Shown: positions 1-64,000 of the stretch, one piece after another | How the letters are laid out: each line of letters starts with the position of its first letter | Position numbering within the stretch: the first letter of the stretch is position 1 | The notes under the pieces: generated by a model | What the model was told of the DNA's origin: nothing | Seen by the model: the letters and a program-made list of their open reading frames with translations, nothing else | The model's database searches: none | Source of the DNA: a bacterium | GTDB taxonomy: Bacteria > Desulfobacterota > Desulfocorpusculales > Desulfocorpusculum | Assembly: GCA_037481695.1 (NCBI GenBank) | Contig: JBBFLE010000003.1 | Location: 62,001-126,000 of the forward strand | Length of the DNA stretch: 64,000 nt | Direction of reading: 5' to 3' | Translations under genes and position numbers: made by a program

Positions 1-2
1 AG

Positions 3-626
3 GCCAGGGTGCTCTATGTGGGCTCCAGGGCTCAATTCGGGCGGGTCACCATGTTCCCCATAAACGAGGATACGCCTCCCAATCCAAGGGACGTTTACGC
101 GGTGTCCAAACAAGCCGTGGAGTGGTATCACTTCCAGTATTCCAGCATATGTGGGCTTCAGGTCACCAGTCTTCGTCTGGGCAACACCTATGGACCACGC
201 CACCAGATGCGCCACGCCCAGTACGGAGTTCAAAACTATCTTCTGCGCCTGGCCATGGAAGGCAAGGAAATAACCGTGTATGGAGACGGCCACCAGATAA
301 GAGAGCTGCTTTACGTGGATGACACCGTGGAAGCCATGCTGAGATTGGCCAGGCACGACGGATGCATAGGGGAAGTCTATTGTATTGGAGCCCTGGAAAG
401 GGTCTCCTTCCTGGAACTGGTGCAGGCCATCATCCAGGCAGCAGGCTCAGGATCATACCGGCACGTGCCTTGGCCCAAGGAAAGAGAAATCATAGAGGTG
501 GGCGACGTGCGCACAGATGACTCAAAACTCCGGGGAGACACCGGCTGGTCCCCCAAGATCCCTCTTGAACAGGGCCTTGGCCTCACTGTGGAGTTCTACA
601 GGGCCCATCGGGAGCACTACTGGTGA
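3..626 (+). CDS. NAD-dependent epimerase/dehydratase, 5'-truncated
   Basis: C-terminal part of an extended short-chain dehydrogenase of the nucleotide-sugar epimerase/dehydratase family; the reading frame is open to the left edge, so the Rossmann glycine motif and true start lie outside the window. The YxxxK catalytic pair is visible as YAVSK, followed by the substrate-domain motif LRLGNTYGPRH and the RELLYVDD segment typical of sugar epimerases. It presumably acts on a nucleotide sugar in the cytoplasm. The stop overlaps the GTG start of rmlD by four bases, so it is the upstream partner of the dTDP-rhamnose genes and probably contributes another sugar to the same surface polysaccharide. Whether it is a 4-epimerase or a 4,6-dehydratase cannot be told from this part. 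Confidence 0.85.
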   Translation, partial: ARVLYVGSRAQFGRVTMFPINEDTPPNPRDVYAVSKQAVEWYHFQYSSICGLQVTSLRLGNTYGPRHQMRHAQYGVQNYLLRLAMEGKEITVYGDGHQIRELLYVDDTVEAMLRLARHDGCIGEVYCIGALERVSFLELVQAIIQAAGSGSYRHVPWPKEREIIEVGDVRTDDSKLRGDTGWSPKIPLEQGLGLTVEFYRAHREHYW

Positions 627-1516
627 GCACTTCAAAGCCCAGAATAGTGCTTTTGGGCGCTGGAGGCCTTCTGGCAAGAGATGCTCAGGAATCCCTTGCA
701 GAGCTGGGGGAGTTGATCCCCTTGGATCATGGAAGGCTGGATCTCACCCAACACCGAGAAGTCAGGACCCTACTTGGGGAGCTCCATCCTGGCATTGTGG
801 TCAACTGCGCTGCGTACACAGACGTAGACGGATGCGAGTCTAGGCCACAGTGGGCTCATCTGGTCAATGCCCTTGGGCCAGGCCTGCTGGCAGAGGTCAC
901 CAGGGATTTGGGAGCCTATCTTGTTCACATTTCCACGGACTACATTTTTGACGGAGAAAAGACTGTGCCCTGGGGTTACTTTGAGGAGGATCCCGCCTCT
1001 CCACAGAATGTTTATGGAAGAACCAAGTGGGAGGGGGAGCAATTGGTACGGAAGGCCAACCCCGATCATCTCATCTTGAGAACGGGATGGCTCTACGGAA
1101 TCAATGGCAGGTCTTTTCCCAGGGCCATCCTGGCCCAGGCCTTGAAGGGAGGCCCCCTGAAGGTGGTCCAGGATCAATTTGGATCACCCACCTGGAGCAG
1201 GACTCTGGGCTCTCAGATGAGCACCCTGATCAAGGCCAGGGTCACAGGAACCGTGCACGTCACAGCACACGGATACTGCAGCTGGTTCGATTTTGCTTGC
1301 CGATTGATGCAACTGGTGGGAATGAGTGTGGAGATCCGGCCTTGCACCAGCGCCGAGTTTCCCAGACCAGCCAAGAGGCCTGCCAATTCCATACTGGAAA
1401 AACGCCGCCTCATGGATCTAGGCCTGGACCGCATGAACACCTGGGAAGAGGGTTTGGAACAGTTCGTGAGGTGTCATGGCCAGGCTCTTTTGCAAGAACT
1501 AAAGGCAACGGCCTGA
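623..1516 (+). CDS. rmlD: dTDP-4-dehydrorhamnose reductase
   Basis: Reduces dTDP-4-keto-L-rhamnose to dTDP-L-rhamnose, the last step of dTDP-rhamnose synthesis. The 297-residue protein starts with a Rossmann fold (VLLGAGGLLARD), has VVNCAAYTDVDGCE and STDYIFDG characteristic of RmlD, and the catalytic YxxxK as NVYGRTKWEGE. The length is normal for the family. The GTG start overlaps the stop of the preceding epimerase, indicating translational coupling, and rmlB follows 16 bases after the stop. No rmlC (epimerase) is visible in the window; it would be expected upstream of the left edge. Confidence 0.92.
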   Translation: MSTSKPRIVLLGAGGLLARDAQESLAELGELIPLDHGRLDLTQHREVRTLLGELHPGIVVNCAAYTDVDGCESRPQWAHLVNALGPGLLAEVTRDLGAYLVHISTDYIFDGEKTVPWGYFEEDPASPQNVYGRTKWEGEQLVRKANPDHLILRTGWLYGINGRSFPRAILAQALKGGPLKVVQDQFGSPTWSRTLGSQMSTLIKARVTGTVHVTAHGYCSWFDFACRLMQLVGMSVEIRPCTSAEFPRPAKRPANSILEKRRLMDLGLDRMNTWEEGLEQFVRCHGQALLQELKATA

Positions 1517-1532
1517 GTCAAAGGAGAGTCCT

Positions 1533-2585
1533 TTGGAAACCATACTAATTACAGGGGGATGTGGGTTCATAGGCACAAATTTGATCCGCTTTCTGCTGGA
1601 GAAGACCCAGTTCACAGGAAGGCTCATAAACTTGGATAAGCTCACCTATGCAGCCAATCCAAGAAACCTTGAGGACATAGCAGAGCGTTTCAAAGACAGA
1701 TATCTTTTTTATCGTGTGGACATCTGTGACCACAGGGCCCTATCTGAGATTTTTGAGTCCCATGGCATTGATGTCATTTGCCACCTGGCGGCCGAATCCC
1801 ACGTGGACCGCTCCATAAGAAGCCCCAGGGCCTTTTTGGAAACCAATGTCATGGGCACTTTCCAGCTCTTGGAAATGGCCAGGGCCCACGGAGTTTCCAG
1901 GTTCCATCATGTAAGCACAGATGAGGTATATGGAAGTCTCGGGCCCACAGGGGCCTTCACCGAAGAGAGTCCTTATCGCCCCAACAGCCCTTATTCCGCC
2001 TCCAAGGCAGCCTCGGATCATCTTGTTAGGGCGTACCACAGGACATATGGCTTGGAGGTTACCATATCCAACTGCTCCAACAACTACGGACCTTATCAAT
2101 TCCCGGAAAAGCTCATCCCCCTTATGATTCTTCGGGGTCTTGGGTGGGAACCTCTTCCAGTATATGGAGACGGCCGCAACGTGCGCGATTGGATCCACGT
2201 GGAGGATCATTGTGAGGCAATCTGGATGATACTCCATGGAGGCCGGCCTGGTGAAACATACAACGTGGGGGCCCAGGGGGAGGTTGAGAACCTTGCTTTG
2301 GTGAAACGCATCTGCCAGATATTGGACAGCTTGGTTCCATCCCAGGAAGGCAGGAGTCGCCAGGAGCTGATCACCTTCGTGGAAGATCGTCCGGGCCATG
2401 ATCGTCGCTATGCAATAGATGCAAGCAAGATCAAAAGGGAACTCGGGTGGAAGCCCAAACGTACTTTGGATGAAGGGCTCCAAGAGACGGTGCGATGGTA
2501 TCTGGAAAATCCCGAGTGGGTATCACAGGTAAGCAGTGGAGAATATCTGCGGTGGATCAAGACTCATTATGGGGGAGCGGCATGA
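1533..2585 (+). CDS. rmlB: dTDP-glucose 4,6-dehydratase
   Basis: Converts dTDP-glucose to dTDP-4-keto-6-deoxyglucose with bound NAD. The protein (350 residues, normal length) opens with the glycine motif ITGGCGFIGTNL, has the family signature STDEVYGSLG whose Asp-Glu pair does the dehydration, the catalytic YxxxK as YSASKAASDH, and NCSNNYGPYQFPEKLIP, a near-diagnostic RmlB string. The start codon is TTG, preceded by AAAGGAGAGTC, a good ribosome site. The last bases overlap the ATG of rmlA (ATGA), so rmlB and rmlA are coupled. Confidence 0.95.
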   Translation: METILITGGCGFIGTNLIRFLLEKTQFTGRLINLDKLTYAANPRNLEDIAERFKDRYLFYRVDICDHRALSEIFESHGIDVICHLAAESHVDRSIRSPRAFLETNVMGTFQLLEMARAHGVSRFHHVSTDEVYGSLGPTGAFTEESPYRPNSPYSASKAASDHLVRAYHRTYGLEVTISNCSNNYGPYQFPEKLIPLMILRGLGWEPLPVYGDGRNVRDWIHVEDHCEAIWMILHGGRPGETYNVGAQGEVENLALVKRICQILDSLVPSQEGRSRQELITFVEDRPGHDRRYAIDASKIKRELGWKPKRTLDEGLQETVRWYLENPEWVSQVSSGEYLRWIKTHYGGAA

Positions 2586-3652
2586 AGGCACTGGTTTTGA
2601 GCGGGGGAGCAGGCACCAGGCTCAGGCCTCTTACCCACACTGGAGCCAAGCAGTTGGTCCCTGTGGCCAACAAGCCCATTCTGTTTTATGTGCTGGAAAA
2701 CATAATATCCGCTGGCATAAGAGACATTGGGATCATCATATCCCCTGAAACTGGCCGGGAGGTCCAAAGGGTTGTGGGGGATGGGAGTCGTTGGGAGGCT
2801 CATATCACCTACATCCTGCAGGAAAGGCCCGGAGGGCTTGCGCATGCTGTGCAAACCGCCAGGGATTTCTTGGGGGATTCCTCTTTCGTGATGTATCTGG
2901 GGGACAACCTCATTGGCCGAGGAATTCAAAGGTTTGTGGAACGTTTCCGCAAGGAGGGCCCTGAGGCTCAGATTCTGCTCAAGCCTGTGGAGAATCCTTC
3001 GGCCTTCGGCATCGCCGAGGTGGACGGGGAGGGCCAAGTGGTTCGTCTGGTGGAGAAGCCCAAAGAACCGCGGTCCAACCTTGCCCTGGTGGGAATCTAC
3101 ATTTTTTCGCCTAGGATCTTTCAGGCCATAGAGCAGATAACCCCGTCTTGGCGAGGAGAACTGGAAATAACAGATGCCATCCAGAAGCTCATAGATTGGG
3201 GGAGCCCTGTCTTGAGCGAAGTGATTCAGGAGTGGTGGCTGGACACAGGGAAAAAGGATGACCTGCTCAAGGCCAACCGGGTTGTTTTGGACGAATGGGT
3301 TCGCAGGGATGTGAAGGGTGTTGTGCAGGGCAGTTCAGATGTGACAGGCAGGGTGGTGGTGCCCGCCTCGGCCGTTATAAGAGACAGCGTGATAAGAGGT
3401 CCGGTGGTTCTGGGGGAAGAAGTGGTGGTGGAGCGTTCCTTTGTGGGGCCCTTCTCCAGCATAGGAGACGGTTGTCATATAGCCCACTCCGCGGTAGAGC
3501 ATGTGGTGCTCTTGGAGAACTGCCGAATAGAGAAAATACAAAGGCTTGAGGACTCGGTGGTGGGAAGAAACTCGGTGATCCGAAGGAGGGATCAGGCCCT
3601 TACAGAGTCTCTTTGTCTTATGATAGGGGATGACTGCGTGGTGGAACTCTAG
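2582..3652 (+). CDS. rmlA: Glucose-1-phosphate thymidylyltransferase, long form
   Basis: Makes dTDP-glucose from dTTP and glucose-1-phosphate. The nucleotidyltransferase signature LSGGAGTRLRPLT begins at residue 6, followed by GAKQLVPVANKPI and YLGDNLIGRGI. At 356 residues it is longer than the usual ~290-residue RmlA: after about residue 240 it has an added left-handed beta-helix of hexapeptide-type repeats (VVPASAVIRDSVIRGPVVLGEE), as in the RmlA-long/StrD group common in archaea and actinobacteria. An in-frame upstream extension exists, but the ATG at 2582 overlaps the rmlB stop and gives the canonical N-terminus MKALVLSGG. Confidence 0.93.
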   Translation: MKALVLSGGAGTRLRPLTHTGAKQLVPVANKPILFYVLENIISAGIRDIGIIISPETGREVQRVVGDGSRWEAHITYILQERPGGLAHAVQTARDFLGDSSFVMYLGDNLIGRGIQRFVERFRKEGPEAQILLKPVENPSAFGIAEVDGEGQVVRLVEKPKEPRSNLALVGIYIFSPRIFQAIEQITPSWRGELEITDAIQKLIDWGSPVLSEVIQEWWLDTGKKDDLLKANRVVLDEWVRRDVKGVVQGSSDVTGRVVVPASAVIRDSVIRGPVVLGEEVVVERSFVGPFSSIGDGCHIAHSAVEHVVLLENCRIEKIQRLEDSVVGRNSVIRRRDQALTESLCLMIGDDCVVEL

Positions 3653-3987
3653 TCAGGATGATCCCTTCTGACAAAACTGCACCATGGGATCATGATGGGA
3701 AGCCCCTGAGAAGTTCCTTTTGTTGTGCTCCCAGATCCTAAAAAGGCATCCGGCCAGGCAAAGCCATTGTGGTATTGCTTCCATGCACATGACACTTGAA
3801 GGCGAGCTGTTTTTGTCAGAATTTGGGTCACGATGACCCATCTGGTCTTTTCTGCAATGCCCTGGACCATGGGGCTCTCATTGCCTGTAAGGCACCAGGT
3901 GTTGAGTCCTGGATCTTTGGACAAGAAGCCAAGATGCAGTATCATGTTGCCATGAGGTCTTGTAAAAAGTTTTTTTGAGGAGAAAAG
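3653..3987. other. Intergenic region upstream of the M20 peptidase
   Basis: 335 bases with no credible reading frame. It contains a perfect inverted repeat (3824-3840, listed separately) and ends with a strong ribosome site (TGAGGAGAA) before the peptidase ATG. No clear terminator for the rml operon is seen. Confidence 0.6.
3824..3840. promoter_or_regulatory. Perfect inverted repeat, possible operator
   Basis: TGGGTCA-CGA-TGACCCA, seven-base arms around three bases, about 150 bases upstream of the M20 peptidase start. The symmetry and size are those of a dimeric repressor site; no matching regulator can be named and no convincing -35/-10 pair is seen beside it. Confidence 0.4.
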
Positions 3988-5370
3988 ATGTTACCTGAGG
4001 CTGTTTTGAGGGACCTGGAAGTCAACAGCTCAAGGCGTGTGCAAGATTTGGTGAATCTCTTGAGCATACCCAGTGTTAGCACCTCTCCTGAACATGCTGC
4101 GGATGTCCAAAGAGCAGCCAGGTGGCTGGCTGAAAGGCTGGAGGCCATGGGCTTTGAGGTGGAGTTCTTGGAGACTGAAAGACACCCTGTGGTCCTGGCC
4201 CAAAGAGTTTTCCATGCTCAAAGACCCACCCTCTTGATCTACGGTCATTACGATGTTCAGCCTGCAGATCCCTATGATGAATGGATAAGTCCTCCTTTTG
4301 TCCCCAGGATTTGGGGAGACTATGTTTACGCCAGGGGAGCCAGCGACGACAAGGGCCAACTCCTGACTCACCTCCATGCCATGGAGGCAGTCCTGAGAAC
4401 TCAAGGAGAGCTTCCCCTTAACGTGAAGGTGCTCTTGGAGGGTGAGGAGGAGATAGGCAGCCCCAGCCTCCCTCAGGTGCTGAGCCAAAGGGCCCGAGAG
4501 CTGGAAGCTCAGGCAGTGGTGATCTCCGATGGTTCACAACTGGCACCGGGGATTCCTGCCATAACCTACGGCCTGAGAGGATTGGCTCATGCACAGATAG
4601 ACGTGATAGGGCCTCGACTGGACTTACATTCAGGCTCCTTTGGAGGTCTTGTCACCAATCCGATTCAGGCCCTGTGCCAGATCCTTTGCTCTCTGAGGAG
4701 CCCTGACGGCACAGTGGCCATACCAGGCTTCTATCAAGATGTTAAACCGTTGGAGTCTTGGGAACGGGAAGAGATCCTCAGGCTGCCTTTTGAGGAGGAA
4801 AGCCTGAAGGAATATCTTGGAGTGGAATTCCTGACAGGGGAATCAGGTTACAGCCCTCTGGAGAGAAGGTGGGCAAGACCCACCTTGGACGTAAACGGAA
4901 TCTGGGGGGGATTCTCCGGACATGGATCCAAGACCGTAATCCCTTCCAGGGCTGGGGCCAAGGTGAGCATGCGTCTGGTGCCACAGCAGGATCCAGTCGC
5001 CATAAACCATTTGCTAAGGAAATTTGTGATGGAGATCTCTCCTCCTGGAGTCAAGGTAGAAATCACGGATTTCAAGGGGGCCCAGCCGGTCTTGGTAGAC
5101 AGAAACCTTCCTCAGATCAAGGCAGCGGCCAGGGCCGTGGAGGCAGGCTTCGGGAAGGCCCCTGTCTTCATAAGAGAGGGGGGCTCCATCCCCGTGGTGA
5201 ACATGTTGAAAGAGCTCCTGGGCATAGAGGCCATATTGCTTTTGGGCTGGGGAAGCCCCGAGGACGGAGCCCATTCCCCCAATGAGAGGTTTTCTCTGGG
5301 GAGCTTCCATGCAGGCACCAGGGCTTCGGCAGCATTGCTTTTCGAGCTGGCCAGCATGGCCGAACATTGA
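3988..5370 (+). CDS. M20 family metallopeptidase (dipeptidase/CNDP-like)
   Basis: Cytoplasmic zinc-dependent dipeptidase or amidohydrolase of the M20 family, 460 residues. Metal-binding and catalytic motifs are intact: LLIYGHYDVQP (His and catalytic Asp), YARGASDDKGQ (bridging Asp) and LLEGEEEIGSPSL (catalytic Glu and metal Glu), then the dimerisation (lid) domain and the C-terminal His in GSPEDGAHSPNE. The pattern GHYDVQP plus ASDDKGQ is that of the carnosinase/CNDP and PepV-like branch. TGAGGAGAA precedes the ATG. It stands alone; the convergent selD follows. Substrate not predictable. Confidence 0.9.
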   Translation: MLPEAVLRDLEVNSSRRVQDLVNLLSIPSVSTSPEHAADVQRAARWLAERLEAMGFEVEFLETERHPVVLAQRVFHAQRPTLLIYGHYDVQPADPYDEWISPPFVPRIWGDYVYARGASDDKGQLLTHLHAMEAVLRTQGELPLNVKVLLEGEEEIGSPSLPQVLSQRARELEAQAVVISDGSQLAPGIPAITYGLRGLAHAQIDVIGPRLDLHSGSFGGLVTNPIQALCQILCSLRSPDGTVAIPGFYQDVKPLESWEREEILRLPFEEESLKEYLGVEFLTGESGYSPLERRWARPTLDVNGIWGGFSGHGSKTVIPSRAGAKVSMRLVPQQDPVAINHLLRKFVMEISPPGVKVEITDFKGAQPVLVDRNLPQIKAAARAVEAGFGKAPVFIREGGSIPVVNMLKELLGIEAILLLGWGSPEDGAHSPNERFSLGSFHAGTRASAALLFELASMAEH

Positions 5371-5394
5371 CCCTCGTCACTCGCCCAAAACTCT

Positions 5395-5424
5395 GGGCTT
5401 GGGAGCTAGGCCCCCAAGCCCTTC
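5395..5424. terminator. Probable bidirectional terminator hairpin
   Basis: GGGCTTGGG (5395-5403) pairs perfectly with CCCAAGCCC (5413-5421) between the convergent M20 peptidase and selD. The following T-run is poor, so intrinsic termination is only probable. Confidence 0.4.
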
Positions 5425-5555
5425 ACATTCAGCCGTTTTTTAGCTCTGAACTCGCTGAGCACCTAGGAAACAAGGGCCCATACAAACCGGTACATCCCAG
5501 GATCTTGTGAGGTCATCTTGCATTTGCATAGGCCCCATCTCTTTCTTGAATGGCC

Positions 5556-6620
5556 TCAAGTCCTTTGCCCAATAAGCCTGATGGAGCCTTCAGAGGGACT
5601 TCCCACCTGGCCTATCCAGGCATGAAAAACCCCCCTTGTTTCCATGGCCTTGTCCAGATCCTCACGTGAGGCCTCAGGAACCGCAATAAGCAGCCCTCCA
5701 GAGGTCTGGGCATCGGCCAGACAGTCCAGGACAAAAGGAGATATTTCCCCTTCTTGGGACAAGGACTTCTCGCAATAGGAGCGGTTGGCAAAGGTGCCTC
5801 CTGGAACCAATCCCTGTTTAGCCAGCATCAAGGCAGACTCCAGGATGGGCACCTGGGAAACTGTGATTATCAGCTCCACTTGGGAAGCCCTGGCCATCTC
5901 CAACGCATGTCCCAAAAGCCCAAAGCCGGTTATGTCCGTGCAGGCATTGACGCCCACCTCCTGCATTGCCTCTGAGGCCTTTCTGTTCAAGGTACTCATC
6001 CAGAATATGGCTTCTTTCTCAGCTGCCTCGGAGACCATCCTGGCCTTGATGGCCGTTGCCAGGATCCCTGTGCCCAGGGGCTTGGTGAGAACCAGTTGAT
6101 CTCCGGGTTTGGCCCCCCCGTTGGTGACTACTCGGCGGGGGTCCACCACACCGGTTACGCTAAGGCCGTACTTCAATTCCGGGTCGTCCACGCTGTGGCC
6201 CCCCACCAGCAAGGCCCCGGCCTCATGGATCACCTCCATCCCGCCCAACAGGATCTCTTTGAGCACGTCTTTGGGAAGCCGATCTCTTGGGAAACACACC
6301 AGGTTCATGGCCGTGATGGGCCTGCCACCCATGGCATAAACATCACTCAAGGCATTGGCGGCTGATATTCTACCGAAGTCCCTGGGGTCATTCACAATGG
6401 GGGTAAAGAAATCCACTGTCTGGATAAGGGCCAGATCCTCCCTGATGCGGACCACACCTGCATCATCCGCCTTCTCCCACCCCACTAAGAGATCTGCGCT
6501 GCTCTGAACAGGCAAATCCCTGAGAATCTCCTCCAGGTCCCCTGGAGGGAGCTTACTGGCTCACCCAGCAGCCCTAACGCCCTCAGAGAGCCTTATCTTT
6601 GATTCCTGTTGTTTTTCCAT
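5556..6620 (-). CDS. selD: Selenide, water dikinase, selenocysteine-containing (in-frame UGA)
   Basis: Makes selenophosphate, the selenium donor for selenocysteine and seleno-tRNA. A stop-free frame begins only at 6515, but the frame continues upstream through a single TGA (6563-6561) to an ATG at 6620 preceded by GAGGAGCAGCTG. Reading the TGA as Sec gives residues 11-28 LSEGVRAAGUASKLPPGD, which matches the N-terminus of SelD proteins where Sec or Cys (residue 20 here) is followed by the conserved Lys (residue 23). With this start the protein has 354 residues, the normal length. Other motifs: DDAGVV, TTDFF-like TVDFFTPIV, GGHSVDDPELKYGL, DITGFGLLGH and AQTSGGLL. A hairpin suited to be a bacterial SECIS follows the UGA. 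It lies downstream of yedF and is probably cotranscribed with it. Confidence 0.93.
6528..6551 (-). promoter_or_regulatory. Putative bacterial SECIS hairpin of selD
   Basis: In the selD mRNA, CTCCCTCCAGG (6551-6541) pairs with CCTGGAGGAG (6537-6528) around a three-base GGA apical loop, with one bulged C. The loop starts about 20 bases after the UGA codon, inside the coding sequence, which is the placement expected of bacterial SECIS elements recognised by SelB. Identification rests on position and pairing only. Confidence 0.65.
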
Positions 6621-6753
6621 CAGCTGCTCCTCTTTTCACAAGTCCACCCGAGGCACTAAAAAAAGGAAAATCAAATTGGACTCAAGCAAAAATCTGTTCA
6701 TCTTAGGATATCATTTGGAAACCTTGCACCATTGAATGCTGTTCAAAAGATCA

Positions 6754-7371
6754 TCACAGGCTCATCACCCTAGCAGCCTTTGAAAGCACCTCCAAAATGG
6801 CAAGCATGTTGGATATGGAGCCCACTTGTAGCTTGTCGGCCAACTGAAAATGATTCAAACAGGTGCCGCAGCAAAGCACCTGGGCTCCCATTCGTTCCAG
6901 GGCTTGAATCTGCTCCAAGACTGGAGAGCCTTCAACCGCCAGCTTGACCCCGGAGTTGATGAAGATAACATGGGAGATCTCTTTGGCGAACTGGGCAAGG
7001 GTATCCAGGTACGCTCTCATCAGAACCCGCCCCAGCTCCTCATCACCCCTCCCCAAGCTCTCTGATGAGACATAGATTACCAGGGACCTGGGGGCCTCCA
7101 TGATTTGGCATGCTGTGGAAGAGGGTTCGGAGACAGTCTTTGTTAGGCCCTCGGCCTTCTCTATCAAGACCCTGTATTGGCCCATCTCAGAGCTGTCCTT
7201 CATTACCTTGTGGCCCTGGCTTTGGGCAAAACGCATCACATTTGTCATGGAGGCCTCGTTGTCCAAGAGCACCTCTAGGTGGCTCTCTGCCATCTCCTCC
7301 AGAGCTTGACGGGTCATTATGACCGGCTGAGGACAGGAAAACCCCCTGCAATCCAAGAGCTTTTTTTCCAT
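6754..7371 (-). CDS. yedF: Selenium-metabolism protein YedF (TusA-DsrE fusion)
   Basis: A 205-residue fusion. Residues 1-75 are a TusA/SirA-like domain with the sulfur-carrier motif LDCRGFSCPQPV, and residues ~105-205 a DsrE-like domain with LCCGTCLNHF, the cysteine-rich segment typical of this family. This architecture is the YedF family that co-occurs with selD; a role in delivering reduced selenium to SelD has been proposed but is not firmly established. An in-frame TTG extension exists, but GGAGGAGCATTG before the ATG at 7371 fixes the start. selD follows after 133 bases on the same strand. Confidence 0.88.
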   Translation of the reverse strand: MEKKLLDCRGFSCPQPVIMTRQALEEMAESHLEVLLDNEASMTNVMRFAQSQGHKVMKDSSEMGQYRVLIEKAEGLTKTVSEPSSTACQIMEAPRSLVIYVSSESLGRGDEELGRVLMRAYLDTLAQFAKEISHVIFINSGVKLAVEGSPVLEQIQALERMGAQVLCCGTCLNHFQLADKLQVGSISNMLAILEVLSKAARVMSL

Positions 7372-7399
7372 CAATGCTCCTCCGGCCTGCTTTTTTTTC

Positions 7400-7428
7400 A
7401 AATTACATCGGTATTGCTGATAAGTCAA
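7400..7428 (-). promoter_or_regulatory. Possible sigma70-type promoter for yedF-selD
   Basis: TTGACT (7428-7423), 17-base spacer, TAATTT (7405-7400), about 30 bases upstream of the yedF ATG. The -35 is good and the -10 weak. Confidence 0.35.
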
Positions 7429-7654
7429 TTCGACTTAAGCTCTTATTCTGCTTTGTCTTGGGATAGATCCTCTTTCTTTCAGAAGGCAAGCCAAGAAGCC
7501 TGAACCCTTGGCTTGGCTGGCGCAAGGAGCTCCATTGCAACCCAAACCACGATCTTTTATAGTAAACAATGATTTTCAAGCCCAAGGGGCAGGATTGGGA
7601 GCCTGGAAGGAGCTTTCATTCTGCAACGCAGATTCCCATTGAGGAGGAAGTTAC

Positions 7655-8506
7655 ATGGCAGTGGAAAAGCAGCGCATGGTCTTCACCGGCGGCTCCAAGT
7701 ATGTGCTGGATGAGGAGTTGGCCAAGATAGTCAACATCTCCATGGCCTTGGAGATGCCCCTGCTTCTAAAGGGAGAGCCCGGCACGGGCAAAACCATGCT
7801 GGCCCACGCCATAGCCGAGTCACTTCACATGCCTCTTATCGTGCTCAATGTGAAGTCCAGCATGAAGCTCGTAGATGCCTTGTATCAATATGATACCCTT
7901 ACCCGTCTTAATGACAGCAGATTTGGGGACTCAAAAAGGGATGTCAGCAACATAGAGGAATATATCCGCATGGGCAAGATCGGGCAGGCCTTTGTATCGG
8001 ATGAAAGGGTGGTCCTGCTCATAGACGAAATAGACAAGGCCGACACCGACTTCCAGGACGATATGCTGGATGTCTTGGACCAGATGTCCTTTGACATAAT
8101 CGAGATAGACAAGACCATCAAGGCCAAACACAGGCCGGTGGTGGTGATAACTTCCAACGCCAAGAAGGACCTTTCGGATCCCTTTCTGGGCCGATGCAAT
8201 TTTCACCACATAGCCTTTCCCGACCAGGAAATGATGAGAAGAATCGTCAGGGTACATTTCCCGGACATCGAGAAAGATTTGTTGGAAAGTGCAGTTGCCA
8301 CCTTCTACAGGCTCAGGGAGATCCGAAACATAGAAAAAAAGCCCGCCACTCGTGAGCTCATCAACTGGATCAGAGCCCTCCGGTCAGATCCGGATTTCCG
8401 TCTGCGGGACTTGCAGAAGGGTCAGGTACCTTACCTGGGAGTGTTGTTCAAGAAAAGCCCGGATTATTCTGTGGCACAGGCTGCTGTGGGGCGTTTCAGG
8501 ATATAG
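7655..8506 (+). CDS. MoxR-type AAA+ ATPase
   Basis: A 283-residue AAA+ chaperone-like ATPase of the MoxR/CoxD group. Walker A is GEPGTGKTML and Walker B VVLLIDEIDKAD; the sensor-1 region VVVITSNAKKDLSD and the arginine-rich GRCNFHH segment are present. MoxR ATPases work with VWA-domain proteins to assemble or activate metalloenzymes or other complexes; here the partner VWA gene follows 49 bases downstream. Start ATG follows GAGGAGGAAGTTAC. Target complex unknown. Confidence 0.9.
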   Translation: MAVEKQRMVFTGGSKYVLDEELAKIVNISMALEMPLLLKGEPGTGKTMLAHAIAESLHMPLIVLNVKSSMKLVDALYQYDTLTRLNDSRFGDSKRDVSNIEEYIRMGKIGQAFVSDERVVLLIDEIDKADTDFQDDMLDVLDQMSFDIIEIDKTIKAKHRPVVVITSNAKKDLSDPFLGRCNFHHIAFPDQEMMRRIVRVHFPDIEKDLLESAVATFYRLREIRNIEKKPATRELINWIRALRSDPDFRLRDLQKGQVPYLGVLFKKSPDYSVAQAAVGRFRI

Positions 8507-8555
8507 GGAGGTGGGGTGCTGGGTGAGCCTTATGGAATGAGTTTCCGGAGGTCCC

Positions 8556-9752
8556 ATGTTCGTTGACTTCTTCTTTTCCCTGAGGAAGGTGGGGATTCCT
8601 GTTTCTCCCACGTCTTTCCTGCGTTTGCACAAGGCCATGAGTCTGGGCCTCATCAATTCCCTGGAGGATTTTTACACGGCTGCAAGAGCCATTCTGATCA
8701 AAAGCGAGCGCTACTTCGATCTTTACGACCAGATCTTCGCCCATGTGTTCAGGGGGATCGAACTAAAAGAGCCCACAGAAATAGAGCTGGGAGAGGTGGC
8801 CCGAGCCCTCCTAGAAGAGTGGTTAAGGGATCCCCAAGCTCTGGCTCAGGCCATGGGATTGAACCCAGAGGAACTCTCCAAGCTAAGCCCTGAAGAGCTT
8901 ATTCAGTACTTCCTGGATCGTCTCAAAGAACAAACAGAGGCTCACCACGGCGGCAGCAAATGGATAGGCACAGGGGGAACCTCTCCGGTAGGCCATTCAG
9001 GGTATCATCCGGGAGGAATGAGGGTGGGAGGTGTGTCCCGCAACCGATCGGCAGTCAAGGTGGCCATGGACCGCCGATACAAAGACTACTCCCTGGAGGG
9101 GCCTTTGACCCCCTCCCAGATGGGGGAAGCTTTGAAACGCTTAAGACACATGGTACCTTCGGGCCCCAAAGACCAGGTAAACGTGGAAGGCACCATATAT
9201 CAAACCATGAAAAACGCCGGGGAGATAGAAATAGTTTTCGAGCGGAGTCTCAGGGACCGGTTGAAGGTCATACTGGCCATAGATAATGGTGGCTGGTCCA
9301 TGGAGCCTTACATAGATTTGGTCCAAACCCTTTTCAACTATGCCAGAGCTCAATTCAAGGACCTCAAGACTTTCTTTTTTCACAACACCATTTACGACTA
9401 CCTCTGGGAGGATCCTCCCAGGAGGTACAAGCCTTTCCCAGTGGATCAACTGGTACGGCTGGATCCTCAGACCCGATTCATCGTTGTGGGGGATGCCAGC
9501 ATGGCCCCGTACGAACTCATGGCCACCGATGGATCCATCCACGTGGAAGAACGTTCAGGACGGCCAAGCATAGAAAGGCTTAAGTTCATAGCAGAGACCT
9601 TTAGGCACAAGGCTTGGCTAAACCCCGTGGACTCCAGGGAGTGGAACTACACGGCCACCATCAGATACATCAGGGAGATCTTTCCCATGTTCGAGCTCAC
9701 TCTGGATGGCCTGGAGGCCGCGGTGACACATCTTATGAAGAAGGACAATTGA
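8556..9752 (+). CDS. VWA-domain protein (CoxE-like), partner of MoxR
   Basis: 398-residue CoxE-like protein. The N-terminal ~150 residues are helical (FVDFFFSLRKVGIPVSPTSFL is typical of the family start), a glycine-rich linker follows around residues 130-165, and the VWA-like domain occupies roughly residues 225-390. The metal site is degenerate: the usual DxSxS reads DNGGWS, so the first serine is glycine, while the later acidic residue (VVGDAS) is retained. Encoded directly after the MoxR ATPase, which strongly implies a MoxR-VWA pair acting as a remodelling system. No metalloenzyme client lies beside it. Confidence 0.85.
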   Translation: MFVDFFFSLRKVGIPVSPTSFLRLHKAMSLGLINSLEDFYTAARAILIKSERYFDLYDQIFAHVFRGIELKEPTEIELGEVARALLEEWLRDPQALAQAMGLNPEELSKLSPEELIQYFLDRLKEQTEAHHGGSKWIGTGGTSPVGHSGYHPGGMRVGGVSRNRSAVKVAMDRRYKDYSLEGPLTPSQMGEALKRLRHMVPSGPKDQVNVEGTIYQTMKNAGEIEIVFERSLRDRLKVILAIDNGGWSMEPYIDLVQTLFNYARAQFKDLKTFFFHNTIYDYLWEDPPRRYKPFPVDQLVRLDPQTRFIVVGDASMAPYELMATDGSIHVEERSGRPSIERLKFIAETFRHKAWLNPVDSREWNYTATIRYIREIFPMFELTLDGLEAAVTHLMKKDN

Positions 9753-9950
9753 GACAACCAGGATCATCCTCCGGTGGCTGGGCCCTATGCTGGTGGATGC
9801 TTCATCTATCAGGCCTGAGTTCCCTTACCAGAGACCTGGGAAACAATGGGGTGCTCTTGGGATCAGGAAAACACGCTGGACATGTCATTTGGTCGGCCCA
9901 TGTCATCAGTTTTTTTGAAAAATGTTGAATAAGCCTACAGGAGGTCCCCC

Positions 9951-10748
9951 ATGCCCATAGTTACCATCTCCAGGGGTTCTTATAGCCATGGCAAGGAAGT
10001 AGCCGAGAGGGTAGCCCAGAGGCTTGGCTACGAATGCATAGCGCGGGAGGTTTTGTTGGAAGCCTCCCAGCAGTTCAATGTGCCCGAGGTGCAGCTCATA
10101 GAGGCCATAGAGGTGGCCCCTTCAGCCTTCGATCCACTGACACACAAGAAGAGGCGTTTTGTGGCCTATATTCAAGCAGCACTCCTGAGAAAGGTCCAGG
10201 CCGACAACGTTGTGTACCACGGCTTTGCCGGGCATTTTTTCCTCCGTACAGTGCCCAATGTGATAAAGGTGAGGATCTTGGCAGACCTGGAGGAAAGAAT
10301 ACGCATAGTCATGGATAGAGACGGCCTCAACTGGGGAGAGGCGGCCAGAACCATAGAGAAATTGGACGAACAGAGAACTCGCTGGAGCCTGGCTCTGTAC
10401 AACATGGATCCTGCGGATCCGGCTCTGTACGATCTCATCTTCAACATAAGGCAGCTCTCTGTGGAAGGGGCAGTAGACCTCATTTGCCAGGCAGTCTCCT
10501 TGCCAGAATTCAGGACTACACCAGAGGCATTGCAGAGGATACAGGACCTCCTTCTGGAAGCCGAGGTGAGAATAGCTTTGGGGGAGATGGGACTGGAGTT
10601 TCTGGTGCATGCTGAAAAAGGAAAGGTGCGGGTGGACACACGTTCTCCTCGCGGGAATGAGGAGAGGGTTCGAAAGGAAATACATGGTGCCCTTTCGGGG
10701 ATTTCTGGAATCCAGGAGGTCAGGGTGGAGGTGCTCCCGGTGTCCTGA
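9951..10748 (+). CDS. Cytidylate kinase-like protein with C-terminal BON-like domain
   Basis: 265 residues. Residues 1-190 are a cytidylate-kinase-like P-loop fold: the start MPIVTISRGSYSHGKEVAERVA resembles family members that begin with TISRxxGSxG, followed by FAGHFFL and RDGLNW/ARTIEKLDEQR. The P-loop is non-canonical (GSYSHGKEVA), lacking a clean GxxGxGKS/T. Residues ~195-265 look like a BON-type small domain (VRKEIHGALSGISGIQEVRVEV). It may be a nucleotide-binding regulator rather than a true CMP kinase. Start follows AGGAGGTCCCCC. The next gene begins eight bases after the stop. Confidence 0.72.
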   Translation: MPIVTISRGSYSHGKEVAERVAQRLGYECIAREVLLEASQQFNVPEVQLIEAIEVAPSAFDPLTHKKRRFVAYIQAALLRKVQADNVVYHGFAGHFFLRTVPNVIKVRILADLEERIRIVMDRDGLNWGEAARTIEKLDEQRTRWSLALYNMDPADPALYDLIFNIRQLSVEGAVDLICQAVSLPEFRTTPEALQRIQDLLLEAEVRIALGEMGLEFLVHAEKGKVRVDTRSPRGNEERVRKEIHGALSGISGIQEVRVEVLPVS

Positions 10749-10756
10749 TCCGGAAT

Positions 10757-11788
10757 TTGTATGCTAGGGGTCTGAGCTTGAGACCGCTTTTCCATCCCAG
10801 GCTTGTACATGGCCCTTTCGGGGATCCAGGGCTCTATGTTGCCTGGATGCACAAGAGGAGGGCGGTCCTGTTCGATCTGCCAGAGCTTGCTCCTCTTCAG
10901 ACAAAAGAGCTGCTCAAGATCTCCCACGTTTTCGTTTCCCACACCCACATGGATCATTTCATGGGGCTTGACAGATTAATACGTCTCACCCTAGGCAGGA
11001 ACAGGAAACTCAGGATCTTCGGTCCTTCACCCATATTGGAACAGACGGCTCAAAGGCTTGGTTCTTATACCTGGAACCTGGTCCAAGATTACAAGGAACG
11101 TCTTGTGCTGGAAATCACACAGCTAAGAGGCAATTTTCTGGAAAAGGCTTCTCTGGACTGCCGGGAGAAGTTTCGTGACAGAGGCCTGAGGGAGGTAGAG
11201 CTTTTCCAGGGTGTTCTGTGGGAGGAACCAGGCTTGAGAGTAAGGGCTGTTCTCCTGGATCATAAGGTGCCCTCCATGGCCTTCAGCCTGGAAGAGCCTC
11301 TCCACGTGGAAGTGCTCAGGGGAAGGTTGGAAGAAAATGGCCTCAAACCAGGAGCCTGGTTGAGGACCCTCAGAGAGAAAATCATGGAAGGGGTTTGCCC
11401 TGAAACATTGTTGGAGGTAAGCCCCAGGGAAAAAGGCCCATTACCTCTGTCCTGGCTCCAACAAAACCTTGTCCGCTGCTCCAAGGGACAAAAAATAGGC
11501 TACGTGGTGGACGCGGCTCCCACCCAGGAAAACCTGGGAAAAATAGCAAGACTGATCCAGGGGGCGGATTTGTTGTTTGTGGAAGCTCCTTTCCTTGACA
11601 GGGAGCTGACCAGGGCAACACAAAGGGCACATTTGACAGCCCGCAAGGCAGGCGAAGTGGCTGCCTTGGCAGGAGTGGGCAAGGTAATACCCTTTCACTT
11701 CTCTCCCAAGTACGGTCCTGATCCCTCACCCCTTATCAAGGAGGTACAGCAAGGTTTTGAGGCCATGATGGAGAAACTTTCTGGTTGA
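10757..11788 (+). CDS. Metallo-beta-lactamase fold protein, RNase Z-like
   Basis: 343-residue metallo-hydrolase. The metal-binding signature is VSHTHMDHFMGL (HxHxDH), with further ligands likely in LLDHKVPS, YVVDAAPTQ and the C-terminal PFHFSPKYG. The arrangement resembles ribonuclease Z but a ~100-residue middle insertion is unlike the tRNA-processing enzyme, and no exosite is recognisable. The start is TTG at 10757, the only start codon in the frame between the previous in-frame stop and the motif region. The gene is tightly packed between the kinase-like gene and the GspE-like gene. Confidence 0.78.
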   Translation: MYARGLSLRPLFHPRLVHGPFGDPGLYVAWMHKRRAVLFDLPELAPLQTKELLKISHVFVSHTHMDHFMGLDRLIRLTLGRNRKLRIFGPSPILEQTAQRLGSYTWNLVQDYKERLVLEITQLRGNFLEKASLDCREKFRDRGLREVELFQGVLWEEPGLRVRAVLLDHKVPSMAFSLEEPLHVEVLRGRLEENGLKPGAWLRTLREKIMEGVCPETLLEVSPREKGPLPLSWLQQNLVRCSKGQKIGYVVDAAPTQENLGKIARLIQGADLLFVEAPFLDRELTRATQRAHLTARKAGEVAALAGVGKVIPFHFSPKYGPDPSPLIKEVQQGFEAMMEKLSG

Positions 11789-11847
11789 TAGAATACGAGC
11801 GGCTTTTAGGCTTCCCCACTTTACACCCGAGCCGGAGGCAGCTGGCC

Positions 11848-14199
11848 ATGGATTCCCAAGAAGCAGAAAGCCCAATGGGACTCGAAGAACTGAGAAGAAA
11901 GCTTTTTTTGCAGGAGCGCCTCCAGGAAATCACCACCCTAATCCACAGTGCCCGTGACCTGAATGAAATCTTTCTGGAGGTAAGGGACAAGATCCTGGAG
12001 TTCTTCGAAGCCGACAGGATAACCATCTACGGCGTGGATGCCAGGGCTAACCAAATATTCTCCAAGTACAAGCAAGGCACAGAAGTTAAAGAGATAAGGC
12101 TTCCCATAGATGGCCAGAGCCTGGCTGGTTTTGTGGCCATGAGCAAGAAACCCGTTAACATCTCGGATGCATATGACGAGGCCGAGCTCTCCAGAAAGGT
12201 GCCGGTGCTTCACTTTGACAAGAGTTGGGATCAAAAGACAGGCTTTAGAACCAAGCAAGTGCTGGCCGTACCCATTGTGTTCAAGAAAGGGGGCAAGAGG
12301 GTATTTGCCGGCGTGGTTCAGCTCATGAACAAACGATCCCAAGAGGCCTTCACAGAGCAGGATCAGAAGAACCTGGAAACAGTGGCAGAGGCTCTGGGCA
12401 TAGCCTTCACCAACCAGAAGCGCATGCTGCCACGTATCTCAACCAGATACGACCAGCTTCTAGAACGCGGGCTCTTGAAAGAGGAGGAGCTGGACCAAGC
12501 CATAGGAAAAGCCAAGGCCCAAAAACTGGACCCAGAACTCATATTGATGACCGAACACGAGATAACCAGGGAAGATCTGCTCCGGAGTCTGGGGGCTTTC
12601 TACGGGTGCGGCTACTTGCTTTTCGAGGAAAACATACCGCTAGATTCCGCATTGATGCAAGGAATCAGGCCTGATTATCTGATGCATCGGATGTGGGTCC
12701 CTGTGTGCAAGGTAGGGGAAAAGGTGTTGGTATTGGTGGACGATCCCAAGGATCTGGCCAAGCTGGACGAGATCCGCACCCACAAACAGTTGCGAAACTG
12801 TGAAATACGAGTGGCCTTGAAACAGGATATTCTGAAATTCATCCAGGCCCATCTCAGGAACCTGGGATTGGTTTCTCAACAAGCCCCGGTCTCGAGCAGC
12901 ACAACCCACAGCTCTTCTACGGAGGAGATCTTAAGCAGCCTCAAAGGGGAAGGACTCCAGCTGGAGCTTGAAGAAAACGGGCTTACTGCAGAGGTCAGCG
13001 AGGCAGACTCCAGCGTGGTTCGTCTGGCCAACCAAATCATAAGGGAAGCCTTTGGAATGGGAGCCTCGGACATACACATAGAGCCCTACGGCAGACAGGA
13101 CACGGTTGTGAGACTTCGAGTAGACGGTCTTTGCATGAACTATCTGACGGTCCCTGCCAACTATGCCAGGGCCTTGGTAGCCCGCTACAAGATAATGGCC
13201 TCCTTGGACATAGCCGAGCGACGCAGGCCCCAGGATGGAAAGATAAAGTTTCACCTGCCGGACAGGGAAATCGAACTCAGGGTGGCCACATTGCCAACTG
13301 CTGGAGGAAATGAAGATCTGGTCATGCGGATTCTGGCTGCCGGTAAACCCATCCCACTGGAAGAGCTGGGCTTAAGCCCCAGAAATTACAAGGTATTCTT
13401 GGAGATGATAACAAAGCCATATGGAATGGTACTGGTGGTGGGCCCCACGGGAAGCGGCAAGAGCACGACCCTTCATTCAGCCCTGGGGCACATCAATACG
13501 CCAGAGAGAAAGATTTGGACTGCTGAGGACCCTGTGGAGATAACTCAAAAAGGGCTCAGGCAGGTACAGGTCCACCCCAAGATCGGGCTCACCTTCGCAG
13601 CAGCCATGCGCTCCTTCCTCAGGGCAGATCCGGATGTGATCATGGTGGGGGAGATGCGCGACAGGGAAACGGCCGAGATCGCCATAGAGGCCTCCCTCAC
13701 AGGCCATCTGGTTCTGAGCACGCTGCACACAAACAGTGCTCCGGAGACCATCACCCGTCTGCTGGAGATGGGCATGGATCCTTTCAACTTTGCCGATTCC
13801 CTATTGGGTGTTTTGGCCCAGAGGCTAGTAAGGACCATATGTCAGGATTGCAAGATCCCGTACCATCCTTCTGAAAAAGATTTCCAAGAGATGCTGGAGG
13901 CTTATGGGGCTTCCAGGTTCCAGGAGCTAGGGGTTCACTATGGACCGGATCTGCGCTTGTTCAATGCAAAGGGCTGTGAGAAATGCCATCACACAGGTTA
14001 CAGGGGTCGCATGGCCATCCATGAGCTGCTGGTGGCCACAGACAGTATCAAGGAGGCTGTCCAGAGAAGGGCGCCGGTGGAGGAAATACGGCGCATGGCC
14101 ATGCAAGAGGGGATGAGCACCCTTCTCCAGGATGGAATCGCCAAGGTCTTACAAGGATTTACCGATCTTCGACAGGTCAAGTCAGTTTGTATGAGGTGA
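11848..14199 (+). CDS. GspE/PilB-family secretion ATPase with N-terminal GAF domain
   Basis: 783 residues. About residues 20-190 form a GAF domain (ITIYGVDARANQIF, GQSLAGFVA), then a MshEN/GspE N-terminal domain, and from ~380 the type II secretion/type IV pilus ATPase: Walker A GPTGSGKSTTLHSAL, Asp box EDPVEI, Walker B ADPDVIMVGEMRD, His box GHLVLSTLHTNSA, and the C-terminal zinc cysteines CQDC and CEKCHHTGYRGR. A TTG exists at 11785, overlapping the previous gene, but CCGGAGGCAGCTGGCC before ATG 11848 marks the start. The GAF addition suggests the motor is regulated by a small ligand. No other secretion or pilus genes adjoin it. Confidence 0.9.
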   Translation: MDSQEAESPMGLEELRRKLFLQERLQEITTLIHSARDLNEIFLEVRDKILEFFEADRITIYGVDARANQIFSKYKQGTEVKEIRLPIDGQSLAGFVAMSKKPVNISDAYDEAELSRKVPVLHFDKSWDQKTGFRTKQVLAVPIVFKKGGKRVFAGVVQLMNKRSQEAFTEQDQKNLETVAEALGIAFTNQKRMLPRISTRYDQLLERGLLKEEELDQAIGKAKAQKLDPELILMTEHEITREDLLRSLGAFYGCGYLLFEENIPLDSALMQGIRPDYLMHRMWVPVCKVGEKVLVLVDDPKDLAKLDEIRTHKQLRNCEIRVALKQDILKFIQAHLRNLGLVSQQAPVSSSTTHSSSTEEILSSLKGEGLQLELEENGLTAEVSEADSSVVRLANQIIREAFGMGASDIHIEPYGRQDTVVRLRVDGLCMNYLTVPANYARALVARYKIMASLDIAERRRPQDGKIKFHLPDREIELRVATLPTAGGNEDLVMRILAAGKPIPLEELGLSPRNYKVFLEMITKPYGMVLVVGPTGSGKSTTLHSALGHINTPERKIWTAEDPVEITQKGLRQVQVHPKIGLTFAAAMRSFLRADPDVIMVGEMRDRETAEIAIEASLTGHLVLSTLHTNSAPETITRLLEMGMDPFNFADSLLGVLAQRLVRTICQDCKIPYHPSEKDFQEMLEAYGASRFQELGVHYGPDLRLFNAKGCEKCHHTGYRGRMAIHELLVATDSIKEAVQRRAPVEEIRRMAMQEGMSTLLQDGIAKVLQGFTDLRQVKSVCMR

Positions 14200-14205
14200 C
14201 ATGGA

Positions 14206-15315
14206 TCAAGGATGGGGCAACAGAAGCCAACGAGGCTTGGCAGTATCCGGGCCCGGGAATAGCCCGTCTTTGGAATTTACGCTATAGGTTACCCATAAGC
14301 CCACAGATGAACAGCCCGGGTGGAATTTGGCTCCGTAACAATAAAGGCTTTGGGAAGCAGCCTCGGGGCAGGTAAAAAGGTCTTGTGGTTTACCCCAGGG
14401 CCCTTGGGGAGCCGGAGCCCTGCGCAAGACAATTTGGGGTGAGATGCCTCCTGGGCTGTAAACAATTATCCATCCCTGCCCCCGGGGATCACTTGCCACC
14501 GTGACCTCTGTGCCCACTCCCTCCAGAAGAGGTTGAGCTTCCTTGAGAAGAACACTCCAACCCTTTTCTCCTGCCCAAAACTCCCAACCTGTCTCCAACT
14601 CCAGGCCAGCAAAGAAACGCTTTTCCAACCTTGCCAGAAAAAGCCCTCTTTGTGCCCCCAGAGACCTGGTACCAAATATCAGCACGTAACCGCCTTGGAT
14701 CACAGGAGAACAGGCCGGCAGGAAGTCCTCTGCTGTCCACGGAAGTCTCTTGGAGCGCATGTGCCATGAGCAAGGTGGGGCCCTGGCATCCGCTATACTT
14801 ACCAACTGAGAGCCCAAGACTGCGAAGTCCCAGGGGCCCGGGCCCCTTCTCTCCATGTGGTGAAAGACAAGAAAAATCCCTTTTTGAAGCAAGACCCCCC
14901 CGGCTGGCCAAAGCCACCTTCCCTTGGGTTCTGTGCTGCCAAAGGCTGCTGTGGATGCCTGCCCCCAGTGGGGTTCAAAAGCATCAGAGCACTCACCCTC
15001 TTGTACGCCCACAGAATTGGGAACCAGCTTTAGGGTTCCATCTTGGTGTCTTAGCCAGGTATCCCCGAAGAGCCAAAGCCTGAGGTTTTCAGCCAAAGGG
15101 ACCGAAATGGCCCCGTCCGCCCCCAGCCAGGCATCATCCCTGGGCAAAAGAAGGCCAGAACCCAGAGGTTTCTTGGCATCCCCCGGAGCGGCTGGCGGAA
15201 AGCAAAAACATGTCGCAAGCACCCCAGCCCATATGATCAGCGCCTTGAACACATGAAAGGAAAAGGGGCCTGTCTTGGGCCTTAGTTTTTTAGCCTTTGC
15301 GCAGAAAAGGATCAA
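14206..15315 (-). CDS. Exported DUF4185-like (beta-propeller) protein
   Basis: 369 residues, start TTG at 15315 after AAGGTGATTCACA and overlapping the PAC2 gene end by 26 bases. An N-terminal hydrophobic stretch (FKALIIWAGVLATCFCF) is a likely signal sequence. The body contains WLGADGAISVPL followed by LWLFGDTWL, the pattern of DUF4185-type glycoside-hydrolase-like five-bladed propellers. A possible carbohydrate-related extracytoplasmic role is family inference only; no catalytic residues can be assigned. The stop lies six bases from the convergent GspE-like gene. Confidence 0.62.
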   Translation of the reverse strand: MILFCAKAKKLRPKTGPFSFHVFKALIIWAGVLATCFCFPPAAPGDAKKPLGSGLLLPRDDAWLGADGAISVPLAENLRLWLFGDTWLRHQDGTLKLVPNSVGVQEGECSDAFEPHWGQASTAAFGSTEPKGRWLWPAGGVLLQKGIFLVFHHMERRGPGPWDFAVLGSQLVSIADARAPPCSWHMRSKRLPWTAEDFLPACSPVIQGGYVLIFGTRSLGAQRGLFLARLEKRFFAGLELETGWEFWAGEKGWSVLLKEAQPLLEGVGTEVTVASDPRGQGWIIVYSPGGISPQIVLRRAPAPQGPWGKPQDLFTCPEAASQSLYCYGAKFHPGCSSVGLWVTYSVNSKDGLFPGPDTAKPRWLLLPHP

Positions 15316-16174
15316 TGTGAATCACCTTGTCACCTGCTGCAGGAGCCCTTCGGATGGGTCTTTGGAAGGAGGGAGGTAGATTTTCATCTGCAAAATACTC
15401 TTTTTCCAGGCTTTGGATATACTGGCGCAGTTCTGGTTTGTCCTGCACTATACGTTCCACCTCCTCGTCCAGTATCTGGGAAGCGCGGCGAACCTCCCTG
15501 AGGTCAAGTCTGATCCCCAGAAGGCTCTGGAGGCGTTCCAGAATAGCCAATGAAGTCTTGGCGTTGTTGGATTGGATGTAGTAAGGCACATGCCCCCAGA
15601 TACTGGTTGCCGGAAGCCCCATGCTTGCAGCCTGCACAAGCAGGTGAGTGTGTATGCTCATGGGGCCCTCGTAATGGGCTGGTCTTATGCGCAATTCGGA
15701 AAAACGCTCCAGCCTCTGGTCGTCGTTGGTTATGCCGCTGACCCTGGGCTCCACGGTATGTGGGATATTGTCATAAAGCCCCCCAACGGTGAGCACCTCT
15801 GTGATGCCTAATCTTTTTACTACTTCCAGGAACAGCTCCGAGAAACGAGGCCACAACAGGTGAGGTTCCTGGCCCAAAAAGAGGACCAAATCCCTGGAGG
15901 AACCCGCCACCGGGCCTGCAGCGTAAAAAGTGCCGCAGGGAAACTGTACCGAACGTACCTTGCCTCCCTCTATTGTGACTATGGGCCTTTGTTGTATGAG
16001 GTCGAAGAAAGACTCTGGGCGGATTTCTGCGAATCTGGCCCCGCCCAGATTCTGAATGAGGAAAGTGATGACCCAGCTGGAAACCTCCCCAGCATTGGGC
16101 CACCCCCCGAAGCCTGCTACAAGAGCCGGGCTTCTAAGGCTCGGCTCATAAAGCATCACCAGACCATCGCACAT
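15290..16174 (-). CDS. PAC2 family protein
   Basis: 294-residue PAC2 (proteasome assembly chaperone 2-like) protein. Signature pieces are LVAGFGGWPNAGEVSSW near the start, VGGLYDNIPHTVEPRVSG in the middle and ATSIWGHVPYYIQSNN near the C-terminal third; these are typical of bacterial and archaeal PAC2 homologs, whose function is not established. The frame stays open upstream to 16438, but the conserved domain starts just after ATG 16174 and the extra residues look unstructured and overlap the divergent gene. It is followed and overlapped by the DUF4185-like gene. Confidence 0.82.
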   Translation of the reverse strand: MCDGLVMLYEPSLRSPALVAGFGGWPNAGEVSSWVITFLIQNLGGARFAEIRPESFFDLIQQRPIVTIEGGKVRSVQFPCGTFYAAGPVAGSSRDLVLFLGQEPHLLWPRFSELFLEVVKRLGITEVLTVGGLYDNIPHTVEPRVSGITNDDQRLERFSELRIRPAHYEGPMSIHTHLLVQAASMGLPATSIWGHVPYYIQSNNAKTSLAILERLQSLLGIRLDLREVRRASQILDEEVERIVQDKPELRQYIQSLEKEYFADENLPPSFQRPIRRAPAAGDKVIHIDPFLRKG

Positions 16175-16383
16175 AAAATTATTATAGCCGCCTCTCTCAC
16201 CAAAGCTCAACACCAAACCCAGCCACAGATGGCTCCCAGGGATTTCTCCTTGACAGGGCTTGAATTCATGTATTTTTTGTCCTAGCATTCGGCCGGGATC
16301 AGAGCTCCCCTGGCAGGAGGCCTTGGCTTTGGAATGATCCATCACTTGATCTCTCTTCTTTAGAAGATACGAGGCCGTCCAAA

Positions 16384-18039
16384 ATGGACAGATTCCGCTT
16401 GATAGTGGAGCAGCTTCCTGAGGCCCTTTGCGTAGCAAGAGGCGCCAAGGTCCTGTTCATGAATCCCAGGGCCCAGCAGCTCTTGGGAGTCCAACAAGAT
16501 AAGGATATATGCCTGGAGGATTTCATCCAGATCCAAGAAGACTCAGGGTGGAGCGGCCTGGAAGAGTCTTTTCAGCAAGCTGCTCTAAAGCAGCATTCCT
16601 TGCTTAGGCTCCTGGGACGGGATGGAAAGCTTCATTGGGTCCGAATGCAGGGGGTTCCCATAACCTGGGAGGGAGAGCAGGCCTTTCTTTATTGCATCAT
16701 TGACATGACTCGCCAACGCTGCTTGGAGGAAGACCTTCGAGCCTCTGAGGAAAGGTACCGCACGGCCATCGAACATGCCAGCGATGGAGTGGCCATGGTC
16801 AGGGGCGAGCAGCATATCTATGTGAACCAGAGGTTTCTTGACATCTTCGGGTACGAAAGGCCAGAAGAGGTTGTGGGCAAGCCCATCTCCATGGTGGTCC
16901 ACCCCGAAGACCGCCAAAGGGTCATGGAGATGAATCTTCGAAGACAGAAAGGAGAGCCGGTGCCCTCAAGGTATGAAGTCAAGGGCATCAGGGAAAACGG
17001 GGCACCCATCTATGTGGAGGTCTCGGCCACAAGAACCAGCTACAGAGGGGAGCCTGTCTCCCTGGTTTATGTCCGGGACATTACCGAAAGAAAGTGGATG
17101 GAAGAGGCTCTGCAACGTTCCCGTGACTTCTACCTCACCCTCTTTGAAGAATTTCCGACAATGATCTGGAGATTGGGGGTGGACGGCCATTGCGATTACC
17201 TCAATAGGGCATGGTTGGACTTCACAGGTAGAACCCTGCAGCAGGACAAGGGTGAGGGCTGGTTGGAGGTGATCCACCCCGAAGATCTGGAAGGATTCAA
17301 AGCACTGCTGGCCAAGGCCCTTTCACAGCAGGAGCCCTTCTGCGCCGAGCTTCGAGCTCGTAGAAGAGATGGTGTTTGGAGATGGGTCTTGAAGATCGGC
17401 AAGCCCTTCCATGGACTAAACGGTGAGTTCTCAGGCTATATCGGGGCCTCCTTCGACATAACGGAGCGTAAACAACAGGAAGAGGAGCTGAGGCTAAACG
17501 CCACCCTTGACCCCCTCACCGCTCTTCCCAACCGAAGACTCCTGGAGGACCGCCTCAAGATGGCCTTGGCCCAGGCTTCAAGGAAGAATCTGAGTGTGGG
17601 CCTGATCTTGATGGACCTGGACAATTTCAAGGAAGTCAACGACAAGTTGGGCCACCTGGCAGGCGATGAGTTGTTGGTGGAGTTGGGCAGAAGGCTCTGC
17701 GCCCTGGTCAGGGGCGGTGACACGGTGGCACGCCTGGGGGGAGACGAATTCGTGGTGGTTCTGCCGGAGATTCCCCGGGCAAGGGAGGCTTATAAGGTGG
17801 CCAAGAGAATCCTGGAGGCCATCCGCAAGCCCTTCTGCATCCATGGGCAGAATCTGTACATGAGCTCCAGCCTAGGGGTGGCCATTTTCCCGGACCATGG
17901 AGGCTCCCCTGAGGTTTTATTGCAAAGAGCGGATCAGGCTCTCTATCAGGCCAAAGCCAGAGGGGGAAACCAAGCCCTGATCTTCCATCCATCCTCGGAG
18001 ATGGCAAGAGTTCCAAAGCACTTGGGCAAGCCCAACTAG
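16384..18039 (+). CDS. PAS-PAS-PAS-GGDEF diguanylate cyclase
   Basis: 551-residue cytoplasmic signalling protein without membrane segments. Three PAS/PAC modules are visible (about residues 1-115, 120-235 and 245-360, each ending in D(I/M)T(E)R-type PAC endings such as VRDITERKWMEE and FDITERKQQEE), then a GGDEF domain (DPLTALPNRRLLEDRL ... RLGGDEFVVVLPE) with an intact active-site motif, so c-di-GMP synthesis is expected. An inhibitory RxxD site five residues before GGDEF is not evident. No EAL domain. Input ligand unknown. Divergent from the PAC2 gene, convergent with lpd. Confidence 0.92.
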   Translation: MDRFRLIVEQLPEALCVARGAKVLFMNPRAQQLLGVQQDKDICLEDFIQIQEDSGWSGLEESFQQAALKQHSLLRLLGRDGKLHWVRMQGVPITWEGEQAFLYCIIDMTRQRCLEEDLRASEERYRTAIEHASDGVAMVRGEQHIYVNQRFLDIFGYERPEEVVGKPISMVVHPEDRQRVMEMNLRRQKGEPVPSRYEVKGIRENGAPIYVEVSATRTSYRGEPVSLVYVRDITERKWMEEALQRSRDFYLTLFEEFPTMIWRLGVDGHCDYLNRAWLDFTGRTLQQDKGEGWLEVIHPEDLEGFKALLAKALSQQEPFCAELRARRRDGVWRWVLKIGKPFHGLNGEFSGYIGASFDITERKQQEEELRLNATLDPLTALPNRRLLEDRLKMALAQASRKNLSVGLILMDLDNFKEVNDKLGHLAGDELLVELGRRLCALVRGGDTVARLGGDEFVVVLPEIPRAREAYKVAKRILEAIRKPFCIHGQNLYMSSSLGVAIFPDHGGSPEVLLQRADQALYQAKARGGNQALIFHPSSEMARVPKHLGKPN

Positions 18040-18127
18040 TCTGACCTGGTTTTGCACCCAGGGCAGGCCAAGTTCTGGATGAACTCCTGGGGGCCGAGCA
18101 GGCCCAGGTTCCCTCCCATGAAATGAT

Positions 18128-19573
18128 TCAGGGCCCCAGAATTGCGTGCACAGGCCTGCCCAGAGCCGTGTGGGAGAGCTCTCCCAAGAGCTCGGAAACA
18201 GTGGGATGGGGATGGATGGTTCCAGCCAGGTCTTGCAGTCTGGCACCCATCTTCAAGGCCAGGGTGCACTCCCCCACCAGTTCTGTCACATGGGGACCCA
18301 TGAGCTGCATTCCCACTATCCGATTACTCCCTTTTTCCCAGACCACCTTGGCCTGACCCGCTATTTCCCCGAGGATCTGAGCCTTGCCCACGGCGCGCAT
18401 CAAGTAAGTTTGGGAGCCCGTTTCCAGACCAGAAGCCTCGGCCTGCATCTGGCTCAAACCCACAAATGCCACCTCAGGGCATGTGAATATGGCTGATGGC
18501 ACGGCTTCATATTGCAATGTCTCCTTGCCTCCCATGGCATTTTCCGCAGCCACCAGCCCCTCGGCCGAGGCCACATGGGCCAGCATGGGGCGCCCTGGCC
18601 CCAGTGCATCCCCCACGGCAAAAACATGGGGCACAGATGTCTGGAGGTCTGGTCCCACCCGGATCCAACCCTTTTCTTCCAGTGTAAGCCCCAGCTTCTC
18701 CAGGCCCAGGGCCTGGCTTGCAGCCTCCCTTCCCACGCATACCACCACCCTATCAACACCAAGCAGTTTTGAAGCCTGGAGGTTCCCGCCCAAGGGCTCC
18801 ACCAGTGGAGAGGCCCCCAGCAGGACCTCCAGTTCCCCGTTTCTCTCTTGTATCTGCTCCACCACCTGCCTCAGACAAACCTGAATACCCCGTTTCCTCA
18901 TCTCCCGCTCCAGGACAATTGAGGTATCAGGATCCAAGGAAGGCAATGGAAGGATTCTGTCCAAGGCCTCCACCACCGTCACCTGAGAGCCCAGGCCTCT
19001 TAGGATGCAGGCTAGCTCGCAGCCCACAACACCCCCGCCCACGATCAAGATCCGCGAGGGCAGCTCTTGAAGCTCCAGCACATGGGAGCTGGAAAGAATC
19101 CTTTTCCCGTCAAAAGGCAAGTATGGCAAGGACAAAGGCCTGGAGCCCGTGGCCAGGATGAGCCTGTCCCACTCAAGTTTTGTACTCTCACCTGAGGCTG
19201 ACTCAACTTCCAGAAACCCCGGGCTTCTCACTCGGCCTAATCCCTTCACCAGATTCACACCCAGGCGGCCCAGCATCTTGACTATGGCGCTTTCCTGGAT
19301 CTCCACCACCTTGCGCTTCCTGGCCATGAGTCTATCCAGCCGAAGCTTAGGGTCTCCATCCAGCTCTATGCCCAGCTCTTCCCTCCTTTTCAGGGCTTCC
19401 ATGAGTTGGGCCGTCACCTTGAGAACCTTTGTGGGTATACATCCCCAGTGAAGGCATGTACCACCTACGCGGTCTTTTTCCACCAGGCTTACCCTGGCCC
19501 CCAATTGCGAGGCCCGGATGGCCGCCACATAACCACCAGGCCCCCCGCCAAGCACCACCACCCTCAAGGACAT
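18128..19573 (-). CDS. lpdA: Dihydrolipoyl dehydrogenase (E3)
   Basis: FAD flavoprotein that reoxidises dihydrolipoyl groups with NAD. 481 residues: FAD-binding GGGPGGYVAAIRA, redox disulfide GGTCLHWGCIPTK, NAD-binding ILIVGGGVVGCELA, FAD site VFAVGDALG, and the C-terminal catalytic His-Glu region IHPHPTVSE. ATG 19573 follows AGGAGGATTC; an upstream in-frame ATG is less likely. It is isolated from the E1/E2 genes at 59.9-63.3 kb, for which it is a plausible E3, but could also serve a glycine cleavage or another 2-oxoacid complex. Confidence 0.93.
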   Translation of the reverse strand: MSLRVVVLGGGPGGYVAAIRASQLGARVSLVEKDRVGGTCLHWGCIPTKVLKVTAQLMEALKRREELGIELDGDPKLRLDRLMARKRKVVEIQESAIVKMLGRLGVNLVKGLGRVRSPGFLEVESASGESTKLEWDRLILATGSRPLSLPYLPFDGKRILSSSHVLELQELPSRILIVGGGVVGCELACILRGLGSQVTVVEALDRILPLPSLDPDTSIVLEREMRKRGIQVCLRQVVEQIQERNGELEVLLGASPLVEPLGGNLQASKLLGVDRVVVCVGREAASQALGLEKLGLTLEEKGWIRVGPDLQTSVPHVFAVGDALGPGRPMLAHVASAEGLVAAENAMGGKETLQYEAVPSAIFTCPEVAFVGLSQMQAEASGLETGSQTYLMRAVGKAQILGEIAGQAKVVWEKGSNRIVGMQLMGPHVTELVGECTLALKMGARLQDLAGTIHPHPTVSELLGELSHTALGRPVHAILGP

Positions 19574-19630
19574 GGAATCCTCCTGTTTGCTGACTTTGGG
19601 CACAGGCAACATTTTAACAGCACAGAAAAA

Positions 19631-20674
19631 TCAGAGGCCACACTTCTTGGGACAATCCACACAAGCAGGCTCCCAAGAAACCGTGGAAAATGAATCTCTG
19701 AATTTCACATAGGCTGGATCTTCCCATATCTCCATGAGAGACTTCTGAGCCAGGTTCCCAAAGGAGAGCCTGTGCAAAGGCCTCTTTTCCCCTTTTCTCC
19801 ACTGCGGGATCTCAGGCAAGCTCATGTTGGTGTAAACGCAGGGACCCACATCCCCTTGAGCGCCCACCACCAGGGCCCTAAGCACGTTTTCGGTACAAGG
19901 GGCAAAACCTCCCCCAGCCACATCTCCCAGATGGTGATGCAAGAGTGTGCCCTTGAGAGCAAGCTTCTTACTTACCTCGGCCAAACATGACAAGAGAGCT
20001 TTATCCCCGTGGGGCATCAGCTCACCTTCCAGGCTCTTCTCCAGCACGCAATCCAGTGTGCTCACAACCACTTGGCTCACTGGTATTTCATCCAGAATCT
20101 CTGGCAGTCTGGGAAATTCCTCCCAGGCAGAGGCAAGAAGCATATAAGCCACGTGGATCTCGGGCACATCTGCTCCAGCCTCTGCCCTCGCTCTTGCAAC
20201 AAGGCGCATGGCATGCAAGACCCTCTCCAGGGGCGCCCCTTTTCTTATACGGTCATTTTGGGGGCCTGTGCCGGCCATGGAGAAGGCCACCACGTGAAAT
20301 CCTGCCCTGACCATCTGCCGGGCCATTTCCAGATCCATCAAGGTTCCGTTTGTAGTGGTGCCCACCCGGCACCCCGCCTCCCGGGAAAGCTTGGCCATCT
20401 GGAAAAGCTCTGGATGTAACAAGGGCTCACCCCAGCCCTGAAGATGCACATGACGGGCCTTGGCCAAGTGGGGAAGAAGCCTTCGAAAAAGCTGCATGTT
20501 TAGATCACGCTGGGGCCAGCTCTTTCCTGCCAGGGTGCGGGGGCAGTACGAGCAAGAGGCATTGCAGCGAGTGGTCACCTCCACCTGGATCCAGTCCCAG
20601 ATAGGTCTTTTCACCCATCTTTTCCACGGAATCAACACCATTTCCTTCCAAACCCTTGACAGCTCTTTCTTCAT
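19631..20674 (-). CDS. Radical SAM/SPASM-domain protein
   Basis: 347 residues. The radical SAM cluster motif is CNASCSYC (CxxxCxxC) near residue 40, followed by LQGWGEPLLHPE and TTNGTLMD, typical of SPASM-containing radical SAM enzymes. Auxiliary-cluster cysteines are in the C-terminal third: FAPCTENV, GPCVYTN and CVDCPKKCGL. Radical SAM/SPASM enzymes modify peptides, proteins or cofactors; no substrate peptide gene is evident next to it. ATG 20674 is chosen over an upstream start because the preceding residues are poorly protein-like. lpd follows after 57 bases, so the two may be cotranscribed. Confidence 0.85.
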   Translation of the reverse strand: MKKELSRVWKEMVLIPWKRWVKRPIWDWIQVEVTTRCNASCSYCPRTLAGKSWPQRDLNMQLFRRLLPHLAKARHVHLQGWGEPLLHPELFQMAKLSREAGCRVGTTTNGTLMDLEMARQMVRAGFHVVAFSMAGTGPQNDRIRKGAPLERVLHAMRLVARARAEAGADVPEIHVAYMLLASAWEEFPRLPEILDEIPVSQVVVSTLDCVLEKSLEGELMPHGDKALLSCLAEVSKKLALKGTLLHHHLGDVAGGGFAPCTENVLRALVVGAQGDVGPCVYTNMSLPEIPQWRKGEKRPLHRLSFGNLAQKSLMEIWEDPAYVKFRDSFSTVSWEPACVDCPKKCGL

Positions 20675-20760
20675 TGATATTATACCCCCCAGGTTGTGTT
20701 TTGAATGTGTCTTTTCCCTTTTCCCCAAACCAGGGGTCCCTTGATGAAAATAGAGAATTT

Positions 20761-20781
20761 CAAGCAGGGAGCTCCTGCTTG
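20761..20781. promoter_or_regulatory. Perfect inverted repeat upstream of YeiH-like gene
   Basis: CAAGCAGG-GAGCT-CCTGCTTG, eight-base arms around five bases, 70 bases upstream of the exporter start. It could be a repressor operator or an RNA hairpin in the leader. Confidence 0.45.
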
Positions 20782-20850
20782 GAGAATCCCCGGGCAGATG
20801 GGAAGGCTCCTTCTCGGTTTTTTCAACCCCTAAACCACAAGGAGGTGAGC

Positions 20851-22392
20851 ATGGCTCAGAAGCAAGGCATTGACTGGTCCAGTCTCTGGAAAAAGGATGA
20901 ATGGATGGCAGTATGGTTGGGTTTCTTGATCATCGTGCTTGTGCTGGCAGGGCTTCCAGTGAAAATCCCTTCATTTAAGTGGACCACCGACGGGGAGTTT
21001 CAGGGACATGTAAAGGCCATGACTCCTGTGGTGGAAAAACTGGCCAAAGATGCGGAACAGAAGGGGGAGAAAGGGGTTCAGGAGAAGGCTCAGGCCCTTC
21101 TGGGGGCCATCTCCAAGGGAGAAAGGGCAGCCATCGGTAAGGCCGGTAAGGATCTGGAGGCAGCATCTAAAGATGCCAAGGATGCTGGGATCAAGAAAAA
21201 AGCCTCTGATGTAGGAAAAGACCTGGGAGGCCAGGCAGGCAACCTGACAGGCAAGGTCTTTTCCTGGGATAACATCTGGCGGGCCATACAGATCGGTATA
21301 GCCTATCTGATCCTGAGCATAATAGCCATGGCTTTGATGGGAGAGAGGGTTGGGGCCTTCATCCCCGGTTTTGTTGTGGTATTTGTGATTGCCTGGGTGG
21401 CTCAATTCATAGCAGGCAACTACACCATACTGGAGTATGGACTCGAGTATGTGCTTTGGTGTCTGGCCCTGGGGCTATTTGTGAGCAATGTGCTGGGAGT
21501 GCCAGGCTGGCTCAAGGTGGCTGTGAAGACAGAGTTTTTCATAAAAACAGGTCTCGTGATCTTGGGCTCCGGAATTCTTTTCGGAGAGATAGTGCAGGCT
21601 GGAGCTTACGGCATAGTGCAGGCTGTGCTGGTGGTTGCATGCATATGGTATTTCACTTTTTGGGTGGCCAAGAAGATGGGAGTGGATGATGAGTTTGCAG
21701 CCATCCTTTCAAGTGGGGTTTCCATATGCGGGGTTTCAGCTGCCATAGCCACATCGGGTGCTGTAAAAGGGGATCCCAAGAAACTTAGCTATGTCACCTC
21801 CCTTGTGCTCATCTGCGCCATCCCCATGCTGGTGGGCCAGCCTCTCATAGCCAAGGGTGTGGGCATGCCCGATGTGGTGGCCGGAGCGTGGCTGGGGGGG
21901 ACCCTGGATACCAGCGGCTCAGTGGTGGCCGCCGGCGCCCTCATTAGCGAAACGGCCATGAAGACAGGGGTCATAGTGAAGATGTCCCAGAACGTGCTCA
22001 TCGGGGTCGCGGCCTTCATTCTCTCCATAATCTGGACCTTCAAGAAAACAGAAGGGCTTCCCGAAGGAGAGAAGCCAGGCATCATAGAGATCTGGTACAG
22101 GTTCCCCAAGTTCGTGCTGGGGTTCATGGTGGCCTCGGTGGTATTCTCATTCTTGCTGGATCCCAAGGTGGTCTCTGCCACAAAGGGAGTTTTGGGAGGT
22201 CTCAGGACCTGGTGGTTCGCTCTGGCCTTCACCTGTATAGGACTGGAGACCAGGTTCAAGGATCTGGCCGAGCTAGGCGGAGGCAAACCTGCATTGGCAT
22301 TTGTCATAGGTCAAGGGGTCAACATTATCTGGACGCTGATACTGGCTTACCTGATTTTCGGAGGTTACATATTCCCTTCGCCCAAACTGTGA
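20851..22392 (+). CDS. YeiH family putative sulfate exporter with helical insertion
   Basis: 513-residue inner-membrane protein of the YeiH/UPF0324 family (annotated as putative sulfate exporters). The family core is clear: VSICGVSAAIATSGAVKG, GAWLGGTLDTSGSVVAAG and about ten membrane segments. Compared with the usual ~340 residues, there is a large hydrophilic Lys/Ala/Glu-rich segment after the first membrane helix (about residues 45-130) predicted to be helical and probably extracytoplasmic or coiled coil. ATG 20851 follows AAGGAGGTGAGC. A strong terminator follows. The neighbouring molybdoenzyme and other sulfur genes make a sulfur-anion role plausible. Confidence 0.85.
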   Translation: MAQKQGIDWSSLWKKDEWMAVWLGFLIIVLVLAGLPVKIPSFKWTTDGEFQGHVKAMTPVVEKLAKDAEQKGEKGVQEKAQALLGAISKGERAAIGKAGKDLEAASKDAKDAGIKKKASDVGKDLGGQAGNLTGKVFSWDNIWRAIQIGIAYLILSIIAMALMGERVGAFIPGFVVVFVIAWVAQFIAGNYTILEYGLEYVLWCLALGLFVSNVLGVPGWLKVAVKTEFFIKTGLVILGSGILFGEIVQAGAYGIVQAVLVVACIWYFTFWVAKKMGVDDEFAAILSSGVSICGVSAAIATSGAVKGDPKKLSYVTSLVLICAIPMLVGQPLIAKGVGMPDVVAGAWLGGTLDTSGSVVAAGALISETAMKTGVIVKMSQNVLIGVAAFILSIIWTFKKTEGLPEGEKPGIIEIWYRFPKFVLGFMVASVVFSFLLDPKVVSATKGVLGGLRTWWFALAFTCIGLETRFKDLAELGGGKPALAFVIGQGVNIIWTLILAYLIFGGYIFPSPKL

Positions 22393-22433
22393 GAATTGGA
22401 AAGGTTACAATAAATAGCTGGAGCCATGAGCAG

Positions 22434-22476
22434 AAAGAGCCCGGACAAGAGTAGATAGCCCGGGCTCTTTTTTTAT
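22434..22476 (+). terminator. Rho-independent terminator after YeiH-like gene
   Basis: AAAGAGCCCGG (22434-22444) pairs with CCGGGCTCTTT (22460-22470), followed by an uninterrupted T-run, 42 bases after the exporter stop. Confidence 0.9.
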
Positions 22477-22512
22477 TCCCATATCCTGATGCTACAGTGT
22501 TGATGAGAACCT

Positions 22513-22755
22513 CTACGATCCGGTCCCCAGCCTTCTCAAACAATCCTGTGGGAAGCGATGGGTGCCCCCTGTGCCCTCCAATGTCACCTCCACCAGTGCA
22601 TCAGGGTCATTTATGACCACATCTGGGTCTGTCACAACCCCTTTCATCCCTATGTATCGGGCCATGTATGACTCCCAGCGCTGATCCCCTGAAGCCCGGT
22701 AGATCTCCACACGATCTCCCTGGCGAAGAGCTCCTTGCTGCTCCATGGACTCCAT
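22513..22755 (-). CDS. Small conserved-looking hypothetical protein
   Basis: 80 residues, not recognised. ATG 22755 is preceded by GAAGGAAG and lies only six bases after the stop of the large flavoprotein gene, so it is very likely the last cistron of the molybdoenzyme operon. The sequence is hydrophilic, with a beta-rich core (GDRVEIYRASG, GMKGVVTDPDVVI, ALVEVTLEGTGGTHRFP) reminiscent of small SH3/KOW-like barrels. No signal peptide or metal motif apart from one Cys. It may bind the oxidoreductase or nucleic acid; nothing shows which. Confidence 0.6.
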   Translation of the reverse strand: MESMEQQGALRQGDRVEIYRASGDQRWESYMARYIGMKGVVTDPDVVINDPDALVEVTLEGTGGTHRFPQDCLRRLGTGS

Positions 22756-22761
22756 CTTCCT

Positions 22762-24918
22762 TCACCCCTGCGGGACAGACATCCCGCTCTTGGATTCTGC
22801 AGTGGCCCTGCGTGCACATTTCTCACATAGGAGCCTTCCTGCAAAGGCCTGGGCCAGCCCCGAGGTGCGCTTCCTGACAAAGTCCAGGTACCTGGAAGGT
22901 CCCAGATAATCTCCGCAGCCTTGGCATCTTTCCAGGCGCTCTCGCTGCAATATGGTTCCTCCCAAGATCAGGAGCCTCTCTTCACCCCTGTCCTCCATCT
23001 GCATGGCACCCGTGGGACAGTTGGCTGCACAGGCCCCACAGAGGATACATCTTTCCGAGGTCATCCGGAAGTCTGTAGGCGATTCCCCTGGCTGGCCCAC
23101 ATATCCCAGTTTCAAGGCGTCTATTTCCATTCGGTCACGGCAAACCACCACGCATCGGCCGCAGCGTTTGCATATGTCACAGCGAAGGCACCTGTGAGCT
23201 TCCCTTCTGGCCTGTTCCTCCCCCAGACCCAGCTCCACCTGTTGAAAGGTTATGCGACGCCGTTCAGGCCCCAGAAGCGGCATCTCGCACCTCTTGAGAT
23301 CCATCTTGAGCGAGGCAGCCATCTCCCAGGGCTCCAGCCTGGCCCTTCTGACAGGCACTGCTGGCATGGTTGGCTGGGGCAGGCCTTTTAAGAACCTGTC
23401 TATCCCCTCAGCCGCTCTTTTCCCGGCCCCTATGGCCTCTACCACCGTGGCTGGTCCCAGTACCACGTCTCCGCCCGCAAAGATGCCTTCCCGGCCTGCC
23501 CCTGCCGTGATGGTATCCGCCACTATGGTGTCCCAACTGCTCCAGCGTAAATCCAGGTGTTCGAGCCCTTCTGTCAGTACCCTTTGGCCTATGGCCGTCA
23601 CAACAGCATCGGCCGCCATGATGTGGTCACTGCCTTCTATGGGCACAGGCCTCCTGCGGCCTCTTGCATCAGGCTCGCTCAGGCGGGCCCTGAGGCATCT
23701 AAGCCCCACAACCCGACCTTTCTCCCCCATCACCTCCACGGGAATGGTCAGGAAGACCAGGCGAACCCCTTCTTCCTCTGCCTGGCGCACCTCCTCTACG
23801 TTAGCCGGCATCTCGGAGCGGGAACGCCTGTAAAGTAAGGTCACTTCTCGGCAGCCCAGCCTCACCAGAGTTCTGGCTGCGTCTATGGCCACGTTGCCAC
23901 CTCCCACCACCAGGACCCTTTCCCCAGGCCTTTTTCTGGCGCCCATGGCCACATCCCTTAGGAATCGCACCGCATCCAGCACCTGGGGCAAGTCCTCTCC
24001 GGGCACTGCCAGCCTGTGGGAGGCGTGGGCCCCCACGGCTATGAAAAATGCCTCGAAACCTTCCTTTCTCAGAGACTGGAGAGTCACCTCCACGCCCAGT
24101 CTGGTGTTGAATCGAAACTCCACCCCCAGCTCTTCTATGAAGGCCACCTCCCTGTCTATGACCTCCCTGGGAAGTCTGAAGCGGGGGATTCCCACCATCA
24201 TCATCCCGCCTGCCATGGGAAGCGCCTCTATGACAGTCACCTTATGGCCCTTGAGGGCCAGAAAATAAGCTGCCGTGAGCCCTGCCGGACCTGCCCCCAC
24301 CACGCATACCATGTGGCCGGTAGCGGGCTCCTTGGGAGGATTAAGGTACCTGCCCTCTGAAAGCGCCTTTTCCGCAGCAAAGGCCTTCAACTCCTTTATG
24401 GCAACTGGGGAGTCCACTTGGCCCCTTACGCATACAAACTCGCATGGATGTGTGCAAACCAGCCCGCAGACCCATGGAAAGGGGTTGTCCTGGCGGATGA
24501 GATTCACTGCCTCTTGGTAGCGCCCCTGGCCTATGAGGGCCACGTAGCTGGGCACATCTATGCCGGAAGGACAAGCCATCTGGCATGGGGCCGGAGCCAG
24601 CATGTCGCATGCACCGGAAGCACAATTGCGGGTGAGAATATGACTCTGGAATATCTCCCCTTGGCTTTCCAGTAAACTCAGGATCCTCTGTCCAAGATCT
24701 GCTCCATGAGCATCCTGCCTCTCTGTCAGGGACCTGGCCACTGCCTTTAGGTCGGCCAGATGCTCCGAGCCGGCCCTTCCCTGGGCTATATCCTCCAGCA
24801 ACACCAAGAGCTTCTCTGCCCGCATGCGGGCCCTGGGCTCCTTGATGCTTTCTTGGGCCAAGGCCGAGGCCACCTCTTGCCGGATCTCCCTTACGGGGCA
24901 AGTGCTTTCTTGGGCCAT
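22762..24918 (-). CDS. GltD-like NAD(P)H/FAD oxidoreductase with [4Fe-4S] domains
   Basis: 718-residue electron-input subunit. After an ~85-residue helical N-terminus comes a GltD-type cysteine region (CDMLAPAPCQMACPSGIDVP, then CGLVCTHPCEFVC), an FAD-binding GAGPAGLTAAYFLA, an NAD(P)-binding VVGGGNVAIDAARTLVRLG, and the FAD end motif IFAGGDVVLGPATVVEAI. The C-terminal quarter adds ferredoxin-like clusters: CLRCDICKRCGRCVVVC and CILCGACAANCPTG, plus CQGCG and LLCEKCARR. It would pass electrons between NAD(P)H and the [4Fe-4S] subunit encoded upstream. Part of an operon of molybdoenzyme, FeS protein, this gene and a small protein. Confidence 0.9.
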   Translation of the reverse strand: MAQESTCPVREIRQEVASALAQESIKEPRARMRAEKLLVLLEDIAQGRAGSEHLADLKAVARSLTERQDAHGADLGQRILSLLESQGEIFQSHILTRNCASGACDMLAPAPCQMACPSGIDVPSYVALIGQGRYQEAVNLIRQDNPFPWVCGLVCTHPCEFVCVRGQVDSPVAIKELKAFAAEKALSEGRYLNPPKEPATGHMVCVVGAGPAGLTAAYFLALKGHKVTVIEALPMAGGMMMVGIPRFRLPREVIDREVAFIEELGVEFRFNTRLGVEVTLQSLRKEGFEAFFIAVGAHASHRLAVPGEDLPQVLDAVRFLRDVAMGARKRPGERVLVVGGGNVAIDAARTLVRLGCREVTLLYRRSRSEMPANVEEVRQAEEEGVRLVFLTIPVEVMGEKGRVVGLRCLRARLSEPDARGRRRPVPIEGSDHIMAADAVVTAIGQRVLTEGLEHLDLRWSSWDTIVADTITAGAGREGIFAGGDVVLGPATVVEAIGAGKRAAEGIDRFLKGLPQPTMPAVPVRRARLEPWEMAASLKMDLKRCEMPLLGPERRRITFQQVELGLGEEQARREAHRCLRCDICKRCGRCVVVCRDRMEIDALKLGYVGQPGESPTDFRMTSERCILCGACAANCPTGAMQMEDRGEERLLILGGTILQRERLERCQGCGDYLGPSRYLDFVRKRTSGLAQAFAGRLLCEKCARRATAESKSGMSVPQG

Positions 24919-24942
24919 GATTCTAGGAACCCCCCGGCAACC

Positions 24943-25521
24943 TTATTCAGCCTGTTTTCGCACAGGAGGCTTCCTGGGTTTGGAGGCCGGGGCTGTGGGT
25001 TGCCTCAAGGTCACCTCCCAGCCCACAGCAGCCATGGCCTTGGCATGACGTTCCCTGCGGGAATCCACCATTTGCTCAGGTCTCCCGAAGTGGAGACACT
25101 TGGTGACGCACTTGGCAACACATGCAGGTTCCAGCCCCTTGTCCACCCTGTCTTTACAGTAGTCACACTTGACGGCCTTTCCTGTCTCTGGGTTCCATTG
25201 GGGCACCCCCCAGGGGCAGGCTCGCATGCAGGCCTTGCAGCCAACACAAAGCTCCTCGTTCACGAAAACTATGCCGTCTTCGGCCCTCTTCTGCATTGCC
25301 CCGGTGGGACATGCCGCCACGCACCAGGGTCTTTCACAGTGAAAGCAGGGCATGAAGATGAAGTCCACCTTGGGAAGCCCACCCACCATTTTGGGACCCA
25401 CGGTCATGACCCTGCAGAGCCTTGGTCCCACGGGAAGCCTCTTGTTCTCTTTGCAGTGCACCTCGCAGGACAGGCATCCTATGCACTTGCTGCTGTCATG
25501 AAACAGGTAGTATTCGCTCAT
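24943..25521 (-). CDS. Four-cluster [4Fe-4S] electron-transfer subunit
   Basis: 192 residues, DmsB/PsrB/HycB-like. Cysteine groups for four cubane clusters are present: CIGCLSCEVHC, CFHCERPWCVAACPTG, CVGCKACMRACPWG and CDYCKDRVDKGLEPACVAKC. No signal peptide, so it works in the cytoplasm with the molybdoenzyme upstream and the NAD(P)H-FAD subunit downstream (24 bases away). The C-terminal tail after ~165 is proline- and lysine-rich. Confidence 0.92.
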   Translation of the reverse strand: MSEYYLFHDSSKCIGCLSCEVHCKENKRLPVGPRLCRVMTVGPKMVGGLPKVDFIFMPCFHCERPWCVAACPTGAMQKRAEDGIVFVNEELCVGCKACMRACPWGVPQWNPETGKAVKCDYCKDRVDKGLEPACVAKCVTKCLHFGRPEQMVDSRRERHAKAMAAVGWEVTLRQPTAPASKPRKPPVRKQAE

Positions 25522-25577
25522 CTGTGCATCTCCTTAAGAACACTCTCAAGACTCTGGACTCTCTGAGTTCTGAACTT

Positions 25578-27659
25578 CTACGCTGGCCTCACCCTCACGA
25601 ATGTATCGTGAAGACCCGGGCTTCCCCCCACCATGTCGGTGATGTTTTTCTGAAGGGCTGTGTCGCTGGCCCCTTTGTTATAACACCTCGTGGTGACCGG
25701 CACCTGGCGGCCGAAACCGTGAAGCATGAACACAGCTTCCGGATGAATCAGATCCGTGACAAAGGCCTTTATTCTTCCCCAACCCTGGTCCGAAGATACT
25801 TCCACATATTGGCCATCGCTGATTCCAAGTTTGGCTGCCTCCACCGTGTTGATCCACAGCACGTTGGTAGGCACAAGCTCGTTCAAATAAGGGTTGTTCT
25901 GGGTGGAAACATGGGTGTGCACAGCGTTTCTTCCCACCGTTAGTCTGAACATGCCCTCGGGGGGTGCACTGGGGCTCTGGTAGGGTTCCAGGGATGCAAA
26001 TCCCTTTTCCTCCATGAGGCTGGATATGAACTCTATCTTGCCAGAAGGCGTCTTGAACTTGATGCCATCTTTGCGATCCCAAATTATGGGCTTGTCCGAA
26101 AGGGCCACGAACCCCTTGGCCTCAAACTTCTCCAGGGGGATTCCCATGTCCTTTAACTGGTAGTTCCAGATGTCCTCGATGGTGTTGTATGGGAAGAATT
26201 TCCCTACTCCCAGGTTCTCGGCCAAGAGCTTGATGATCTCCCAGTAAGGCTTGGTGTCATAGCGGGGAGGCACGCATTGCCTGCGCATGTAGATGGTGGG
26301 TCTTGGGCCATCTGCCATCTGAAGGGAATCCGAGCGCTCCAGGTACATGGATTCGGGAAGCACCACATCAGAGTACCAGGCCGTCTCGCTGAAATTCACA
26401 TCTATGGTCAGAATGAAGTCTAGTTTGTCAAAGGCCCTCTTGTTCTGATTGTAATCTGGTATGGAGAGCAATGGATCGAACCTGTAGCTTATGGCCGCCT
26501 TTATGGGATAGGGTTGCTCCTTTAGGATGGCCAGAGGAAGCTGCTGGCCCACGCCGTGGGCAGGATCGCATATGGGAAGAAGATCGCCCCCCACCCCGTC
26601 GAACCGGGGGGCCTTGGGTTTGGGAAGCCCTTCTTGGTCCACCAACTTGGCAAAGGCGCCATAGCCAGCATCCTTGGCTGTTTTCTTTATGATCAGCCCC
26701 CCTTTGCTCTCGATGCTCCCCATCAGGGCGTTGAGCATGATTATGGAGCGGCGGAAGTAAATCTCATTGGTATGGTTGGCCCCGCGGTACCCGTAATGGA
26801 ACACAACCTGAGGCTTGTCCCTGCTTATTTCCCTGGCCAGCGCCACTATCTCCTCGGCCGGTATTCCTGTCTCTTCCTCGGCCCACTCTGGTGTCATGGC
26901 TTCCACGAAGCCCCGCAGCTCATTGAGCCCGCTTACCCAACGGTTCACGTACGTTTCGTCGTAAAGGTTCTCCCGCAAGATCACGTTCATGAGGGCATAG
27001 TTGAGGGCCAGATCCGTGCCTGGGCGGATCAGCCAGAAACGGTGGGCCTTGCTGGCTGTAATGGTGGCTCTAGTGTCAATGTAGGTGATGCGGCTTCCTT
27101 TTTCCATGGCATCCATCAAGGCCTGTATGGGTTTGAGCTCCAAGGACTCGAAGATATTGCGTCCATAAAGCACTATATGCTTGCAGTTGGCATAATCTAT
27201 GGTGACCTGGGCGTCCGTGTAACCGGTGAGGGTTCTAAACGCGGTGTTCACAGACCCCTTGCAAAGAGCATCGTGGGTATAGTGATTGGGAGACCCCAAG
27301 GCTCTCATGAAGGTCTTGCTCAGGTGGGTGTTGAGATTCTGTCTTTCCCCGAAAACCACGCTTTCAGGACCGTGCTTCGAGATCACCTCCTGAAGCTTTT
27401 CCGCTGAATAAGCAAGGGCCTCCTCCCAGCTGACCCTTTTCCACCTTCCCTCTCCCCTTGCTCCCACCCTTATCATGGGGTAACGAAGCCTTTCTGAATC
27501 GTTGAGAAGCGCAGTGCCGGCACTTCCTTTGGCACAAAGGGCCCCCTTGAGTTGGTGGGGGTTACCCTCTATCCAACGCACAGCCCCGTCTTCTACCGTG
27601 ACCTTTATGGGGCAACGCACGGTACACATGAAACAGATGCTGTAAACCTCTTTGTGCAT
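25578..27659 (-). CDS. Cytoplasmic molybdopterin oxidoreductase, PsrA/PhsA-like catalytic subunit
   Basis: 693-residue member of the DMSO-reductase superfamily. The N-terminal [4Fe-4S] ligands are CFMCTVRCPIKV with a fourth Cys in GALCAKG. The probable molybdenum ligand is the Cys of HDALCKGS (about residue 133); no in-frame UGA is present, so it is not a selenoprotein. NAVHTHVSTQNNPYLNEL and the C-terminal dinucleotide-binding domain fit thiosulfate/polysulfide reductase-like proteins. There is no twin-arginine signal: the cluster motif starts at residue 9, so the enzyme is cytoplasmic, and its FeS and NAD(P)H subunits agree. Substrate is not settled; reduction of a sulfur compound or an NAD(P)-linked dehydrogenase reaction are both possible. 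TAGGAGGCCAGGG precedes the ATG. Confidence 0.88.
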   Translation of the reverse strand: MHKEVYSICFMCTVRCPIKVTVEDGAVRWIEGNPHQLKGALCAKGSAGTALLNDSERLRYPMIRVGARGEGRWKRVSWEEALAYSAEKLQEVISKHGPESVVFGERQNLNTHLSKTFMRALGSPNHYTHDALCKGSVNTAFRTLTGYTDAQVTIDYANCKHIVLYGRNIFESLELKPIQALMDAMEKGSRITYIDTRATITASKAHRFWLIRPGTDLALNYALMNVILRENLYDETYVNRWVSGLNELRGFVEAMTPEWAEEETGIPAEEIVALAREISRDKPQVVFHYGYRGANHTNEIYFRRSIIMLNALMGSIESKGGLIIKKTAKDAGYGAFAKLVDQEGLPKPKAPRFDGVGGDLLPICDPAHGVGQQLPLAILKEQPYPIKAAISYRFDPLLSIPDYNQNKRAFDKLDFILTIDVNFSETAWYSDVVLPESMYLERSDSLQMADGPRPTIYMRRQCVPPRYDTKPYWEIIKLLAENLGVGKFFPYNTIEDIWNYQLKDMGIPLEKFEAKGFVALSDKPIIWDRKDGIKFKTPSGKIEFISSLMEEKGFASLEPYQSPSAPPEGMFRLTVGRNAVHTHVSTQNNPYLNELVPTNVLWINTVEAAKLGISDGQYVEVSSDQGWGRIKAFVTDLIHPEAVFMLHGFGRQVPVTTRCYNKGASDTALQKNITDMVGGSPGLHDTFVRVRPA

Positions 27660-28077
27660 CCCTGGCCTCCTAAGATTGTGTGGATATCAAAAACCCATCG
27701 GCTCCAAAACAGCAAAGCAACTATTGTGCCTCTTGGCCTCTAGGGCTCAATACCGCTGGCTAATATACCCCCACCACAAAATATCATTGAGCATGCCTGG
27801 CCGGGAAATACCTTTTGGGTGCTTATCCAGAAAGTATGTCAGTGGGAATTACCAAGCCCGTCCCAAAACCTGGGGCCTGGAGGCAAAAGGGCCATTGCCG
27901 GTTCTTTTTAGAAAGGCCATGGTTGGTGTGATGGTTTATTGGTGCAAGAAAAATGTTGCAGTTGTGGGACAAAAAGAATAGAATGATTTGGCAGTCTGGC
28001 AGCTAGCAGAGGCGAATCCCTTGGCGCAAATTTTTCCTTGCACCCGGTTTGTAGGACGTTTTTTTCATCCCAGGGCC
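27660..28077. other. Divergent intergenic region, molybdoenzyme / sensor operon
   Basis: 418 bases between divergent operons, locally more AT-rich than the genes. No reading frame with a credible start and family resemblance. It must hold two promoters, but no convincing -35/-10 or sigma54 match was found. Confidence 0.5.
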
Positions 28078-28515
28078 ATGTTTTTGCTAGCCTGGGCCTT
28101 TGTCTTGTTTGGGGGAGCAGGGCAGCAAGCCTGGGCTCTACAAGTGCATCCCGAGCCCGAGGGTCTCTACAGTCACCAGATAGCCCATCTTTTTTTTATC
28201 TTGAGTATGGCCATACTGGTCTTCTGGTTGAGGAAGAGGAATCTGATCCTGGAGCCAGGATGGGGCTTTGTGCAATGGGCCTGCATCATGTTCATAGTCT
28301 GGAATGCGGCGGCCTTCATAGGTCATGCCGTGGAGGCAGACATGAAGGAGGAATCTTTTGTGGGAAAGGGCTGGTCCAGAGCCCTTCTGGTCCAGGGTCT
28401 GGCCTCCCCCTTGATTTACTTGTTCCTCAAGATGGATCATCTCACCTGTGTGCCGGCCATTTTGTTTCTCTATTTGGGGCTTAGAAAGATAAAACAGAAG
28501 GCTCAGGCCCCATGA
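28078..28515 (+). CDS. Four-helix membrane protein upstream of histidine kinase
   Basis: 145 residues, function unknown. It starts with a signal-like hydrophobic stretch ending in QAWA, then a conserved-looking periplasmic segment HPEPEGLYSHQIAHLFF with three histidines, and three further membrane helices (LSMAILVFWL, WACIMFIVWNAAAFIGHAVE, CVPAILFLYLGL). The in-frame stretch upstream of ATG 28078 is not protein-like. Its last bases overlap the kinase start (ATGA), so it is translationally coupled and is probably an accessory sensor or membrane partner of that kinase. Confidence 0.65.
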   Translation: MFLLAWAFVLFGGAGQQAWALQVHPEPEGLYSHQIAHLFFILSMAILVFWLRKRNLILEPGWGFVQWACIMFIVWNAAAFIGHAVEADMKEESFVGKGWSRALLVQGLASPLIYLFLKMDHLTCVPAILFLYLGLRKIKQKAQAP

Positions 28516-30032
28516 GTCCCCCCACGCAGATCCCCCTTGCACCCATATATGTTGTGGACATTTTGGGGGCAGGCCTCATGATTTTGCTTTCGGCCATGTG
28601 CGTGGCCATGACCAGGGGGCTTCGCCGAAAGGATCCCGAGAATCTCTTGTGGACATATCTGCTTTGGCTTTCAGCTGGGCTGCTTGTGTTTTCCCTTTCC
28701 CGTTCGGGAAGCCACCTGGTGAAGTACCTTCTCTTGGCCTTGCAGTTGGATCAGGTATGGATCCAGATCCGTCCAGTCACAGGCTCCCTCAACAGCCTTT
28801 CCTTTGTTTTGGTAGGGGCCATAACCCTGTTTTTCAGTCAGATCTATTCCACATACCAGCGTATGGGCCAGGACAAGGCCCTGATACACAAGGCCCACAG
28901 GGAAATCCTGGAGCTCAACGCCAACCTGGAGCGCATGGTGGAAGAGCGCACCAGAGAGCTCTCGGCCTCCGAGGAAAAGTACCGCCGCCTCTTCGAGGGC
29001 TCCAGGGACATGGTCTTCATCTGTGATGGTAGCGGAAGGCTTCTGGACATAAATCAGGCAGGGGCTCAGCTGCTGGGAGTGGAGGACCGCCAAGAGCTTC
29101 TGGGCCAGGAACTATTGAGCCAGTTCCATCCCACGGACAACCAGGGGTTGCTCCTGGAACGCCTTCAACAGAGGGACTTTGTCATGGATCTGGAGGTTTC
29201 CCTCCATAGGCTCGGTGGGGAGGATGCAGTGGGGCTGCTTGCCGCCACTGTGCGAAGGGGCCCGGCCGGGATCCCCGAACGCATAGAGGGGATTCTCAAG
29301 GACATATCCTCCCGCAGGTGGATGGAACGCCAGCTGCTTCAGGCCGACAAGCTGGCTTCCCTAGGCCAGCTTTCGGCAGGCGTTGCCCACGAGATAAACA
29401 ACCCCTTGGGCCTCATCCTGGGGTACACCCAGTTGCTTCTTCGGGACCTGGACTCCCAGTCTCCCATTGCCCAGGATCTAAGGGTCATCGAGAAGCATGC
29501 AGTGCATTGCAAGCGCATAGTTGAGGATCTCCTTAAGTTCTCACGATCTTCCGGAACCACCAAGACCCGCCAAGATCTAAACGCACTTCTCAAGGAGGTA
29601 CTGGCCGTGGTGCGAAGCAAGTTCGAGCTGGAAAGGGTTGAGGTGGTGGAGCTTCTGACCCCTGATCTACCTCCTGTAACGGTGGATGGTGACAAGCTGA
29701 AACAGGTTTTCATGAACCTCCTGATGAATGCAAGGCAGGCCATCTCAGGGCCAGGTAAGATCGAGGTGCAAACCGTGCTGGAGAAGAAGAGAAAGAGGAT
29801 ACTGGTTTGTTTTCAGGACACGGGGTGCGGCATCCCCCCGGAGATACAGCACAGGATCTTCGATCCCTTTTTCACCACAAAGCCCGTGGGAGTGGGAACC
29901 GGGCTTGGATTGTCCGTCAGTTACGGCATCGTGAGGGACCATGAGGGTGAAATAAGGGTGGAAACCTCTTTGGGAAAGGGCTCTACCTTCACAGTGGAAT
30001 TGCCTTTGGATGCAGAAGGGAATGGCAGGTGA
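28512..30032 (+). CDS. Membrane sensor histidine kinase (PAS-HisKA-HATPase)
   Basis: 506 residues. Two or three N-terminal membrane helices, a coiled coil with the DKALIHKAHREILELNANL region, a PAS domain (about 155-275), a HisKA domain with H-box GVAHEINNPLGLILG and an HATPase domain (NLLMNARQAI, DTGCGIPPEIQHRIF, GVGTGLGLS). This NtrB-like kinase type usually pairs with sigma54 activators, and the partner follows directly with a four-base overlap of start and stop. Its signal may come through the small membrane protein encoded just upstream. Confidence 0.93.
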   Translation: MSPPTQIPLAPIYVVDILGAGLMILLSAMCVAMTRGLRRKDPENLLWTYLLWLSAGLLVFSLSRSGSHLVKYLLLALQLDQVWIQIRPVTGSLNSLSFVLVGAITLFFSQIYSTYQRMGQDKALIHKAHREILELNANLERMVEERTRELSASEEKYRRLFEGSRDMVFICDGSGRLLDINQAGAQLLGVEDRQELLGQELLSQFHPTDNQGLLLERLQQRDFVMDLEVSLHRLGGEDAVGLLAATVRRGPAGIPERIEGILKDISSRRWMERQLLQADKLASLGQLSAGVAHEINNPLGLILGYTQLLLRDLDSQSPIAQDLRVIEKHAVHCKRIVEDLLKFSRSSGTTKTRQDLNALLKEVLAVVRSKFELERVEVVELLTPDLPPVTVDGDKLKQVFMNLLMNARQAISGPGKIEVQTVLEKKRKRILVCFQDTGCGIPPEIQHRIFDPFFTTKPVGVGTGLGLSVSYGIVRDHEGEIRVETSLGKGSTFTVELPLDAEGNGR

Positions 30033-31429
30033 AGAACTCCGATGTTTCCATCCTAATAGTTGACGACGAGCCTGACATGGTGGAGCTTCTCAGGCGCACT
30101 GTTTCCAGGGAGTTGGGCTGGAAAGTTTTTACAGCAGGCTGCGGAAAAGATGCTATGGAGATGATAGAGGAAGGCTCTTTGGATCTGGTGCTCCTGGACA
30201 TAAAGATGCCTGACATGGATGGAATGGAAGTTCTCAGAATCGTAAGCCAAAGGCCTGATCCTCCTACCATAATAATGATGACCGCCTACGGGGTCATAGA
30301 TCTGGCCGTAGAGTCCATAAGGCAGGGGGCCTATGATTTCATCACCAAACCCTTTGACTATGCCCGTCTGGTCCACAGTCTCCGTCAGGCCTGGGAACAC
30401 CGAAGGCTCGTTATGGAGAATCTGGCTCTTCAGCGCCTGGTGAAGCAAAAGGAGGGTTTTCAGGACATAGTTGGCGCCTCCCCTGTAATGAAGCGCGTTT
30501 TCGAGACCATCCAGATGGTGGCCCCAACAGATGCCACGGTGTTGATCACAGGGGAGTCAGGCACAGGAAAGGAGCTTGTGGCCAGGGCCATCCACAAACT
30601 CTCTAGGCGCATGGAAGGCTCCTTCGTGGCCGTGAACTGCCCGACCCTCCCTGCCAACGTGCTGGAGAGCGAATTGTTCGGCTTTGTCAAAGGCGCCTTC
30701 ACAGATGCCAGGTATGACAGAAAGGGACTCTTCCAGGAGGCAGACGGAGGAACCATTTTTCTGGATGAGATAGGGGATCTGCCCCCTGACCTTCAGGCAA
30801 AGCTCCTTAGGGTTCTTCAGGAAAAGGAGATAAAACCCCTGGGCCACAGCCGAGCCTTCAAGGTGGATGTGAGGGTCCTGGCATCCACCAACCAGGACCT
30901 GAAGACCCAGATGGCAGGGGGCAAATTCAGGGAGGACCTGTATTACAGGCTAAACGTGGTCTCCATACACCTGCCGCCCCTTAGGGAAAGGATGGAGGAT
31001 GTACCTGTTCTGGCCCATCATTTCCTCCAGAGGCATGGCTCCAGGCTTGGCAAAACCGACGTGCAGATATCCCCCGAAGCAATGGAGGCATTGCTCAGCC
31101 ACAACTGGCCTGGAAACGTGAGGGAGCTGGAAAACACGATCCAGAGGGCCCTGATCCTGGCTCGTTCTGGAAGCATCTCCAGGGAGGACCTGGCCCAGGA
31201 GTTGAGCCAAAGAAAAAGCGGCTGGCCCGCAGTTTTCCACCTCTCTTACCGGGAAGCCAAGTCAAGGGTGTTGGGCCACTTTCACAAGGAGTACCTATCT
31301 AGAGTCTTGGAGCAAAACAAGGGCAATGTTACCCGGGCAGCTGAAGCATGCGGTCTGGAGCGCCAGGCACTCCAGCAGCTTCTGAGGCGCTATAATTTAA
31401 GCCGAGAGAGATTTTTGCCGCAATCCTAA
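30029..31429 (+). CDS. NtrC-family sigma54-dependent response regulator
   Basis: 466 residues, GTG start overlapping the kinase stop. Receiver domain 1-120 with DDEPDM acidic pocket and phospho-acceptor in LVLLDIKMPDMDG; AAA+ domain with Walker A GESGTGKELVARAIH, the sigma54-contact loop as GFVKGAFTDA, Walker B TIFLDEIGDLP; and a C-terminal Fis-type HTH (GNVTRAAEACGLERQALQQLLRRY). It should activate a sigma54 promoter, and a candidate lies about 145 bases downstream of its stop, before the receiver/TauE genes. Confidence 0.95.
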   Translation: MKNSDVSILIVDDEPDMVELLRRTVSRELGWKVFTAGCGKDAMEMIEEGSLDLVLLDIKMPDMDGMEVLRIVSQRPDPPTIIMMTAYGVIDLAVESIRQGAYDFITKPFDYARLVHSLRQAWEHRRLVMENLALQRLVKQKEGFQDIVGASPVMKRVFETIQMVAPTDATVLITGESGTGKELVARAIHKLSRRMEGSFVAVNCPTLPANVLESELFGFVKGAFTDARYDRKGLFQEADGGTIFLDEIGDLPPDLQAKLLRVLQEKEIKPLGHSRAFKVDVRVLASTNQDLKTQMAGGKFREDLYYRLNVVSIHLPPLRERMEDVPVLAHHFLQRHGSRLGKTDVQISPEAMEALLSHNWPGNVRELENTIQRALILARSGSISREDLAQELSQRKSGWPAVFHLSYREAKSRVLGHFHKEYLSRVLEQNKGNVTRAAEACGLERQALQQLLRRYNLSRERFLPQS

Positions 31430-31572
31430 GCATCACTCATTCTCCTCCAAAAATTGGGCTTGACCCTACTGCAACAAAAGACTTGCGCCTACAGGTTTGA
31501 TCTAGGCCTACCCTTACCTCCCAAAAGCCCCCTGAGCGCAGAAGAAACGACTTTGGCCTCACCGCGCAGATC

Positions 31573-31589
31573 TTGGCACAGCTCTTGAT
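31573..31589 (+). promoter_or_regulatory. Sigma54-like promoter upstream of receiver/TauE operon
   Basis: TTGGCACAGCTCTTGAT matches the consensus YTGGCACGrNNNTTGCW with correct -24/-12 spacing; the -24 GG is intact but the -12 GC reads GA. It lies 39 bases before the next gene and just downstream of the sigma54 activator gene. Confidence 0.45.
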
Positions 31590-31628
31590 TGCAATTGCAC
31601 ATGTAAAACCCTCAGGGAGAAAACTGCC

Positions 31629-32057
31629 TTGCCACTGATATTGGTGATCGAGGACCAGGAGGATGCCTGCGGGCTTGTGCGAAGGCTGCTCATGCGGCTA
31701 GGCCACACCGTAGTGTGCCTGGAGCATGGTTCCGAGGCTGACATTTGGCTCAAGAGCCATCAGCCGGATCTGGTGATAGTAGGGGGAGGCAGGCACGGCG
31801 AGCTGGCTTCTGAGAGGTTGGAGGTCCTGGCTCGCCGCGGGGTCAGTGGCTCTCGGGTGCTCCTTGGGGCCAGGGCCGATGCTTTGGAGTTTCTACGGGG
31901 TAGATTCGGCCAGAGGGTGCGGGAGATCTTCAGCTCCCCCCAGGCACTGGAGAGTCTTGAGGCCATGGTGCGAAAAGCACTTGATGAGACCCCCGCAGCA
32001 AAGACTCCAGAAGAAAACAAAGGTGAGGGGCCTCGGGTTCCAGAGACCTCTTATTGA
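31629..32057 (+). CDS. Degenerate receiver-domain protein
   Basis: 142 residues, TTG start. The fold reads as CheY-like (LILVIEDQEDACGLVRRLL, PDLVIVGGGRHG, SRVLLGARADALEFL) and the N-terminal acidic pocket is present, but the phospho-acceptor Asp is replaced (LVIVGGG instead of LVILDxxMP) and the C-terminal KP pair reads SSPQ. It therefore cannot be phosphorylated in the usual way and is probably a pseudo-receiver that binds a partner. The C-terminal ~25 residues are a charged tail. It precedes the TauE-like gene by 57 bases. Confidence 0.68.
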   Translation: MPLILVIEDQEDACGLVRRLLMRLGHTVVCLEHGSEADIWLKSHQPDLVIVGGGRHGELASERLEVLARRGVSGSRVLLGARADALEFLRGRFGQRVREIFSSPQALESLEAMVRKALDETPAAKTPEENKGEGPRVPETSY

Positions 32058-32114
32058 GGGCTTGGGGCAAGGCGGTCTCAATTGGAGAATCCCAATGCAA
32101 AGGAGGAGGTGGAC

Positions 32115-33347
32115 ATGAGGGAAAAGAGAGGATGGAGGTTGGTTTTTGTTGTTTTGGCACTGGTGGCTGGCATGGCCTTTTTCGCCACATCCTGGGCCCA
32201 GGGGCAGAGCCCACAGGCTGCTCAGCCCCCGCAGGCAGCAGAAAAGCCAGCAGCAGAAAAGCCCAAGGTGGGAAGCGACCTGGGATTGCCGGGAAAGATC
32301 GGCCAGGAGGTGGCCAAGGCCCCTGTGGGAAAAGAACCCGGCCACATAGACCCCCAGGCGCCTCGAGGTGCCTTTGGGATACCAGGGGCTCCCAGGGTGA
32401 ATTACATATTGGCCATCGTTTGGGCCATATGGGTGGGTTGGATATTCTCCACAGTGGGAGCCTTCGGGGGCATTATGGCAGGTGTGGGCCATATGACTGT
32501 CTATGGCCTTGGGGATTACGCCAGATCCTTTGGAAAGACAGCACCGGGTCTGGGCAAGACCCTCACCGACAGCATCCGCACCTCGAATCAGTTCCTGGTG
32601 GGGCTTTCCTCTTTGGTCAGTAGCATTAATTACCTAAAAAGCAAACAACTCGCCTGGCCTGTAGGTATTGCCTTGGCCCTGGGCTCCATAGCCGGCGCCC
32701 TTTTCATCCCATGGCTCACAGGGGGAAAGATCAGCTTCAGGCAGTATCAGGGCTGGTTCGGGCTCTTTGTTTTCGTGGTAGGGGCCTTTCTCTTCTACGA
32801 GACCACTCCCAAAGGCCAGCAGAAAAAGAAGGCTGCCAAAGAGGCTGCCCAGGCCTTTGCCAAGGCCCGAAAGGAAGGCAAGGCTAGCGAGGGGATAAGT
32901 TTCAAGAGTTTCTCCCTGACCAAGGCCACGTTTTCCTTTTTCGGAATCGAGTTCAAGTTCAATCCCATAGTGGTCTTCATTGGAGGCGTAGTTATAGCGG
33001 CCATCTCCTCCTTCCTGGGGGTGGGAGGGGGGTTCCTGTATGTTCCTTTTCTAACGACTTTTGTGGGAGCCCCCATGTACGTTGTGGCCGGCACCTCGGC
33101 CATGGCAGTGCTTCTTAGCATGATCACCAGCATAGCCGGCTATATCACCGTGGCCAAAGCCGGCATGGACTGGGGATTGGTGGGCATACAGCTTGTGGGA
33201 ATCTTTGTGGGCTCCATGATCGGGCCTCGAACCCAGAAATACATCCCCGACATCTGGCTCAAGAGGCTTTTCGTGGTGTTGGCCCTGTACGTGGGCCTTG
33301 GCTACTTCAGCAAAGGCTTCTTCGGCACGGCCTGGGTGCCCATGTGA
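32115..33347 (+). CDS. TauE/SafE family sulfite/sulfonate exporter
   Basis: 410-residue inner-membrane permease. ATG 32115 follows AGGAGGTGGAC. It begins with a signal-like helix ending in SWAQG, a Pro/Ala/Lys-rich periplasmic linker (about 30-85), then two TauE half-repeats. The second repeat carries the clear motif ISSFLGVGGGFLYVPFL; the first is IFSTVGAFGGIMAG. Between the halves is a Lys/Ala-rich cytoplasmic stretch around residues 235-275. Family members export sulfite, sulfoacetate or similar anions. Position after a pseudo-receiver and a sigma54-like promoter suggests inducible expression. Confidence 0.85.
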   Translation: MREKRGWRLVFVVLALVAGMAFFATSWAQGQSPQAAQPPQAAEKPAAEKPKVGSDLGLPGKIGQEVAKAPVGKEPGHIDPQAPRGAFGIPGAPRVNYILAIVWAIWVGWIFSTVGAFGGIMAGVGHMTVYGLGDYARSFGKTAPGLGKTLTDSIRTSNQFLVGLSSLVSSINYLKSKQLAWPVGIALALGSIAGALFIPWLTGGKISFRQYQGWFGLFVFVVGAFLFYETTPKGQQKKKAAKEAAQAFAKARKEGKASEGISFKSFSLTKATFSFFGIEFKFNPIVVFIGGVVIAAISSFLGVGGGFLYVPFLTTFVGAPMYVVAGTSAMAVLLSMITSIAGYITVAKAGMDWGLVGIQLVGIFVGSMIGPRTQKYIPDIWLKRLFVVLALYVGLGYFSKGFFGTAWVPM

Positions 33348-33364
33348 TGGATTGGCCTCAAAGG

Positions 33365-33386
33365 GGGAGGGGCAAAGGCCCCTCCC
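33365..33386 (+). repeat. Strong hairpin between TauE-like gene and next gene
   Basis: GGGAGGGGC pairs perfectly with GCCCCTCCC around AAAG. No T-run follows, so it is more likely an mRNA 3'-stabiliser or attenuating hairpin than a complete terminator. Confidence 0.55.
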
Positions 33387-33408
33387 TTGCCTATATCTGG
33401 TAAGACAA

Positions 33409-33879
33409 ATGAGTTTCTTGGAATACATTTCACACTGTTTTCTGGCAGCCTCGGTGTCGGTAATCCTTGGGGAGCTGACCATCTCCATGGCTTACCGGGT
33501 CAACAGAGGTTATCTTAGAAATCTCAACCAAGAGGTACAAGAATATCAACGTCTCTCACAAGAGGCCTCGGTCGTGGCAGACTCCGAGACCTATAGAATA
33601 GTCAACAGGGAGGGCAACGAGGCCTTTGGAAGACTCTTTTTTTACAAGATTGCCCTTTCCGCTGCCTCCCTCTGGCCCATATTCTTTGCCCTAGAGTGGC
33701 TCCAAGGAAAATACGGCCCCCAGGAGCCTCTCATCCCGGGTACGTATTGGGAGAGCAACTATGTTGTGGCCTTTCTCATCTGTTACATAGGAGCCAGAAT
33801 TCTCTTTGGCAGGCTAAAGAAAAAAATTCCTTACTTTCGCAAGATAAGCAAGATGCTCGAAGAGGACAGTCAGGCCTAA
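33409..33879 (+). CDS. Small membrane protein, unknown function
   Basis: 156 residues with an N-terminal membrane helix (FLAASVSVILGELTISMA), a charged helical segment (about 30-75), and two further hydrophobic stretches (ASLWPIFFALEWL, VVAFLICYIGARILF). The frame is open farther upstream but ATG 33409 gives a sensible N-terminus. Located 61 bases after the TauE-like gene on the same strand, separated by a hairpin; probably an accessory protein of the exporter. Family not recognised. Confidence 0.6.
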   Translation: MSFLEYISHCFLAASVSVILGELTISMAYRVNRGYLRNLNQEVQEYQRLSQEASVVADSETYRIVNREGNEAFGRLFFYKIALSAASLWPIFFALEWLQGKYGPQEPLIPGTYWESNYVVAFLICYIGARILFGRLKKKIPYFRKISKMLEEDSQA

Positions 33880-33909
33880 GACCAAATAACTCGTGCCAGT
33901 TGCTTTGGA

Positions 33910-34899
33910 TCATGCAAGTATTTCCTTCTCATCCCTCAACAGAAGCATGGCCGCAGCACCCACCGCTCCGGCAACTCCACCCAGCTTTGCTTGGACTATC
34001 TTGAGCTGCCCCAGAGCCGCCTTCATTGCCCTGTGCCTCACCCTTTGCTCCATCTCCTCCACCAGTTCAGGCATGCCCTGGACAATACCGCCTCCCAGAA
34101 CTATCCTTTGAGGATTGAAGCAGTGCACCACGCTTACCAACCCTGCGGCCAGGGCCTCTTTGGCCTTCCCAAGGATCTCTCCTGCCAGGCGGTCGCCTTT
34201 TCTGGCTGCCAATACTAGGGTCTGGGCGGTTATCCCCTCCAGGGTCCCCCCAGCTAGGCTAAGAAGTCTGGATCCGGCTGCTGGATAGGCTTGCACTGCC
34301 CTCCTGGCCTGTCTTGCCAATGCCCGGCCTCCTGCCAAAGCCTCCAGACAGCCCCGGCCTCCACAGTCGCACACAGGGCCTGAGAGTTCCACCACCATAT
34401 GGCCCAGCTCCCCTGCGGTGTTGGATGTGCCATGAAGCAGTCTGCCCCCCGATACAATCCCCCCTCCTATTCCAGTGCCCAAGAAAAGACAAACCAGGTC
34501 CTCCACACCCTTGCCAGCCCCGAAACGCCATTCTCCAAAAGCGGCTGCCCGCACGTCGTTGGTAACAAGAACCTCCAGCCCCAGTTCCTCTTGGATCCAG
34601 TCACCCAGGGGAACCTCTTTCCAGCCCAAATTGGGTCCAAAGATCACCTTCCCGCTATTCGCCTCTATCTGGCCTGCCACTCCAAGGCCTACCCCAGAGA
34701 CAAAGTGGCCGGGATCCTTGTGCTTCAAGACCTCCCGCACCGATTCAATGATCTGGGATGTCACTGCCCTGGGCCCTCCTGCCACGTCTGTGGCAACTCT
34801 CGTACTTGCCAGCACCAACCCGAGGCTGTCCACCAGGGCGGCCTCCAACTTGGTTCCTCCCAAATCGATTCCAACGGCCACTTTCTTTTTAGAAACCAT
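33910..34899 (-). CDS. ROK family sugar kinase
   Basis: 329 residues. The ATP motif IDLGGTKLEAALVD, the sugar/active-site motif VTNDVRAAAFGEWRFG, LFLGTGIGGGIVSGG, and the ROK zinc motif GHM...CDCGGRGCLE are intact, so a functional glucokinase or N-acetyl-hexosamine kinase is likely; there is no N-terminal HTH, so it is not an NagC/XylR repressor. ATG 34899 follows TTGAGGAAACAA. It starts eight bases after nuoI and appears to be the last cistron of the complex I operon. Confidence 0.9.
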   Translation of the reverse strand: MVSKKKVAVGIDLGGTKLEAALVDSLGLVLASTRVATDVAGGPRAVTSQIIESVREVLKHKDPGHFVSGVGLGVAGQIEANSGKVIFGPNLGWKEVPLGDWIQEELGLEVLVTNDVRAAAFGEWRFGAGKGVEDLVCLFLGTGIGGGIVSGGRLLHGTSNTAGELGHMVVELSGPVCDCGGRGCLEALAGGRALARQARRAVQAYPAAGSRLLSLAGGTLEGITAQTLVLAARKGDRLAGEILGKAKEALAAGLVSVVHCFNPQRIVLGGGIVQGMPELVEEMEQRVRHRAMKAALGQLKIVQAKLGGVAGAVGAAAMLLLRDEKEILA

Positions 34900-34907
34900 T
34901 TGTTTCC

Positions 34908-35471
34908 TCAAGGCATGTTGCTCATGGGATCCACCGGTGGCTTTTCCCCCTGGTGGCTACCCTTGGGACCCGTCACCTGGACTCCGGCTAACCTGTAGTA
35001 GTTGTATTCCTTGTCCTTGCCCCCGTGCTCCACCAGCAAGTCCTCCTTTTCGTAAAGCAGATCCATGGGGTTACGCCTCGTCATCTCGAAATCCGGGGTG
35101 AGCTGTATGGCCAGGGTGGGACATGCCTCTTCGCACAGGCCGCAAAATATGCATCTTGCAAAGTTTATCCTGAACCAGAGGGCATAGCGCCTACCGTCCT
35201 GCCGCTGTGCAGACTGCATGGAAATACAACTCACAGGACAAACGGCCGAACAAAGGTAGCAGGCCACGCACCTTTCCTGCCCGTCCGGGTCTCTTGTCAG
35301 AATGATGCGGCCCCTGCTTCTGTGGGGAAGACTCCTTTTCTGTTCTGGATATTGCTCGGTTACGGGTTTTTTGAAAAGATGTATGAAGGTGGTGGAGAAG
35401 CCCCAAGCCAGAGCTTGGAGCCCTTTCCAAAGCTCTTTGATGGCCCCTTTTTTCTCCATGACCTCTCCCAT
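34908..35471 (-). CDS. nuoI: NADH-quinone oxidoreductase subunit I
   Basis: 187 residues. Two [4Fe-4S] clusters (N6a/N6b) are coordinated by CVACYLCSAVCPVSC and CIFCGLCEEACPTLA. The segment LPHRSRGRIILTRDPDGQERC is typical of NuoI. It bridges the peripheral arm to the membrane part of complex I. Nine bases separate it from nuoH. Confidence 0.94.
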   Translation of the reverse strand: MGEVMEKKGAIKELWKGLQALAWGFSTTFIHLFKKPVTEQYPEQKRSLPHRSRGRIILTRDPDGQERCVACYLCSAVCPVSCISMQSAQRQDGRRYALWFRINFARCIFCGLCEEACPTLAIQLTPDFEMTRRNPMDLLYEKEDLLVEHGGKDKEYNYYRLAGVQVTGPKGSHQGEKPPVDPMSNMP

Positions 35472-35480
35472 GACACCGGC

Positions 35481-36476
35481 TCAGGACTCCCAAAAGGCCA
35501 GAATCGCTCCGGTGGCCAGCACGTTCAATATGGAAGCAGGAAGCAGGAGCTTCCATCCCAGATGCATCAACTGATCATAACGAAATCTCGGGAGAGTCCC
35601 CCTGATCCAGATGAGCAGGAAGGCTACAGCCGTCACTTTCAGTAGGAACCAGATTGCTGGAGGAAGGACAGGTCCCTTCCATCCCCCCAGGAACATGGTG
35701 GCAACCAAGGCTCCCAAGACCAGAATGTTTACATATTCCCCCAGGAAAAACAAACCAAAGCGCATGCCGCTGTACTCGGTGTGGTACCCAGCCACCAGTT
35801 CATTTTCGGCCTCGGGCAAATCAAAGGGAATTCTCCTAGTCTCGGCCATGGAGCTCAGGAAAAAAAGTACCAAGGACACCGGCTGGACAAGGGCAAAGGG
35901 AATGCCTTGCTGCGCCTCGACTATGCTCACCAGGCTGAAGGAGCCAGAGATCATCACCACCGGCGCCAGAGACAGACCCATGGAAAGTTCGTAGCTTATC
36001 ATCTGGGCAGCTCCCCTGACCCCGCCCAAGAGGCTGTACTTGGAATTGGAAGCCCACCCGCCCAGGGCCACACCGTATACTGCCAGGGAGGACATGGCGA
36101 ACAGGTACAGGACCCCCACTGGCACATCTGCCACGATTCCTTTGATCTTCGTGTCACCAAAGGCGAACTCCGGGCCCCAGGGTACAACTGCAAAGCTCAT
36201 GAGCACAGTGGCAGCCACAACAGCCGGGGCCATCAGAAAGAGCACCTTGTCGGCTCCGGCCGGGATCGTGTCCTCTTTGGTCAGGAGTTTTATCATGTCT
36301 GCCAAAGGTTGGAGCACTCCCCTGGGGCCTGCCCGGTTGGGCCCGTACCTGACCTGCAGCCGGGCCAGGATTTTCCTCTCGGCCAGGACCAGGTAAGCCG
36401 CTATCCCAAGGAGCACCAAGATAACAAGTGCTGATTTTATTGCCGCCAGAAAGACGGCCTCTGTCCATTGGGCCAT
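35481..36476 (-). CDS. nuoH: NADH-quinone oxidoreductase subunit H
   Basis: 331 residues, eight membrane helices. Family motifs: LAERKILARLQVRYGPNRAG and the acidic loop region GYHTEYSGMRFGLFFLGEY, both of which line the quinone chamber entrance. Length is normal. It is encoded between nuoG (62 bases upstream) and nuoI. Confidence 0.95.
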   Translation of the reverse strand: MAQWTEAVFLAAIKSALVILVLLGIAAYLVLAERKILARLQVRYGPNRAGPRGVLQPLADMIKLLTKEDTIPAGADKVLFLMAPAVVAATVLMSFAVVPWGPEFAFGDTKIKGIVADVPVGVLYLFAMSSLAVYGVALGGWASNSKYSLLGGVRGAAQMISYELSMGLSLAPVVMISGSFSLVSIVEAQQGIPFALVQPVSLVLFFLSSMAETRRIPFDLPEAENELVAGYHTEYSGMRFGLFFLGEYVNILVLGALVATMFLGGWKGPVLPPAIWFLLKVTAVAFLLIWIRGTLPRFRYDQLMHLGWKLLLPASILNVLATGAILAFWES

Positions 36477-36538
36477 TGTTTTCTAAGTTTTCCCGAGCTC
36501 AGGCTCGTCTCCGCTGCTTTATTGTCCCAGCCAATCCC

Positions 36539-38953
36539 TCAAATTATTTTTTCAAGCTGCCCTGAGTTGACCACCTCGGGAGGCCGCCCTGCCTTGTCCC
36601 AATCCAGGAGCCTATGGGCCTGGACCACCAAGAGTTCTTTGTGCATGTTCTCTTTGGTCTCAAGCAAGAACTCAAGCTCCCCTTGTTCCCAGCCCAGGCG
36701 CACCAAGTCTCCTTGTTTTAGGCCCAGGCAGGCTGCTGTCTCAGGATGTAGGAAACCCATGGGCCCTGCCTCCATCTTGCAGCTATGTCTTGAATAGGAG
36801 GAAAGCTCCTCTGTGCCAAATGTGGCCTGCACCAAAAGCAAACTCAAAGCCCCCTGGCCTTCCTCCTTCTGGGAATGAAAAATTTCTTCCCACCTCTTGC
36901 CCCCTTCAGGTTCCAGGGCCAGGATCCTCTGGCCTGGTCTTACCTCACGCAGCCATCCGAACCTCTGCCGCAGCACATTCCTCAGCCCCGGCAGATCCGA
37001 AAACCCAAGGGATTCACCCATGGCTTCCGAGAGCTTGGCCAGAGCCTCCCAGCCAGCACAGGTGCCACCCCCTGGGATCTCGGTCCCAAAAGTCCTGGGA
37101 GGATTTGCCTCTTCCAACATCTGTGATATGGGAATTCCCCCATGGTGGACTGCCGTGGCCTCCTGCAATCTGCCTTCATTGTTAACAAACAGGCAAGATG
37201 ATTCAAATAGACTCTTGCAAGGCATTACCACAGAGGCCTGCTTTGAAACCCCCGAAGGCAGGTAATCCATTACCAGGATCAACTCTAGGCCCTTGAATCC
37301 CTCCTTGAGCCTTGCCTTTCCCCAAAAGGAGAAAAGAGGATCCGTTTCCACAAGCACCAGGGCCTTGAGCTCACCTCTTTCTATTGCCTCCAGGAGTTCC
37401 TCCAAACCAGAGGCTTCCGAACCAGAAACAGCCACTGCCCCCAAGGAATTGGCCCCGCGCAGAACCGGGAAAAGGCCCCCACAGCCCTTCTCCTTTCTGA
37501 GGAAATGAGCCAGTTCCAAACATGCGCCCATGAAGTCTGCCTTGGCCAGGAGAGTGCCGCAGGCCATGACTGGTCTTTTCCCTCGGGCCAGGGCCTGCCT
37601 CCAGGCCTTGAGGAACCCCTGGTCATCAAACCCTTCATAAGGGCTCTTGGGCTTGCCTGCCAGATATTCCAGGGCCATGCCCATCTCCCTGGGATGTACC
37701 ACCCAATGGGAAAAGCAAAAGGGTAGCTCCACCCCTCTTGGATCCACCACACCCACCCAGCCTCCCTTTCTCCAGGCCTGACGAAGTGCCAGGGCCAACA
37801 TGGGAGCCTCCTGGACGGGATCAAGCCCCACCACAAGGATCGTGTCAGCCTCTTCAACCTGCTTCATGCTCACAAAGAGCTCTTGGCCTTGCAAGAGCCT
37901 ACGCACACATTTCAATTCCTGTGTCTCCATCCAGAGAAATGGACCTGAAACAGCATGTTTCTCGCAAAATAGCCTGAGGGCGCCCAGGCTCTCCAGGCTT
38001 GCCCTGGAAGAGCCCACCACAGCCGCTGAAGAGGGACCGTGCTTTTCTATTATTTCCCGCAGCCTCCCCCCAGCGTACGCCAGGGCCTCCTGCCAAGAAC
38101 AGGCCCTGCCCTCCACCAGAGGCCATCTGGGCCTGCTGGGATGATTGACATAATCAAATCCGTATCGGCCCCTGTCGCATATGAAGTGGCCGTTGACCTC
38201 AGGGTTGTGTCCTGCCTCTATTCTTAGCACCTCCCTGTACCTACTGTTGACGACAATGGAACAACCCAGGCAGCAGTGAATGCAAAGGGAGGGGGCTCTC
38301 TGGCACTCCCATCGTCTGGCCTTGAAACGTGAAGGCTTGTCTGTGAAGACCCCTGTGGGACAGATGTCTATGAGGTTTCCTGCAAAGGGGCTTTCCAGGG
38401 GCCCTGGCACTGCTCTTCCAAAATAGGTCCTGCTGGCCAGGCCCATGACCCCCATGTCCTTGTAACCCGAGTACTCTTGGTAGAAGCGCCTGCATCGCCA
38501 GCAGTGGATACAGCGGTTCATCTCGTGCTGCACAAAAGGACCCAGGTCCTGGTCCTCATAGGTGCGTTTGGAGCCCGGGAATCTCCTCATGGAGTGACCC
38601 CCAGCCACCGTCATCTCCTGCAAGACGCAGTGTCCACCCTCATCGCAGACCGGGCAGTCGTGAGGGTGGTTCATCATGAGCCACTCCATGATCTGCTTTC
38701 TGAATTGCAAGGCATCCGGGTGTTGGGTGGATACCACCATGCCCTCCTTGGCCTCCACCATACAGCTCATGAGAAGGCCTCTTACGGGTCCCTCCAGGAA
38801 ACTCACGGCACAAAGCCTGCAGGCTCCTGCAGAACCCAGGGCTGGATGGTAACAGAGCCTTGGGATATATATGCCCAGCTGCTGAGCTGCCTCGATCACC
38901 TTTGTGCCGGAGGCCACTTCTATGGAGCGGCCGTCTATGACTATCTGGGGCAT
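36539..38953 (-). CDS. nuoG: NADH-quinone oxidoreductase subunit G
   Basis: 804 residues. N-terminal [2Fe-2S] ferredoxin domain (CYHPALGSAGACRLCAV...C), the HxxxCxxCxxxxxC cluster region HPHDCPVCDEGGHCVLQ, two [4Fe-4S] clusters (CIHCWRCRRFYQE, LIDICPTGVFTDK), then a molybdopterin-oxidoreductase-like domain without cofactor role, beginning with a further Cys set CIHCCLGCSIVV. Fully consistent with a functional peripheral-arm subunit. Confidence 0.94.
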   Translation of the reverse strand: MPQIVIDGRSIEVASGTKVIEAAQQLGIYIPRLCYHPALGSAGACRLCAVSFLEGPVRGLLMSCMVEAKEGMVVSTQHPDALQFRKQIMEWLMMNHPHDCPVCDEGGHCVLQEMTVAGGHSMRRFPGSKRTYEDQDLGPFVQHEMNRCIHCWRCRRFYQEYSGYKDMGVMGLASRTYFGRAVPGPLESPFAGNLIDICPTGVFTDKPSRFKARRWECQRAPSLCIHCCLGCSIVVNSRYREVLRIEAGHNPEVNGHFICDRGRYGFDYVNHPSRPRWPLVEGRACSWQEALAYAGGRLREIIEKHGPSSAAVVGSSRASLESLGALRLFCEKHAVSGPFLWMETQELKCVRRLLQGQELFVSMKQVEEADTILVVGLDPVQEAPMLALALRQAWRKGGWVGVVDPRGVELPFCFSHWVVHPREMGMALEYLAGKPKSPYEGFDDQGFLKAWRQALARGKRPVMACGTLLAKADFMGACLELAHFLRKEKGCGGLFPVLRGANSLGAVAVSGSEASGLEELLEAIERGELKALVLVETDPLFSFWGKARLKEGFKGLELILVMDYLPSGVSKQASVVMPCKSLFESSCLFVNNEGRLQEATAVHHGGIPISQMLEEANPPRTFGTEIPGGGTCAGWEALAKLSEAMGESLGFSDLPGLRNVLRQRFGWLREVRPGQRILALEPEGGKRWEEIFHSQKEEGQGALSLLLVQATFGTEELSSYSRHSCKMEAGPMGFLHPETAACLGLKQGDLVRLGWEQGELEFLLETKENMHKELLVVQAHRLLDWDKAGRPPEVVNSGQLEKII

Positions 38954-38966
38954 GCTGGATTCTTCC

Positions 38967-40244
38967 CTAACGGGTTTGGTACGGGCATCTCCCGAGCCTC
39001 AAGTGCTCCAAGACCTCGTCTTCAAAACAACTCAGGAGGCTCTCCAGAGGTTGAGCTGCCCCGGGAGCCAAGGGGCAGAAAGCATTGCATAAGGCATCGG
39101 CCATGGACCTCAGCATCTCCACATGTTCCCGAGTTCCCCTGCCCTGCTCCAGGCCATCCAGAAGTTCCTCCACAAAGGGAAGCCCCTCCCTGCAGGGTGT
39201 GCACCATCCGCAGGATTCCCTTGCGAAAAAACGTATGAGGTTCACCGTGGCCCTCAAAAGACAGGTGGTCTCATCAAAAACTATGATGGCGCCTGTGCCC
39301 AGCCTGTGTCCCATTCTTCTGAGGGCCTCATAGTCCATCTCAGCATCCAGAAATTCCGGGCTCATAAACCTGGTGGAAGCTCCTCCTGGAAGACAGGCCT
39401 TGAACCTGCTGCCAGGGCGCATCCCGCCAGCATGAACCTCCAGGATCTCCCTCAAGGCAGTACCCATGGGAAGCTCGTAGCAACCTGGCCTTTGAACCTT
39501 ACCGCTTACGCAATAGAGCTTGGTCCCTGCACCTGTCTGGCTTCTGGCCAGGCCCTTGAACCAGTCGGGCCCGTTTAAGATTATGTGCGGCACGCAGGCC
39601 AGGGTCTCCACATTGTGGAGCACCGTGGGCATGTTCCAGAGGCCTTTCTCGGTTGTCCTGGGCGGAGTTTCCCGGGGCTGGGGTCTGAGCCCCATTATGG
39701 CGTTTATCTGGGCAGTGCCCTCCCCACAAATGTAGCGGCCCCCGCTTCTGTGCACCTCCAGCTCCATGGAAAACTCGCTTCCAAGTATATGCTGCCCTAC
39801 CAGGTGGGCTTCCCGGGCCTTGCTGATCTCCCTCTCCAGGATTTCAGCCATGCGGCCATATGCAGGCCTTACAAAGATTACTCCCTTGGAGGCCCCCACC
39901 GCGTAGCCCGCCAAGAGCATGCCCTCTATGAGCTGGTGGGGATCTGCATGTATCAGCACCCTGTCTTTGAATGTGCCTGGTTCCATCTCATCGGCATTGG
40001 CTACCAGGTACCTGGGATGGGGTGCGTCTTCGGCCACGCCCATCCACTTGCGACCTGCTGGGAATCCGGCCCCACCTCTGCCTTGAAGCCCGCTGTCCAC
40101 AACCATTCCGCATAGATCTTTGGGGGATAACTCCTTCAGGGCCAGCTCCAGAGCCCTGTACCCGCCCGAGGTCCGGTATTCCTGAAGGCCAGTGGTTCTG
40201 TCTGCTTTTCGGTTCCTCAGCAACACCATGGGGAGGTCTTTCAT
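38967..40244 (-). CDS. nuoF: NADH-quinone oxidoreductase subunit F
   Basis: 425-residue NADH/FMN-binding subunit. FMN site GLQGRGGAGFPAGRKW and the N3 [4Fe-4S] ligands ESCGWCTPCREG are intact. The normally near-invariant ICGEETAL motif reads ICGEGTAQ here: one of two glutamates in the nucleotide pocket is glycine (codon GGC). In E. coli a glutamate in this pocket helps discriminate NADH from NADPH, so nucleotide preference may differ. The ATG overlaps the nuoE stop by four bases. Confidence 0.93.
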   Translation of the reverse strand: MKDLPMVLLRNRKADRTTGLQEYRTSGGYRALELALKELSPKDLCGMVVDSGLQGRGGAGFPAGRKWMGVAEDAPHPRYLVANADEMEPGTFKDRVLIHADPHQLIEGMLLAGYAVGASKGVIFVRPAYGRMAEILEREISKAREAHLVGQHILGSEFSMELEVHRSGGRYICGEGTAQINAIMGLRPQPRETPPRTTEKGLWNMPTVLHNVETLACVPHIILNGPDWFKGLARSQTGAGTKLYCVSGKVQRPGCYELPMGTALREILEVHAGGMRPGSRFKACLPGGASTRFMSPEFLDAEMDYEALRRMGHRLGTGAIIVFDETTCLLRATVNLIRFFARESCGWCTPCREGLPFVEELLDGLEQGRGTREHVEMLRSMADALCNAFCPLAPGAAQPLESLLSCFEDEVLEHLRLGRCPYQTR

Positions 40245-40747
40245 CTTGGTAGCCCCTTGCGCTCATCCCCTGTGCGCAGTTCTTCCAGTATCTTGTCTAT
40301 CTTCTCTTGGTTGAGGTTTCCGTAGACTCTCCTGTTAACCAGCATGGCAGGAGCCATGTCGCAGTAACCTATGCAGCAAACGGGCAGGAGGGTGAAAAGC
40401 CCGTCGGGGGTGGTCTCCCCCATGCGAATCCCAAGTCTTGCCTCCAGGTGTTCCCCCAGTTTCTCTCCTTCCTCAAGCCAGCAAACCACGCTGTCGCACA
40501 CTCTTATGACAAAACGGCCCACAGGCCTCCTGTAGATAAAATCGTAAAAGCTGGCCAGCTCTTCCAGCTCCAAGAGGCTCATTCCCAACAGCCGTGCCGC
40601 CTCTTCGAGGGCATCATCGCTCAAGTATCCGTACTGCTCTTGGAGGGCCAGCATCACGTCCACCACCAGCTCCCGCGGATGCTCGGCCCTGCGTATCCTT
40701 TGTTCCAATTCCTTCAAGAGGCCGGTCTTCTGGTTTGTTGCTTCCAT
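40241..40747 (-). CDS. nuoE: NADH-quinone oxidoreductase subunit E
   Basis: 168-residue thioredoxin-fold [2Fe-2S] subunit. Cluster N1a ligands are CDSVVC (C-x4-C) and CIGYC (C-x3-C, in LLPVCCIGYCDMAPAM). The N-terminal part contains the usual helical region LQEQYGYLSDDALEEAA. It lies 126 bases downstream of the nuoBCD fusion. Confidence 0.94.
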   Translation of the reverse strand: MEATNQKTGLLKELEQRIRRAEHPRELVVDVMLALQEQYGYLSDDALEEAARLLGMSLLELEELASFYDFIYRRPVGRFVIRVCDSVVCWLEEGEKLGEHLEARLGIRMGETTPDGLFTLLPVCCIGYCDMAPAMLVNRRVYGNLNQEKIDKILEELRTGDERKGLPR

Positions 40748-40873
40748 TTTCTGCCCTTTACCCCAAAATCGACCTTAGCCCTTGCAGAGCCTTGAGAGCA
40801 GATGGCCTGTTGCCCTCTAGGCAGCCAACCCCTTGATCCCCATATGGAATCCTGGTTCTTTCAATTACAGCTC

Positions 40874-43276
40874 CTACCTGTCTATGTCCGGCAGTATGTA
40901 GTCTATGGAGCCTATTATGGCCAGGAGATCCGCTACAAATGCTCCTTTGGCCATAAGGGGCATCACCTGCATGTTGGCAAAGCCTGGAGCCCTGATGCGA
41001 ACCCTGTAAGGATAACCAAGTCCGTCGCTCACCAGATAGTAACCCTGCTCCCCCCTGGGGCACTCTGTGGCTGCATAGGCTTCCCCTATGGGGAGGCGGG
41101 GGCCCTGAGTCACATTTATGAAGTGGTGAATGAGGCTTTCTATGTCCTGAAGGGAGTCCTTTCTTTCTGGGATGCAATACCTATAGTCCTGGCTGATCCA
41201 CCTGCCTGAGGGCATGTGGGCCACTGCCTGCCCTATGATCTTGAGGCTCTGCCTCATTTCTTCCACCCTCACCAGGTACCTGGCGTAGCAATCCCCATCG
41301 GAGGCAGTGGGCACATCGAACTCGAAATCCTCATAACCGCTGTAAGGGAAGGCCTTTCTTAGATCCCAGGCGAGTCCACAGGCCCTCAAATTGGGGCCGC
41401 TTACTCCCCACTCCACTGCATCTTTGAGGCTCAGGCGTCCCACACCCACTGTGCGGGCCCGAAAGATGGGATTCCTGGTTATGAGGGCCTCGTACTCTGC
41501 CAGGCGTTGGGGGAACTCTTTCAGGAACGAATCCACTGCCTCCTTCCAGCCTTGGGGCAGGTCCTGGGCCACTCCCCCTATGCGGAACCAGGAGGGATGA
41601 AGCCTGCCTCCTGTTATGAACTCCACTATGTCCAGCAACTTTTCCCTTTCCCTGAAAGCGTAAAAATTAGGGGTCATGGCTCCCACATCATGGGCAAAGG
41701 TGGCAAACCAGACCAGGTGGTTGCTGATGCGAAAGAACTCGGCCAGCATGACTCTTATGAACTTGGCTCTGGCAGGCACATCTATGCCGGCCAGAGTCTC
41801 CACGGCCTGGAGGTAGGAGAGGTTGTTGGCAGCGCCGCTTAAGTAGTCCACCCGGTCTGTATACGGGATGAATTGGTGCCAGGTCTGTCTTTCCCCTATC
41901 TTTTCCACTCCCCTGTGGTGATACCCGATGTCCATGCCCAGATCCAGTATCTCCTCGCCCTTTAGTCTCAACACGAATCTCATGAGGCCGTGGGTACCCA
42001 AATGATGTGGCCCCAGGTTCAGGATCAGGCTTTCTTCTCCCCCCCTTCGGGGTGGGAGCACATCTGCTGCCTCCAGGGGTTGATGCCTCAGAGCGTCTTC
42101 TGTGGTGTAAGGAGGCATCTCGGTGGCCCGGCCCGGGTAATCCTTGCGCAAGGGGTGGCCTTTCCAATCATGGGGCATGAGCAACCTGCGCAGGTCCGGG
42201 TGGCCTTGGAACTCCACCCCGAACATGTCGTAGGCTTCCCTTTCATACCAGTTTGCCGAGGGCCACACAGAAGTGGCCGAAGGAGCCGAAGGCTCATCTC
42301 CCTCCAGCCCCACCTTGAGCCTAAGCCTCTTTGGGGGATCAAAGGACAGCAAGTGATAAACCAGGGTGAATCTCCCAGAGCCGCATCTGCCCTCCTGACG
42401 CATGGATTCATCCAGTACCGTAAGATCATCCAGCCTCTGGAATCTGGGGGTTGCCTGCTCCTTGAGAAATCTGAGCACATCAAGAATTACCTCTTTGCCC
42501 ACTTTGAAACAGCACATATCCACCGTGGGCGCCTCGGGGACAATGAGTCCCTGGAAGCGCTCCTGGAGCTGTGTGCTTAGAGCCTGATGGGTGTGTTTCA
42601 TTTCCAAGCAGGGAGCCTGCGGAGTCCAGATGAGCGGTGAACGATTTCCACTGAATCGGGGAGGAGAGGCCGAGTCTCCTCTCACACGGGTTCCTTGATA
42701 GCCAGTACCCCTGGGATCCCTGGTTTTTGTGAGGCCATCTAGGAGCACCTGGGTCTGGGTCCCCTGACTTCCGCCCCTGAGGCCCAAAACCCTCCTGGCC
42801 GGCCGCTCCTCCAGGATTTTCTCCTGCAGCTGCACCAGGCCATGGAGCACTGCCTCAGGCCTAGGCGGACAACCCGGTATGTAGAGGTCCACAGGCAGGA
42901 TCTGGTCCACGCCCTGCACCACGCTGTACACGTCGTACATTCCCCCGGAATTGGAACATGAGCCCATGGAAATCACCCACTTGGGCTCTGGCATCTGCTC
43001 GTAGAGTCTCAACACCACAGGGGCCACCTTCTTGAACACGGTCCCTGAGACAATGAGCAGGTCGGCCTGGCGTGGAGAACCTCTCAAGACCTCTGAGCCG
43101 AACCTGGCTAAGTCGTACCTGGATGTGAAAGCGGCCGCTTCTTCCACAAAACAACAGGAAAGCCCAAAGAACATAGGCCAGAGGCTTCTTTGGCGGGCCC
43201 AATTTATGATGGTGTCTAGGCTTCTCAACAAGGGCCCTGGGGCTCCCCCAGGCGATTTCTTCTTGATACCCCCCAA
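40874..43276 (-). CDS. nuoBCD: NADH-quinone oxidoreductase fused subunits B, C and D
   Basis: One uninterrupted 800-residue frame. Residues ~1-165 are NuoB with the N2 cluster ligands [18 protein letters not shown] and PGCPPRPEA; a ~60-residue linker rich in Arg/Gly/Pro follows; residues ~240-400 are NuoC ([28 protein letters not shown]); the rest is NuoD ([39 protein letters not shown]-like [16 protein letters not shown]). The likely start is TTG 43276 after GGGAGGTTTGGA, overlapping nuoA by 52 bases; the frame remains open to 43495 but that part is antisense-like to nuoA. NuoCD fusions are common; a B-C-D fusion is rarer. Confidence 0.9.
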
Positions 43277-43680
43277 TCCAAACCTCCCTTTCGCCAGACG
43301 TATCCCAGGCCCAGAAGAAGAATTCCCAGAAAGAGAAACATCACGACCCAGCCAGGCTTGCCGAGTCTGCGGGCCACCACAGCCCAGCTCAAAACATATA
43401 TGGCCTCCACATCGAATATTAGAAAAAGTATGGCCACCAGGTAAAAGGGCAATGGGTAGGCCAATCTGGCGGAGCCTGTGGGCACTATGCCGCATTCATA
43501 AGGCCGGAGTTTCTCTGAAGAGGGCCTCTTCTCCCCTAGAAAGCGGCAAAGGGCCAGGAGCAATGCCATGAGGCCCAATACTATGGCACCGTAAAGAGCC
43601 AAGGGTATAAGCCATGGTGGAAACTGCACCTCCTGTCCCAAGATCCCCTCCCAAGGTACCGGGTGCTGCTGGCAGGCCAT
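43225..43680 (-). CDS. nuoA: NADH-quinone oxidoreductase subunit A
   Basis: 151 residues with three membrane helices. The family signature [17 protein letters not shown] (with the loop cysteine) and [21 protein letters not shown] are clear. First gene of the nuoA-BCD-E-F-G-H-I operon. The N-terminal ~20 residues before the first helix are slightly long, so the start could be later than ATG 43680. Confidence 0.92.
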
Positions 43681-44077
43681 GTGAAATGCTTCTTGGATTG
43701 TATCTGCTTGAAAAGCAGAGGGGTGCCCGCCAGCCCGTGCACATTAGATCACAAGTAACAGCAAATGGCGCCAAGCGTCAAGCACAAACCTGGGCTGGAT
43801 TGCTGGGCCCAATGTGTGACACAGGAGGCCAGGATGCAAACCTGAGGTTCATGTGGAGCCATGGGAACACTCTAATCCAGGCTGGATGCCCAATGGATCG
43901 TCAACTGGAGTCAGGTTGCCCTCCAAGACCGCTCTTGTCTTGGCAGGCTCTTCACAGGAAAATATCACCAAGTGACATGGTGGCCCAAGGGTCTTTGTTG
44001 GGTTTCAGGGGAACCAAAGATCTAAGATCGCCAGCAATGGTTTTTTGTGTGAGGGCCCCAGTGGGGAGTGACTCATC
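43681..44077. other. Divergent intergenic region, nuo operon / HTH gene
   Basis: 397 bases without a credible gene. It must contain the nuo promoter (minus strand) and that of the HTH/two-CW regulator. The only clear structure is CTGCTT-GAA-AAGCAG (43704-43718), a six-base-arm inverted repeat just upstream of nuoA; no strong -35/-10 is visible. Confidence 0.5.
43704..43718. promoter_or_regulatory. Inverted repeat upstream of nuoA
   Basis: CTGCTT-GAA-AAGCAG, 24 bases upstream of the nuoA ATG. Could be an operator or leader hairpin. Confidence 0.3.
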
Positions 44078-44458
44078 ATGGATGCCAAGGAATTTCAAAG
44101 CCTGCGCCGAAAGCTTGGTAAATCCCAGAGCGAGATGGCCAATCTGCTGGGAACTTCTTTGAGGGCAGTGCAGAGTTTCGAGCAGGGGTGGCGTTCGGTC
44201 CCAGTGCATGTGGAACGCCAGATGCTTTTTCTGGTGGCCATGAAAGAAGCTCACAGGGGAGAGCCCTGCTGGGCCCTCAAAGACTGCCCCCAAGAACTCC
44301 GGGAAGCCTGCCCGGCGTGGGAGTTCCATGCCGGACACTTCTGTTGGTTCATCACAGGCACCATTTGCCAGGGGACTCCTCAGGGAAGCTGGAAGAACAA
44401 GATAGCCATATGCCGCGGCTGCCAGGTGTTCCATCAAATCTTCCTGGAGAATGGGTAG
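44078..44458 (+). CDS. HTH (XRE-like) regulator with two-CW cysteine domain
   Basis: 126 residues. Residues 1-60 form a helix-turn-helix of the XRE type (KLGKSQSEMANLLGTSLRAVQSFEQGW). Residues ~65-125 are a cysteine/tryptophan-rich module with CWALKDCP, CPAWEF, CWFITGTICQG and CRGCQVF, matching the small two-CW domain found in Desulfobacterota regulators; it is expected to bind metal or an FeS cluster, hence a redox or metal sensor (inference). Transcribed toward the sulfur-relay operon and away from nuo, either of which could be its target. Confidence 0.75.
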   Translation: MDAKEFQSLRRKLGKSQSEMANLLGTSLRAVQSFEQGWRSVPVHVERQMLFLVAMKEAHRGEPCWALKDCPQELREACPAWEFHAGHFCWFITGTICQGTPQGSWKNKIAICRGCQVFHQIFLENG

Positions 44459-44516
44459 AAGACCAAGCCATTCACAAGGCCCACAAAAAATTACATCTGT
44501 GGTCTTGGGGCCATTA

Positions 44517-44765
44517 TCAGGGCTCATGTTCTTTTTTGCGAAGCAGGATCTTCCAGACCCTCGTGTCCACCTCCTGGACCTCTACCACCTGGTGACCTTC
44601 CATCTCCATGCTCCTGGATACATTCTTGACTGCTGGCGGAAAGTCCAGGATCAGCTCCAAGAGCTGCCCGGGCTCCATCTCCTCCATTAAGAGCTTGGAT
44701 TTCACAAATGTGTAGGGACATACCTCCCCTCGCAGATCCAGCAGTCTTGGGGTTTGCTCCTCCAC
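44517..44765 (-). CDS. TusA/SirA-like sulfur carrier protein
   Basis: 82 residues. The TusA signature is LLDLRGEVCPYTFVKSKLL: the persulfide-carrying Cys followed by Pro is intact. GTG 44765 follows GAGGAGGGGAAACC; an upstream TTG is less likely. It is the last gene of the sulfur-relay operon, 85 bases after the DsrH-like gene, and would hand sulfur (as persulfide) to or from the DsrE-like proteins. Confidence 0.88.
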   Translation of the reverse strand: MEEQTPRLLDLRGEVCPYTFVKSKLLMEEMEPGQLLELILDFPPAVKNVSRSMEMEGHQVVEVQEVDTRVWKILLRKKEHEP

Positions 44766-44850
44766 GGTTTCCCCTCCTCTTGATGGCATAAAGAACAAGG
44801 CTCTTTCTTAACAGGGTCTCTGGGTTGGAATCCATCTGATTTGAAAGGAC

Positions 44851-45105
44851 TTACCAGCAAAAGACCCTGTCGTGACAAAAGATAAGCTCCAGGAGCCTGA
44901 GGCAATCTATTCTAGGATAGAGCCTGGGCCCGTCCACCCCCCCCCACTGAGGAGCCAGCTCCAGGATCTCACCGGGCAGCTCTAGCTTCCCCACAACAGC
45001 CTCAGGGAAAAGCACTATGGTCAACTGATGTGCTCTCCTCTGGGATTCCAAGACCTCATGGAAGAGACTTCCTGGAGCCTTACGAAGTAGATGAAGTATT
45101 TTCAT
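44851..45105 (-). CDS. DsrH/TusB-like small protein
   Basis: 84 residues. The start MKILHLLRKAP and the repeated pattern HQLTIVLFPEAV resemble the compact Rossmann-like fold of DsrH/TusB, and one Cys near the C-terminus (IFCHDRVFCW has two) could carry sulfur. The ATG overlaps the stop of the DsrE-like gene (ATGA). Assignment is by pattern and neighbours, so moderate. Confidence 0.6.
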   Translation of the reverse strand: MKILHLLRKAPGSLFHEVLESQRRAHQLTIVLFPEAVVGKLELPGEILELAPQWGGVDGPRLYPRIDCLRLLELIFCHDRVFCW

Positions 45106-45527
45106 AGAGCCGCCTCCCCTTGGAGAAGGCTCTGGGGTTCTTCCCCAAGCCCACTTTCCAGAGCCTGTTCATCCAGGAGAATCACCACATCAGAGTCGGT
45201 GATGCAACTTATCATCTCCACCCTGGTCATGGCCTCCATGCCTGAGCCCTCCATGAGGTGTCTGGATCTTCCCCCAACTCCTTGCTCCACCACCACAGGG
45301 CAACCCAGATCCAGGTACGCGTTGAGATGCTCCATGAAGGAGGCCTGCTGATCCGAGCATGGCTCTCGGGTTTCCAGGAGTTTAATACCTTTGTGCATGA
45401 GAAACAGCTGTACCCCTGGGTTCCTCAAGGTCAAACCCACAGCCATGCGCATGGCCTCTGTGACTTTCCCATTGGCAGGAGAGGATCCGGCCAACAAGAC
45501 GGCTATTTTCTTTTGCTTGTTTTTCAT
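45102..45527 (-). CDS. DsrE/DsrF-like sulfur-relay protein
   Basis: 141 residues. The DsrE-type fold is suggested by KKIAVLLAGSSPANGKVTEAMRMAVG, VQLFLMHKGIKLL and the C-terminal DSDVVILLDEQAL. Cysteines at EPCSDQ, GCPVVV and ISCITD; the last is near the site of the DsrE active Cys. ATG 45527 follows AAGGGATTTACAAA; a longer in-frame extension overlaps the upstream gene and looks unnatural. Paired with another DsrE-like protein, it may form a hetero-oligomer as in DsrEFH. Confidence 0.68.
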   Translation of the reverse strand: MKNKQKKIAVLLAGSSPANGKVTEAMRMAVGLTLRNPGVQLFLMHKGIKLLETREPCSDQQASFMEHLNAYLDLGCPVVVEQGVGGRSRHLMEGSGMEAMTRVEMISCITDSDVVILLDEQALESGLGEEPQSLLQGEAAL

Positions 45528-45568
45528 TTTGTAAATCCCTTCTGGTAGCTCCTTGTGGTTCTTGTCTC

Positions 45569-45916
45569 TCAGGTAAAGGCCAGGAACCGATCCGAGCCCT
45601 CCACCATGCAAGCCAACTCGTATTGGCTGCTCTCATCAGCCCCCCAGGGGTATTGGGGATGCTGATCCATACCCCTTTGCATGGCATTGAGGGCGCAGAA
45701 GCTGACCCTTACCCCTTCCTTGAGGGCCTTTTGCAAGCAGGACTCCCCAAGGTGCAGCACCCCTTCACCCATGAGGAATACCTGCACGTGGACACCTTTG
45801 TTGGCTGCGGCCTGGGCAATGGCACATATGATCTTGAGATCACCAGGGCTTTGCCTGGAAAGCACCAGGATCCCCAGTTTTCTTCCTGCTGTCTTACCCT
45901 GAGGATTCGCAAACAT
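45569..45916 (-). CDS. DsrE-family sulfur-relay protein
   Basis: 115 residues. Typical DsrE pattern: LGILVLSRQSPGDLKIICAIAQAAANKG, VQVFLMGEGVLHL and VRVSFCALNAMQRG, where the Cys aligns with the persulfide Cys of DsrE/TusD. The ATG overlaps the end of the ThiF/MoeB-like gene by 23 bases, so translation is coupled to it, linking the DsrE relay to E1-like activation. Confidence 0.78.
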   Translation of the reverse strand: MFANPQGKTAGRKLGILVLSRQSPGDLKIICAIAQAAANKGVHVQVFLMGEGVLHLGESCLQKALKEGVRVSFCALNAMQRGMDQHPQYPWGADESSQYELACMVEGSDRFLAFT

Positions 45917-46700
45917 ACAAATACTCCCTCGGTTCTACCAGGCTTGCCTCTTGCCCGCAGGCAGGGCAATTGGGGTTTTTTCGAAGCCTCACCTCGTGGG
46001 TCTCCATTTCCAAAGCGTCAAAAAGCAGTAGCCTTCCTACGAGGGGCCTACCAATGCCCAGGATCAGCTTGATGGCCTCTGTGGCCTGCAATAGACCGAT
46101 GGTGCCTGGAAGAACCCCCAACACACCGGCCTCTTGACAACTGGGTACAGATCCCGGGGGGGGCATCTCGGGCACAAAGCACCTGTAGCAAGGCCCACGG
46201 CCGGGATAAAAGACGCTCACCTGCCCCTCGAATCGAAAAACAGCCCCATAGATGCAGGGTTTTGCTGACAGCACACATGCGTCGTTGAGGAGAAATCGTG
46301 TGGGGAAATTGTCTGTTCCGTCCAGTACCAGGTCATATTCCCGGATGATTTCCAGGACATTGGCCGAGCTCAATCTTTGTCCATGTTCCACTACCTTCAC
46401 CTCGGGATTGATGGCCTCTATGGTCTGCCTGGCAGAGGTGACTTTGGGCTTTCCCAGATCAGAAGTGGTGTGGATCACCTGTCTTTGAAGGTTGCTGAGC
46501 TCCACGGAGTCGAAATCCACGAGGCCCAGGGTTCCTACTCCAGCAGCTGCCAGATAAAGAGCGGCCGGAGACCCCAAGCCTCCCAAGCCCACCAAGAGAA
46601 CCCTTGAAGAAAGAAGCTTTCTCTGACCTTTTCCACCCACCTCGGGCAGTATGATGTGCCTGCTGTAACGACGGATCTGCTCCTCTGTAAAGGGAAACAT
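45894..46700 (-). CDS. ThiF/MoeB/HesA-family E1-like activating enzyme
   Basis: 268 residues. Adenylating Rossmann motif LVGLGGLGSPAALYLAAAGVG, substrate region DFDSVELSNLQRQVIH, the catalytic DGTDNFPTRFLLND, and zinc ligands in CYRCFVP and CPACGQ. A candidate catalytic Cys lies in VPSCQEAGVLGVLPG. No rhodanese domain, so sulfur must come from another donor, fitting the adjacent TusA/DsrE proteins. It should adenylate the C-terminal Gly-Gly of the ThiS/MoaD-like protein encoded 13 bases upstream. Confidence 0.92.
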   Translation of the reverse strand: MFPFTEEQIRRYSRHIILPEVGGKGQRKLLSSRVLLVGLGGLGSPAALYLAAAGVGTLGLVDFDSVELSNLQRQVIHTTSDLGKPKVTSARQTIEAINPEVKVVEHGQRLSSANVLEIIREYDLVLDGTDNFPTRFLLNDACVLSAKPCIYGAVFRFEGQVSVFYPGRGPCYRCFVPEMPPPGSVPSCQEAGVLGVLPGTIGLLQATEAIKLILGIGRPLVGRLLLFDALEMETHEVRLRKNPNCPACGQEASLVEPREYLYVCESSG

Positions 46701-46713
46701 GGCTTAGACCTCC

Positions 46714-46986
46714 TCAACCTCCTGCTATGGCAGGAACCACTGAAATCAGATCCCCGTCCTTCACGGGAGTAGCTTCCCCTGCCAGGAATCTGATGTCCTC
46801 GTCGTTTAGGTAGATATTCACAAAGGGTCTTAAGGCTGAGCCATCATATAGTCTCTGTTGTACCCCAGGGTACCTGGAGCCCAGGTCTCCCAGCACCTGG
46901 GAGATGGTATTTCCACGGGCCTCCACCACGGGCCTGCCTTCCACGAATCGTCTAAGGGGTGTGGGAATCCTAACCAGCACTGCCAT
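46714..46986 (-). CDS. ThiS/MoaD-like ubiquitin-fold sulfur carrier
   Basis: 90 residues ending in the mature Gly-Gly tail (VVPAIAGG with no extra residues), as needed for thiocarboxylate formation. Beta-grasp features: VRIPTPLRRFVEGRP, ALRPFVNIYLNDEDIRFL and VKDGDLISVVPA. It looks closer to CysO/MoaD-like carriers of amino-acid pathways than to ThiS of thiamine synthesis. Its start overlaps the end of the threonine-synthase-like gene by 17 bases, tying carrier and PLP enzyme together. Confidence 0.9.
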   Translation of the reverse strand: MAVLVRIPTPLRRFVEGRPVVEARGNTISQVLGDLGSRYPGVQQRLYDGSALRPFVNIYLNDEDIRFLAGEATPVKDGDLISVVPAIAGG

Positions 46987-48229
46987 ATTCCAACCTCCTT
47001 TCTGTTTCCTCCACCTGCTCTATGAACTGCTCTAGGGATGCTCCTATTCTCATGGGATTTTGTGTCTTGCCGGTGAGTATTTCCTGAGTCTTCAGGCCAT
47101 TTCCTGTTATGGCCAACACCGTGAGATCATCTCTGCCTATCCTGCCCTGTTGCACCAGCTTTCGGGTCACGGCCACCACCACCCCTCCGGCTGTCTCGGC
47201 AAAGATCCCTTCTGTTCGGGCTAGGAGTAATATGCCCTCCAGGACCTCCTTGTCAGAGACATCCTCTCCATATCCGCCTGTTTCCCTCACTGCCTGAAGC
47301 CCGAAGTAACCGTCGGCCGGGTTGCCTATGGCCAGGGACTTGACTATGGTGTCAGGTTTCACAGGCTTTACTGCATCCCAGCCTTTCTTGATGGCCGTGG
47401 AAACAGGCGCACAGCCGCTGGCCTGGGCTGCATAGAGCCTGGCCTTGTTTTTTCTTATCCATCCGATCCTTTCCAGTTCCTTGAAGGCCTTCCAGATCTT
47501 GGTAAGAAGGGAGCAGCCGGCCACTGGGATCACTATGTGATCAGGAGACTCCCAGCCCAACTGCTCGGCTATCTCGAAGCCCATGGTCTTGGATCCCTCG
47601 GAATAGTAAGGCCTTAGATTTATGTTCACGAAGGCCCATGGGTACAGTGATGCCACCTCTGAACAGAGGCGGTTCACCTCATCGTAGTTCCCGTCCACTG
47701 CCACCACCCTGGCATCATAAACTAAGGTGCCCGTTATCTTGGCTGCCTCCAGATTGGCTGGAATGAAGATAAAGCTTCTGAGCCCGGCTGCTGCGGCCTG
47801 GGAGGCCAAGGAGTTGGCCAGGTTGCCGGTGGAGGCGCAGGCCACGGTGTCGAAGCCGAATTCCGAAGCCTTGGAAACAGCCACCGAGACAACTCTGTCC
47901 TTGAAAGAGAGGGAAGGCACATTCACGGTGTCATTTTTGATGTACAGACGGCTTAGCCCTAGTACATCTCCCAGCCTTCGAGCGTGTATCAAGGGAGTGT
48001 ACCCTGCCTGAAGCCCTGCCTTAGGCTCGCCTTGGAGAGGAAGCAGGGCTTGATAACGCCACATGCTCTTGGGACCCGAAGAGATCTTTTGAGGAGAGCT
48101 CCTTCTGGCGATTTGCTCGTAGTCGTAGAGCACCTCCAGAGGTCCAAAACAATCTTCACACACGTAAATTGGTGCTTCTGAATAGTTCCTGCCACAAACA
48201 CGGCAAACAAGCCCCGTCACATAGCCCAT
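46970..48229 (-). CDS. thrC: Threonine synthase-like PLP enzyme
   Basis: 419 residues, fold-type II PLP enzyme of the threonine synthase family. It has an N-terminal zinc-ribbon (CRVCGRNY ... CEDCFGPLEV), the PLP-lysine motif SLSFKDRVVSVAV, the phosphate-side motif ACASTGNLANSLA, and IGNPADGYFG. The typical (T/P)GSFKDRG context is altered to SLSFKDRVV. ATG 48229 follows AAAGGAGCTGTTTGCC. Overlap with a ThiS-like gene and the E1/relay genes suggests it may use a protein thiocarboxylate with O-phosphohomoserine or a related acceptor instead of (or besides) making threonine; this is inference. Confidence 0.88.
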   Translation of the reverse strand: MGYVTGLVCRVCGRNYSEAPIYVCEDCFGPLEVLYDYEQIARRSSPQKISSGPKSMWRYQALLPLQGEPKAGLQAGYTPLIHARRLGDVLGLSRLYIKNDTVNVPSLSFKDRVVSVAVSKASEFGFDTVACASTGNLANSLASQAAAAGLRSFIFIPANLEAAKITGTLVYDARVVAVDGNYDEVNRLCSEVASLYPWAFVNINLRPYYSEGSKTMGFEIAEQLGWESPDHIVIPVAGCSLLTKIWKAFKELERIGWIRKNKARLYAAQASGCAPVSTAIKKGWDAVKPVKPDTIVKSLAIGNPADGYFGLQAVRETGGYGEDVSDKEVLEGILLLARTEGIFAETAGGVVVAVTRKLVQQGRIGRDDLTVLAITGNGLKTQEILTGKTQNPMRIGASLEQFIEQVEETERRLEYGSAG

Positions 48230-48321
48230 GGCAAACAGCTCCTTTCTGAACAAAACAAGTATGATTTTCCTGCTGATCTTAGAGGCGGAATCTCGGAGGG
48301 TTTCTTCTAGGTAGGCAGGCT

Positions 48322-48492
48322 CTAGGCTGGAACTACCCCGAGGGAGGATCGGGGCTCTCTAGGCAGTCTGACTTGAAAGGTACGCTCCGATTCACTGCCC
48401 TTTGGGTGTGCCAAGACCCGCACCATAGGAACCCTCAAACCATCCGCCGGCCCCTGGCGCATGTCAGCACAGCCTTGCATGTCCATTTCCAT
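48322..48492 (-). CDS. Possible 56-residue Met-rich leader ORF
   Basis: ATG 48492 follows AAGGGGGGTGGGCAC, about 30 bases after the predicted start of a good promoter, and runs 56 codons to TAG 48322, 93 bases before the threonine-synthase-like start. The N-terminus is unusually rich in Met (positions 1, 3, 5, 11, then 23) with Cys at 8. It could be a regulatory leader peptide sensing Met/Cys supply or a small protein; a classic terminator/antiterminator pair is not obvious, though CCCCGA...TCGGGG can pair near its end. No family recognised. Confidence 0.4.
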   Translation of the reverse strand: MEMDMQGCADMRQGPADGLRVPMVRVLAHPKGSESERTFQVRLPREPRSSLGVVPA

Positions 48493-48523
48493 GTGCCCAC
48501 CCCCCTTCCAGGTTCCTTTTGAT

Positions 48524-48550
48524 GTGATGTATATATCACGCTGTGATATA
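48524..48550. promoter_or_regulatory. Operator-like triple half-site
   Basis: Three alternating half-sites: GTGATGTA (48524-48531), TATATCAC (48532-48539), a three-base gap, GTGATATA (48543-48550). The last two form a perfect inverted repeat with eight-base arms; it lies between the -35 and -10 of the minus-strand promoter of the sulfur-carrier operon, a position expected for repression. Confidence 0.65.
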
Positions 48551-48559
48551 GAGTGTCAA
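48531..48559 (-). promoter_or_regulatory. Sigma70-type promoter of the thrC/thiS/moeB operon
   Basis: Perfect -35 TTGACA (48559-48554), 17-base spacer, -10 ATATAT (48536-48531; TATATA with an 18-base spacer). Overlaps the operator repeat. Predicted start near 48523, ahead of the small ORF and the threonine-synthase-like gene. Confidence 0.65.
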
Positions 48560-48809
48560 GACTTTTTTTTCTGCCCTCATTGCCTGCCCAGAACCGGGCC
48601 CCAATCCATTTGATCTTAGAGACCCGGATTGCTCTCAAGGATCGCCTTGTGCACCTTTATCCATTTTCTGGCACAGATCCTGGCACGCTCCCAGTGGAAG
48701 GTCAGGCTCCATCTGAGCATCTTCAGGCCAAAATGAGCCCCTTTGTAATAAGAAATTCTCTTGGGTACAGCCCAGAGGTGCAGATCTTCTCTTCTGGCAA
48801 ATAAGTTTG

Positions 48810-48838
48810 TTGCCCTCCATATCACTATGTGATAGGTT
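48810..48838 (+). promoter_or_regulatory. Possible promoter with second operator copy
   Basis: TTGCCC (48810-48815), 17 bases, TAGGTT (48833-48838). Inside lies TATCAC-TAT-GTGATA (48820-48834), sharing half-sites and three-base spacing with the operator at 48532-48550. It points toward the membrane-protein gene, implying shared control of the divergent units. Confidence 0.45.
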
Positions 48839-48903
48839 CTACTTGGGAATGACCAAAGAGGCCGGGCGTCAGAAGGTTTCCACCTTTGGGAGGTGAGGGA
48901 GCC

Positions 48904-50727
48904 GTGGCACGTGAGGATGAGCTTTTGGAGGCCAGATTGGAGAACCTGACTCAAAGGCTGGAAGAGTTGAGCTCAAGAGTGGATCATCTCTATTCCTACC
49001 TCAGGATTCCTCCCCGCAATACAGGCAGGCTCGGCAGCCAGCCCAGTGCCTCATCGGGCAGTACAGAAGAGCAGATAATCTGGTGGGCTCACAAGACATC
49101 CCTGCTTCCCGGGCTCTCCACCATCTGTTTCATCCTTGTGATAGCCCTTGTCCTGCGAACCCTCACGGACAACCATGTGCTGGACACCAACCTGGGCTCC
49201 CTCACAGGCATTGGCTATGCCGCAGCCCTCATGTTCACAGGATACTGGAGGTATGGGAAAGCAGACAGGCTGGCAGGGGTTTTTTCCATATGTGGAGTTC
49301 TTCTTCTGTGTTCCATTGTGCTGGAGTCACACCGGAGATTCCATTCCCTTGAGAGCTCTTTAGCTTACTGCGTCTTGTTGGCCGCTGGCCTTGTCTCATT
49401 TGCCACAGGACTCAGATTCCAAAGAGGGCTGCCAGCTGCCATAGGCCTAATTAGTGTTTGCACAGCCTCTATCGCTCTAGAGCATCCAAATCAGTTTTTT
49501 CCACCCCTGGCAGGAATTCTTTTCATTGCCAACACACTGGGCTACATCCTAAGGAGGCTCCAGGGCTCCTCCTGGGTGAGGTGGCCCCTCATGTTCATCA
49601 CTTTGGCGTTTATGACATTTTGGTCTGGCAGGCTGACCATCGCCCTGGGCAGAAACGACCAGGAACTGCTTTCCTTTCTGGCCTTACCCTGGTTCCTAGT
49701 CTTGGTGGGTTCTTTTTGTTTCTTGTATCCCTTGCTCTGCCTCTTGGGCATGCTCCATGGGCAACCCAAGAAAACCTCCTGGCTGGAAAGCGCAGTGCCA
49801 GGACTCACAGGTTTGTGGGCCTTTGGAATTGCATATCAGGTGCTGGAGTCCTGGGCTCCAAGTGTGGGTGTGGCTCTGTTGGGGCTGGCCGGGGCTCTCT
49901 TGGGGGCAGCCCAGTTGCTGGCTGCCCATATGCTTGGCTGCCGAGCCCCCAAACACCGTGGAGGTATTAACTCTTTTGCCTTGGGGGCCTGCCTCCTCAT
50001 GGTGCTCAGCCTCCCTGCCCTTACGGGAAGCGGGCTGGTGGCGCTTGTCTTTGTCTCTGGAATGGCTTGGGGACTCTTTTTGCTTTCAGAGCTTTGGGAA
50101 AGCGCTGGGGTGCGCATCATGTCCTACCTGCTCCAACTGTACGCAGGCTCCGGGGTGGGGCTTCTCCTTTGGAGTTCATCGCACCCTGCTCATGTGGTGG
50201 CCCAGGCGCTCCCCGGAGCATTTGTGAGCTTCTTGGGAATTGTGCACTATCTTTGGTGTCTAAGGAGGCCTCCCCTTCATGTTTCCTCCAATTTCTTTTC
50301 CCGCTACGACAAGAAGCACAATAGCGCCATTTTGCCCCTTGCAGGATCTTTCTTGAGCGGCTTTTTCGTGCTTAGGCTTCTAATTGAAGAAACACTCCAT
50401 CTGGCCCCAGGGGATTTTAGCAACTCCTTTGGGTGCGCCCAAAGCATTCTTATAAATTTTTCTGCCGCAGTGCTCATGCTCTATGCCTATCTGAGGGCTG
50501 ACCAGCGCTCAAGAAACCTGGCCATTTTGCTGACCATGGTCGGGGCCGTCAAGGTCTTCATGTTCGACCTGCTTCAAGCCAGGGGTATCCCATTGGTCCT
50601 GAGTGTTTTTTCCTTTGGGCTTGCGGCCTTATTGGAGTCCATCCTGCTGGGCAGGTGGCAGAAAATGACTCAGGTTAAAGGGAAAAACCCCCCTTCCGGG
50701 ACTGTTCACCAGGATCTCTTAGGTTAG
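48904..50727 (+). CDS. Polytopic membrane protein, DUF2339-like
   Basis: 607 residues. The first ~35 residues form a coiled coil (ELLEARLENLTQRLEELSSRVDHLYSYL), then after a Ser/Gly-rich linker come about 14-16 hydrophobic helices to the end. This layout resembles the DUF2339 membrane proteins, for which no function is established. GTG 48904 is chosen because GGGAGGTGAGGGAGCC precedes it; a TTG at 48886 would add six residues. The motif FDLLQARGIPLVLSVFSFGLAALLE near the end is like DUF2339 C-termini. A candidate promoter with an operator lies about 70 bases upstream. Confidence 0.68.
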   Translation: MAREDELLEARLENLTQRLEELSSRVDHLYSYLRIPPRNTGRLGSQPSASSGSTEEQIIWWAHKTSLLPGLSTICFILVIALVLRTLTDNHVLDTNLGSLTGIGYAAALMFTGYWRYGKADRLAGVFSICGVLLLCSIVLESHRRFHSLESSLAYCVLLAAGLVSFATGLRFQRGLPAAIGLISVCTASIALEHPNQFFPPLAGILFIANTLGYILRRLQGSSWVRWPLMFITLAFMTFWSGRLTIALGRNDQELLSFLALPWFLVLVGSFCFLYPLLCLLGMLHGQPKKTSWLESAVPGLTGLWAFGIAYQVLESWAPSVGVALLGLAGALLGAAQLLAAHMLGCRAPKHRGGINSFALGACLLMVLSLPALTGSGLVALVFVSGMAWGLFLLSELWESAGVRIMSYLLQLYAGSGVGLLLWSSSHPAHVVAQALPGAFVSFLGIVHYLWCLRRPPLHVSSNFFSRYDKKHNSAILPLAGSFLSGFFVLRLLIEETLHLAPGDFSNSFGCAQSILINFSAAVLMLYAYLRADQRSRNLAILLTMVGAVKVFMFDLLQARGIPLVLSVFSFGLAALLESILLGRWQKMTQVKGKNPPSGTVHQDLLG

Positions 50728-50796
50728 GGGGTACACTGCAGCTTCTCTGGGATCACCCCGGCTGGTATCCCCAGTTAGATACATGGACAGAGGGAT

Positions 50797-52683
50797 TCAA
50801 TCCTTGAAGGCTGGGATTACAACCTTGAAGAGAGCACCGCTACCCGGGGTGGACTCCACATGGATGCTTCCTCCATGTTCCTCGACTATTTTTTTTGTCA
50901 CCAACAAACCCAGGCCGCTTCCCTTGGAGCCCTTGGTGGAGACCGACTTCTTGAAGAGCAGCTCCATTATCTCCGGTTCTATTCCAGGCCCGTTGTCCTG
51001 GACCTCAAAGACCGCTGTTCCGTCCTCTTGGCATTGATACCTGAGCAAGACCCGGCTTGGACTGGATCCGCACCAGCCACGGCAGGCCTCTATGGCATTG
51101 CTCAACAGGTCCGTGAGCACAGTATGGAGACCCCTGGGATCCACCCTAATGGTTTTGCAGACCCCCGCAGCCTCCAGCTCCATGCACACCCCCGCCTCCC
51201 TGGCAGGACAGCAAAGCAGCTCCATTACCTCCCGGCAGATCTCTCCAGGATCAATCTCTTCCAAGGCCGGAGTCCTTTCCCTGGACAAGAAAAGTATGTC
51301 CCTCACCAGGGCCGAGATGCGATTCACGTTTCCCTTCACCATGTTCCAGCCCTTGGCCAGCAACTCCTGGTTGTTCTTCCCAAGGGCAGCGTCCACCACA
51401 TAAAGGCCGCCTTCCAGTCCGCCCAAGATATTCTTTATGGTGTGGGAAATCCCCGCCACTGTCTCACCCAACAGAACCAGTTCCTTTTGAAGCTCTTTGA
51501 TCTGGGTGATATCGACAAAGATCTCCATGACAGCCTGGATCCTTCCCCCTTCCCCCCGGATGGGAGCTGAGTGGACCAGGAAACTGTGTTCTTTCCCATC
51601 TGCCAGCCTCCTCATCCTCTCCAGGCCGTGAACCTGACCATCGGCAAAGCTCCTCAGGGTGGGACAATCCTTACACAGTTCCTCTCCGCCCAAGGGGGTT
51701 TCCCTGCAAAGCTTACCTGTGTTGTCCCCGAAGGTATCCATGTAGCTTCTGTTGAGCTTCTTTATCCTCAGCTCCTGATCCAGAACCATGATGTGCACCG
51801 GCACCTCGTGGAACAGGGTGCGGAACTCCTCCCGGCTCTGGAGAAGCTTTTTCTGCCTGTCTTCTATCTGCCTGCTCATCTCATTGAAGATCTTGGTGAG
51901 CTGGCTTAGCTCATCTTGCCCCCGAACCGGAATTTGCAGCCCATAGTCCCCCTTGCCCATGCGCACCGCAGAGTCCACCAGATAACGCACTGGCCTGTGA
52001 ACGAACCTGATGAGAAAAAAGAATCCCAGGCAGGAGGCTGCTGTAAAAAGCACGAGGCCAAAGGCCAGGGCATGTCTCAGGCCCTTGGCCACTTCACCAT
52101 GCACATCTTCCAGGGAACGATGAATCTCCAAGACCCCCAACACCCTGTGCTCAGGGGGGTGTCTATGGCAGGGGGCCTCATAACAGCTTCGCTCCCCGAA
52201 GATGGGGGCAACTATTGCAAGGGCTCCGATTCCTCCATCCTTGACCATGAAGATTCTGTCCCTTACTTGAGCAGGGATTTCCGTGCTCTGAGGGGTATGA
52301 CAGACCCTACAGGAAGTCGCATCCTTGCCTAGGCTGAGCCCTAGAGAACCAGCGTCACTGGCGTATCTTACAGTGCCCTCTCGGCTGTATATCCTAACGC
52401 TTAGCACATTTTTTTGCTCACCAGCCGTCTTTATTATGTCCTCGATTCCCTCGGGATGGTTGGCCTGCATGCTCCTCACACTGTTTCTAAGTACAATGCC
52501 ACTTAGCTCCACCAGCTCTTTCTTCACAGCTTCCCGCAGTGATTCGAACTCGTAGTAGAGAAAGTACAAACAAAACAGTCCCACGCAGGCCCCGATCCCC
52601 ACGCCCAGGAAAAGACACAGCTTAAAACTCAAACTTTTCTTGAGACTTAGCTGAACTTCCTTCTCTTTTATTGGGAACCTCAT
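50797..52683 (-). CDS. Heme-c-binding membrane sensor histidine kinase
   Basis: 628 residues. Helix ~20-45, periplasmic sensor domain ~45-210, second helix ~210-230, HAMP ~232-285, PAS ~290-400, HisKA with H-box GISHTIKNILGG, HATPase (LTDLLSNAIEA, DNGPGIEPEI, KGSGLGLLVTKK). The periplasmic domain has CRVCH (CxxCH, heme c) and CYEAPCH (CX4CH), so it probably carries one or two c-type hemes for redox or gas sensing. The PAS domain contains CRET and CKDCP cysteines that could bind a further metal centre. Its partner receiver is encoded just upstream. Confidence 0.88.
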   Translation of the reverse strand: MRFPIKEKEVQLSLKKSLSFKLCLFLGVGIGACVGLFCLYFLYYEFESLREAVKKELVELSGIVLRNSVRSMQANHPEGIEDIIKTAGEQKNVLSVRIYSREGTVRYASDAGSLGLSLGKDATSCRVCHTPQSTEIPAQVRDRIFMVKDGGIGALAIVAPIFGERSCYEAPCHRHPPEHRVLGVLEIHRSLEDVHGEVAKGLRHALAFGLVLFTAASCLGFFFLIRFVHRPVRYLVDSAVRMGKGDYGLQIPVRGQDELSQLTKIFNEMSRQIEDRQKKLLQSREEFRTLFHEVPVHIMVLDQELRIKKLNRSYMDTFGDNTGKLCRETPLGGEELCKDCPTLRSFADGQVHGLERMRRLADGKEHSFLVHSAPIRGEGGRIQAVMEIFVDITQIKELQKELVLLGETVAGISHTIKNILGGLEGGLYVVDAALGKNNQELLAKGWNMVKGNVNRISALVRDILFLSRERTPALEEIDPGEICREVMELLCCPAREAGVCMELEAAGVCKTIRVDPRGLHTVLTDLLSNAIEACRGWCGSSPSRVLLRYQCQEDGTAVFEVQDNGPGIEPEIMELLFKKSVSTKGSKGSGLGLLVTKKIVEEHGGSIHVESTPGSGALFKVVIPAFKD

Positions 52684-52906
52684 GCGGAGTTTGCCTCAGA
52701 TGGGAGCAGCAAAGCTATCCTCCAGCCGGGAAACAAGAGAAACACACCCTCACCCCTTGAAATAGGTGTGGCAATAGATCCACCTTGGCCTAAATGGGGC
52801 ACCAGTTCCGTTTCCGATCCCTTTTGCCCTGCCCTTGGAAAGAGCCTTCCAGAGAAAAGAGGGGTTTTTCTCTCAGGGCCCTTCCATTATTTTCAGGAGG
52901 CTCAAC

Positions 52907-53299
52907 TCAGGCTCCAGGCCCCAAGATGTTGCCAACGGTTTTCACAAGAGCCTTAGGATCCACGGGCTTCTCAAGGTATGCGGCAGGCACTCTGGTGCGA
53001 AGCCCCTCAAAGAACTTCTTGTGGTCTCCTCCCATCACCTCCTTGATCCCCGTGATCAACACTACTGGGATGTCTTTGTACCGCTCGTCCTTTTTCAGAT
53101 CCCTGAAGAGGTTGATCCCGGTCTTATCAGGCATTATCAGATCCAGGAGAATGAGATCGGGCCGGGTGGACTTCAAGAACTCCAGACCCTCTTGGGCACT
53201 GTTGACCCCGCTCACCGAGTATCCCTTTTCCTCCAAGACAGTGGAGTAAAAGGTCACCATGTCCGGCTCGTCGTCTATCACCAGAATCTTCTTTCCCAT
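52907..53299 (-). CDS. Single-domain response regulator
   Basis: 130 residues, a stand-alone receiver: acidic pocket DDEPDM, phospho-acceptor LILLDLIMPDKTG, Thr in VVLITGI and the Lys in YLEKPVDPK all present. No output domain, so it works as a phospho-relay or by protein contact. ATG 53299 follows AGGAGGGATTCTGCG; the longer in-frame start is unlikely. The heme-c kinase gene follows 223 bases downstream on the same strand. Confidence 0.9.
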   Translation of the reverse strand: MGKKILVIDDEPDMVTFYSTVLEEKGYSVSGVNSAQEGLEFLKSTRPDLILLDLIMPDKTGINLFRDLKKDERYKDIPVVLITGIKEVMGGDHKKFFEGLRTRVPAAYLEKPVDPKALVKTVGNILGPGA

Positions 53300-53576
53300 C
53301 GCAGAATCCCTCCTGATTCCCTTGGCTTTTAAGTAATCATGCATATGGACCACCACTGCCATGAGACCAATCCCCCCCTTCCAAGCCAAGACCTGGGCCT
53401 GCTACAGCACCGAGGAACTTGCGCTTTACACCCTACTCTTTGAATCGAGTTTAACTTTTAGTAACCATGAGTGCAATAGTATGGAATAACCGATGCCAAA
53501 AATTCCCGAGAGAAGGTAGGTTAAATTATTTCCAGAGGGCACTATTCTTGTCTGGAGCTCAGAGTGGGGGTTGCTC

Positions 53577-54413
53577 TCAACCTAAAATCGCCAACCCGTT
53601 TCCCAGCACCACAGAACGCTGGGTCCTTGCCTGCACTATGTATTGTCCCTGGCCTTTATGCCAGGCCTCTGTGATGAGGGTGTCTCCAGGGTACACCACG
53701 TCTGTAAATCTGGCTCCGAATTCTTTGAAAAGCCCCACGTCCCCTCGGCATAGTCCATTGATCAAAGCCCTGGTTGCATACCCGAATGTGCACATCCCGT
53801 GTAGAATTGGCCTGGAGAATCCCACCTTCTGGGCCACATCCGGATCTATGTGAAGGGGATTTAAGTCTCCGCATAGCCTGTAAAGGGCAGCCTGATTGCC
53901 TGGTATTGTGGACATGAAACGCATGCTGGGTTCTTCCCCCACAGGAGGCTCTATCTTTTTGCTTTTGGGACCGGAGGCCCCGCCGAAGCCTCCGGCACCA
54001 AGGTAAAAGGCCACATGTTTTACTTCAAACAGAGGCTCTCCCTCCATGGTGCTTCCTCGGGAGATGAAATGAATCACGGCCGCCTTACCCTTGTCGAAGA
54101 CATCTGTGATCCTTCCCGTAACCTTGATCTGGCCTTGGGGAGGAAGGGGAGCCATGACCCTTACATGCTGTTCTCCATGCAGCACTCTTGGAGGGTTTTG
54201 CTCCTCTACGAAATCCCTCACAACCGCCCCTGCCAGCAACCCGGCAAAACTTGGGTACACCTTTAGCCCTCCCCTGGCCCCTTCGTAAACAAAATCCAGA
54301 TCCTCTGCCTCGGCCCCGATACCCAAGGCGTAAAGCACCACATCCTTCCAGGTGTAACTCACAGTATTCTCTCTAGGCTCCAGCCACTTGGCCACCCAAT
54401 CCGGATAATTCAT
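53577..54413 (-). CDS. MaoC-type (R)-specific enoyl-CoA hydratase
   Basis: 278 residues with two hot-dog domains, as in eukaryote-type hydratase 2 and related MaoC proteins. The catalytic hydratase motif is in the second half: YRLCGDLNPLHIDPDVAQKVGF (Asp...His) followed by RPILHGMCTFG. ATG 54413 follows GAGGAGGTGCTCTGAC. It would hydrate trans-2-enoyl-CoA to (R)-3-hydroxyacyl-CoA; fatty acid or aromatic degradation genes lie a few kilobases away (57.4-64 kb) but not in the same operon. Confidence 0.88.
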   Translation of the reverse strand: MNYPDWVAKWLEPRENTVSYTWKDVVLYALGIGAEAEDLDFVYEGARGGLKVYPSFAGLLAGAVVRDFVEEQNPPRVLHGEQHVRVMAPLPPQGQIKVTGRITDVFDKGKAAVIHFISRGSTMEGEPLFEVKHVAFYLGAGGFGGASGPKSKKIEPPVGEEPSMRFMSTIPGNQAALYRLCGDLNPLHIDPDVAQKVGFSRPILHGMCTFGYATRALINGLCRGDVGLFKEFGARFTDVVYPGDTLITEAWHKGQGQYIVQARTQRSVVLGNGLAILG

Positions 54414-54787
54414 GTCAGAGCACCTCCTCAACCCATTTCCCGGATCCATCTCACAGAACCACTCCAGGGGCGATCCTCAAGAATTCTCGTCCCTTTCATA
54501 CCCCAGCCCCATGGCTTAGTCAACCCAAGACCCAAGATTCTTCACAGGTTAAAACAAAAGCAACCAGCTCCAGGCTCCTTAGTTTCATGCTGACAAGAAA
54601 GAATACCCCAAGAAAAATAAAGCCCTGGAGCCGACTGTATTCCAGAGGGGGTTCCTGTAGGCTACCAAAAATGCTATTTTTTCTTTGTCAGGCTCTTCTG
54701 AAAGGGTGGCCTCCAAAGAATGCTTCTGGCGGCTCAGTGGCCTTAAGGCTCCGGTTTGGTTCCCGGTAGAGTCCAAGGGGGACAGGC
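54414..54787. other. Intergenic region, MaoC gene / DUF4126 gene
   Basis: 374 bases between divergent genes, AT-richer than its surroundings. GCTCCAGG and CCTGGAGC near 54567-54634 could pair over a ~50-base loop. No gene, riboswitch or clear promoter was recognised. Confidence 0.45.
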
Positions 54788-55477
54788 ATGGAACAGCTCA
54801 ATCACGTGGCCGGGATCATTGCTTTGACTATGGGTGTGGGCTGGGCAAGCGGCATAAATCTTTATGCGGCCATACTGATGCTTGGTATTCTGGGGGCAAC
54901 AGGAAACATGGTTTTGCCAGCAGGGCTTCAAGTGCTGGCCAATCCCCTGGTAATAGCTGCTGCAGGTTTCATGTACATGGTGGAGTTTTTTGCAGACAAG
55001 GTACCTGGTGTGGATTCAGGATGGGATGCTCTTCACACATTCGTTCGCATCCCTGCAGGGGCGCTTCTGGCAGCTGGTGCGGTGGGCCCTACCAACCCAG
55101 CCGTGAGCCTGGCAGCCGCCATAGCAGGAGGAGCAATGGCAGCAGGCAGCCATGCCACCAAGGCTGGCACGAGGGTGCTCATCAATGCATCTCCAGAGCC
55201 TTTTAGCAACTGGACGGCCTCTTTCACAGAGGATGTGGTGGTCATAGTGGGTCTTTGGACAGCTCTGAACCATCCCTGGCTGTTCCTTTTGCTCATGGTG
55301 GCCTTTATCTTGTTGATGATCTGGCTTCTTCCCAGGCTCTGGAGGGCCATCAAGAAGGTCTTTGGTTTTGCACAGTATCTTTTCTCTAGGCGCAAAACCA
55401 GAGCCCCGGAAGAAGCCCTTGTAAGAAAAGACTCTCTGGGGCTAAAAGAAGAGAAATCGGCTGCATCTCAAAGCTAA
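54788..55477 (+). CDS. DUF4126 family membrane protein
   Basis: 229 residues. The start IALTMGVGWASGINLYAAILMLGILG, the middle VEFFADKVPGVDSGWDALHTFVRIPAGALLAA and GGAMAAGSHATKAGTRVLINASPEPFSNW are typical of DUF4126 membrane proteins, whose function is unknown. About five membrane helices and a basic cytoplasmic tail. ATG follows AAGGGGGACAGGC. Confidence 0.85.
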   Translation: MEQLNHVAGIIALTMGVGWASGINLYAAILMLGILGATGNMVLPAGLQVLANPLVIAAAGFMYMVEFFADKVPGVDSGWDALHTFVRIPAGALLAAGAVGPTNPAVSLAAAIAGGAMAAGSHATKAGTRVLINASPEPFSNWTASFTEDVVVIVGLWTALNHPWLFLLLMVAFILLMIWLLPRLWRAIKKVFGFAQYLFSRRKTRAPEEALVRKDSLGLKEEKSAASQS

Positions 55478-55591
55478 ACACTCCCCTGCCTTAAGCGATT
55501 GGGGCTGAACTCATGCAGAGCGCTCACCACCTGAACTCCCATGGCCGCTTTGCCCCTGAGCATTATGCAGGCTCAAACCATAAGGTAAAGG

Positions 55592-57223
55592 CTATTTGCT
55601 CTTGAGCATTTCCTTTCTGGCCTCTTCCAACATCTTTATGCCTTTTTGAGAGATGTCCATGGACCTTGCCAGGGACTCCCTGGCTGCCTCTGGATTGTGG
55701 AAGCCATCAGAGTTCTCTGCAGTCCACCATTCCCAATAGATATGAGCCTGATCATGAAGTTTCCTGGCCTCTTTGAGCACTTCCTGTGGGACACCTGCCT
55801 CTCGGGCCCTGGCGAAAGCATCTATGAATTGGCCAAGCCAGAATTCGGCTTTGGTGATCTTCCCCCGGATGTAGTTCTGTATGGCGTCCACCTGATATTC
55901 CGCTTCCCCTTCCTTCCAATAGGGATGACATTTCACACAGGTATCTTTGAGCAGGTACCTAGCACTTCTTTGGCCGTGCCAGGTATACTTCTTCTCCCCT
56001 TTCTTAACCTTGGGCATATGGCAATCCTTGCACTCTACCCCGGCCCGCTCATGTTTGCTCATCCAGAAGGTCTCTGTCTCAGGGTGCTGAAGTTTGGAGA
56101 GGGAAGCGCCGGTTATCCCATGTTTGAAGTCCTTGAACTTGTATTCCTCCATCTTCTTGGCGTAATCGAAAACATTCACCCACTGAAAAAGATTGGTCCT
56201 CTTGTCCGCCATGCCCACAGCATTTCCTGTCTCGGGTTCATGGCCGGGGTTGCAGTTGTATTCCACATGACACTGGGCGCACATGAGGATGGAGTCCGAC
56301 CTGTTTAAGATCCCTATGGCCCTGAAATCCCGGAACATCACCTTGGTTATGGTGGTCTTACGGCTCTTTTCAGGATCGTAGGGATACGTGCCGGCCCCCC
56401 TGTCCACCACGGCCTCGATGAGGGCGTCACGCACCACCCTGGGTTGTGCGGAGTGAGGATCATGACAGATGTAGCAGTTTATGGGGTGGCGAAGCTCCCG
56501 AACGAATTCCACCACCTTGGAGGTCCTGTCCCATCTGGCCCCAGGATCCTTCTCCCCCATATATTTCCACTTGAGGATGTGATCCTGGGTCTTACAGCTC
56601 AAGCACACGGGATTGGCTGCAGTGGCTGTCTGGGGCAAGAAAACTTTCTGGTCCGAGCTGCCAGGCTCCTTGTCCACCAGCAGATCCCAGACGTTTTTCT
56701 CGGCTCCTTTGGCATCGCTTATCTTGGTCCAGTCCTTGAGCTGGAATCTTCCACCATAGGCCCTGTCAACTATCAAATGGTCCAGCAACGCGAAAATGTG
56801 GCTTCTGGGCTCCGCATGCTCCTTGGTGAACCCATGGGGCATGGAAAGCTTGTCAAATAAGGGGGATCGGCTCTTGAAGGTGGCCTTTTCCACTCTGGCC
56901 TTGGACTGGAGGTTGGGGGCCACAAAGGATTCATATTGCTCCTTGTGGCACTTGCCACAAGCCAGATGGTCTGTCCTGGTCAAGGGCACCTGGGATGGAT
57001 CCCCCAGGTGTTTTTCCAGGGCTTCATGGCAACTGGAGCAGCTCACCCCAGTGTGCTTTCCCGCGGATCTAAATTCTTTTATCTCGCTGTGGCAACCAAA
57101 ACAGGTGTCCTCTTTCCATTGGGCTGCCTTTGCTCTTGCTGCCTGCGCCTGGACATCCGGGATCTCCAGGAAAAACACCAGAGCCATCCAACCCATAGCC
57201 AGCAAGAAAAACCCTCTTCTCAT
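55592..57223 (-). CDS. Octaheme cytochrome c nitrite reductase-like protein
   Basis: 543 residues with a signal peptide (RRGFFLLAMGWMALVFFLEI ... VQA). Eight heme sites in order: CFGCH, CSSCH, CGKCH, CLSCK, CYICH, CAQCH, CKDCH, CVKCH. The Lys-ligated CxxCK at the fourth position and CHVEYNC after heme 6 match octaheme nitrite reductases (Thioalkalivibrio type), where the fourth heme is catalytic and a Tyr-x-Cys pair is crosslinked; NrfA itself has five hemes. It is expected to reduce nitrite (or hydroxylamine/sulfite) to ammonium in the periplasm. ATG 57223 follows GGAGGACTGGGG. No NrfH-type quinol partner adjoins. Confidence 0.85.
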   Translation of the reverse strand: MRRGFFLLAMGWMALVFFLEIPDVQAQAARAKAAQWKEDTCFGCHSEIKEFRSAGKHTGVSCSSCHEALEKHLGDPSQVPLTRTDHLACGKCHKEQYESFVAPNLQSKARVEKATFKSRSPLFDKLSMPHGFTKEHAEPRSHIFALLDHLIVDRAYGGRFQLKDWTKISDAKGAEKNVWDLLVDKEPGSSDQKVFLPQTATAANPVCLSCKTQDHILKWKYMGEKDPGARWDRTSKVVEFVRELRHPINCYICHDPHSAQPRVVRDALIEAVVDRGAGTYPYDPEKSRKTTITKVMFRDFRAIGILNRSDSILMCAQCHVEYNCNPGHEPETGNAVGMADKRTNLFQWVNVFDYAKKMEEYKFKDFKHGITGASLSKLQHPETETFWMSKHERAGVECKDCHMPKVKKGEKKYTWHGQRSARYLLKDTCVKCHPYWKEGEAEYQVDAIQNYIRGKITKAEFWLGQFIDAFARAREAGVPQEVLKEARKLHDQAHIYWEWWTAENSDGFHNPEAARESLARSMDISQKGIKMLEEARKEMLKSK

Positions 57224-57254
57224 CCCCCAGTCCTCCATCCGGTAATGTTGGAAG

Positions 57255-57325
57255 AGCAGCTTTTACTTTCTTTACGGCGACAAAAGCTTTTTGTCAACAA
57301 GAAAAGTTGCTTGGGAAAAGCTGCT
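57255..57325. repeat. Wide inverted repeat around the cytochrome promoter
   Basis: AGCAGCTTTT (57255-57264) and AAAAGCTGCT (57316-57325) are perfect ten-base inverted arms 51 bases apart, bracketing the promoter. Could be paired regulator sites. Confidence 0.4.
57269..57297 (-). promoter_or_regulatory. Promoter with operator for the octaheme cytochrome
   Basis: Perfect -35 TTGACA (57297-57292), 17-base spacer, -10 TAAAGA (57274-57269). The inverted repeat GACAAAA-GCT-TTTTGTC (57279-57295) fills the spacer, the expected site for a repressor. Confidence 0.6.
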
Positions 57326-57346
57326 CACCAGTTTTTATTTGGTGAG
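57324..57346. promoter_or_regulatory. Inverted repeat upstream of hydroxyacyl-CoA dehydrogenase operon
   Basis: CTCACCA-N9-TGGTGAG, perfect seven-base arms (57324-57330 and 57340-57346), about 100 bases before the plus-strand operon. Candidate operator. Confidence 0.4.
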
Positions 57347-57447
57347 AGGTCTGGAGAGTTGGTTGAAAAAAAGCCAGATTGGAGTATACATCAAGTAGGG
57401 GGATATCTCCTGCCTGCTGTGGCAGGAATCCCCAGGGAGGTCTGATC

Positions 57448-58305
57448 ATGGAAATAAGTAGACTCGGGGTGGTAGGAGCGGGTCAGATGGGAAGCGGAAT
57501 TGCCCAGGTGGCCCTGGTATCTGGATTGCAGGTGATCATGAGAGATGTGAGCCAGGAATTCCTCCAGAGGGGCAAGGCCCGTATTGTCGGAGATCTGTCT
57601 CGAAGAGTAGAAAAGGGCAAGATCACTTCCTCGCAAATGGAAGAATTCCTGGCAAGGCTCAAGATTACCACGAGCCTTGAGGACCTCAAGGGGTGTGATT
57701 TTGTCATAGAGGCAGCCACCGAAAACCTCCAGATCAAGGCGCAGCTCTTCAGGGAGCTGGAAAACATAGTGCTGGACCATACAGTACTGGCCACCAACAC
57801 TTCCTCTATTTCCATAACCAGGATAGCCTCATTCACCAGAGCTCCCCATAGGGTCATAGGCATGCACTTCTTCAATCCCGTGCCGGTAATGAAATTGGTG
57901 GAAGTGGTCAGGGGTCTCAACACCTCAGAGCAGGCCTTTCAAACCACGTGCGAGTTGACCGAGAAACTGGGCAAGAAGCCCATCGAAGCCAAAGACATGC
58001 CAGGTTTCATCTCCAGCAGGCTCATTTTCAACTACATGAACGAGGGAATATGGGCTCTCTATGAGGGACTGGGCACCCCCGAGCAGATAGACACCATCAT
58101 GCGCATGGGGGCCAACCATCCCATGGGTCCCTTGGAACTGGCTGATTTCGTGGGATTAGACACGGTGCTGGCTGTAATGAGGGTCTTGCAGGAGGCATTC
58201 GGAGACAAGTACAGGCCTTGCCCCCTTCTGGTGCAACTGGTGGAAGCTGGTAGATTGGGGCTCAAGACGGGCCATGGCATTTATGAGCACGGAGGGGACC
58301 GATGA
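57448..58305 (+). CDS. hbd: 3-Hydroxyacyl-CoA (3-hydroxybutyryl-CoA) dehydrogenase
   Basis: 285 residues. NAD-binding GAGQMGSGIAQVAL, catalytic His in GMHFFNPVPVMKLVEVVRG, and C-terminal MGPLELADFVGLDTV. Length fits the short single-domain 3-hydroxybutyryl-CoA dehydrogenase group. Start ATG after AGGGAGGTCTGATC. It overlaps the acyl-CoA dehydrogenase gene by four bases, so beta-oxidation steps are coupled. Confidence 0.94.
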   Translation: MEISRLGVVGAGQMGSGIAQVALVSGLQVIMRDVSQEFLQRGKARIVGDLSRRVEKGKITSSQMEEFLARLKITTSLEDLKGCDFVIEAATENLQIKAQLFRELENIVLDHTVLATNTSSISITRIASFTRAPHRVIGMHFFNPVPVMKLVEVVRGLNTSEQAFQTTCELTEKLGKKPIEAKDMPGFISSRLIFNYMNEGIWALYEGLGTPEQIDTIMRMGANHPMGPLELADFVGLDTVLAVMRVLQEAFGDKYRPCPLLVQLVEAGRLGLKTGHGIYEHGGDR

Positions 58306-59480
58306 TCCGGCTGGAGCTCTCCCCTGAGCAGCTGAAGATCCAAGCTCATGCAAGAAATTTTGCCAGGGAGTTCATTGCTCCTGTGGCAGCCATGCACGAC
58401 AGGGAAGGCAGCTTCCCTTTGGCTTTGCTCCAAAAGGCCCACAAGGAGGGGTTCTTGACCCCCCTTGTGCCCAGGCAGTATGGCGGGTCAGAGATAGGCT
58501 GCTTGGGAGCCTGTTTGCAGGCGGAAGAGCTGGCCAGCGGATGCATGGGCATTTACGTCTCCATATTCGTGAGCAGCCTGGCTCTATATCCCATAGTGCG
58601 TTTCGGTACTCCCGCACAAAAAGAAAGGTTTCTAAAGCCCTTTTGTGAGGAGTTCAGCCTGGCTTCTTACTGCCTCAGCGAGAAAGAGGCCGGCTCTGAT
58701 CCTTCCTCCATGAGAACCCTGGCCATTGCCCAAGGGAACCATTACCTGCTCAACGGCACCAAGATGTGGATAACAAACGGCGGGTACGCGGATCTCTATG
58801 TGGTCTTCGCCACCAAGGATCCGGCATTGAAGCACAAGGGCATACTGGCATTGATCGTGCCCAGAGCTCTGGAAGGGGTTCACCCGGGGGAACCCATAGA
58901 CAAGATGGGCCAGAGGGCCTCCAATACCACACCCGTAAACTTCAAGGAGGTGAAGGTGCCTGTGGAGAACCTTCTGGGAGGTGAGGAGGAAGGTTTCAAG
59001 AAAGCCATGGCTGCCCTGGATGTGACCAGGCCTATCATAGCCTCTGGAGCCGTGGGTCTGGCCCGCTCGGCCATGGAATTGGCAGTATCCTATGCCAGCA
59101 AGAGGGTGCAGTTCTCAAGCCCCATAGCCCAGCAGGGAGCCATACAGACTATTTTGGCAGACATGGCCATATCCGTCTCAGCAGCCAGGCTCCTGGTTTG
59201 GAAGGCCGCCTGGATGGCAGACAATGGGATGAAAAACACAAGGGAGGCTGCCGAGGCCAAGGCCCTGGCAGCGGATGTGGCCATGAGGGTCTCCATTGAC
59301 GCTGTCCAGATCTATGGTGGAATGGGCTACACCAAGTGGCATCCAGTGGAGAAGCTCATGAGGGATGCCAAGGTATTGCAAATCTATGAAGGTACTGCCC
59401 AAATCATGCGAAGAATAATAGCCAGAGAGATGCTCCGGGAGATCTCCATGGGGGATCTCTCATCCCGAAGGGAGCCTTGA
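58302..59480 (+). CDS. Acyl-CoA dehydrogenase
   Basis: 392 residues, FAD enzyme that desaturates acyl-CoA. FAD signatures YCLSEKEAGSD and KMWITNGGYADLYVVF; the catalytic base is the Glu of QIYEGTAQIMRRIIARE, the position used in short-chain enzymes. Sits between a 3-hydroxyacyl-CoA dehydrogenase and a thioredoxin-like gene in the catabolic operon. Chain length specificity cannot be told. Confidence 0.94.
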   Translation: MIRLELSPEQLKIQAHARNFAREFIAPVAAMHDREGSFPLALLQKAHKEGFLTPLVPRQYGGSEIGCLGACLQAEELASGCMGIYVSIFVSSLALYPIVRFGTPAQKERFLKPFCEEFSLASYCLSEKEAGSDPSSMRTLAIAQGNHYLLNGTKMWITNGGYADLYVVFATKDPALKHKGILALIVPRALEGVHPGEPIDKMGQRASNTTPVNFKEVKVPVENLLGGEEEGFKKAMAALDVTRPIIASGAVGLARSAMELAVSYASKRVQFSSPIAQQGAIQTILADMAISVSAARLLVWKAAWMADNGMKNTREAAEAKALAADVAMRVSIDAVQIYGGMGYTKWHPVEKLMRDAKVLQIYEGTAQIMRRIIAREMLREISMGDLSSRREP

Positions 59481-59521
59481 ATTCCCCGAAGGGATAGATT
59501 TCAAATGGAGGTGACAGGCTC

Positions 59522-59803
59522 ATGAAAAAAGAATTTCACCTCTTGGAGTTCTACGGCACAGAATGTTCCCATTGCCGATCCATGGAGCCTCTCATCCAAA
59601 GGCTTCAGGATGAGGAAGGGGTGGAAATAGCCCAACTGGAGGTGTGGCATAATCAGCAAAACGCCAGGCTCTTGCAGCAGTATGACCAGGGGCGTTGTGG
59701 AGGAGTCCCTTTTTTCTACAACACCCTAACAGGTCAGTGGCTGTGCGGAGCAGTGAGCTACGAGAGGCTAAAGGCATGGGCTCTTGGCAAGGCCCAGGCC
59801 TAA
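59522..59803 (+). CDS. Small thioredoxin-like protein
   Basis: 93 residues, cytoplasmic. Thioredoxin-fold start HLLEFYGTECSHCRSM has a CxxC active site (CSHC), and GVPFFYN is the cis-Pro loop. The usual long C-terminal helix is short. It lies between the acyl-CoA dehydrogenase and E1alpha genes; its role there is unknown. Ribosome site GGAGGTGACAGGCTC precedes the ATG. Confidence 0.82.
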   Translation: MKKEFHLLEFYGTECSHCRSMEPLIQRLQDEEGVEIAQLEVWHNQQNARLLQQYDQGRCGGVPFFYNTLTGQWLCGAVSYERLKAWALGKAQA

Positions 59804-59936
59804 CAGGTTTTTGCCGCCCAGATGTATCATAGGTCTTGGAGAGGGAAGATAGCCGCTGGAATTCTGGGAATTCACCAGGCCAGACCGTAGTGTGTGACCC
59901 ATGATTCCGGTTGTTCTGAGGCAGGAGGGAAGGCCC

Positions 59937-61028
59937 ATGAAGGGTTTTTTTGATCCTTCCATTCTGGAAGAGGTGGAGATGCTCAGGATTCTTGGTCCCG
60001 AGGGCACCATGGAGGAAGAACTTCGTCCCCCTGAGCTCACAGATGAAAAGATGCAAGAGCTTTACCGGGAGATGGTCTTCCTGAGGCTGGCGGATCAAAG
60101 AGCTCTTAACCTCCAAAGACAAGGCCGCATGGGGACTTACGCCCCCTTCATGGGGCAGGAGGCTGCCCAGGTGGGCAGTGCAGCGGCCCTGGGGGAGGGG
60201 GACTGGATGTTCCCCTCCTTCAGGGAGGGGGCTGCCATGTACATGCGGGGGGTGCCCATGGAGGCCATTTTCGCCTACTGGATGGGAAACGAGGCAGGGC
60301 AGCGTTTCCCAGATGAGGTCAAGGTAATGCCCATTTCCATTCCCGTAGGTACCCATCCCTTGCATGCAGTTGGTTTTGCACTGGCAGCCAAGATCAAAAG
60401 GGAACCCATCTGCACCATCGCCTATTTCGGAGATGGTGCCACCTCCAAGGGGGATTTTCACGAGGCCATGAACATGGCAGGAGTCCTAAAGGCCCCCACC
60501 ATATTCTTTTGCCAGAACAACCAGTATGCCATATCAGTTCCCAGAACATTGCAGACAGCCTCCAGGAGCATCGCACAGAAGGCCCTGGCGTACGGCTTTG
60601 GGGGAATTCAGGTGGACGGAAACGATCTGGCCGCGGTGTACGCGGCCACAAAAACAGCCAGGCAAAGGGCCTTGTCAGGACAGGGAGCCACCCTGATAGA
60701 GGCTGTGACATACAGGCTTGGGCCGCATACCACAGCGGACGATCCCACAAGATACAGAACCCAGGAGGAGGTAGAGGCCTGGCTTCCCCTGGATCCCCTT
60801 GTGCGGGTGCGAAAATACCTGGAGAAGTGCTGCATGTGGGACCAGGAAATGGAAGAATCCGTGTACGCCTTTGCCCAGGAGAAATTGAACCGGGTGGTGC
60901 AACAGGCCGAGGCATTCCCCGAGCCCACGCCTGAGGAGATATTCATTTACACCCTGGAGAAGATGCCCCAGAGGCTGGAGCTTCAGATGAAAGACTACCT
61001 GGCCTTTCTAAAAGAGCTGGAGGGGTGA
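59937..61028 (+). CDS. pdhA: Pyruvate dehydrogenase-type E1 component, alpha subunit
   Basis: 363 residues. ThDP-binding motif FGDGATSKGDFHEAMN ... QNNQYAIS, substrate region GRMGTYAPFMGQEAAQVGSA (the APFxGQEA form is pyruvate dehydrogenase-like rather than branched-chain), and RLGPHTTADDPTRYR. ATG 59937 follows AGGAGGGAAGGCCC. Forms the decarboxylase with the beta subunit encoded next. Confidence 0.9.
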   Translation: MKGFFDPSILEEVEMLRILGPEGTMEEELRPPELTDEKMQELYREMVFLRLADQRALNLQRQGRMGTYAPFMGQEAAQVGSAAALGEGDWMFPSFREGAAMYMRGVPMEAIFAYWMGNEAGQRFPDEVKVMPISIPVGTHPLHAVGFALAAKIKREPICTIAYFGDGATSKGDFHEAMNMAGVLKAPTIFFCQNNQYAISVPRTLQTASRSIAQKALAYGFGGIQVDGNDLAAVYAATKTARQRALSGQGATLIEAVTYRLGPHTTADDPTRYRTQEEVEAWLPLDPLVRVRKYLEKCCMWDQEMEESVYAFAQEKLNRVVQQAEAFPEPTPEEIFIYTLEKMPQRLELQMKDYLAFLKELEG

Positions 61029-61033
61029 GCAAA

Positions 61034-62011
61034 ATGGGCAAGCTCAATTTGGTTCAGGCCATCCAAAACGCTCTTATGACAGAGATGCAACTTGATCCCT
61101 CGGTCATGGTCCTGGGGGAGGACGTGGGAAGGGAGGGAGGGGTCTTTCGTGCCACCGAGGGGCTCCAGGAGAAATTCGGACCCCAGCGCGCCATGGACAC
61201 CCCTCTGGCAGAGTCCGGAATAGTGGGGCTGGCCTTGGGACTGGCCCTCAATGGCATGAGACCCGTGGCAGAGATCCAGTTCGACGGTTTCATGCCTCCG
61301 GCCTGGGACCAAATCATCTCCCACATTTCTAGGATAAGGACCCGTTCCAGGGGACGATTCAGCGCACCTTTGGTCATCAGGATTCCCTATGGAGGAGGTA
61401 TCCGGGCACCGGAACACCATTCCGAGGCCACCGAGGCAGTGCTGGTACACACCCCTGGCATCAAGGTGGTTTATCCCGCCACCCCTTATGATGCCAAGGG
61501 GCTTTTGATCTCTGCCATCCGAGATCCTGATCCTGTGCTTTTTTTGGAGCCCAAGAGGATCTATCGGGCCATCAGGGAAGAGGTGCCCGAAGATCCCTAC
61601 ACAGTGCCCATAGGGGAAGCCCGCCTGGTAAGGGAAGGCAAAGACCTGACAATGGTGGCCTGGGGTGCCATGGTCAGGGAGGCCGAGAAGGCAGCGGACC
61701 TGGCAGCCCAGGAGGGGATCCGGGTGGATTTGCTGGATTTGAGAACCCTATCACCCATGGACGATCAGGCCTTCATCTCTTCTGTGCGCAAGACAGGAAG
61801 GGCAGTTGTGGTGCATGAAGCCCCGCGCACATGCGGGCTGGGAGCCGAGATAGCAGCCAGGATCCAGGAAGAGGCCATCTTGCAATTGCAGGCCCCTGTT
61901 GTGAGGATAACTGGCTTCGATACTGTGGTGCCCCTGGCCAAGCTGGAACATCATTACATCCCAAGCCCCGAGAGAATATTGAGGGGCATAAGGCAAGTGC
62001 TGGCATTCTGA
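61034..62011 (+). CDS. pdhB: Pyruvate dehydrogenase-type E1 component, beta subunit
   Basis: 325 residues. Family strings VMVLGEDVGREGGVFRAT, DTPLAESGIVGLALGLAL, PYGGGIRAPEHHSEA and the transketolase C-terminal ALVVHEAPRTCGLG-like VVVHEAPRTCGLGAE. ATG 61034 follows GGAGGGGTGAGCAAA; a GTG at 61025 overlapping the alpha-subunit stop is also possible. Completes E1. Confidence 0.92.
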   Translation: MGKLNLVQAIQNALMTEMQLDPSVMVLGEDVGREGGVFRATEGLQEKFGPQRAMDTPLAESGIVGLALGLALNGMRPVAEIQFDGFMPPAWDQIISHISRIRTRSRGRFSAPLVIRIPYGGGIRAPEHHSEATEAVLVHTPGIKVVYPATPYDAKGLLISAIRDPDPVLFLEPKRIYRAIREEVPEDPYTVPIGEARLVREGKDLTMVAWGAMVREAEKAADLAAQEGIRVDLLDLRTLSPMDDQAFISSVRKTGRAVVVHEAPRTCGLGAEIAARIQEEAILQLQAPVVRITGFDTVVPLAKLEHHYIPSPERILRGIRQVLAF

Positions 62012-62063
62012 GTGAGGCGCTGTGCAACCCCAATAGACCATAAGCCCAAGAGGGAGGTGTGAG

Positions 62064-63284
62064 GTGGCCCTGGAGTTCAGGCTCCCGGATCTGGGGGAAG
62101 GACTTACCGAAGGCGAGATAATCAAATGGCTGGTCATGCCCGGCCAGGAGGTGAAAGAAGGGCAACCCTTTGTTCAGGTGGAGACGGACAAGGCCCTGGT
62201 GGAGATTCCGGCTCCGCGCTCCGGGGTGGTTTTGGCCCTGCTGGCCCAAGAGGGGGAAAGGGTGCAGGTGGGAAGAGTCATAGCTGTATTCGGGGAGCCA
62301 GGGGAGAGTTTTGTCCCCAAGAAGGAGCAGGCTCCTGCCAGACCTCTGTCCGTGGGAGTTGTGGGCACCCTGGAAGAAGCCCCCGAGGAGGAGCCTCAGG
62401 AGACTCCTTTGGAGCAGGAAACGGCCGCCCTTCCAGGAGTGAGAAAACTGGCCCAAGAGCTGGGTGTGGCCCTGGAGACTCTCAAGGGTACAGGCCCCCG
62501 GGGTAGGATCACCGAGGAGGATGTCAGAAAGGCGGCTGAGGCCAAGGCCAAGCCCAAGGCGGTTCGCAAATACGACATGTATGGGTACCTGGAGCGTGTA
62601 CCCTTTAGGGGCATGAGAAGAACCATAGCTCAGGCCATGGTCCGTTCTGTGCAAAGCACGGCCCAGGTTACAGCCACTGAGCAAGCAGATGCCACCAGGC
62701 TTCTTGCCCTCAGAGACACTGTTAGGCAGGAGGCGGCCAGACAGGGGGTGCACCTCACGGTGCTGGCCCTTTTGGTGAAGGCTGCTGCACGGGCACTACA
62801 GGAACATCCATATCTGAATGCAACCCTGGACGAGCAGGCACAGGAGATATTGCTTAAGAAATACTATAACATCGGCATTGCCGTGGACACCCCCGAGGGC
62901 CTCATGGTACCTGTTCTGAAGGGTGTTCCTGAGAAGAGCCTGATTCAGATAGCCAGGGAGATGGCCGAGCTGGCCGAGAAGGCCAGGTCCAGGACAATTG
63001 ACCTGGCTGATCTCCAAGGCGGTACCTTCACCATAACCAATTATGGGGCTGTGGGTGGTATTTTTGGAACTCCCATCATCCGATATCCAGAGGTGGCAAT
63101 CCTGGGGGTGGGCAGGATATTGGAAGTACCGGTCGTAAAGGATGCAACCATCCAGGCCAGGCCCCTTGTCCCCCTGTCTCTTTCCTTTGACCACAGGGTG
63201 GTGGACGGTGCAGAGGCAGCCCGTTTCCTAAGAACACTGATCCGTTTCATAGAGGAGCCTGAGTTGCTCCTGCTGGGTCTTTGA
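62064..63284 (+). CDS. pdhC: Dihydrolipoamide acetyltransferase (E2)
   Basis: 406 residues. One N-terminal lipoyl domain with lysine in ETDKALVEIPAP, a short linker, an E3-binding domain (VRKLAQELGVALETLKGTGPRG), and the catalytic acyltransferase domain ending in SFDHRVVDGAEAARFL (active His). GTG start after GAGGGAGGTGTGAG. Together with E1 and the distant lpd it makes a 2-oxoacid dehydrogenase, most likely for pyruvate. Such a complex is unusual in sulfate-reducing relatives that rely on pyruvate:ferredoxin oxidoreductase. Confidence 0.92.
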   Translation: MALEFRLPDLGEGLTEGEIIKWLVMPGQEVKEGQPFVQVETDKALVEIPAPRSGVVLALLAQEGERVQVGRVIAVFGEPGESFVPKKEQAPARPLSVGVVGTLEEAPEEEPQETPLEQETAALPGVRKLAQELGVALETLKGTGPRGRITEEDVRKAAEAKAKPKAVRKYDMYGYLERVPFRGMRRTIAQAMVRSVQSTAQVTATEQADATRLLALRDTVRQEAARQGVHLTVLALLVKAAARALQEHPYLNATLDEQAQEILLKKYYNIGIAVDTPEGLMVPVLKGVPEKSLIQIAREMAELAEKARSRTIDLADLQGGTFTITNYGAVGGIFGTPIIRYPEVAILGVGRILEVPVVKDATIQARPLVPLSLSFDHRVVDGAEAARFLRTLIRFIEEPELLLLGL

Positions 63285-63478
63285 GAAAGGGGCCCAAGGT
63301 GCAAAGGGGCTTACTTGCCCGGGTTTCACAAAAGCGCAAGTGCCCGGTTGCTGCCATGGCCTTGATGGCACAAGCTCCTTGATGCTAGATGCCATGGGCC
63401 GGTGGGCTGATCCTTTGTGTGCCTTGGTGGCCTGGGCTTGGGGTTCTTGAGTCTGGGACCCAGCCCAAGAGGCCTTAC

Positions 63479-64000
63479 TCAATAAAAGGCCTGAATACCT
63501 GTGAGGTGCTCTCCCAAGAGCAAGGTGTGAATGGTTTCTGTGCCTTCTAGGGTAGCCAGGGCCTCCAGATCGCACAGGTGCCTTATCACATGATGGTCTG
63601 CCAGAATTCCCCTTGCTCCCAATATGTCCCTGGACATACGCGCTATTTTCATGGCCTCCCGCACGTTGTTGAGTTTAAGAAGAGAGATCTGGGGATGGAG
63701 CTGCAGACCCTGATCCATGAGTCTGCCCACCCTCAGGCTAAGCAACTGGGCCTTGGTGATCTCAACGGCCATTCTCACAAGCTTTTCCTGCACCAACTGG
63801 TAAGAGGCCACAGGACGGTCGAAGACCTGCCTTCGCAAGGCAAAGGAATGGGCGGCCTCGTAACAGGCCAGAGCTGAACCCAGGGCGCCGCAGGCCACCC
63901 CGTAACGGGCTGAGTTGAGGCATCTTAGAACAGACTTCAAACCCCTGGCATGGGGAAGCATGCACTCTTGCGGTACAAGACAGTCGTCCATTGTCAGAAG
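63479..64000 (-). CDS. Glutaryl-CoA dehydrogenase-like acyl-CoA dehydrogenase, 5'-truncated
   Basis: C-terminal part only; the frame runs off the right edge. NSARYGVACGALGSALACYEAA and VFDRPVASYQLVQEKLVRM match glutaryl-CoA dehydrogenases, and the catalytic Glu is in ALATLEGTETIHTLLLGE. It decarboxylates/oxidises glutaryl-CoA, an intermediate of lysine and aromatic degradation, which agrees with the nearby beta-oxidation genes. Convergent with the E2 gene; AGGCCTT/AAGGCCT arms near 63470-63492 may form a terminator hairpin. Confidence 0.85.
   Translation of the reverse strand, partial: LLTMDDCLVPQECMLPHARGLKSVLRCLNSARYGVACGALGSALACYEAAHSFALRRQVFDRPVASYQLVQEKLVRMAVEITKAQLLSLRVGRLMDQGLQLHPQISLLKLNNVREAMKIARMSRDILGARGILADHHVIRHLCDLEALATLEGTETIHTLLLGEHLTGIQAFY

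Follow-up and report, generated by a model that had tools for sequence, protein, structure and literature searches.

We found that four tightly spaced genes on the minus strand at 22513-27659 of the window (the whole stretch of 64,000 nucleotides that was analysed), in the order catalytic subunit, ferredoxin, flavoprotein and 80-aa protein, probably encode a soluble, cytoplasmic NAD(P)H:thiosulfate oxidoreductase, a reading to which we give somewhat better than even confidence. Such an enzyme would act inside the cell on NAD(P)H, whereas the textbook enzyme acts outside the cell on the membrane quinone pool. Domains, cluster motifs, the absence of an export signal and, within the operon, of a membrane anchor, conservation and phylogenetic place were read directly from the sequence, and we infer the substrate, the direction, the cofactor (NADPH vs. 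NADH), complex formation, transport and regulation. The conserved operon suggests an electron-input partner, a transporter and a regulator, and makes a direct test possible. The sequence-only reading had described here a molybdoenzyme with no signal peptide, a four-cluster ferredoxin, a GltD-like NAD(P)H module with extra FeS clusters and an unknown 80-residue protein; its coordinates proved exact (Table 1), and each of these parts is borne out by the evidence below.

Table 1 Features of the operon and of the genes divergent from it (positions in the window)
Feature	Position	Strand	Evidence
Catalytic Mo-bisPGD subunit, PhsA/PsrA type without export signal, 693 aa	25578..27659	-	Pfam, NCBIfam, PDB match, alignment, tree
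Cys133 codon, aligned with Cys of Thermus PsrA (2vpw) and PhsA	27261..27263	-	Invariant in 15/15 alignment rows
Four-cluster ferredoxin electron-transfer subunit, DmsB/PsrB type, 192 aa	24943..25521	-	Pfam, NCBIfam, Cys patterns
GltD-like NAD(P)H flavoprotein, 718 aa: vestigial NuoF C-terminal domain, Fer4_20, FAD/NAD(P), two 4Fe-4S, CxxC...CxxC tail	22762..24918	-	
GltD-like protein codons 1-100, remnant of NuoF 4Fe-4S domain	24619..24918	-	hhalign
GltD-like protein codons 577-634, two 4Fe-4S clusters	23017..23190	-	Pfam Fer4_7, Cys positions
80-aa conserved protein, predicted SH3/KOW-like barrel, beside short GltD type	22513..22755	-	
175-aa protein, no Pfam/NCBIfam family, divergent from operon	27988..28515	+	Homologue near relatives in 12/33 loci with enough flank
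PAS histidine kinase	28512..30032	+	
Sigma-54 response regulator	30029..31429	+	Homologue near relatives in 16/33 loci
TauE/SafE-family permease, candidate sulfur-oxyanion transporter	32082..33347	+	TauE-family gene near relatives in 26/33 loci

The catalytic subunit is a complete enzyme with the Mo-bisPGD domains PF04879, PF00384 and PF01568 (Pfam). Its best NCBIfam match is PhsA (PRK15488) at 565.6 bits, under the 694-bit cut-off, as is likewise the case for two relatives (555.8 and 598.6 bits), and the TtrA, ArrA and YnfE/YnfF models score far under PhsA. The best PDB match, over the whole length, is Thermus PsrA (2vpw; phmmer E = 3.5e-114). We take Cys133 to be the Mo ligand. The protein starts at the first cluster motif (C9, C12, C16 and C42 of the N-terminal 4Fe-4S cluster), and the open frame extends only nine codons further (702), too few for a Tat signal. 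In the window genome, no other full-length match to this subunit above 31% identity was found; shorter stretches reach up to 44% over ~100 residues, one of them in NuoG. Both dsrA and aprA are above their cut-offs in this genome, the one among all those considered in which sulfate-reduction genes were checked.

Enterobacterial PhsABC has a Cys at the same place as Cys133, and we take its B subunit to have four clusters, as in the window operon. The two differ in that PhsA carries a Tat motif and adjoins the gene of a cytochrome b membrane subunit (NZ_CP062909), whereas the window catalytic subunit has no Tat motif, its operon has no membrane subunit (no anchor among the four proteins by Pfam and simple hydropathy), and a GltD-like flavoprotein gene comes next. 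By these three features (score, Tat and anchor) the window enzyme is not a member of PhsABC; judged from its sequence, it probably works like PhsABC with a different electron input.

Of the 297 genomes of the phylum, 98 hold a match to the catalytic subunit at E = 1e-100 or better. Identities fall into three bands: clade A at about 59-91%, clade B at 40-52%, and a third at 32-38%. Named genomes yielded 175 relatives when scanned, and the best 80 were retrieved and used for neighborhood counts. Judged by record title, nearly all of these 80 come from Deltaproteobacteria/Thermodesulfobacteriota, and many are metagenome bins assigned to genera in which sulfate reduction is known; the Bacillota among them are two Desulfofundulus species and a bin of Desulfovirgula, which we take to belong to that phylum. 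HmcB exceeded its cut-off in three of four genomes of group f40, which we took as Desulfovibrio-like on that ground, assuming Hmc to be a marker of Desulfovibrio; this gave no placement for Dde_1076.

The tree has 60 rows (24 + 19 + 11 + 4 from fetched loci, plus the window and Thermus PsrA) and is a sample of the relatives. The window falls in clade A (25 rows, support 100/99), and clades A and B form a group with one further unsignalled row, L224 (support 100/100), whose position is unsure because of its long branch and odd composition. A Tat motif (RR-x-F/L with a hydrophobic run, checked by eye) was found in 0/24 rows of clade A, 0/19 of clade B and 10/11 outer rows, the single outer row without it being L224, which the tree places inside clade B. 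This unsignalled clade and enterobacterial PhsA are together split from 14 other rows (support 100/98), and a tree in which Thermus PsrA joined the unsignalled clade without PhsA was rejected (AU test, p-AU = 1.2e-7). Enterobacterial PhsA is the nearest characterised row to the window subunit, PhsA being a long branch (1.51) and the PsrA side being represented by Thermus, without Wolinella or Shewanella PsrA. PhsA shares 92 of the 115 columns conserved in A + B, and Thermus PsrA shares 83; 17 agree with PhsA and not with Thermus PsrA, and eight with Thermus PsrA and not with PhsA. Phylogeny of the catalytic subunit had been suggested by the sequence-only reading, and it revealed no clustering with a characterised enzyme of another substrate, thiosulfate having been among the substrates named.

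A Thermus-type polysulfide reductase was rejected on the tree and the AU test. Thermus PsrABC is exported and quinone-linked, and its PsrA stands elsewhere in the tree; because the window subunit adjoins PhsA, apart from Thermus PsrA, thiosulfate is a likelier substrate than polysulfide. Desulfofundulus thermobenzoicus DSM 14055 and D. australicus DSM 11792 each have a single match above 29% identity (E = 1e-40), the clade-A enzyme; the other two matches in each genome are ~900-codon frames with an in-frame TGA that we infer to be formate-dehydrogenase-like. Seven genomes were searched for PhsA-like proteins; five have one, and two have a second, which belongs to clade B. D. thermobenzoicus grows by thiosulfate disproportionation (Jackson and McInerney 2000, as cited in PMC11206085 and PMC3844878), and a phsA (psrA) gene of its close relatives is already flagged as the likely one in the accessible text of PMC11206085, which names no partner. 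Two facts, the position of the clade next to PhsA and the finding of a single PhsA-like protein, of clade A, in this thiosulfate disproportionator, would make thiosulfate the likelier substrate.

Both facts speak against a polysulfide or sulfur reductase, or a persulfide scavenger, that works in the cytoplasm on NAD(P)H, a reading which is close to the earlier proposal of an NAD(P)H-linked sulfur reductase and which we consider unlikely. What speaks for it is that Thermus PsrA is the best solved match, that eight conserved columns side with Thermus PsrA, and that the catalytic subunit of a Desulfurella amilsii sulfur reductase lacks a twin-arginine motif and is suggested, in the part of PMC5317093 available, to face the cytoplasm. 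The cytoplasmic location and the likely NAD(P)H donor of the earlier proposal hold, and thiosulfate becomes the likelier of the substrates it named.

The 192-aa ferredoxin has 18 Cys in four 4Fe-4S patterns (DmsB-like, 147 bits, cut-off 214). The 718-aa protein combines Fer4_20 (PF14691), an FAD/NAD(P) domain (PF07992), two 4Fe-4S clusters and a CxxC...CxxC tail, and it matches PRK12771 at 539.3 bits (cut-off 516), with the GltD-type features present; the best PDB matches of its GltD part are 9bov, 8oh5 and NfnA (9n5u). This short GltD, with the 80-aa gene behind it, is the form most often met among the relatives. In its place, 17 fetched loci have a NuoF-like half fused to GltD. The one fusion scanned has Complex1_51K and NADH_4Fe-4S domains, and both fusions examined for the FMN loop (1131 and 1135 aa) have lost it. 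Residues 1-100 of the short GltD matched the same region of the 17 fusions (hhalign, probability 97.7; 20 column-shuffled controls, at most 1.6). Since this stretch corresponds by homology to the fusions' NuoF 4Fe-4S domain, the short GltD looks like a fusion minus most of NuoF, and the change may have run from fusion to short GltD. Four further loci (L110, L124, L138 and L147) carry NuoE-, NuoF- and NuoG-like genes directly after the ferredoxin gene (by reading, with families scanned for L138), and in all four NuoF keeps its FMN loop intact and carries two additional 4Fe-4S clusters.

The HydABC/NfnABC plan is one for electron bifurcation, and the partner in those complexes is not known to be a PhsA-type enzyme. 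We take NfnABC, related flavoprotein complexes and HydABC to form one group; the GltD part of the window resembles chains of the NfnABC-type complexes, and some relatives carry the NuoE/NuoF/NuoG-like genes of HydABC, whereas NuoF with an FMN domain is absent from the window. A bifurcating or confurcating complex, in which thiosulfate would be linked to NAD(P)H and ferredoxin jointly, would be favored by those resemblances and by the intact FMN loops of the four loci. We consider it improbable: in the window operon NuoF is a vestige of ~100 aa and no second flavin site was seen beside the GltD FAD, and the fusions checked have lost the loop as well. The bifurcating-type complex offered by the sequence-only reading accordingly finds no support in the window; bifurcation might occur in some relatives, because these carry NuoE and NuoG-like genes together with a NuoF whose FMN loop is intact.

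Taken together, the loci tentatively suggest, at odds that we put well short of even, a family of cytoplasmic thiosulfate reductases in which PhsAB is docked on one of several exchangeable pyridine-nucleotide modules. These would be a NuoE/NuoF/NuoG set resembling HydABC, which might reach -400 mV by confurcation of NADH and ferredoxin; a NuoF-GltD fusion with a dead NuoF; and the form seen in the window, in which GltD keeps a vestige of NuoF and is joined by an SH3-barrel subunit. If true, this would supply the route, so far missing, by which electrons enter PhsAB in sulfate reducers and in bacteria that disproportionate thiosulfate.

Gene neighborhoods were counted among the best 80 of the 175 relatives, wherever the flank sufficed. 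The ferredoxin required 800 bases or more downstream, GltD and the 80-aa gene required 5 kb or more on that side, and TauE, the regulator and the 175-aa gene required 5 kb or more upstream together with 9 kb or more downstream, so that 7, 30 and 47 rows, respectively, were left out. The ferredoxin gene comes next after the catalytic gene in 72/73 usable loci, GltD lies downstream on the same strand in 45/50, and the 80-aa gene lies downstream in 31/50. The five loci without a same-strand GltD are L105 (GltD on the opposite strand), L147 (described above), L125 (Rnf-like genes, by reading), and L107 and L132, in which reading of the locus revealed no recognisable redox module and which therefore count against the NAD(P)H-linked reading. 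L075 has a lipoamide-dehydrogenase-like gene in the place of GltD. A predicted pyridine-nucleotide module is common among the relatives, not universal. In 48/50 loci, the 5 kb downstream held no multi-helix frame on the strand of the catalytic gene (simple hydropathy), and the two exceptions look like phosphate-transport and Rnf genes (by reading); in L152, a PhsC-like match lies ~4 kb off on the opposite strand.

The 80-aa protein has no match among Pfam, NCBIfam or PHROGs families. It occurs in 13 of the 297 genomes of the phylum, its own included, and gltD lies beside it in all 13 (a 14th match is a second copy in one genome, at a contig edge), which answers the question of co-occurrence raised by the sequence-only reading. 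Across 30 sequences of the family, 18 residues are invariant. The gene is present in 30/35 loci whose GltD is at least 51% identical to that of the window, in 0/10 below 46%, and beside 0/17 NuoF-GltD fusions; the family is tied to the short GltD type. Its structure model (mean pLDDT 79.8) is an SH3/KOW-like barrel, with a best Foldseek E of 4.1e-3 and VIA-align Z scores of 8.3 (best) and 8.0 (cytochrome b6f subunit PetP). This fold is a common barrel only, and therefore no function follows from it; a docking or assembly subunit would be our guess.

For the proposed thiosulfate oxidoreductase, electrons would pass from NAD(P)H to the FAD of the GltD-like subunit and its 4Fe-4S clusters, then through the four-cluster ferredoxin and the N-terminal 4Fe-4S cluster to Mo-bisPGD, where thiosulfate would be split to sulfide and sulfite. 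The sulfite could go to DsrAB (respiration) or to AprAB/Sat in reverse (disproportionation). E0' of the reduction of thiosulfate to sulfite and sulfide is given as -402 mV in PMC3949148. Such a couple suits a low-potential soluble donor; at standard potentials, electron transfer from NADPH to thiosulfate runs uphill, and a cytoplasmic enzyme with NADPH as input and DsrAB as a drain might get round the energetic difficulty.

Genes named phsA or phsAB in sulfate reducers have appeared in several papers, in the texts available to us, and resemble the window in having Phs without C, or phsA alone (Dde_1076:1075, Desulfolithobacter PhsAB, Desulfotignum Dpo_3c03810:3820 and Desulfofundulus salinus D7024_03870); they possibly belong to the same clade as the window enzyme, and the literature seen names no electron donor for them. 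In D. alaskensis, phsAB mutants are slightly impaired on thiosulfate (PMC4215793), and expression of O. marinus PhsA in E. coli increased the H2S formed from thiosulfate (PMC10989961). These data from other sulfate reducers, whose enzymes may or may not fall in clade A or B, would point weakly to thiosulfate. Against this stand the small size of the D. alaskensis defect (-0.79 and -0.30) and the in vitro reduction of thiosulfate by DsrAB (both PMC4215793). Some published data, as far as the accessible text of PMC9751629 goes, may point against a main role in disproportionation: PhsA is scarce in Desulfolithobacter during thiosulfate disproportionation, and Desulfatirhabdium butyrativorans is described as incapable of thiosulfate disproportionation. 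Since metagenome-assembled genomes labelled D. butyrativorans (L120 and L121) carry the operon set, that inability counts against a role in thiosulfate disproportionation. In the literature searched, outside which most subscription journals lie, we found no operon described that joins PhsA/PsrA to GltD, no thiosulfate reductase of sulfate reducers reported to work in the cytoplasm on NAD(P)H, and no purified-complex assay of any enzyme known as clade A or B.

Among known enzymes, the likeness may extend beyond PhsABC. Geobacter SfrAB, a possible further parallel, also pairs a Mo-type subunit with a GltD-like NADPH subunit; its reported acceptor is Fe(III).

The genes at 27988-33347 (175-aa protein, kinase, regulator and permease) lie just upstream of the operon in the window and are divergent from it. 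A TauE-family gene occurs within about 9 kb in the 26/33 usable loci of Table 1 (best 80 of 175 relatives), 14 of them at 45% identity or more, against a background of eight TauE-family genes in the 4.1-Mb window genome. The permease may move a sulfur oxyanion, and the adjoining two-component system may switch the set on. A YeiH-like gene (20656-22392) was rejected as part of the operon, with a homologue near in 0/33 usable loci. The least probable reading, a reductase of another oxyanion (tetrathionate, arsenate or selenate) or a reverse enzyme making thiosulfate from sulfite and sulfide against sulfite stress, would agree with the breadth of the family, with a nearby permease suited to sulfite handling and with thiosulfate excretion by D. 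alaskensis during sulfate reduction (reported in the available text of PMC4215793), and is opposed by TtrA, ArrA and YnfE/YnfF scores far below PhsA.

No sigma-54 promoter was found within 400 bases upstream of the window operon by the pattern used, and a stricter pattern gave seven matches over the whole window (6.0 expected). Among the relatives, 22/76 have a -24/-12 type motif in the 330 bases before the catalytic gene (2.1 in plain base shuffles, which ignore the shared ancestry of the relatives), and these motifs fit the nearby sigma-54 regulator.

In relatives of the catalytic subunit, the 80-aa gene is often followed by a gene for a protein of ~250 aa with 2Fe-2S and 4Fe-4S clusters and a CxxC...CxxC tail that resembles the tail of the GltD-like protein; no such gene was seen adjoining the window operon. 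Downstream of the catalytic and ferredoxin genes of one relative (locus L125), an Rnf-type gene set was identified by reading, and this set may be one more electron input. In two relatives both the catalytic and the ferredoxin gene are present a second time close by, and the window itself holds Complex I genes (Table).

Features in the window and at loci of relatives (L-numbers)
Feature	Location	Strand	Remark
Dihydrolipoyl dehydrogenase and radical SAM/SPASM protein	window 18128-20728	-	
YeiH-type putative sulfate exporter	window 20656-22392	+	PF03601
NuoB/C/D fusion, NuoE, NuoF, NuoG (Complex I)	window 36539-43495	-	few kb from operon
NuoB/C/D fusion gene	window 40874-43495	-	
~250-aa Fe-S protein	L053:7327-8088; L056:4171-4929; further relatives		
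Catalytic + ferredoxin genes, second copies nearby	L131:111-2186, L161:305-2395		57% and 49% identity

The YeiH-type gene is convergent with the operon, its PF03601 domain is preceded by a long N-terminal part, and a homologue was found near relatives in 0 of the 33 loci with sufficient flank (at least 5 kb upstream and 9 kb downstream). For the radical SAM/SPASM protein, the top model was a tungsten-cofactor oxidoreductase maturase, with a score below the cut-off. At L075, another relative's locus, the GltD position is taken by a lipoamide-dehydrogenase-like gene (compare the dihydrolipoyl dehydrogenase of the window).

At E 1e-50, the window's catalytic subunit matched 54 plasmid records; on one E. 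coli plasmid (NZ_CP062909.1, L237), two IS26 copies flank the enterobacterial phsA and phsB genes together with one for cytochrome b.
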